Below the pieces are notes generated by a model. That model saw nothing but the letters and a program-made list of their open reading frames with translations, did not search any database and was not told where the DNA came from. Of a stretch of DNA of 25,770 nt, positions 1 through 25,770 are shown in pieces; position 1 is the stretch's first letter; every line of letters starts with the position of its first letter. A program made the translations under genes and the position numbers. The stretch is from the NCBI GenBank assembly GCA_003695725.1, contig RFHX01000341.1:1-25770 (forward strand), given 5' to 3'. Source of the stretch: J061 sp003695725 [NCBI: Candidatus Schekmanbacteria bacterium]. Lineage in GTDB: Bacteria; Schekmanbacteria; GWA2-38-11.

Positions 1-2
1 AT

Positions 3-2915
3 GAAGTATTAAGCATTAAAGAAATGCCCACTTCAAAAGAAACTTCTGTTGATAAAAATTCGGGCATTGAATCTAAAACATTTTCATCGATACCTCTTGC
101 TTTTATTAGAAATAGCGGCGAACTCGATAATAGAGTAAAGTATTATGAAAAAGGCATTGGGCATACGACTCTTTTTACGAAAAAAGGGTTTTATATCAAT
201 CTCAGAAAGGTTGGAGAAAACAATCAACAGAAAGTTAAAAGTATTAAGATAGTGCCGCTTGGCAGAAATAAAGATCTTCAAATTAAAACAGTAGGCATTC
301 AAAATGGAACCCTAAATTATCTAATTGGGAATGATCCTTCGAAATGGCGTCGAAATGTAAAGCTTTACAAAAAGGTGATTTACAGCGAAGTCTATGAAGG
401 AGTCAATTTCAAATTTTATGGTAATAACAATCAACTCGAATATGATATTGTAATCAAACCCGGAGCTGACCTGTCAAAGATAAAATTGCGCTATGAAGGA
501 ATAAAAGGGCTTGAAAGGGATGAAGAAGGAAACCTCATAATAGTCCTTTCTGATGGAAATATAATTCAAAGAAAGCCCCATATCTATCAGATAATCAATG
601 ATGAATATATCAATATTGAAGGAGGCTATAAAATTTTTCCGGATAACCGAACCTGCGGCTTTGAAATTGCTTCCTATAATAACGATTATCCACTTGTAAT
701 AGATCCAATATTGAGCTATTCAAGCTATCTTGGCGGAAACAGAAAAGAAATAGGAAATTCTGTGGCAGTTGACGACAATGGCAACCTTTATGTCATAGGC
801 AAAACTGCATCGAGCAATTTCCCTCTTGCCTCGGCATTTCAAACTTCTTTGAAGGAAACAGCCTACGCTCCCCAAACAATAACATCTGACGCTTTCATCA
901 CAAAAGTAGATCCAACAGGAAACACTTTATTATTTTCTACTTATTTTGGTGGAAACAACGATGATTCAGGAAATGATATTGCCATCGACAGCAAAGGCAA
1001 TATCTATATTACAGGACAAACTTTTTCTTCAGATCTTCCTGTCTCAACAACTATTCAAACAGCAAAGAGTGGTTTGTCCGGCGCATCAGGAACTAGTGAT
1101 GCCTTTGTGGCAAAATTGAATTCAACAGGTTCGGCAGTGGAGTATCTTACCTATCTTGGAGGAAGCGAAAACGACTATGCAAATGGAATAGCAATCGATT
1201 CTTCCGGCAATGCCTATATCGCAGGAGTAACTGCTTCAACAGATTTTCCGGTTACATCTGCATTTCAAAGCAGTTCTGCAGGAGGCACTTCGGATGCATT
1301 TGTGGCTAAGATAAATTCTTCCGGAACTTCATTGATTTATTCAACCTATCTTGGTGGTTCTGACACAGATGAAGCAAATGATATTGCAGTAGATTCTTCA
1401 GGGAAAGCAGTCCTGACAGGAGCTACAATTTCATCCGACTTCCCGACAGTTTTACCCCAATGGGGGACAAAATCTGCGCTAAATGACGCCTTTATTACAA
1501 TTCTATCTTCTTCAGGAAATGCATTGGAGTACTCAACTTTTTTTGGAGGTGATGATGACGATATAGGCAATGGGATTGCAGTCAAAGATGATATCATTTA
1601 TTTTGTAGGCACAACCTACTCAGATAACCTTCCTGTACTTACTGATGCCTTGCAGGCAAACTTAGCATCTCCGGGAAGTGGCACTTCAGACATATGTATA
1701 GGAAAGTTTGCACCAACTCCTATGTTTACCACCTATTATGGAGGAAAGGGAGATGATTCAGGAAATGGAATTGCTGTTGGCCCTGATGGAAATATTTATG
1801 TAGTGGGAGATACTGACTCATCGGATTTTCCAATTTATATACCATCACAGAAAAATTTTGGAGGAAATACCGATACAGTTGTAGTAAAAATCAACTCAAC
1901 TGGTGATTCGGTAATATATTCAACATTCTTTGGGGGCAATAAGGTTGATGTAGGCAATGGAATTGCAGTTGACCAAAATGGGAATGCCTATATTACTGGA
2001 TATACTACTACAATCGATGATTTTCCGCTTTCAACTACTCTACAAACCACAAACAATGGTGATTCCGACGCATTCATTGCAAAATTCGACCCTATAGTGA
2101 CGGGCACAATTGAGGTAAGGACAAATCTCGATGAAGCAACTTTTACAATTTCAGGGCCACAAACATTTACTGGTAGCGGCAAACTTTGGACAACGGAGGC
2201 AATTGCAGGAGTTTATACTATAACAATGGGCTCTGTTGATGGCTATAAAACGCCAAATACAAAAAGCAAAACTCTCAATGTTGGTGAAACACTGATTTTC
2301 AGCAAAACCTATGTGCCAACGACAGGTGTAATAACTGTGACAACAAATTTGGATAGCGCTTCATTTACTATTACAGGGCCTGCAACATATACAGGAAGCG
2401 GTAAAGTTTGGAGTCAAAGTGGGGCACCTGAAGGAGAGTATACAATTACTTTTACAGCTGTTGCAGATTATAAAACTCCTGACTCGCAGACCGATACCCT
2501 TGTTGGAGGAGAATCTATCACTTTTGATGCAAAGTACCTTCCAATCAATGCGCCTGATTTGAAGTATAAGAAAATCAAAGCACCAAAATCGGCGAAAAGA
2601 GGGAAAAAGGTCAAGATTATTGCTGTGGTGAAGAATATAGGAAATGAAGACTCAACTTCATCTAAAGTCAAGTTCTATTTGTCAAAGAAAAAATCAAAAT
2701 CCATAGATGCAAAAGCTATTGTAATAGGAAGTAAATCAGTGCCTGCTCTTTCATCAGGAAAGTCGAAAAGCATTACATTGAAAAAGAAGTTGAAGAAAAA
2801 GATAAAGAAAGGCAAATATTATGTAAAGGTTTATTGGGATTCAGAAGATTCAATTTTAGAATCTAATGAGAGCAACAATATTGGAGTATCCAAGAAGAAA
2901 ATGGCTGTTAAGTAA
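3..2915 (+). CDS. Secreted SBBP seven-bladed propeller protein with PEGA-like and CARDB domains (5' partial)
   Basis: This is a large, probably exported surface or envelope protein of unknown function. Residues below count from the first in-frame ATG at 24, but the frame is open to the window edge and no signal peptide is visible, so the true start is probably upstream. Residues 20-228 resemble the DUF7948 domain that commonly precedes SBBP repeats (IPLAFIRNSGELD...VKYYEKG). Residues 229-690 hold seven SBBP repeats, each with a Y-S-T-Y/F-L/F-G-G core, then G-N-x-I-A-V/I-D and a closing S-S-D-F-P; seven blades would close one beta-propeller. Two PEGA-like domains follow (about 693-770 and 771-845), both containing T-N-L-D and G-Y/D-Y-K-T-P. 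A Lys-rich CARDB domain (about 848-955) contains VKNIGN and ends in ESNESNN. A strong terminator follows at 2952. It has no obvious link to the flagellar genes. Domain calls are firm; binding partner is unknown. Confidence 0.85.
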   Translation, partial: EVLSIKEMPTSKETSVDKNSGIESKTFSSIPLAFIRNSGELDNRVKYYEKGIGHTTLFTKKGFYINLRKVGENNQQKVKSIKIVPLGRNKDLQIKTVGIQNGTLNYLIGNDPSKWRRNVKLYKKVIYSEVYEGVNFKFYGNNNQLEYDIVIKPGADLSKIKLRYEGIKGLERDEEGNLIIVLSDGNIIQRKPHIYQIINDEYINIEGGYKIFPDNRTCGFEIASYNNDYPLVIDPILSYSSYLGGNRKEIGNSVAVDDNGNLYVIGKTASSNFPLASAFQTSLKETAYAPQTITSDAFITKVDPTGNTLLFSTYFGGNNDDSGNDIAIDSKGNIYITGQTFSSDLPVSTTIQTAKSGLSGASGTSDAFVAKLNSTGSAVEYLTYLGGSENDYANGIAIDSSGNAYIAGVTASTDFPVTSAFQSSSAGGTSDAFVAKINSSGTSLIYSTYLGGSDTDEANDIAVDSSGKAVLTGATISSDFPTVLPQWGTKSALNDAFITILSSSGNALEYSTFFGGDDDDIGNGIAVKDDIIYFVGTTYSDNLPVLTDALQANLASPGSGTSDICIGKFAPTPMFTTYYGGKGDDSGNGIAVGPDGNIYVVGDTDSSDFPIYIPSQKNFGGNTDTVVVKINSTGDSVIYSTFFGGNKVDVGNGIAVDQNGNAYITGYTTTIDDFPLSTTLQTTNNGDSDAFIAKFDPIVTGTIEVRTNLDEATFTISGPQTFTGSGKLWTTEAIAGVYTITMGSVDGYKTPNTKSKTLNVGETLIFSKTYVPTTGVITVTTNLDSASFTITGPATYTGSGKVWSQSGAPEGEYTITFTAVADYKTPDSQTDTLVGGESITFDAKYLPINAPDLKYKKIKAPKSAKRGKKVKIIAVVKNIGNEDSTSSKVKFYLSKKKSKSIDAKAIVIGSKSVPALSSGKSKSITLKKKLKKKIKKGKYYVKVYWDSEDSILESNESNNIGVSKKKMAVK

Positions 2916-2951
2916 AAAAAGGTAAAACAAACAATTTTTAAAAAAATTTTT

Positions 2952-2985
2952 GCCCTTTAAGGATTTTCCTTGAAGGGCTTTTTTT
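2952..2985 (+). terminator. Intrinsic terminator of the propeller gene
   Basis: GCCCTTTAAGG pairs with CCTTGAAGGGC over 11 base pairs (one G-U) around the loop ATTTT and is followed by seven T residues. It lies 37 bases after the TAA of the propeller gene. An A-rich stretch precedes the stem, so weak termination in the opposite direction is also possible. Confidence 0.93.
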
Positions 2986-3096
2986 CTCGTCATCAGATAA
3001 AGAATTTCATTCTAATTTTCTATGACCCTTTTCTCATATCGAAGAGTATAAAAAAGTTTTCGAAGACTATCAGAAAGAGAAGAATTGAACATCTTT

Positions 3097-3120
3097 CTTG
3101 AAAAAAAACCTTTTTTCAAG
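3097..3120. repeat. Perfect inverted repeat in the 2916-3186 intergenic region
   Basis: CTTGAAAAAA and TTTTTTCAAG form a perfect 10-bp inverted repeat around AACC. No T-run follows on either strand, so it is not a typical terminator. It lies 67 bases before the radical SAM start and could be an operator or an mRNA hairpin. A weak -35/-10 pair (TTGAAA, 17 bases, TAGATA) overlaps it; I do not call a promoter. No gene is seen in this intergenic region. Confidence 0.45.
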
Positions 3121-3186
3121 TAGATAGCATTGGACAGTAAAGAGAGTAAAATAACATTCAATTAATTTATATATAGAGGAATAAGC

Positions 3187-4143
3187 TTGGCAAAAGGATA
3201 TTATTTGCCAGATGAGGAAAATATTTTATCCCGTCAGTGGCTAAAAATTGTCAAGAAGTATGAACCATTACCTGAGTTTCCAAAAATAGTCCAGATACAG
3301 ACAAAGTCTGGATGCAATGCGAATTGTGCATTTTGTCCCAATTATAAAACAATCAATAAACTATCCCACGGGACTATGGATATGGAGCTTTTCAAAAAAA
3401 TAATAGATGAGTGTGTAAGATATCCGATGAAAAGAATCAGTCCATATCTTATGAATGAGCCATTGGCAGATAAGGATATCTGTGAAAAGATTGCATATAT
3501 TACGAAGGTCAAAAAGGAACCTACTTATACAAAGATAAACACGAATGCTACTTTTCTTGATGAAGAGATGGCTCGAAAAATCCTCGATTCAGGCCTTGAC
3601 CGAATTAGTATAAGTTTTCACGGGATTACGAAAGAAACATATGAGAAAAGTATGAAGGGGCTTAATTTTGAGAAAAATTTGAGAAATGTAGAAAGGTTTG
3701 TAGAATTGAAAAACAAAGGTAACTATAAAAAACCACGAATTAGAATTACAATGGTGCATACAAATCTAAATGACAAGGAGCTTGATAAGATTCGGGAGTT
3801 TTGGAGAAATAGAGGCTTGAAGATAAATGTCCATGCCCTTGAAAACAGGACAAGCAACGCAGTTGAGAGAAACAGCTTGAATATAAAGAAGTGGAAAAGA
3901 TTATCAAAATGTGTGCGTTTGATGGAGCAGGCATATATTCTTTATAATGGAGATGTTCTTTTATGCTGTGTTGATTGGGAAAGAAGCACAGTACTTGGAA
4001 ATTTAAAGAAGCATTCTCTGTATGAAGTCTGGAATAGTGAAAAATATATGAAGATACGAAGAGCTTACTATAGAAATAAAACGGAAGGAATTCTTTGCGG
4101 CAAATGCCTAATTCAGGATGAAGAAGATTTTGTGATGAGTTAG
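3187..4143 (+). CDS. Radical SAM/SPASM domain protein
   Basis: A 318-residue radical SAM enzyme. The C-x3-C-x2-C motif that holds the SAM-binding 4Fe-4S cluster is at C43, C47 and C50 (SGCNANCAFCPN). A C-terminal SPASM-like region carries C242, C260-C261, C304 and C307, with the usual L-x-N-G-D-V-x-x-C-C and G-N-L-x-x-x-S-L-x-x-V-W-N signature, so at least one auxiliary cluster is likely. The start is TTG, chosen because AGAGGA lies at good spacing upstream and there is no better ATG. Family members act on ribosomal peptides, sugars or other small molecules; no precursor peptide gene is visible here, so the substrate is unknown. It is convergent with the CgeB-TPR-GT2 gene, with 15 bases between the stops. 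It could belong to the glycan pathway, but this is only suggested by proximity. Confidence 0.85.
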   Translation: MAKGYYLPDEENILSRQWLKIVKKYEPLPEFPKIVQIQTKSGCNANCAFCPNYKTINKLSHGTMDMELFKKIIDECVRYPMKRISPYLMNEPLADKDICEKIAYITKVKKEPTYTKINTNATFLDEEMARKILDSGLDRISISFHGITKETYEKSMKGLNFEKNLRNVERFVELKNKGNYKKPRIRITMVHTNLNDKELDKIREFWRNRGLKINVHALENRTSNAVERNSLNIKKWKRLSKCVRLMEQAYILYNGDVLLCCVDWERSTVLGNLKKHSLYEVWNSEKYMKIRRAYYRNKTEGILCGKCLIQDEEDFVMS

Positions 4144-4158
4144 GCAAGATTTGGATTT

Positions 4159-7100
4159 TCATCTAAATGCCGCTAACGGGGAAGAATTCTTTTGTACAAA
4201 TTTTTTTCTCATTTCGATTTCTTCTCTAAGAAGTTTAATATTATTCTGCTGAACTTTTAAGATTTCAGGATTGTTTCTCACAAGATAGTTGTATTTATCA
4301 TAAAGTTTCATCAGAGTATCGAGATACCTTTCTCTTTCTGCTGTACGGCTATTTGAGTTGTCTGCCCGTATTCTGTATTCAGCCGTTGCCTCATTGAGAT
4401 GAAAAAATGCATTATCAAGCGCCAATCTGATGAGCATATCCCAATCTTCGTGCACATCAAAACTTTCATCGAATAGCCCCGCATCTTCTACTGCTTCCTT
4501 TTCTGCCATAAGGGTTATAATTGGGATATAATTTTTCATAAGTAAAAGCGATGGATCAAAATCATTTGTTTTGTATATTTCCTTAACAACTTTCTTTTCT
4601 TCATTATTTAGAAGAAGCTCTTTTACACAATAACAATTGCTGTATGCAACTTTTACATTATTTTTTTGTATTGCGTCGTATAGTTTGTTGAGGTGAGAGG
4701 GATAGAAAATATCATCGTCATCGAGAAATGCTAAATGTTTTCCTCTTGCAATTTTTATGGCGCTGTTCCATGCTGCGCTTCTTCCAAGATTTGTTCCGTG
4801 ATTTACCAATGATATTTTTAGTTTATTCTTATAGTTTGCCGCAATCTCTGTCACATCTGCTCCACCATCGTTTACCAATACTACTTCAAAATCTTTGAAT
4901 TCCTGCTGCACAAGACTTTCCAAGCATTCCTTCAACAAATTAGGCCTATTATAGGTTCTTACAAGAACTGAAACTTTAGGGAATGGTCTCTTATTGTCCG
5001 ACAAAATAGGCAAAGTGAGAATTCTTGAAAATTTCCTTCGATATTTCGTAGAATCATCTCTACCCTTTTTAATCTTGTAGCGGTAAAGTTCTACAAGAGT
5101 TTTTTTGATATGATTTTTTTCTTCCTTACTGAATTTTTCTTCAGCTTTTTCTAAAATATCAATAGCATCATCATAGAGAGAAGAGTTTATTAATAGAGAT
5201 GCGCCTCGCAATAACAACCTTATGTCCTTTGGATTTTTGGTAAAGGCAAGGGTTAAAAACTCGATTACATTTGTAAGATGTCCTAACTTCAAGGCGTCGA
5301 TGCTTTTGAAAGGCGAAGGTGTTTCTCCTGTTTTTCTCCTAAGAAAAAGGATGATATTTTTGATTTCTTTTGTGCATAGCCGGTATGCCCTGATCGTTTT
5401 ACAGATTTTTAATGTCGTTTTACATTCCTGTAAGCATTCATTGTACTTTTTATTTCTATAAAGAAATTTTATGTAAGCAATGCGAAGTTCTATGTTGAGA
5501 GGCAGAAGGTTAAGGGCTTTCTTGTATGTCCTCTCTGCAAACTCGATATCTTCTAAAATATCAGCCAATTCTGCAAGCTCTTTTAAAATCATTCCGCGCT
5601 CACAATTTTTGGAAATAGATTTTTGCCAACATTCATAAGCTTCATACACTTTTCCTTCACTTAGAAGTATTTTGCCAATAAAATACCAGCAAGTAGATAT
5701 ATATAGGTTGTTTGCGGCAAGAAGTCCTCTTTGTGATTTGTTTTCAGAGATCGTGATTAAACAATCATTCAAGATTTTTTTGAAATCTTGAGGTTTTTTG
5801 TGGTGCTCAAAGTGATATAGGCACCACGGATCTAAGTTTTCCGCTCTTTCAGACATTTTACCAATAGCAAGTCTGAAATTCTTTTCTGCCTTTCTGGTTT
5901 CATTGATGGTGAAATAGATAAAAGCTAAATTGAAATATGCCATTGCATAGTCAGGAAATCTTTTTATTGCGCGTTGAAGAATCGCAATCGCATCAGATAG
6001 ATTTTTGTCTTTGTTGAAGTTTTCACTCGTTTTGAAAGCTATTGAAGATTTTACTACAGCCAAGTCGGTTAAGATCTTTGGGGATTCCTGAATGGCTGCC
6101 GCTTTTTCTAAAAGTTCTGCAGATTTGAAAAGATATGAAATATTTCGCGGAATAAAGGTTTCATAAAAATTGTAATAATATGTTTCGGCTTGTCTAATGA
6201 GCTTCTCGGTTTCCGGCAGTTCTTTGAACTGTCTTTTTGTTTTTGAAATAATATCAAGTTTTTCTTCAATAAAGTCTATCAGTTCTTTAAAACGATATCT
6301 GCTTTCAAACTCTCTGTTTACGCGATTAAAACATTTTTTGACTGTTCCCTTACGCAGATTTTCATCATTGAGAAACTTGTCGATTACTTTTTCAAAATCG
6401 CTGTCATCGAACTTTGCATATTCATCGTCATTGAAATATTTTGCTGTTTCTTTCCCTGAATCGAGAACCAATGCACCTTGAGCGACAGCATCGGTAAATC
6501 TAAGTTGAAGCTCTCCTCTTCTGTGGAATGTAAAGACAAGTTTTGATTTTCTCAGGATTTCAAGATATTCTTCAATACTCGAGCCGGGATAATTGATATA
6601 GATGTTATACTTGTCCGATAATTCACAGAGGCGCATCAACCATTTTGATCTATCTAGATGGCTTACATCGTTTATTGAGCCGGTGAAAGAAATATCAAAC
6701 TCTCTCTTTCCAATGGAGTCGATATCTTTGTGAATATGTTCCTTTAGGACGCCAAAATAATGGAAGGGATAAACATTTTTTGCCCCCAGAGATTCAACAG
6801 ATTTTCTTGAATCTTCTCCGAGCACTATCGTCATATCGAATATATCCGCACATGTTTTTGCAATGGCAAGCCTGTAATCCCAATCTGCAGTTATGTTGAT
6901 TATAGGAAAGGGCGCATTTTCTATACCCGGTGGAATAAATAGCCAGTCGATATGGGTACATATGCAGATATCGGGCATCCATCCCTTTGGGAGACGTGAA
7001 ATAATTGTTTCAAATGTATCTTCAGGAGCGCATTTTATATCAACGCCGTCGGCATAACCAAAGGTTATGACTTCATGCCCAAAAAAATTTTTTGTTACAT

Positions 7101-7173
7101 AAGCATCAGGCCAACTTTGAGGCAGTGAAGCCGCTGTAACGGTTTTTCCGAGTCCGAGCAGCAATATTTTCAT
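4159..7173 (-). CDS. CgeB-like glycosyltransferase - TPR - GT2 glycosyltransferase fusion
   Basis: A cytoplasmic bifunctional glycosyltransferase of 1004 residues. I prefer the ATG at 7173 (MKILLLGLGK) with GAGG upstream; an ATG at 7188 lacks a ribosome site. Residues 1-305 are a CgeB-like GT-B domain, including ISFTGSIND near 162 and LRFTDAVAQGALVLDSG near 224-240. Residues about 320-700 are a helical TPR-rich linker with segments such as AMAYFNLAFIYF. Residues about 732-1004 are a GT2 domain with VSVLVRTYNRPN, the metal-binding DDDD at 818-821 and the acidic HEDWD at 908-912. The start lies inside the end of the upstream B12/radical SAM gene (68-base overlap), implying coupling. Third gene of the epimerase operon. 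TPR segments often bind protein substrates, which would fit flagellin as target; the sugar donors are unknown. Confidence 0.87.
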   Translation of the reverse strand: MKILLLGLGKTVTAASLPQSWPDAYVTKNFFGHEVITFGYADGVDIKCAPEDTFETIISRLPKGWMPDICICTHIDWLFIPPGIENAPFPIINITADWDYRLAIAKTCADIFDMTIVLGEDSRKSVESLGAKNVYPFHYFGVLKEHIHKDIDSIGKREFDISFTGSINDVSHLDRSKWLMRLCELSDKYNIYINYPGSSIEEYLEILRKSKLVFTFHRRGELQLRFTDAVAQGALVLDSGKETAKYFNDDEYAKFDDSDFEKVIDKFLNDENLRKGTVKKCFNRVNREFESRYRFKELIDFIEEKLDIISKTKRQFKELPETEKLIRQAETYYYNFYETFIPRNISYLFKSAELLEKAAAIQESPKILTDLAVVKSSIAFKTSENFNKDKNLSDAIAILQRAIKRFPDYAMAYFNLAFIYFTINETRKAEKNFRLAIGKMSERAENLDPWCLYHFEHHKKPQDFKKILNDCLITISENKSQRGLLAANNLYISTCWYFIGKILLSEGKVYEAYECWQKSISKNCERGMILKELAELADILEDIEFAERTYKKALNLLPLNIELRIAYIKFLYRNKKYNECLQECKTTLKICKTIRAYRLCTKEIKNIILFLRRKTGETPSPFKSIDALKLGHLTNVIEFLTLAFTKNPKDIRLLLRGASLLINSSLYDDAIDILEKAEEKFSKEEKNHIKKTLVELYRYKIKKGRDDSTKYRRKFSRILTLPILSDNKRPFPKVSVLVRTYNRPNLLKECLESLVQQEFKDFEVVLVNDGGADVTEIAANYKNKLKISLVNHGTNLGRSAAWNSAIKIARGKHLAFLDDDDIFYPSHLNKLYDAIQKNNVKVAYSNCYCVKELLLNNEEKKVVKEIYKTNDFDPSLLLMKNYIPIITLMAEKEAVEDAGLFDESFDVHEDWDMLIRLALDNAFFHLNEATAEYRIRADNSNSRTAERERYLDTLMKLYDKYNYLVRNNPEILKVQQNNIKLLREEIEMRKKFVQKNSSPLAAFR

Positions 7174-8464
7174 ATTTCCATTCCTCATTTCTTAGATAGG
7201 TTATCATTTCAGACCTTAATCTCATTAGCTCAAAGGTGTTACGATTCTTGGCGACGAATCCTTTATCTATGTCGTCAGGTTCCCAATAAAACCAATAGTT
7301 TTCAAGATCTTCCTTGTCGATTGTAACTCCATATTTTTCAGGATTATTCCAAACATCAGTTCCCGGAAGAGGAATGAATGTTGACATATGCACTTTATCA
7401 GGTTGTGTTTCTTCGAGAAATGCTTTTGTTTCTTCCACTGTCTTTCTGTTTTCTCCGGGAAAGCCAAAAAGGATAAAAACCTTTGTCCTGATTCCGGCAT
7501 TCTTTATTTCCCTAATGGCATTTCTATAATGATCAAGCGTTTCTCCTTTATTCATTCTTTTTAGAAGTTCTTCTGAACCTGTTTCAACACCTATCAGAAG
7601 TTCTTCGCATCCGCTTTTCTTCATCATTCTTAATGTTTCCCTATCTACACGGTCAGCGCGGCTTATGGCGATGTAGGTAATATTTAAAGGCATAAGTTTT
7701 TTGGAAATTTCCATTACCCTTTTCGAATCAAGAGTATAAGTGTCATCCATAAAACGCAAATGGTGAATGTCATAGGTTTCTTTTATATGCCTGACTTCGT
7801 CAGCAACATTTTGAGCCGATCTTGGCCTGTAGATTCTTTTCCAGTGGTTTGTGTCGCAATAAGCGCATTTATAGGGACAACCACGGCTTGTTATTATGGA
7901 GGTTGTATCGACACCTTTCTCACCGTGAACTCCTGATTTGCTCTTTAAAATATTGATTGGAACAAGATGCCTTGCTGGAAATGGAAGAATATCGAGATTC
8001 TTTATGAAAGGGCGTGGTGCATTGATGCATATCTCTTTACCTCTTCTGTATGCAATTCCCCTTATTTCATCCAAAGGGACTCCTTTGGCTATATCGAGCA
8101 TTGTCATTTCGCCTTCACCTATAACTGCAATGTCGATTAAGTTTTCGTCAAGAACCCTTAAAAAATATGAGCTTGCACACGCACCTCCTCCTACTACCAG
8201 AGCATTGCGTCCCTTCTCTTTTTTTATCCTTTCAGCAATTTTGAAGGATTCTTTGAGAACTGCTATGCTGTGTATCGATATTCCATAAATTTCGGCATCA
8301 GGGATCTCTTTTTCTGCATCTTCACAGAAGTTTACATAAGAAACATCAAATCCATATTCTTCAAGGGAAGCCGCTATATATAAAAGTCCTATTGGGGGAT
8401 AAGCAAGTTTGTCCTGCAACCCAGGAGCATCAGGATTGATCAAACAAATTCTGTATTTAGACAT
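7106..8464 (-). CDS. B12-binding-type radical SAM enzyme
   Basis: A 452-residue protein of the cobalamin-binding radical SAM class (class B methyltransferase-like). Residues 1-140 form a Rossmann-type B12-binding-like domain (INPDAPG, PPIGLLYIAASLEE, VVGGGAC, IGEGE); the DxHxxG base-off motif is absent, as in many of these enzymes. The radical SAM core carries C196, C200 and C203 (SRGCPYKCAYC), followed by RFMDDTY and GVETGSEELLKRMNKG, typical of this class. Reactions in the family include C-methylation and ring rearrangements, sometimes on sugars or lipids. The ATG directly follows the TGA of the epimerase gene, and its Shine-Dalgarno AAAGGAGG is embedded in the epimerase 3' end, so the two are coupled. 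In context it may modify a nucleotide sugar or the attached glycan; this is inference. Confidence 0.87.
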   Translation of the reverse strand: MSKYRICLINPDAPGLQDKLAYPPIGLLYIAASLEEYGFDVSYVNFCEDAEKEIPDAEIYGISIHSIAVLKESFKIAERIKKEKGRNALVVGGGACASSYFLRVLDENLIDIAVIGEGEMTMLDIAKGVPLDEIRGIAYRRGKEICINAPRPFIKNLDILPFPARHLVPINILKSKSGVHGEKGVDTTSIITSRGCPYKCAYCDTNHWKRIYRPRSAQNVADEVRHIKETYDIHHLRFMDDTYTLDSKRVMEISKKLMPLNITYIAISRADRVDRETLRMMKKSGCEELLIGVETGSEELLKRMNKGETLDHYRNAIREIKNAGIRTKVFILFGFPGENRKTVEETKAFLEETQPDKVHMSTFIPLPGTDVWNNPEKYGVTIDKEDLENYWFYWEPDDIDKGFVAKNRNTFELMRLRSEMITYLRNEEWKYENIAARTRKNRYSGFTASKLA

Positions 8465-9295
8465 TCATTTCCTCCTTTCAAAGTATTCGATTGTTTTTTT
8501 CAGTCCTTCTTCAAGGGAATGTTCTTCCTTCCATCCAAGACTTTTGATTCGTTCATTATTGAAACAAAGTTTTACTTTAGTTCCTGACCAGCTTATAGGA
8601 AGTTTTTTATTGAATAGGCGGGAAAGTATTTCATAAACTTCAGACAGCTTTACGCTTTTGCCATGGCTTACATTGAGAGTTTCTTTGCTCCACTGCATCG
8701 ACATAGCAAAAGCATTTGCGACATCTCCGATATAAATGAAATCGAATTCAGACTCTATGTCATGGAATAACTTGATTGGTTCATCTTTAAGGAATCCTGA
8801 TACCATATCGAAGATAGGATTTTTGTACATATGAGGTCCATAAAGACCGCTGGGCCTCAATATGACATAATCAATTTTATGCGTATAATGATACTGCTTT
8901 ACATAAAATTCACCGGCAAGCTTGCTTACGCCGTAAGGTCCCGATACATCGGTGCTGTCTAAGGGATCGTCCTCTTTTGCGCCATATAAGTTTCTATAAA
9001 CAAGGACAGTCGATGCATAGATAATCTTTGGTATTTTTGCTTTAACTGCTGCATCGAGAATATGAAGAGTTCCAAGGGCGTTTATCCTGAAATCCTCAAT
9101 CATCTCTTTTCTTGCAAGATATACCTTGGGGTTTGCGGCAAGATGAAAAAGAATATCGGCGGGGGGAAGGGCAACAGGTTTTCTTATATCAATATCCTTG
9201 CTGCTTAGGGGGGTTACTTCATGGCCTGAATTTTGCAGTAGTGGGACAAGGTTTTTGCCTACAAAACCTGTTGCCCCCGTTATTATTATTTTCAT
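8465..9295 (-). CDS. NAD-dependent epimerase/dehydratase family protein
   Basis: An extended short-chain dehydrogenase of 276 residues, probably acting on a nucleotide sugar in the cytoplasm. The N terminus has the NAD-binding GATGFVG (7-13), an HLAANP segment at 51-56, S95-T96 and the catalytic Y121-x3-K125 (YGVSK), then RPSGLYGP. The substrate (epimerase, 4,6-dehydratase or 4-reductase) cannot be read from the sequence. The ATG at 9295 is chosen because the frame-compatible TTG at 9355 lies inside the sigma-54 promoter and the expected transcript starts near 9328. The ribosome site is modest (AAGGAATC, 12 bases from ATG). It is the first gene of the operon with the B12/radical SAM enzyme and the CgeB-TPR-GT2 protein, so it probably supplies or modifies the sugar donor for that glycosyltransferase. 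Confidence 0.88.
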   Translation of the reverse strand: MKIIITGATGFVGKNLVPLLQNSGHEVTPLSSKDIDIRKPVALPPADILFHLAANPKVYLARKEMIEDFRINALGTLHILDAAVKAKIPKIIYASTVLVYRNLYGAKEDDPLDSTDVSGPYGVSKLAGEFYVKQYHYTHKIDYVILRPSGLYGPHMYKNPIFDMVSGFLKDEPIKLFHDIESEFDFIYIGDVANAFAMSMQWSKETLNVSHGKSVKLSEVYEILSRLFNKKLPISWSGTKVKLCFNNERIKSLGWKEEHSLEEGLKKTIEYFERRK

Positions 9296-9338
9296 AGATT
9301 TAATGATTCCTTTTTTAAAAAGATTTGCTTTTTTGATA

Positions 9339-9354
9339 TGCAAATCGCTTGCCA
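9339..9354 (-). promoter_or_regulatory. Sigma-54 (RpoN) -24/-12 promoter of the epimerase operon
   Basis: On the minus strand TGGCAAGCGATTTGCA matches the consensus TGGCACG-N4-TTGCA with exact GG-to-GC spacing; one base of the -24 block differs (A for C). The expected start point is near 9328, giving a leader of about 33 bases before the ATG at 9295. A second site of the same form lies at 20521-20536. Confidence 0.82.
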
Positions 9355-9461
9355 AAAAATCGGAGAAATAATAAAAAAAATTGATAAATTTAACTCATTG
9401 AAATATAAGGATATTTGCTATTCGGAGGAGATGGCTGCCCTTTTCAATGAAATTTTTAGTA

Positions 9462-9492
9462 GGAAAAGTTTGCCTTGCAAGGAAAAGTTTGC
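9462..9492. repeat. Direct repeats flanking a palindrome, possible activator site
   Basis: GGAAAAGTTTGC occurs at 9462-9473 and again at 9481-9492, with the perfect palindrome CCTTGCAAGG (9473-9482) bridging them. The block lies about 134-164 bases upstream of the predicted sigma-54 start near 9328, the usual distance for enhancer-binding protein sites. The rest of 9296-9560 holds no convincing gene. Confidence 0.45.
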
Positions 9493-9499
9493 AGGTATT

Positions 9500-9529
9500 A
9501 AAAAAGGGATACTCATTAAAAAGTATCCC
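9500..9529 (-). terminator. Intrinsic terminator of the large glycosyltransferase operon
   Basis: On the minus strand GGGATACT pairs with AGTATCCC over 8 perfect base pairs around an 8-base loop, followed by TTTTTT. It lies about 30 bases after the stop of the small helical protein gene and separates the two glycosylation operons. Confidence 0.92.
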
Positions 9530-9560
9530 CCGATTTGGATTGTTAAAGTATTTTCCTTAC

Positions 9561-10001
9561 TTAAATGAATTTCTTGACTGCTTTTAAATTGTTGTTCAAT
9601 GAAGAAATGAATGCTGTTAGTTCAAATTCCAGTAAATCAGCCATAAGTATCCAGTCTTCTTTTTGTTGAGCATCGAGGATTTCATTTACTGTTGTAAGAA
9701 ATTTTTGTTCTTCGTTAAAAATGATCTCTTTTGCTTTACTGAAATTATCTTCTTCCATATCGAACATTATCTTCAGGTCACTTAACAATTGCGAAATCAT
9801 CTGCAGGTCATCTATTACTGTTGCGAATTCTTCATTTGCAGCTTCCTCATTGCCCATTCTAAAATTGCCTGCAATGTTCATTATTCTGTCATTAGCACTG
9901 AAACAGAATTCTTCTGCTGATAGAATCGCCTGATTTGCAAGCTCATAAAGTTCTTCTTTTGTAATGATTTTTTCATTCTTACAGGCTTCAGATGTAGTCA
10001 T
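9561..10001 (-). CDS. Small helical protein of unknown function, last gene of the glycosylation operon
   Basis: I do not recognise the family. The protein has 146 residues, is acidic and looks entirely alpha-helical, with no signal peptide or membrane segment. The ATG at 10001 is chosen because GGAGG stands seven bases upstream; a TTG at 10028 would place this ribosome site inside the gene. The C-terminal part (LDAQQKEDWILMADLLEFEL, then ISSLNNNLKAVKKFI) looks like a helical hairpin that could bind a partner. It follows the second Maf-N/CgeB gene by 36 bases and is immediately followed by the operon terminator. Its place suggests a chaperone or scaffold for flagellin or for the glycosyltransferases; this is inference from position only. 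Confidence 0.75.
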   Translation of the reverse strand: MTTSEACKNEKIITKEELYELANQAILSAEEFCFSANDRIMNIAGNFRMGNEEAANEEFATVIDDLQMISQLLSDLKIMFDMEEDNFSKAKEIIFNEEQKFLTTVNEILDAQQKEDWILMADLLEFELTAFISSLNNNLKAVKKFI

Positions 10002-10037
10002 TTTTTTTCCTCCATTTAAATTAATCAATGTTTTTCT

Positions 10038-11864
10038 TTAGAGTAAATTTACATTTTTTTCTTCATATCCTTTAGAAAAGTAGACCTCTTGTTCTTTGAA
10101 TGCTTTTTTCATTTCTTCGACAAGAGTATGCATTCTCTTTTCATAGGAATGTTCATTCATCACTCGGTTGAATGCTTTTAAAGAAATTTTCTGCCTTTCT
10201 TTTTCATTTTTTATGTAGAACCTTATCAAATCAGGTATTTCGCCAGTCTCTTTGAAAGATACAAATTCGTCTTCATTGAAAAGTTCATATAAATCCGACT
10301 GATCGTCAGTGATTAGGAAAGAATTACAAGCGGCGCAATCAAATACTCTCTGATTCAAAGCTGAATTCATTTGAAAACTGGTGCAGTTGAGATTTATTTT
10401 TGTTCCATTGTAAACGAGTGCAAGTTCGCTATAATAATCAACTGAATTCCTTATCTTTCTATCATCAACTACATATTTCCATCCTTTATCACCATAGACA
10501 ACACCGCCTTCTTCAATGCCCTTTTTAACTACACTATGCCTGTATTTCATTGTCGTTTTCCAAGTGAGATATGCCGCGGCATTTATAAATGTGTCATTCT
10601 CACTCATTAATTCTGATAAATCGTTGCGCACTTTCTCCTTCATTATTTCTTCAATTGGCTTTTTATGATTAAGCAATTGGATATTGATGATTTCATCCTC
10701 GATCTTTTTTAACTTTTCTATTTCTTTTATCTTCTTTTGCCATTTCTTGACTGCATCGAACATTGAGTTTCCTACGAATGAAATATCTGAAACATATCTT
10801 TTTGGAATCTCTGTAAAAGGCATTGGTTTAAAAAGCTCTGTATCAGCGGCAAGAGGCAGATATGAAACATTACGAAAACCTTTATTTTTCATAGGATTGA
10901 TATAGGTTTTTTCCCACATAAAGATTTTACAGAAATCAGATACATTCTTTTTGTCGTCTTTTAGGGCATAAAAGGGATTGTCCACATACCAAACAGCAAA
11001 AGGAATCTTCATTGAAGAAAGAAGGGATGTAAGGGCTCCGTCCTCATCAAAGCCGAGATGATTGACCGTAAAAATAAAATCAGGTTTAATCTCAAATATA
11101 AGATTTAATAGTTTCTTTATAAATTTGTTTTGGTCTTTGAATTTGATGGGAAAAACATTATGCCCTAAAATCCTAAATGCCTTTATGCATTCAGCAACAG
11201 TAAAGTAAGACGAATCAAATACAATTATATTGAGATTTTGATTCTTAAACTTTTTATAATCGATTATCCTTCTTATTGGGGAGCTGTTCATTTTTATAAT
11301 TTCATCTTCAATTTCTTTGCAGAAATTTGCGCATATCTTTTTTGCCGAAGGATTAATATAAAGTCTCAATGCCTTGAAGCCCCTCTTCATCCTTACTTCA
11401 GCCACCTTTTTGACAACTTCCTTCGCATTCTTTGAAAGGATCAGATGAATATTATTTTGAGAAAGTATTTCTGAAAAATCATGAAGACTAAGAATCTTTT
11501 CCAATATTCTTTTATCGTATTCAATCCAAACTATCTCTTTTTCCATATTCTTCTCAACTAAAGATTCAATGATATATCCAGACCCCGATCCTACAATCAC
11601 CATTATTTCTTCATTTCCCATTTGAAGAAGGGAGGCACTGATACTTTCTCCTTCTCTGTTTGGGTCATAAGAGCTTGAGAGATTCATTTTTTCATCGTTG
11701 CCAAAAGTTACTGAAAGAATTGGCAGAGAATTTTTTGACAATAAGCATTCTAAATGGGCGATTCCCTGCAATTCACATTTACTTTTAGATGAGAGAATTT
11801 CATCATAGATGTATGGATCTCTTGTCTTTAATGCCTTTAGATTTTTTTCCAAAAAATTATTCAT
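10038..11864 (-). CDS. Maf N-terminal domain fused to CgeB-like glycosyltransferase (copy 2)
   Basis: A 608-residue predicted protein glycosyltransferase. Residues 1-190 resemble the N-terminal domain of Maf flagellin glycosyltransferases: the opening EKNLKALKTRDPYIYDEI, then SSYDPNREGE (64-73), the glycine-rich VGSGSGY (91-97) and IVWIEYD. The DUF115/MptE-like core that normally follows is not seen. Instead residues about 210-590 are a CgeB-type GT-B fold: PDFIFTVNH and AVWYVDNPF near 261-298, YLPLAADTELFKP, ISFVGNS (361-367), a nucleotide-sugar site around NQRVFDCAAC (504-513), and HSYEKRM. The start overlaps the stop of the upstream GT9 gene by four bases (ATGA). It is paralogous to the protein at 13585-15402. 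Probable target is flagellin, by analogy with Maf and by operon context; the sugar is unknown. Confidence 0.85.
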   Translation of the reverse strand: MNNFLEKNLKALKTRDPYIYDEILSSKSKCELQGIAHLECLLSKNSLPILSVTFGNDEKMNLSSSYDPNREGESISASLLQMGNEEIMVIVGSGSGYIIESLVEKNMEKEIVWIEYDKRILEKILSLHDFSEILSQNNIHLILSKNAKEVVKKVAEVRMKRGFKALRLYINPSAKKICANFCKEIEDEIIKMNSSPIRRIIDYKKFKNQNLNIIVFDSSYFTVAECIKAFRILGHNVFPIKFKDQNKFIKKLLNLIFEIKPDFIFTVNHLGFDEDGALTSLLSSMKIPFAVWYVDNPFYALKDDKKNVSDFCKIFMWEKTYINPMKNKGFRNVSYLPLAADTELFKPMPFTEIPKRYVSDISFVGNSMFDAVKKWQKKIKEIEKLKKIEDEIINIQLLNHKKPIEEIMKEKVRNDLSELMSENDTFINAAAYLTWKTTMKYRHSVVKKGIEEGGVVYGDKGWKYVVDDRKIRNSVDYYSELALVYNGTKINLNCTSFQMNSALNQRVFDCAACNSFLITDDQSDLYELFNEDEFVSFKETGEIPDLIRFYIKNEKERQKISLKAFNRVMNEHSYEKRMHTLVEEMKKAFKEQEVYFSKGYEEKNVNLL

Positions 11865-13588
11865 CTTATTACCTGAAAAGATATTTTTCCTTTTTTTGAA
11901 TTTTTTCTTTGAACGACTTCAGATGAAAATGTCTTGTAGATTACTTTTTTAAAAAATCGGCAGTTATTTTGGAGCTCTTCCATTAATGCTAAACATTTCC
12001 ATGAAACCTTTGTAGCTTCAGGGTCATCGATACTTTCTCGTTTCATTCTATAAACATCACATATTGGCAATAATTCTTCTGTTGCTAAAGAAAGGCGATA
12101 AATTTCGGCGTCGATTTCAGTCACTCTTTTTGCAAGAAGGGATATATCTGTGCTTACTGCATCTGGAGACTCTGTAAGAGCGCGAATGATTTTTTTTATT
12201 ATTTCCTTCCCTTCTTCTGCAAGTTCAATGATTTCATCGATTCTTTCAATTATTTTCTTTGATTCCTTCTCAACTATGAAATCATTCTCAAAATAGTATT
12301 TCCCGAACCTTACATCGATATTCGATTCCAAAGTTTCGTCGTGCTCTTTTCCAAAATAAACATATTCCCAAAATATTCTGTATATTTCCTTCCAAAAGAG
12401 AGTTTTATTCAGCGGCAGAGGAAATGGAGAAACAAATTCAAGAAATCCTTCACTGTCAAAGCGAGAATAGAATAAATTTGAATTTAAAAAGAGGGTTTTT
12501 GGTTTTTCATTTTTCATCTCTTCATATCCAAGCATTGCTTTTATCGTATAGATGACTTCCTCCGGCAGTACTGTTTCTTTGCAAATTTCATTTTTACATT
12601 TCACATTAAAACTGCATGGCGAACATTTAACATTTGTCTGAATTACATAATGTCCCTCTCCATAGGGGCCAGTTTCCGTATAATTTACCGGTCCAATCGA
12701 TATTTCAATAACCGGCACATTTACTGCGCTCGCAATGTGCATTGTCCCTGTATCATTGGTTATGAGCATTCTGCATCTGGAAATGAAGGCAGGTAGATTT
12801 TTCATTGTCGTTACCCCAGTTGCATCGATGATGTCTTCGCCTGCAATTTTTCTTATTTCCTCTGCGAGATGTGATTCTGCTGATGTTCCAAAAACTACGA
12901 TTTTTGCATCAATTATTTTTTTTATCTTTGAAGCAACTTGGGCAAAATTCTTAACAGGCCATTGTTTATGCGATTTGCTTGCGCCCGGTTGAAGTCCGAT
13001 GAGCAAATCGTCTTTTTTGACATTTTTGGCGGCATAGAAATTTTCAGCTTCAGCAATATCCTCATTATGAAGCTCAAGGAGTAAAGATTTTATAGAATTT
13101 TTTTTGCCTGTTGTGAGGAGATACATATCAACAAGATTAAAAGGATTGAATCTTCTATTGATTGCGGCATTGAAGAAATAAATCATCCAGTCATTCTTGA
13201 TTACCCTGAATCCATTGGGATCTACAGTTATCCCATTTTTATCATTGCAATCCAAGAGGGACATAAGAAATGCGCTCATTTTGGAATGGGTGAGATTGAT
13301 TATCTTTGAAAATCCTTTTCGATTCAGTGATTCGATTTTATTTTTTAAGTCTTTGTAGATTTCAATCAAATTTTTGTTGCTTTCTGAAATCGACTTTGCA
13401 ATTTCTTCAACATCGAATTTGATTATTTCATCTATAAAAGGGAGTCTTTCACAGATTGCCGCAAATTTGGAGTTTGCGAGCATTGTAATTCTTGAATCAG
13501 GGCTTTCTTTTTTAATCTCCTCCAAAAGCGGAGTTGATTGTAAAAGATCACCCATTCGAGCCAAATTTATTATGAGTATCTTTTTCAT
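11861..13588 (-). CDS. GT9 (heptosyltransferase-like) glycosyltransferase with C-terminal extension (copy 2)
   Basis: A 575-residue GT9 enzyme. The N-terminal ARMGDLLQSTPLL (10-22) is the family hallmark, followed by LIGLQPGAS...KQWP (196-211) and the donor-site motif NDTGTMHIA (278-286). A four-cysteine motif C322-x2-C325-x5-C331-x4-C336 follows TGPYGE. Typical heptosyltransferases are about 340-360 residues; here another 220 residues follow, mostly helical and of unknown function. The gene starts within the stop of the upstream Maf-N/CgeB gene (4-base ATGA overlap) and overlaps the next one in the same way. In LPS pathways GT9 enzymes add heptose; in the TibC-type family they modify proteins and use a cysteine metal finger. 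Position in a flagellar operon favours a protein or filament glycan target, but an LPS role is not excluded. Confidence 0.87.
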   Translation of the reverse strand: MKKILIINLARMGDLLQSTPLLEEIKKESPDSRITMLANSKFAAICERLPFIDEIIKFDVEEIAKSISESNKNLIEIYKDLKNKIESLNRKGFSKIINLTHSKMSAFLMSLLDCNDKNGITVDPNGFRVIKNDWMIYFFNAAINRRFNPFNLVDMYLLTTGKKNSIKSLLLELHNEDIAEAENFYAAKNVKKDDLLIGLQPGASKSHKQWPVKNFAQVASKIKKIIDAKIVVFGTSAESHLAEEIRKIAGEDIIDATGVTTMKNLPAFISRCRMLITNDTGTMHIASAVNVPVIEISIGPVNYTETGPYGEGHYVIQTNVKCSPCSFNVKCKNEICKETVLPEEVIYTIKAMLGYEEMKNEKPKTLFLNSNLFYSRFDSEGFLEFVSPFPLPLNKTLFWKEIYRIFWEYVYFGKEHDETLESNIDVRFGKYYFENDFIVEKESKKIIERIDEIIELAEEGKEIIKKIIRALTESPDAVSTDISLLAKRVTEIDAEIYRLSLATEELLPICDVYRMKRESIDDPEATKVSWKCLALMEELQNNCRFFKKVIYKTFSSEVVQRKNSKKGKISFQVIR

Positions 13589-15402
13589 CTTTGAGCAAAT
13601 TCATTCATCATTAAAAATATTTTTTCACTTTGAGAGAGTTTTCCCTCTCCTTTTTCAATTTCTCTTGCGATGTCTTTGATTGAAATGTGCGCATAATTCT
13701 TGAATTTCGATAAGATCTTTAGACATTCTTCATCATCTCCGCATTGCTTAACCAAATTTTTATATGAATTAATGTCAGTATCGGGCTTTTCAAGTTTTAT
13801 TCCCTTGCCGTTTGAGACGACCTTTAGTACTTCTTCCATTCTTTTCAAATAAGTGTGCTCAGAAATTGCCCTATTGCGGGATTTTAAAGAAATTGCCTTT
13901 CTTTCTTCTGGATGAGACAAGTAGTAATCTATCTTTTCTTTTAATTCATCGATATCAGTGAAGCATTCTATTTCTTCTCCAATTTCAAATTGTTCCTTCA
14001 GTAAACTTCTTTTATCAACAAGTTGAAATCCTCCACAGGCAGCAATTTCAAAGATTCTTGGATTCAAGAAATCCCCGTAGGGGTTTACACCGTCATGGTA
14101 TGTCGAGGAATGCAAATTGATATTGATTAAAGCGGCATTGTATATTTTGACGGTATCTTCTATTGAAATTCTTTCACCTTTTCTTTGAACAGTCTTTGCA
14201 TAAAATGGGTCTTCAAGAGGCCAATCGGTCCCCCATATTTTAAAATCGTAATCGGCAAGCTTCTTGAAAAAGATTCTGCGGTTGTAATAGCCAGCTCCCA
14301 TAAATGATATGTCAGACTTGAATTCGCGAATCTCTTCTTCGCTTAATTCTACAGGTTTATGAATTTCAGGGTCACATCCAGTAGGAAGATAGTGGTAATT
14401 CTTGACTCCTGCCGATGATAGGACTCGAAAAAAATCCCCTTTTTGGATGGTAAAGAAATAATCATAAGAAAGGGAAACATTGCGCCAGTAATCCATTAGT
14501 CTAAAATCTTCAACAAACCAGTAGCAAAGGGGAATCTTCAACGGTTTAATCCTATTTATCGCTGAAATGCTGATTGGAGATTGTGCAAGTGAAAATATGA
14601 GATTTGGCTGATTTTCAACTACATTCGATACAAATATTTCTTCAATGAGAGTTAAGAAAAGCCCCTTTAACTTTTCGTTATTTGTTTTATTCGAGGCGGC
14701 ATAATCAAGTTCTTTATAGAGAGGATAGAACTTACTCATATCAAAGCGCTGTACTCTGCATCCAATCTTTTCAAATGCACGGCTTGTATATTCTGCTACT
14801 GGATAAGAGCCGCCATAAAGAGGATAAGTTACCATAACCTTCAATCCTCTGAATTCATCAGAGTTGAAAGGCGTCAGTTTGCTGATGAGTTTTTCGACAT
14901 TTTCCTTTGAGAGGATTTTTTCAATAGGAGGATGAATATAAATAAGAGGATTATTCCCCGCGAGAAGATTTATTTCTTCTATAAACTTATTGGTCTCTTC
15001 TTCGTCAAGAGAAAATAAATTTGTTTTCTTTAGAATATTCGATTGATCACTGAAAGAAAAAACAGATTTCAAAATTCCACAGTTCTTTTCTATTACAATT
15101 ATCTTTTGAAATCCCTTTTTCAGAAATTCATTGATATGGTATCCGAATCCCATTCCAATGACTATCAATGATGAATAATTTTCAACATTCTTATTTTTCA
15201 GGAAATTATCAACTATTGACCTACTTTCACGCAACGGGTCATAGACGCTGTGATAAAGATAGCCATTTACTTTTAAAGTAGGCATTCCGTTTCTTGCATT
15301 GATGACTTCGCACTCTTTTGTTTCTTCTAATGTGAGTATTTTTTCTGCAAGGGGAAGCGAATTTCGTTTAAGCAGCTCTATATTTTGTTCAAATAAATCC
15401 AT
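13585..15402 (-). CDS. Maf N-terminal domain fused to CgeB-like glycosyltransferase (copy 1)
   Basis: A 605-residue paralogue of the protein at 10038-11864. Residues 1-180 look like the Maf N-terminal domain: FEQNIELLKRNSLPLAEKI, NGMPTLKV (38-45), HSVYDPLRES (51-60), VIGMGFGYHINEFLKKG (81-97) and IIVIEKN. Residues about 185-530 are a CgeB-type GT-B domain: VTYPLYGGSYPV, CYWFVEDF, PTGCDPEIHKP, ISFMGAGYYNRR (365-376), NPRIFEIAACGG (447-458) and HTYLKRM. The last 75 residues form a charged helical tail. The ATG at 15402 is preferred because GAGGAG lies just upstream; a TTG at 15414 would put that site inside the gene. It overlaps the upstream GT9 gene by 14 bases and the downstream one by 4. The Maf-like part suggests flagellin recognition (inference). 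Confidence 0.86.
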   Translation of the reverse strand: MDLFEQNIELLKRNSLPLAEKILTLEETKECEVINARNGMPTLKVNGYLYHSVYDPLRESRSIVDNFLKNKNVENYSSLIVIGMGFGYHINEFLKKGFQKIIVIEKNCGILKSVFSFSDQSNILKKTNLFSLDEEETNKFIEEINLLAGNNPLIYIHPPIEKILSKENVEKLISKLTPFNSDEFRGLKVMVTYPLYGGSYPVAEYTSRAFEKIGCRVQRFDMSKFYPLYKELDYAASNKTNNEKLKGLFLTLIEEIFVSNVVENQPNLIFSLAQSPISISAINRIKPLKIPLCYWFVEDFRLMDYWRNVSLSYDYFFTIQKGDFFRVLSSAGVKNYHYLPTGCDPEIHKPVELSEEEIREFKSDISFMGAGYYNRRIFFKKLADYDFKIWGTDWPLEDPFYAKTVQRKGERISIEDTVKIYNAALININLHSSTYHDGVNPYGDFLNPRIFEIAACGGFQLVDKRSLLKEQFEIGEEIECFTDIDELKEKIDYYLSHPEERKAISLKSRNRAISEHTYLKRMEEVLKVVSNGKGIKLEKPDTDINSYKNLVKQCGDDEECLKILSKFKNYAHISIKDIAREIEKGEGKLSQSEKIFLMMNEFAQR

Positions 15403-16975
15403 AATTCTCCTCAACTTGTATTTGGCAGTTTATAGTTAGCTTATAAAGGGCATTTGAAAAATTGTTATGAAAGAAGATTGCATCACTGTATGCATCAGAA
15501 AACTTATGTCTTTCGATATTTCGAAAAAAGAATCTTATTATGTGTGCAAGGGGATGAATGTTCTTCAATGAATTGATCCGTTCGTCGATATTGTCTATTT
15601 CAAAATGTGATTTCCATTGATGGGGAAGTGAAAGAAGGAGTTTTTTCCTGATTTTTACCAGATAATACAAATCGGTAATTCCTTTGTTGTAACTATTGTC
15701 GCTAAATATAAAGTTGATCTTGGAAATTTTATCTAAAAAAGGGTTTTTTGAATCAATGTTATTCATAATATAGAACCAAGTTAATCGTAATTCATCTGTT
15801 AGTTTATTTTCATAATTATGGACATTTCCAAACAATGGCTCACAAGTAATACCAAAGGAATCTTCTTCGGTTTTATAAATAGTTATGTCATTTGGAATGG
15901 TTGTCTCCTGAAGAATTGATTCGTTATTCGATAATATGGAAAGCGAAGTTTTATATACCAATTCTGGTGAGACGGAATTTAGGCATTCTCTATTTATGCA
16001 TTCAATGCTTTCCATACAGGGAGCACATTTCTTAAATGACTGAATAATGTAGTTGTCTTTTGTAAAAGGTCCTGTTTCAAAACAGAATGCCGGTCCAAAA
16101 AATAAGGCAAGTACAGTTGTATCCAAAGATGCTGCAAGATGCATCGTTCCTGTATCACATGTTATCACCAAGTCGGATTGGGAAAGAATTTCAGAAAGCT
16201 CTTTTACCGTCGTTTTGCCGGCTATGTTAACAATTCTTTCATTTTCTGCGGCAGACTGCTTTATTTTTTCAGCCCTTTCCCTCTCTTTTGCTGTCCCTGT
16301 GAGATAGATTTTTACTTTCTTATCATTGAGGAGCATTCTGCATAGCGCTGAAAAATAATTGTCTGGCCAAAATCTTTTTCTATGCCCTGTGGCTGTTTGG
16401 ATAGATATAGTTGTTTCATCATTTTTTCTTTGAGCTTTTTTTTCTTTAGCATTGTTGAAAAAATACCTCGATGGCATTTCAGATGAAATAATTGATCCGG
16501 CACTGTAAAGAAAAATGTCTGAAAGATTTATCCTGTTAAATCTTCTTGTAGAGGTTGATGTAAGTAGGTAATCCATCCATGGAGTCCCGTATATTGTTCG
16601 ACGGTCGTTTTGATAATAAAAGCCAAGTTTTTTTTGAGTGCTTATTGCATCGGCAATAAGACAGGAGAGAGATGAATAATTGAGATTTATAACTTTAGAG
16701 AAATTCATTGAAGAAAAACTTTGGACATATTTTTTCAGTATCTCATATTTCTCGAGTAGAGATATTTCATTCGATGTTGAAATTTCTGCTAAAGATTGAA
16801 TATCTATTGGAATTATTTCATCGACTGATTGGAAGAGATTTGCCAATTCTACAAGATTTTTATCTATAAAGACAGAAATGTGGAAGTTTTTATGCAGTGC
16901 ATTCAACAAAGGAAGACTCTGCAGAAGGTCTCCCATTCTTGCTATTTGTATAACTGCTATTTTTTCTTTATTCAT
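15389..16975 (-). CDS. GT9 (heptosyltransferase-like) glycosyltransferase with C-terminal extension (copy 1)
   Basis: A 528-residue GT9 enzyme, paralogous to the one at 11861-13588. It shows IARMGDLLQSLPLL (11-24), a donor-binding stretch SIQTATGHRKRFWP (191-204), CDTGTMHLA (273-281) and the same four-cysteine spacing C317-x2-C320-x5-C326-x4-C331 after TGPFTK. In place of the common QPGAS motif this copy has QTATG, a possible sign of a different donor. About 170 residues of mostly helical extension follow the GT9 core. The ATG lies 18 bases after the upstream stop with only a weak ribosome site, so translational coupling to the large upstream gene is likely. It is the first member of a GT9 plus Maf-N/CgeB pair that occurs twice in tandem. 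Donor sugar is unknown; heptose is a guess from the family. Confidence 0.86.
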   Translation of the reverse strand: MNKEKIAVIQIARMGDLLQSLPLLNALHKNFHISVFIDKNLVELANLFQSVDEIIPIDIQSLAEISTSNEISLLEKYEILKKYVQSFSSMNFSKVINLNYSSLSCLIADAISTQKKLGFYYQNDRRTIYGTPWMDYLLTSTSTRRFNRINLSDIFLYSAGSIISSEMPSRYFFNNAKEKKAQRKNDETTISIQTATGHRKRFWPDNYFSALCRMLLNDKKVKIYLTGTAKERERAEKIKQSAAENERIVNIAGKTTVKELSEILSQSDLVITCDTGTMHLAASLDTTVLALFFGPAFCFETGPFTKDNYIIQSFKKCAPCMESIECINRECLNSVSPELVYKTSLSILSNNESILQETTIPNDITIYKTEEDSFGITCEPLFGNVHNYENKLTDELRLTWFYIMNNIDSKNPFLDKISKINFIFSDNSYNKGITDLYYLVKIRKKLLLSLPHQWKSHFEIDNIDERINSLKNIHPLAHIIRFFFRNIERHKFSDAYSDAIFFHNNFSNALYKLTINCQIQVEENYGFI

Positions 16976-16993
16976 TCTAAAAAAATATAAACT

Positions 16994-19900
16994 TTAACTG
17001 TTTGCCAATATTCTTTCCCTATGAATTGCTCGTGAGTTGAGATTTCTTCCTTTTTTGATCTTCCGATCTATTTCTTCAAGCAGATCATCAACACCTTCAA
17101 ATTGGGGTTCGAATATTTTGATTCTTTCCAAAAGTTCAATTGATTTTTCATAATCTTCCAAAGAGTAATAAACAGTGGCAAGACTAAAGAGCATATTGAG
17201 GTCTGCAGGATGAAGATTCAGGTATTTTTCAAGATATTTTGCTGCAATTTCCTTTTTATCTAATTCAATAGCGCATTTTACTAAAAAGGAAACACCCTGC
17301 TTGTTGTCAGGGTCAATATCCAATGCATAAGAAAATGTTTCCATCGCTTTTTCTGTGTCTTTTTCTGAAAGCAATGCCATTCCCTTGCCAAGAAGGGCTT
17401 TTAGGTTTTTTGGATTTTTTTCTAAAACCTTTGTAAAATTCCTTTTTGCTTCTTTGAAATTACCTTCAATAAAATGAACAACTCCTTTTCCGATTGCAGC
17501 TTTTTCTGAATTTGGCTCTATTTTTTCTAATTCGCTGTAGCACTTCTTCGCTTCTGTAAGTTTATTCAAACAGGTAAGGGAATCGGCTATTCCCAAGATT
17601 ATTTCTTTATATCGCTCATCTTGAGGGGGAAGGGTTTCCTTGCATTTAATAAAATATTTAAGCGCCTTTTTATAATCTTTCTTTTCACTATAAAAGTTTG
17701 CCAAATCGAGGAGTGATTCTGCTGATTGGCATTGTGTTTCGATTTGGCTGTAAATTTTGTCTGCAGCTTCTAAATTACCAAGCGCTCTATAACATCTTCC
17801 CATTCCTTCCCATAAGGTTAAGTTTGAGGGGTTGTTTTTTAAGATTTCTTTATATTTTTCCAATGCTTGTTCATAGGCGCCTTGTTCTTCATATTTTTTT
17901 ATTTCTTCAAAGAAGATTGGGGTTTTATTCAAATGAGAGGATTCTGCATTTTTTGGATAGGCTTTTATGATAAACTGTATTGTAAAAAGTTCGGTTACAT
18001 CCTTTTTTGTGAGTTTTTCAAGAGTTAAATTTCCGATTTTAATGCTTGTATGCCCTTCTTCGTCATATTTGATGTTTTTTAGTTCTTCTATATTCATAAT
18101 GTTGTTCTTGATTTCCTTAATTTCAAATCCTTGCCTTTCTAACAGACGTTCGATTTCATTGAAGGTGAAAAAACGAAGATGTGTTTTATCCAAGATTCCG
18201 GCTTCCTGGTAAGTCCAGTTGCCTCTTGCTAAGTTTTCAAGAACGGTGATATTTCTAACATTTGGTATGCTAAGGATTATACATCCTGACGGTTTGAGGC
18301 ATTTTTTCAATTTTTCTATGGTCTCTTCGGGAGAAATAAGATGTTCAAGGACATCTCCAAATATGATGCAGTCAAATTTTTTACTTAATTTTTCGGTTTC
18401 AAGGAGAGAGACATCTTCCTCAAAGACTTCTGTTAATCTTTTTTTAGCGATTTTTGCAACAGTCGGTTCCTTTTCAATGCCTATGACTTTTTTCCCTCTC
18501 TTGACAAGCTCATATCCCATCTCGCCTGCGCCACAGCCTACATCCAATATGGTTTCCGCTGAATGCGGAACAATTTCTAAAATATCGCTCCTTTTTTGAC
18601 TGTAATACCCAAGGTCAATATCCTTTCTGCCATTGCCTGATTGCTTGCGTTCTTCTTTACTTCTATAGTTTTTGCCTGATTTGATCAAAAGGCTTTCGAA
18701 AAGTTCATCAAATTGCTTTGAGGTTATTGAAATATCGAAATTTTTTACTGCTCTTTCCCTTCCAAGCTTTGATAGTTTGGCTCTTAGTTCTTCGTTATCG
18801 AATAATTCTTTTATTTTTTCCGCCAACGATTGAGGGTCATTTGGCTGAATAAGAATACCAGAATCGCCAACTACTTCAGGAATTGAACCTGAATATGTGG
18901 AAATAACTGGAAGTCCTGATGACATTGCTTCAACGATTGCCATTCCAAACTGCTCTTTCCAGTTTTCTTTCGGTATGCTTGGAAGTGTAAAGATGTCTGC
19001 GCAACTATAGTATTCTCTCATACTACTGTAGGACGAATGAGGTTCAATTGTGAAATTCTCTTCAAGTGAAAGCTTTTTGATGAGATTTATGACCTTATCT
19101 TTTGCCGGCCCTCTTCCTATCATAAGAAACTTGAGATTTTCTTTGAGGTGAGGATACTTATTGAAAAGAAGTTTTGCCGCATAAAGGATATCGTATATCC
19201 CCTTTTCGTAGACAAATCTTCCAACAAAGAGGACAAGTACATCTTCTTCTGACAATGATAATTCTTTTCTTTTTTTTATTCTCATTTCTTGGGAAGGTGC
19301 GAAGAATTTTGTATCGATACCCATCGGTATCACTGAAATTTTTGATTTGTCAGCGCCTTCCAATTCAAGTGCCTCGGCGGCCCTTTCTGTTACTGCTACA
19401 AATGAGTCGGCAAGGTTGATGACATTCCTTTTATTTGTACTGATATTTTCATTGTCATAGTAAATAAGTGGTATATTTTCCCATTCAAGCACAACTAAGT
19501 TGTTCATAAATTTCTTCTTTGCCACTGCGCATTGAAGTGAGAAAAGCCATGTTATATCTGCTGTAAAGATTATATCTTTATCGAAAAGCTCATATTCCAA
19601 ACCCATTAGGTATATTGGGGACTGTGGATGAGTGGGTAGTTTGACTACCGGGACACCTGCATTATCAAGAGAAAAGTTGTGATTCAAGGTTGTGTAAGCG
19701 GTAATATCGTATTTTTTCGCCAAAGGTTCGTAGTTTTTCAACTCCCATTCGTTTAGATTTGGACCTCTTACGATTGCAATAGAAGGCTTGTTTTTTGGAG
19801 GTGGTGAAAATTGCTTTTCAAGTTTTTTTGCAAGCTGTGCTTTTTCATAAGACCTATCAGGCCTTGGCATTATATTATATTCTCTATAAATTAAATCTTC

Positions 19901-20485
19901 TTCTTTATTGAATCCGCTTCCTTCGATTTTGGAATAAAATCTTGCTTTTTTGCGATAGCGCTCTTTATTGAGAAATCCGTAATGTACGACATAAACATCC
20001 CATTTGGCCACTTCTCCTTCAATGCCGGCAACAACTTCATGGATTTTGTTTACCCATCTTACATTTGGTAGTTTTTTGAAAATTCTGGGACATGCTTCAA
20101 AATTATCGTAGGTTTTTGAATAATAATGAGTATTTCCCACAAGGTTGCATTGCCTGATAGTTACAGCGTTAGCAGTCGTGTTCTCAAGATAATTTTTAAT
20201 ATTATTTTCAAATTCTTCGGAAAAGACTTCATCTGCGTCAATTCGTATTATCCAGTCGCCCGTGCAATTTTCCAATGATATTTGACGTTGTTTCCCAAAG
20301 TCATTTTCCCAAGGTGATTCTATCAATTTGATTCTTTTGTCATCTAAATCAAGAAGTTTTTCCTTTGTTTCGTCCTTGCTGCCGCCGTCAACAATGACTA
20401 TTTCATCTGCAAATGTGCATGATTCAATTGCATTTTCGATAAATTGAGCTTCATTTAAGGCGATCATTGAAACTGAGATTTTCAT
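16994..20485 (-). CDS. Four-domain GT2 - GT4 - methyltransferase - TPR protein
   Basis: A 1163-residue cytoplasmic protein with two glycosyltransferases, a methyltransferase and a TPR region. Residues 1-220 are a GT2 domain of the WaaE-like type: SVSMIALNEAQFIENAI, VDGGSKDET and the metal-binding RIDADE (D83, D85). Residues 233-600 are a GT4 domain: VAVTERAAEALE, PMGIDTKFF, VGRFVYEKG and the E511-x7-E519 motif in EQFGMAIVEA. Residues 615-845 are a class I SAM-dependent methyltransferase: ILDVGCGAG (646-654), CIIFGDVLEHL and LSIPNVRN. Residues about 858-1140 are TPR repeats (YEQALEKYKEILKNNP and similar). The ATG follows AGGAGG, and a sigma-54 promoter stands 36 bases upstream. First gene of the large operon. 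It could add two sugars and cap or decorate with a methyl group while TPRs hold the protein substrate; this is inference. Confidence 0.9.
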   Translation of the reverse strand: MKISVSMIALNEAQFIENAIESCTFADEIVIVDGGSKDETKEKLLDLDDKRIKLIESPWENDFGKQRQISLENCTGDWIIRIDADEVFSEEFENNIKNYLENTTANAVTIRQCNLVGNTHYYSKTYDNFEACPRIFKKLPNVRWVNKIHEVVAGIEGEVAKWDVYVVHYGFLNKERYRKKARFYSKIEGSGFNKEEDLIYREYNIMPRPDRSYEKAQLAKKLEKQFSPPPKNKPSIAIVRGPNLNEWELKNYEPLAKKYDITAYTTLNHNFSLDNAGVPVVKLPTHPQSPIYLMGLEYELFDKDIIFTADITWLFSLQCAVAKKKFMNNLVVLEWENIPLIYYDNENISTNKRNVINLADSFVAVTERAAEALELEGADKSKISVIPMGIDTKFFAPSQEMRIKKRKELSLSEEDVLVLFVGRFVYEKGIYDILYAAKLLFNKYPHLKENLKFLMIGRGPAKDKVINLIKKLSLEENFTIEPHSSYSSMREYYSCADIFTLPSIPKENWKEQFGMAIVEAMSSGLPVISTYSGSIPEVVGDSGILIQPNDPQSLAEKIKELFDNEELRAKLSKLGRERAVKNFDISITSKQFDELFESLLIKSGKNYRSKEERKQSGNGRKDIDLGYYSQKRSDILEIVPHSAETILDVGCGAGEMGYELVKRGKKVIGIEKEPTVAKIAKKRLTEVFEEDVSLLETEKLSKKFDCIIFGDVLEHLISPEETIEKLKKCLKPSGCIILSIPNVRNITVLENLARGNWTYQEAGILDKTHLRFFTFNEIERLLERQGFEIKEIKNNIMNIEELKNIKYDEEGHTSIKIGNLTLEKLTKKDVTELFTIQFIIKAYPKNAESSHLNKTPIFFEEIKKYEEQGAYEQALEKYKEILKNNPSNLTLWEGMGRCYRALGNLEAADKIYSQIETQCQSAESLLDLANFYSEKKDYKKALKYFIKCKETLPPQDERYKEIILGIADSLTCLNKLTEAKKCYSELEKIEPNSEKAAIGKGVVHFIEGNFKEAKRNFTKVLEKNPKNLKALLGKGMALLSEKDTEKAMETFSYALDIDPDNKQGVSFLVKCAIELDKKEIAAKYLEKYLNLHPADLNMLFSLATVYYSLEDYEKSIELLERIKIFEPQFEGVDDLLEEIDRKIKKGRNLNSRAIHRERILANS

Positions 20486-20520
20486 TTTTCCTCCTCTTTA
20501 AAGTAGTCCGCCAAAGTATA

Positions 20521-20536
20521 TGCAAATTCTTTGCCA
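20521..20536 (-). promoter_or_regulatory. Sigma-54 (RpoN) -24/-12 promoter of the large glycosyltransferase operon
   Basis: On the minus strand TGGCAAAGAATTTGCA matches the TGGCACG-N4-TTGCA consensus with exact spacing; only the two bases after TGGCA differ. The predicted start is near 20510, giving a leader of about 25 bases that contains AGAGGAGG before the ATG at 20485. Upstream (20540-20679) is very AT-rich, without a clear terminator for the chaperone gene, so read-through from the flagellar genes is also possible. Confidence 0.8.
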
Positions 20537-20679
20537 GAAATTAAAGGAGATTGGAAAAATTTTAAAAATTTAATAATCTATTGAAAAATAAGAAAATATT
20601 GAAATAAGGTGGGAATTTTATAGAATAAGGACCAAGGGGTTACAGTATAGAAATAGGTAATATTTTCCTAATAACATGG

Positions 20680-21111
20680 TTAAATCGATCCATCAATTAT
20701 CTTAGACTTTTTTACCTTTTTTCCGCCATATCCTTCTATTTGTTTTTTTGCATCGCCAATGCTTTTAATCTTTTTAAGTGTTTCGTCTCTATGGGCATTA
20801 ACAACTTTAAGAGTTTCCTCATCAATTTTCAGGATATTCTTGATCAAAGAAATGACTTTCCCTTGAGCTTCGCTTTCTTCCTTAGATTTAAACTTTTTTC
20901 CCCCTACCCCTTGTTTATCCTTTGATTGCGTTTCTATTGTTTTATCAAGCTTCTCAATTTGGTTTAGTATTTGCTGTCTCATCTCCTGTAGGAAGAGAAT
21001 TCTCGTATAGTTGCTTCTTGCCGCCTCTTTTCTTTCTTCAGAGGCGATATCCTGAATTTTTTGGTAAAGTTGAACCTTTTGGCTTATTAATTTTAACCTG
21101 TTATCATTCAT
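20680..21111 (-). CDS. FliT/FlgN-like flagellar export chaperone
   Basis: A 143-residue, highly charged, all-helical protein directly after fliS. The C-terminal half (ILKIDEETLKVVNAHRDETLKKIKSIGDAKKQIEGYG) resembles the end of FlgN/FliT chaperones, where a long helix is followed by a short G-Y-G tail. FliT-type proteins hold FliD, and FlgN-type hold FlgK/FlgL, before export. The order fliD-fliS-(this gene) is that of fliT in many bacteria, so FliD is the likely client. A Gly/Lys-rich insert (residues about 65-80) interrupts the helical region. The gene starts 15 bases after fliS. The family call rests on position and the C-terminal pattern rather than on strong residue identity, so fliT is not given as a firm symbol. 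Confidence 0.72.
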   Translation of the reverse strand: MNDNRLKLISQKVQLYQKIQDIASEERKEAARSNYTRILFLQEMRQQILNQIEKLDKTIETQSKDKQGVGGKKFKSKEESEAQGKVISLIKNILKIDEETLKVVNAHRDETLKKIKSIGDAKKQIEGYGGKKVKKSKIIDGSI

Positions 21112-21126
21112 TTTTTATCTCTCTAT

Positions 21127-21570
21127 TTAAATTGTTAAAGATAATATGCCTTTTTGGTTTACACTATCTAATGAATCACTAAATTTTCTTTTATTTTCCT
21201 CTATTTCTGAGAGTTTATCCCATCCTTCCTTTATTGTTTTCAGTATTTTGATAGACTCATCAATAAAGGCAGGGTTATTTTTCATATTGGCTTCAAGTAT
21301 CTTGAAATTTATAAATTCGTAAAGCCGCTCCAACTCTCTTGTTAGCTCTTTATTAACGGTAGGGTCTAAAGCATTGCTCAATTCTGATACAATCCTCGAT
21401 GCCTTAGAGAGATAAATTCCTTTTGATTTGTAATCGTGTTCCTGCATTTTTATTTTTGACTGATTAAGAAAGTTTATTGCACCTTCATATAAAAGCGAGA
21501 TCGTTTTAATTCTATTGGATGTAGAAATCTGAGTTACTCGATACTGACTTCCTGAAGCATTTTTTGTCAT
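21127..21570 (-). CDS. fliS: Flagellar secretion chaperone FliS
   Basis: A 147-residue FliS, the cytoplasmic chaperone that binds the disordered C terminus of flagellin and prevents premature polymerisation. It shows the family pattern: YRVTQISTSNRIKTISLLYEGAINFLNQSK at the start, a KGIYLSKASRIVSELSNALD helix, then LYEFINFKILEAN and an ILKTIKEGWDKL helix. The length is about 15 residues above the usual, mainly at the C-terminal tail (KRKFSDSLDSVNQKGILSLTI). The ATG follows GGAGG at good spacing and lies 12 bases after the fliD stop, so it is cotranscribed with fliD. In B. subtilis FliS also promotes FliW release from flagellin, which fits the fliW gene nearby; that link here is inference. Confidence 0.93.
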   Translation of the reverse strand: MTKNASGSQYRVTQISTSNRIKTISLLYEGAINFLNQSKIKMQEHDYKSKGIYLSKASRIVSELSNALDPTVNKELTRELERLYEFINFKILEANMKNNPAFIDESIKILKTIKEGWDKLSEIEENKRKFSDSLDSVNQKGILSLTI

Positions 21571-21582
21571 CTTATTCCTCCA

Positions 21583-23781
21583 TTATATTTTAGCAAGAAA
21601 ACTTGATAACGCCTGATTCTGAGCGTTGAGACTTGAAATTATACTTTCCAATGCAGTGAACTGCTTTAATAATCTCTCTTCCATTTTATCTATGGATTCG
21701 TTCTTTTTATCAATTGTTTCATCTATTTCATCGATGGCTTCCTGATAGCTGTCTATGCTTGCCTGAATTGTTCCATCAGTTGAATCAGTTATAAAATCGA
21801 GCTTTCTTATCATTTGTTCTGCAACACCAAGTGAAACTGTAACAGTCCCTTTTGAACCAGTAGTTGTGGAATAAACAAGGATTTGCAGTCCTTCTTCATC
21901 ATATCCGTCTGCGCCTGTAAGACTGTTTCCCACAGCAGTAGCCGTGTGGCCATTGATTGTACCGGCAACATCCTGTCCTGTATCTGATTTTCCGCTTGTT
22001 CCTATTCCAGTTGAAGCAGAAGTATCTGGTTGGTCAGATGTTACTGTAAAAGATATTCCTGAACCATATTCCTGTGAGTAGAGTTTTAAAGCACCACCAT
22101 TATTGGCAGCTGAGATTGGAACATTTTGATTTGAAAGCTGCGTATTTATTTTTTCAACAACTGTGTCTATTTTGTCTCCTGCTGAAAGATTTACCGTATA
22201 ATCAACACCGCTAAAGGTGAATGTTAAGGTTTCATCAGCTCCAAGTCCTGAACTTTGAATTGGCTGACTGCCATTTACTACAGCCTGCAAAGGCACCTGT
22301 GTAATATTTACAGCGTAAGTGCCTCCTTCTGTCTCATCAGATATCGTAGAAAATTCAATTTCGCTATTGGTTGTGGAACCATATTTTACAAAGAGCTTTT
22401 CGACATTGTCATAATAGTCATCGAGGGCATCAGAGAGTTTGTCATCATCAACAGAAAGAGTTCCGTCTTCTTGAGTTGAAATACCAATTTGGGAAAGTGT
22501 CGTATATGTATCACTCAATCCGGGAATATTATTGCTTATTATTCTTTTAAGATATAATTCAGCATTTCTAACAGCAGAATTGCCTAACAACGGACCTGCT
22601 TCATCATTTTCAGCATCATAGGCAGTTTGTTCGTTTATAAGCTCGATGACACTGTTATAGGCTTCTACAAAATCATTGATGTTTTCTTTTACTGTAGAGG
22701 TGTCTTTTGTTACAGATAAGGTTACTGGAGTTCCGGATGTAGTTGATTTTAATTCCAAAGTAACGCCGGGAATAATATCGCTTATAGTGTTTGAAGATTT
22801 CCTGAAATTAATATTATTAACTTTGACAATGGCATCCTGTGCAGATTCCAGTGTAGGGTCAAATACATCTATCTCAAAACGGTCTCCAACTGCAAAATTT
22901 GTAGTGCCTGCTGTAAAAGCGATGTCAACACCTTCATCACTCGAGTTGTAGATAGATGTAGGAGAAGTGCTGGTAGTGAAGGCATCATCGGCAGTCCATG
23001 TTGCTCCTCCATCATCGGAGACTTTGAACTTTGCCGTTCCAATAGAACCACCTGTTGTTATTTCAACAATGTAAGTTTTACTGCCTGTTCCTGTATATGT
23101 TCCTGAGGCGGTTGCTGTTCCATCAAAGCTATTGTTAGTATCGGAATAAACGCTTTCAATTGATTTATTGGAAAAATCCAGATCTGTAACATTCGTAGTT
23201 ATTGTAATCTCATTGTCCTGCCCTGTTGAATCAGCTGTAAGGACAAGACGATAAGGATTGGTAGCGGATCCATCGTTGACGATACTTGCTGTTACACCTG
23301 CATTACTATTGTTTATTGCGTCTTTCAATTGTAGAAGTGTTGTTGTGCTTGTTACCGCAATGTCGGTTACATCACCGGAGCCTACCCGGAAGCTGAAATT
23401 GCCTGATGAAGAACTAATGCTTGTGGCATTTATATCATTGACACCTTGAGATGCAATTTTATGGGAAGAAGCAGTTTGTAAAACTTCGACTGAATAATTT
23501 CCTGTCACTGCCGAACTCGAAGCAGAAGCAGTGAGAACATCTGTATCACTTACCGATACGGATTTGAGATTGAACTGGGAACTTGTGTTTAATGTTTGGC
23601 ATTTTGTGAGAAGAGACGCAAGACTGCTGTTTATATTATTGAGAGAATCTATCTTCTCCTGATATGTATTCTTCCTCTCTTCATAGAGTTGTAGCGGTTG
23701 TTGTTCAATTTCCACGAGCTGATCAATGATGTTATTAAAATCAATTCCTGATGCTAAACCGCCAACTGATATTCCTGCCAT
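21583..23781 (-). CDS. fliD: Flagellar hook-associated protein 2 (filament cap) FliD
   Basis: A 732-residue filament cap protein that sits at the filament tip and helps flagellin subunits fold into place. The N terminus is typical (ISVGGLASGIDFNNIIDQLVEIEQQPL, then a coiled-coil segment EERKNTYQEKIDSLNNINSSLASL). Two flagellin-IN-type motifs occur: GNYSVEVLQTASSHKIAS near residue 118 and GTYAVNITQVPLQAVVNG near 489. Between them lies an inserted domain (about 220-310) with GTGSKTYIVEITTGG and DGGATW. The C terminus is the FliD_C coiled coil ending in NAQNQALSSFLAKI. It is longer than the common 450-660 residues because of the extra domains. The ATG has a modest ribosome site (GGGAAGAG) and lies 101 bases after fliC, separated by a GC-rich hairpin, which suggests lower expression than flagellin. 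Confidence 0.95.
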   Translation of the reverse strand: MAGISVGGLASGIDFNNIIDQLVEIEQQPLQLYEERKNTYQEKIDSLNNINSSLASLLTKCQTLNTSSQFNLKSVSVSDTDVLTASASSSAVTGNYSVEVLQTASSHKIASQGVNDINATSISSSSGNFSFRVGSGDVTDIAVTSTTTLLQLKDAINNSNAGVTASIVNDGSATNPYRLVLTADSTGQDNEITITTNVTDLDFSNKSIESVYSDTNNSFDGTATASGTYTGTGSKTYIVEITTGGSIGTAKFKVSDDGGATWTADDAFTTSTSPTSIYNSSDEGVDIAFTAGTTNFAVGDRFEIDVFDPTLESAQDAIVKVNNINFRKSSNTISDIIPGVTLELKSTTSGTPVTLSVTKDTSTVKENINDFVEAYNSVIELINEQTAYDAENDEAGPLLGNSAVRNAELYLKRIISNNIPGLSDTYTTLSQIGISTQEDGTLSVDDDKLSDALDDYYDNVEKLFVKYGSTTNSEIEFSTISDETEGGTYAVNITQVPLQAVVNGSQPIQSSGLGADETLTFTFSGVDYTVNLSAGDKIDTVVEKINTQLSNQNVPISAANNGGALKLYSQEYGSGISFTVTSDQPDTSASTGIGTSGKSDTGQDVAGTINGHTATAVGNSLTGADGYDEEGLQILVYSTTTGSKGTVTVSLGVAEQMIRKLDFITDSTDGTIQASIDSYQEAIDEIDETIDKKNESIDKMEERLLKQFTALESIISSLNAQNQALSSFLAKI

Positions 23782-23814
23782 TTATCTCTTCCCTTTTTGT
23801 TTTTTGCCAATTTT

Positions 23815-23839
23815 GGAGAGCCCCGCATTGGGGCTCCCC
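23815..23839 (-). promoter_or_regulatory. GC-rich hairpin between fliC and fliD
   Basis: GGGGAGCCCC and GGGGCTCTCC (minus strand) form a 10-bp stem with one G-U pair around the loop AATGC. No T-run follows on the minus strand (AAAATTGGC comes next), so it is not a classical terminator. It is more likely an RNA-stabilising or attenuating hairpin that sets fliC mRNA above fliD. Confidence 0.7.
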
Positions 23840-23882
23840 TCCATTAGCTTATTTGCAGTCTTATTTGGTGTTAATTGCTGCT

Positions 23883-24740
23883 TTATCCCAAGAGACTCAA
23901 CGCTGCCTGAGGAGCAACATTTGCCTGCGCCAAGATTGATGTGCCTGCCTGTACAAGTATTTGCTGTTTTACATAGTTTGCCGTTTCTGAGGCGAAATCT
24001 ACATCTCTAATACGAGACTGCGCAGCAGATGCGTTTTCAGCACTAACCATCAAGTTGTTTATTGTCGATTCAAGTCTGTTCTGCAATGCACCCAGTGTGC
24101 CTCTATTGGTCGTAATTGTGTCTATGGCGCTGTCTATTACATCGAGTGCAGATTGAGCCATATCAATGGAGCTTATCGTTGTGATTCCGTTTGAACCGGA
24201 ATTTGCGCCAAGTTTTAATGCAGAGGCATCGAGGTCATTCATTGTAAGGGTCAGTCTGTCATTGGCTGAATTGTCAATGCCAATCTGGAATTTTACCGCA
24301 TTCGCAGAGGCTGAAATGCTTCCATCGATCAGATTGGTTCCGTTGAACTCTGTGACATTGGATATTCTCGTAATTTCGCTTGCAAGTGCTTGGAATTCTT
24401 TGTCCAGATTGTTTCTGTCTGTCTGGCTCAAAGTTCCATTTGCTGCCTGCGTGGCAAGCTCTTTCATACGAACGAGAATGTTGTTTACTTCGCTGAGAGC
24501 TCCTTCAGCTGTCTGAACAAGACTTACAGCATCATTGGCATTTCTTACTGCCTGATTATAACCTCTTATCTGAGCTCTCAATTTTTCTGAAACTGCAAGT
24601 CCTGCTGGGTCATCAGCTGCCCTGTTGATTCTTAAACCGGAAGAGATTTTTTCGAGGGATTTGTTTAATGCGCTGGTTGATACTGATAAGTTTCTCTGTG
24701 CGTTAATTGAAGCAATGTTTGTGTTAACTCGTAAAGCCAT
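23883..24740 (-). CDS. fliC: Flagellin FliC (short, D0/D1 only)
   Basis: The main filament subunit, 285 residues. The N-terminal D0/D1 part (RVNTNIASINAQRNL, SSGLRINRAADDPAGLA, AQIRGYNQAVRNANDAVSL) and the C-terminal part (SRIRDVDFASETANYVKQQI, QAGTSILAQAN, SLLG) are both canonical. The variable centre is only about 55 residues (near 140-195) and rich in Ser, Thr, Asn and Ala, so outer D2/D3 domains are absent; its Ser/Thr residues are candidate O-glycosylation sites. The TLR5-type segment reads ILVRMKELATQAANGT. The start has a strong AAGGAGG seven bases before the ATG. It has its own sigma-28-type promoter and a structured leader with CsrA-like GGA motifs. It is the likely substrate of the glycosyltransferases encoded downstream (inference). 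Confidence 0.97.
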   Translation of the reverse strand: MALRVNTNIASINAQRNLSVSTSALNKSLEKISSGLRINRAADDPAGLAVSEKLRAQIRGYNQAVRNANDAVSLVQTAEGALSEVNNILVRMKELATQAANGTLSQTDRNNLDKEFQALASEITRISNVTEFNGTNLIDGSISASANAVKFQIGIDNSANDRLTLTMNDLDASALKLGANSGSNGITTISSIDMAQSALDVIDSAIDTITTNRGTLGALQNRLESTINNLMVSAENASAAQSRIRDVDFASETANYVKQQILVQAGTSILAQANVAPQAALSLLG

Positions 24741-24747
24741 ATTTTTT

Positions 24748-24754
24748 CCTCCTT
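24748..24754 (-). promoter_or_regulatory. fliC Shine-Dalgarno, possible second CsrA contact
   Basis: AAGGAGG stands seven bases before the fliC ATG. A small hairpin (GCTATT, CAA, AATAGC at 24761-24775) lies just upstream. Because the site contains a GGA, a CsrA dimer bound at the hairpin at 24781-24804 could bridge to it and block ribosome entry, as described for the B. subtilis hag leader. Confidence 0.6.
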
Positions 24755-24780
24755 GAATTTGCTATTTTGAATAGCTTTTT

Positions 24781-24804
24781 AGTTAAAGTATCCTTACCTT
24801 AACT
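24781..24804 (-). promoter_or_regulatory. Leader hairpin with AAGGAT loop, CsrA-type binding site
   Basis: On the minus strand AGTTAAGGT pairs with ACTTTAACT over 9 base pairs (one G-U), leaving the six-base loop AAGGAT. A GGA in a hairpin loop, with the surrounding GTAAGGATAC, is close to the known CsrA preference (core ARGGAU). It lies in the fliC 5' leader, 27 bases upstream of the Shine-Dalgarno. The csrA gene itself is not in this window. Confidence 0.68.
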
Positions 24805-24830
24805 ATGGGTTGAAAAACTTTCTCTTCTTT

Positions 24831-24841
24831 TCACCTCCTTT
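24831..24841 (-). promoter_or_regulatory. Orphan perfect Shine-Dalgarno in the fliC leader
   Basis: AAAGGAGGTGA is fully complementary to the usual 16S rRNA 3' end, yet no ATG, GTG or TTG follows at translation spacing. It is about 15 bases from the predicted transcript start and about 90 bases from the real ATG. It resembles the STAB-SD elements that protect 5' ends of some long-lived mRNAs. Confidence 0.5.
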
Positions 24842-24860
24842 CCTTTTTTAGTTATTCATC

Positions 24861-24887
24861 TTTTCGGATAGAAGGTGAAAATCTTTA
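24861..24887 (-). promoter_or_regulatory. Sigma-28 (FliA) promoter of fliC
   Basis: TAAAGATT, 11 bases, TCCGAAAA (minus strand) fits the FliA consensus TAAAGTTT-N11-GCCGATAA with 7 of 8 and 6 of 8 matches and exact spacing. Transcription should start near 24854, giving a leader of about 114 bases. The site lies between the PilZ gene and fliC. Confidence 0.83.
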
Positions 24888-24917
24888 AATTATTTTTTGA
24901 TTTTTTGAGAGTAAAAC

Positions 24918-25457
24918 TCAGCTTTTTTTTATGATTTCTCTTTGGCAGGCAATTGTATATTTGACAATTCGTTCCTCTTGAGAGGGAAGGATATTCATAA
25001 ATTCGGCAGATATCTTGTAATCTTTGTTATTTTCTTTTTTGCAGTTTTTGACTTTTGCTATAAGAATAAGGGGAGCAGTAAATTCATCAGGAAGGCTTAT
25101 TTCCAATTCTAATTGGTCGCCTTCTTTGAAAGCAGTCTTTGAAGGGAAACTCAATCCATTGCCGCTTAATGTGATTTCTGTTGGCTCACCCGGGCAAAGC
25201 TCTTCTCCTCCCTTTAATTTCAATCCTTTTATCAGGAAATTTAACTTATTATCAATTTGCTTGAGCAGTAAAAGAATTTCTTTTTCAAAGAATGGAACAG
25301 GATGCTCATCGTAACTTTCAGTTGAAATATTTAAGTTGTGAAATAGGTCTTGTAGATTTGAATTGTTTTTTTTGGGGTTTATCTCATCACTGGCGAGTTT
25401 GTACTTTAAAGGAACAACTGTTTTAACTCTAAAGTATTTTCGCCTTTCCTTATCCAC
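24918..25457 (-). CDS. PilZ-domain protein
   Basis: A 179-residue soluble protein placed between fliW and fliC. The N terminus has the PilZ c-di-GMP arginine motif RxxxR (R6-R10 in ERRKYFRV). After a variable helical segment (EKEILLLLKQIDNKLNFLIKGL) comes TLSGNGLSF, where the D/NxSxxG motif is expected; the first acidic or Asn residue is replaced by Thr96, so ligand binding may be altered. The strand pattern EGDQLELEISLP and the final helix IVKYTIACQREIIKK are usual for the family. The start is GTG at 25457 with only a weak upstream site, and no ATG lies upstream in frame before fliW, so the exact start is uncertain. Related proteins tune motility in response to c-di-GMP; a role in filament assembly here is inferred from position. 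Confidence 0.78.
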   Translation of the reverse strand: MDKERRKYFRVKTVVPLKYKLASDEINPKKNNSNLQDLFHNLNISTESYDEHPVPFFEKEILLLLKQIDNKLNFLIKGLKLKGGEELCPGEPTEITLSGNGLSFPSKTAFKEGDQLELEISLPDEFTAPLILIAKVKNCKKENNKDYKISAEFMNILPSQEERIVKYTIACQREIIKKS

Positions 25458-25535
25458 TTTGAATCTTTCTTTAAAAAGTCTTTTGGCAGAATTTATGACA
25501 ATTATTTATTTTAAGAATGCTCTTTATTAGACAAC

Positions 25536-25770
25536 TCAATTTATCATTTTGTGTTTTGTGCTGTATGGGCTTTTTTCAAGAACAATCTGCTTGGCACGAT
25601 TTTTTTCTTTGTTAAGAATTATTGGCCCTAAAAGATTTATAGTCATTTCTTTTGGATTGTCGGGAATAGTTATAATTGTATAGACTTCCAGTTCTTCTAA
25701 GCTATTTGCATGCAAACTTTTAAGTTCATTTTTAGATAATTTGATCTTATAGTCGGGAACTACAAGTAAT
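25536..25770 (-). CDS. fliW: Flagellar assembly factor FliW (partial, C-terminal part)
   Basis: The last 77 residues of FliW; the N-terminal half lies beyond the window edge. Visible are the family patterns VVPDYKIKL, a YTIITIPDNPKEMTINLLGPIILN stretch and the closing RAKQIVLEKSPYSTKH. FliW binds either flagellin or CsrA: free flagellin sequesters FliW and releases CsrA to repress flagellin translation. This matches the GGA-loop hairpin in the fliC leader downstream. The csrA gene is usually next to fliW; it is not between fliW and fliC here, so it is probably just upstream of the window. The gap to the PilZ gene is 78 bases, with no clear promoter or terminator. Confidence 0.93.
   Translation of the reverse strand, partial: LLVVPDYKIKLSKNELKSLHANSLEELEVYTIITIPDNPKEMTINLLGPIILNKEKNRAKQIVLEKSPYSTKHKMIN

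Follow-up and report, generated by a model that had tools for sequence, protein, structure and literature searches.

The window, by which we mean the whole stretch of 25,770 nucleotides analysed here, carries four glycosyltransferase genes on its minus strand. They are transcribed in the order GT9_A, CgeB_A, GT9_B, CgeB_B, downstream of flagellin, FliD and FliS, and as the glycosyltransferase genes adjoin the flagellin genes the locus is a flagellin glycosylation island by gene position. In order of transcription the features are:

23883-24740, minus strand: flagellin (Pfam)
21583-23781, minus strand: FliD (Pfam)
21127-21570, minus strand: FliS (Pfam)
20680-21111, minus strand: FliT-like protein (Pfam FliT 23.1 bits, under the cut-off of 29.5)
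16994-20485, minus strand: fusion of GT2, GT4, methyltransferase and TPR parts, 1163 residues (Pfam), between the flagellar genes and the proposed module
15389-16975, minus strand: GT9_A, 528 residues, GT9 heptosyltransferase-like with a C-terminal extension (PF01075 95.4 bits)
13585-15402, minus strand: CgeB_A, 605 residues from the ATG, Maf-N, DUF3880 and CgeB-type glycosyltransferase; core gene of the proposed module
11861-13588, minus strand: GT9_B, 575 residues, GT9 with a C-terminal helical extension (PF01075 85.4 bits); usual downstream partner of CgeB_A
11864-12493, minus strand: C-terminal extension of GT9_B, 210 residues, mostly helical (AlphaFold2 pLDDT 87.9)
10038-11864, minus strand: CgeB_B, 608 residues, Maf-N, DUF3880 and CgeB-type glycosyltransferase; old separate subfamily, optional
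9561-10028, minus strand: small conserved protein, third gene after CgeB_A; the longest ORF starts with TTG, an ATG at 10001 gives 146 residues

The longest ORF of CgeB_A has a TTG start at 15414, and the ATG start lies at 15402. With the ATG, GT9_A and CgeB_A overlap by 14 bases (26 with the TTG) and the next two gene borders by 4 bases each, confirming the order and overlaps described in a sequence-only reading of this DNA. The 1163-residue fusion has a homologue in the same position in a sister genome (L032). The small protein is predicted to be a four-helix bundle (model pLDDT 90.8); it matched no Pfam family above cut-off (SKA1 18.6 bits against 29.6), no NCBIfam model at E 1e-5 and no PDB entry at E ≤0.001, and is not akin to the GT9 extension.

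Domains of the CgeB proteins

CgeB_A and CgeB_B, for which the sequence-only reading had described a common domain order, have the same domain set: the Maf-N domain Maf_flag10_N (PF20157), marginally above its cut-off of 23.5 bits (26.7 and 23.7 bits, respectively), DUF3880 (45.4 and 54.8 bits) and the CgeB-type domain Glyco_trans_1_2 (PF13524; 124.3 and 92.9 bits). We take the name CgeB to fit the families PF13524 and DUF3880. In the PDB, a spermidine synthase (E 0.0013) matches the Maf-N region best, with Maf itself (5MU5) behind it (E 0.014), and none of the four proteins matched the central domain of Maf, PF01973, at E 0.1. The clear divergence of the copies was likewise borne out, CgeB_A and CgeB_B being 25% identical over 617 columns (E 1e-25) with a global score far above those of 50 shuffles. 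A first scan of the genome contigs with a single-protein query found no relative. Two sampled CgeB_A proteins (G026 and G158) match solely in the glycosyltransferase part.

The GT9 proteins and their extensions

Both GT9 proteins exceed the PF01075 cut-off of 22 bits, and the residues of R-x-G-D and D-T-G-x-M-H, which we take to be the catalytic motifs, are invariant in five aligned GT9s. They share the GT9 core with the LPS heptosyltransferases (PDB 1PSW, 2GT1) and with the GT9 structure 3TOV, but stay below the LPS equivalog cut-offs (TIGR02195, heptosyltransferase II: GT9_B 110.6 and GT9_A 83.9 against 134.6; TIGR02193, heptosyltransferase I: 90.7 and 90.6 against 185.3) and differ from them in a long helical C-terminal extension, an exact cysteine spacing and a separate clade. 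GT9_A and GT9_B are 32% identical over 366 columns (E 2e-54), again with a global score far above 50 shuffles; as the sequence-only reading had noted, both have the spacing C-x2-C-x5-C-x4-C and an extended C terminus, and the extension of GT9_A is homologous to that of GT9_B (hhalign probability 97.8, E 1.1e-12), for which no PDB entry matched at E ≤0.001.

The exact spacing occurs in 58 of 62 GT9s encoded immediately downstream of CgeB_A, 3 of 13 encoded immediately upstream (including GT9_A here and its counterpart in the sister genome), 9 of 34 other GT9s of these loci and none of 20 outgroup GT9s, and the profile of the extension covers 57, 4, 10 and none of them, respectively; the named loci among these are the best 80 of 523. 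Spacing and extension thus set these flagellar GT9s apart from the 20 other GT9s. BAHT autotransporter heptosyltransferases such as TibC also combine a GT-B-like catalytic domain with protein acceptors and a four-cysteine site, as described in the portion of PMC4358343 covered here, which places the TibC cysteines at 339, 342, 358 and 370, a spacing of 2-15-11 against 2-5-4 in GT9_A and GT9_B. A TibC-like iron finger was dropped as a candidate because of this difference and because a looser four-cysteine pattern is present in 16 of the 20 outgroup GT9s; TibC was not among the PDB matches of the GT9s at E 0.001.

A conserved CgeB_A-GT9_B pair

Gene neighbourhoods were compared in 97 distinct loci. 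Initially 98 were counted, 79 named and 19 sampled ones (the window included), one named locus (L158) being the same record as a sampled one (L047). The named loci are the 80 best-matching of 523, from which L126 was left out as the mechanical ORF list held no CgeB_A there, and are therefore skewed to close relatives; L071 was at first scored as CgeB_A and dropped because the tree places it elsewhere. Neighbours were taken from mechanical ORFs (longest, overlap-filtered), a procedure that places opposite-strand ORFs beside CgeB_A in L035, L054 and L155. With the named loci being the best 80 of 523, a GT9 gene is the next gene after CgeB_A in 90 of the 97 loci and lies within 10 bases of it or overlaps it in 72, CgeB_B occurs within the fetched stretch in 35, a homologue of the small protein is among the next three genes after CgeB_A in 32, and a GT9 gene is located directly upstream in 13. 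In the sample only, GT9 follows CgeB_A in 13 of 19 called loci, or in 15 of 20 genomes by the coordinates of profile matches; the 20 genomes were picked by hand from profile scores and spans, and in one of them (G195, L049) CgeB_A was missed by the score limit, the profile matches being adjacent there.

CgeB_B is situated upstream or on other contigs in many loci. Among the matches listed it lies behind GT9_B or is fused to it in 10 loci, five of which are GT9_B::CgeB_B fusions, and the order CgeB_B-GT9_A-CgeB_A-GT9_B is found in four. L032, from the sister genome, and L120, from a distant genome, both have these four genes in the window's order, next to flagellar genes. The most constant part is the CgeB_A gene with GT9_B behind it. 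GT9_A, CgeB_B and the small helical protein accompany this pair or are absent, depending on lineage, and the first two also vary in position. The sequence-only reading had expected adjacent GT9 and CgeB genes to recur, and they do so across many phyla. Its units of GT9 followed by CgeB find a counterpart in the 10 loci that link GT9_B to CgeB_B, but the near-constant CgeB_A-GT9_B pair cuts across both of its equal tandem units. Among the matches listed, the records bearing the pair name eight phyla, three of them with one record each, and are nearly all metagenome bins; Nitrospinota and Nitrospirota are among the named matches. Our literature search on flagellin glycosylation found no description of the CgeB_A-GT9_B pair.

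Origin of the four genes

In the trees a branch was starred at SH-aLRT ≥95 (quick search, without bootstrap), and the outgroup GT9s and the CgeB proteins without Maf-N are those found by our own profiles. Both trees leave out many Nitrospinota and Nitrospirota loci, and the CgeB tree also three domain-short rows and one repeated row. CgeB_A belongs to a clade of 45 rows from many phyla (SH-aLRT 98) and CgeB_B to a separate one of 31 rows (SH-aLRT 95), just outside of which lie three rows labelled CgeB_B (L075, L077, L078); the A and B types are best-score labels, with which the tree disagrees for L051, L088, L147 and L113. GT9_A and GT9_B fall within one clade of 73 GT9s apart from the 20 outgroup GT9s (SH-aLRT 99), three of the 34 other GT9s being on the outgroup side, and GT9_A groups with the upstream-type GT9s (SH-aLRT 96 in the full set, 100 in the reduced set). 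As to congruence, which the sequence-only reading had put forward as support for coevolving pairs, the trees resemble each other far more than expected by chance, CgeB_A and GT9_B having 18 of 33 splits in common (shuffled mean 0.31), but no single pairing is favoured: all six gene pairs are congruent, GT9_B-CgeB_B being lowest with 6 of 17 splits.

A local tandem duplication that took place recently in this lineage, as the adjacent paralogues in the same order might suggest, can be given hardly any credence. That the two CgeB copies are closest relatives was rejected (AU p 8e-7), an outcome which the sequence-only reading had itself named as refuting, and the nearest kin of each copy are orthologues in other phyla, where orthologues of all four genes exist. 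Local duplication is thereby ruled out for CgeB; for GT9 it is rejected on a reduced set (p 5.9e-6) that was chosen after the full-set result, which gave no rejection (p 0.076), had been seen. The sequences thus indicate that the four genes are not a local tandem duplication and that the A/B split is old. The sequence-only reading had proposed that a GT9-CgeB unit was duplicated in tandem long ago, giving GT9_A with CgeB_A and GT9_B with CgeB_B, each unit adding a different sugar, and we regard this as distinctly unlikely. It is in keeping with the gene order in the window, the common GT9 clade, the exact cysteine spacing and homologous extensions of both GT9s, the domains common to both CgeB proteins and the five fusions. 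Joining CgeB_A and CgeB_B in one clade is moreover not rejected on the glycosyltransferase domain (p 0.26), and of the trees based on Maf-N alone, the one joining them was the better (p 0.74, with 10 of 52 inner branches starred and long rows). Yet in the free tree the two CgeB clades are separated by CgeB domains that lack Maf-N (SH-aLRT 98 branch), GT9 follows CgeB_A far more regularly than CgeB_B or an upstream GT9 accompanies it among these loci (named ones the best 80 of 523), CgeB_B often lies elsewhere, and the four loci with CgeB_B-GT9_A-CgeB_A-GT9_B fit units of CgeB_B with GT9_A and CgeB_A with GT9_B equally well. What stands of the proposal, besides the recurring adjacency and the likeness of the trees, is the age of the A/B split, and a pair may have been duplicated at a very early date; two equal tandem units do not stand.

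Flagellin, Maf and sugar pathways

Of 386 sampled genomes, 20 carry CgeB_A, that of the window among them, and all 20 have flagellin, compared to 150 of the 386 overall (Fisher p 2.7e-9). The flagellar link is often one at genome level, as the fetched stretch contains a flagellar gene in only 18 of the 97 loci and none was seen there in 79 (named loci being the best 80 of 523). Ten of the 20 bearers, including the window's genome, lack Maf, the customary flagellin transferase. Among the matches listed, 9 distinct loci have a Maf gene, each assigned to PF01973 by Pfam, as the gene immediately before CgeB_A, and so do L035, where the order is GT9_A, Maf, CgeB_A, and L057.

In the window's own genome a profile search found no Maf above cut-off, the NeuB-type match is a DAHP synthase, and there is no PseI-like match at E 1e-20; as the assembly is still a draft, 98% complete and in 374 contigs, the absence of Maf or NeuB could be an assembly gap. 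HldE of the ADP-heptose pathway is above cut-off. HldE is also required for LPS, and its presence is thus no proof of heptose on flagellin. A general absence of nonulosonic acids alongside GT9_A is ruled out, since 6 of the 11 named GT9_A genomes carry a PseI-like synthase at E 1e-20, although, with four genomes reaching the PseI cut-off, these matches may be other NeuB-type synthases.

Discussion

The conserved pair, its confinement to flagellin-bearing genomes in our sample and its place beside flagellin, FliD and FliS here and in some of the other loci make it probable that these genes form a module for flagellin glycosylation that is old, widespread and able to work both with Maf and without it. 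Like Maf, the four enzymes would act on flagellin in the cytoplasm, before it is exported. The CgeB enzymes may use their Maf-N domain to help hold flagellin, and the transferases would add sugars one after another to form one short glycan, with ADP-heptose or a related activated sugar as the likely donor for the GT9s. In lineages with Maf before the pair, the pair would extend a glycan started by Maf. In this genome, where neither Maf above cut-off nor a nonulosonic-acid synthase was found, the glycan would have to be started by one of the four enzymes themselves or by the product of a neighbouring gene.

That the genes instead make a general surface polysaccharide or part of LPS, with flagellar neighbours by chance or common regulation, is in our view very unlikely. 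CgeB-type genes do occur elsewhere among many other transferase genes (e.g. L071, L072), and most fetched stretches lack a visible flagellar gene, but flagellin in every sampled bearer, the GT9 clade apart from the 20 other GT9s and the Maf genes directly upstream of CgeB_A speak against it. A strict replacement of Maf by GT9_A, which would start the glycan on flagellin from its place directly before CgeB_A, appears unlikely as well. Of the 11 named genomes whose locus includes GT9_A, 10 gave no Maf match at E 1e-10 and one gave a single weak match of 44 bits, and in the sample Maf is found in 1 of 7 genomes with an upstream GT9 of this type compared to 9 of 13 other bearers, with a p value (Fisher, 0.057) that is not under 0.05. 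However, 5 of 11 sampled genomes with a gene of the GT9_A clade in the locus also carry Maf (G153, G053, G195, G326 and G158, the last on a long branch), for which reason we do not adopt replacement as the main reading; L035 has both genes, among the Nitrospirota bearers examined that have no GT9_A and a gene other than Maf upstream, 6 of 7 also lack Maf, and PseI-like synthases accompany GT9_A in several named genomes. A wider proposal, which we consider possible but doubtful, is a widespread undescribed route without Maf or nonulosonic acids, in which the first sugar, perhaps heptose, is put directly on flagellin by GT9_A or by a CgeB enzyme with Maf-N and the glycan is extended by CgeB_A-GT9_B, the same pair elsewhere extending a glycan begun by Maf.

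A flagellin-glycosylation module with or without Maf, the reading we favour, resembles known systems in part. Maf (PF01973 and PF20157) shares with CgeB_A and CgeB_B the flagellar loci and, by Pfam and the weak match to 5MU5, Maf-N, but the CgeB proteins have a CgeB-type glycosyltransferase domain in place of PF01973. In the Aeromonas flagella glycosylation island, as far as covered in PMC7874193, an extra glycosyltransferase, Fgi-1, likewise adds sugars beyond the first on flagellin; it is a 327-residue GT-A enzyme, and the terms CgeB and heptosyl are absent from the main text of that paper. The Geobacillus flagellin glycosylation islands, in the part of PMC5109656 considered, similarly combine Maf with several glycosyltransferases at the flagellin locus, but these are GT2 and GT4 enzymes (one unclassed, one ManC), unlike the CgeB and GT9 proteins here, and CgeB, heptosyl and 'family 9' are absent from its main text.

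The papers on flagellin glycosylation in our literature search mostly concern Maf and nonulosonic acids in a few cultivated genera. In the records considered here, a pair of genes from other families signals probable flagellin modification, and half of its sampled bearers lack Maf. If the pair acts on flagellin, it would serve as a genome marker for flagellin modification and raise the question which enzyme starts the glycan where Maf is missing, and the occurrence of Maf-N on two different catalytic domains would point to Maf-N as the flagellin-recognising part.

Organization of the locus

On the minus strand of the window, genes for PilZ, flagellin, FliD, FliS and a FliT-like protein precede a 1163-residue GT2/GT4/methyltransferase/TPR fusion and four transferase genes. 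Beyond these the strand encodes a small protein, then an epimerase-like SDR, a radical SAM protein of the B12-binding type and one more large transferase. The four transferase genes form a single overlapping run, and the sequence-only reading had their coordinates, order and overlaps right throughout.

16994-20485 (-), giant GT2-GT4-methyltransferase-TPR fusion (Pfam)
15389-16975 (-), GT9_A
13585-15402 (-), CgeB_A
11861-13588 (-), GT9_B
10038-11864 (-), CgeB_B
9561-10028 (-), small conserved protein

Both CgeB proteins match Maf-N, the N-terminal domain of the usual flagellin transferase Maf, weakly (26.7 and 23.7 bits at a Pfam cut-off of 23.5). Homologues of the small protein, which is predicted to form a four-helix bundle, occur in several phyla, and many of them carry additional sequence at the N terminus; an R and two D are invariant and EYE near-invariant among 25 aligned sequences, and neither a Pfam family above cut-off nor an NCBIfam match was found for it. 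The window also encodes a 1009-residue protein (4159-7188, minus strand) that combines a CgeB-like part with TPR repeats and a GT2 domain, and a beta-propeller repeat protein (3-2915, plus strand) with DUF7948, SBBP repeats and CARDB, its frame open at the window edge.

GT9_A and GT9_B are 32% identical over 366 aligned columns, CgeB_A and CgeB_B 25% over 617. The four-cysteine spacing noticed earlier in both GT9 proteins proved distinctive in its exact 2-5-4 form, which is present in 58 of the 62 GT9s that immediately follow CgeB_A, in 3 of the 13 that immediately precede it, in 9 of the 34 remaining ones and in none of the 20 from the outgroup; a loose four-cysteine motif is common among GT9s (16/20 outgroup rows). 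The C-terminal extension, as reached by profile, is distributed similarly (57/62, 4/13, 10/34 and 0/20, respectively). Profile comparison indicates that the extensions of GT9_A and GT9_B are homologous (probability 97.8%, E 1.1e-12), and for that of GT9_B a mostly helical domain is predicted (pLDDT 87.9), with no PDB match at E <=0.001.

CgeB_A followed by GT9 recurs across phyla

The sister genome carries the same four-gene run in the same place (locus L032). A profile search of 386 genomes, among them that of the window, identified a clear CgeB_A in 20; judging by coordinates, 15 of the 20 have a GT9 immediately downstream. Among named genomes the best 80 of 523 relatives were kept and 79 scored, belonging to Nitrospinota (29), Nitrospirota (27), Thermodesulfobacteriota (8), Myxococcota (3), Electryoneota (2), Latescibacterota, Calditrichota and Verrucomicrobiota (1 each) or unassigned (7); these phyla are record names, nearly all of metagenome bins, so that a single bin may be misnamed. 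The expected recurrence of adjacent GT9 and CgeB genes was borne out, as the next gene downstream of CgeB_A is a GT9 in 90 of 97 distinct loci, at most 10 bases away or overlapping in 72. The fetched stretch contains CgeB_B in 35 of these loci and flagellin, FliD or FliS in 18, and in 32 the small protein has a homologue among the first three genes after CgeB_A.

The slot directly before CgeB_A is variable: of the 97 loci, 39 have a large GT-TPR fusion there, 13 a GT9, 9 Maf (all confirmed by Pfam), 4 CgeB_B and 20 another gene, two of which (L035, L057) also match PF01973; in 12 it was not assignable (6 gaps >1 kb, 6 contig ends). In Nitrospinota a counterpart of the giant fusion that bears a CgeB-type domain directly precedes CgeB_A (L122, 5627-8995). 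CgeB_A itself bears an N-terminal extension of ~300 residues in L033 (8010-10757; methyltransferase-like by eye) and L044 (2461-5340).

The four-gene order of the window recurs in L032 and L120, and L113 and L128 have one further gene between GT9_A and CgeB_A, L113 also an extra GT9. L111, L138, L147 and L154 instead read CgeB_B, GT9_A, CgeB_A, GT9_B; the upstream GT9 of L147 scores slightly nearer to B and is placed in the A clade by the tree. By best score, two sampled genomes have all four types, each over three contigs or stretches (G099: L055, L065, L074; G237: L056, L064, L073). GT9_B-type and CgeB_B-type parts are joined in one protein in L084, L088, L095, L136 and L163 (Pfam). In L084 and L095 the fused GT9_B-type part belongs to a second copy, and a radical SAM domain is attached too.

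L084 3747-7931, triple fusion GT9/CgeB-type/radical SAM (Pfam)
L095 13080-17324, triple fusion GT9/CgeB-type/radical SAM (Pfam)

From these arrangements, CgeB_A followed by GT9_B is the near-constant element, GT9_A and CgeB_B being optional.

Duplications and co-inheritance

In the GT9 tree 73 rows, including all GT9s beside CgeB_A, stand apart from the 20 outgroup GT9s, which were found by profile, and three others (support 99, SH-aLRT at least 95). Within them 23 rows make up the clade of the upstream type, GT9_A, one of them a long-branch downstream row from L113 (support 96, and 100 in a reduced set, both with SH-aLRT at least 95). In the CgeB tree CgeB_A (45 rows, support 98) is separate from CgeB_B (31 rows, one unlabelled, support 95; three more labelled rows just outside), again with SH-aLRT at least 95 for both, and each group spans many phyla. 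A local origin of the A and B copies would group those of the window and L032; for CgeB this was rejected (p 8e-7), while for GT9 the full set did not reject it (p 0.076) and a reduced set with fewer long rows, chosen afterwards, did (p 5.9e-6). Grouping CgeB_A with CgeB_B against CgeB domains lacking Maf-N was not rejected (p 0.26). The duplications are thus old, be it of a pair at once or of each gene separately. The proposal of an old duplication of a GT9-CgeB unit holds as to age, but the near-constant pair, CgeB_A-GT9_B, is not the proposed one.

Congruence was found for every pair of trees, as judged against shuffles (means 0.19 to 0.38) rather than a species tree.

Splits shared between gene trees
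CgeB_A/GT9_B: 18/33 (36 loci)
GT9_B/GT9_A: 8/12 (15 loci)
CgeB_A/GT9_A: 8/15 (18 loci)
CgeB_A/CgeB_B: 8/20 (23 loci)
CgeB_B/GT9_A: 4/10 (13 loci)
GT9_B/CgeB_B: 6/17 (20 loci)

The congruence predicted for GT9 and CgeB is therefore present, but all pairs behave alike and the proposed pairing is not singled out, which supports a co-inherited module, by descent or joint transfer, with no pairing favoured over another.

Link to flagella and possible function

Flagellin is present in all 20 CgeB_A genomes versus 150 of the full 386 (p 2.7e-9). Maf occurs in 10/20 of them and in 65/150 flagellated genomes, a frequency that is neither raised nor lowered (p 0.63). PseI-like synthases were likewise detected in 10/20 (E 1e-20; none above the PseI cut-off) and co-occur with Maf (both in 9, neither in 9, either alone in 1; p 0.001). 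Maf tends to be lacking where GT9_A directly precedes CgeB_A, being found in 1 of 7 such sampled genomes versus 9 of 13 other bearers (p 0.057). Of the 11 named genomes whose locus includes GT9_A, 1 has Maf, by a weak match. However, 5 of the 11 sampled genomes in which any gene of the locus falls in the GT9_A clade do have Maf, and it is absent from 6 of 7 checked Nitrospirota bearers with a TPR fusion or CgeB_B upstream.

The window's genome has no Maf (best family match 24.9 bits, below cut-off) and no PseI-like synthase at E 1e-20; its NeuB-family match is a DAHP synthase. It carries HldE, which may hint at heptose on flagellin, a tentative reading because HldE is also needed for LPS. Sugars past the first depend in Aeromonas on a second transferase, Fgi-1 (PMC7874193). 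By analogy, the enzymes of the module probably add sugars to flagellin one after another; substrate, sugar donors, order of steps and the role of Maf-N are what we infer here.

Literature searches, from which subscription papers were mostly absent, found nothing linking CgeB to flagellin glycosylation or GT9. CgeB together with flagellin and glycosyltransferase matched only a glycovaccine review (PMC4396375), and matches for glycosyltransferase family 9 and flagella concern other matters, judging by title. Other matches belong to the Maf literature. Heptose on flagellin is, by title and start of abstract, the subject of none of the 10 papers listed out of 88 in a separate search, and neither CgeB nor heptosyl appears in the text of PMC4875605. 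The module consists of co-inherited, adjacent genes that are fused in places and linked to flagella, and since these searches returned no description of it, it is, as far as they reach, a new variant among the known flagellin-glycosylation islands.
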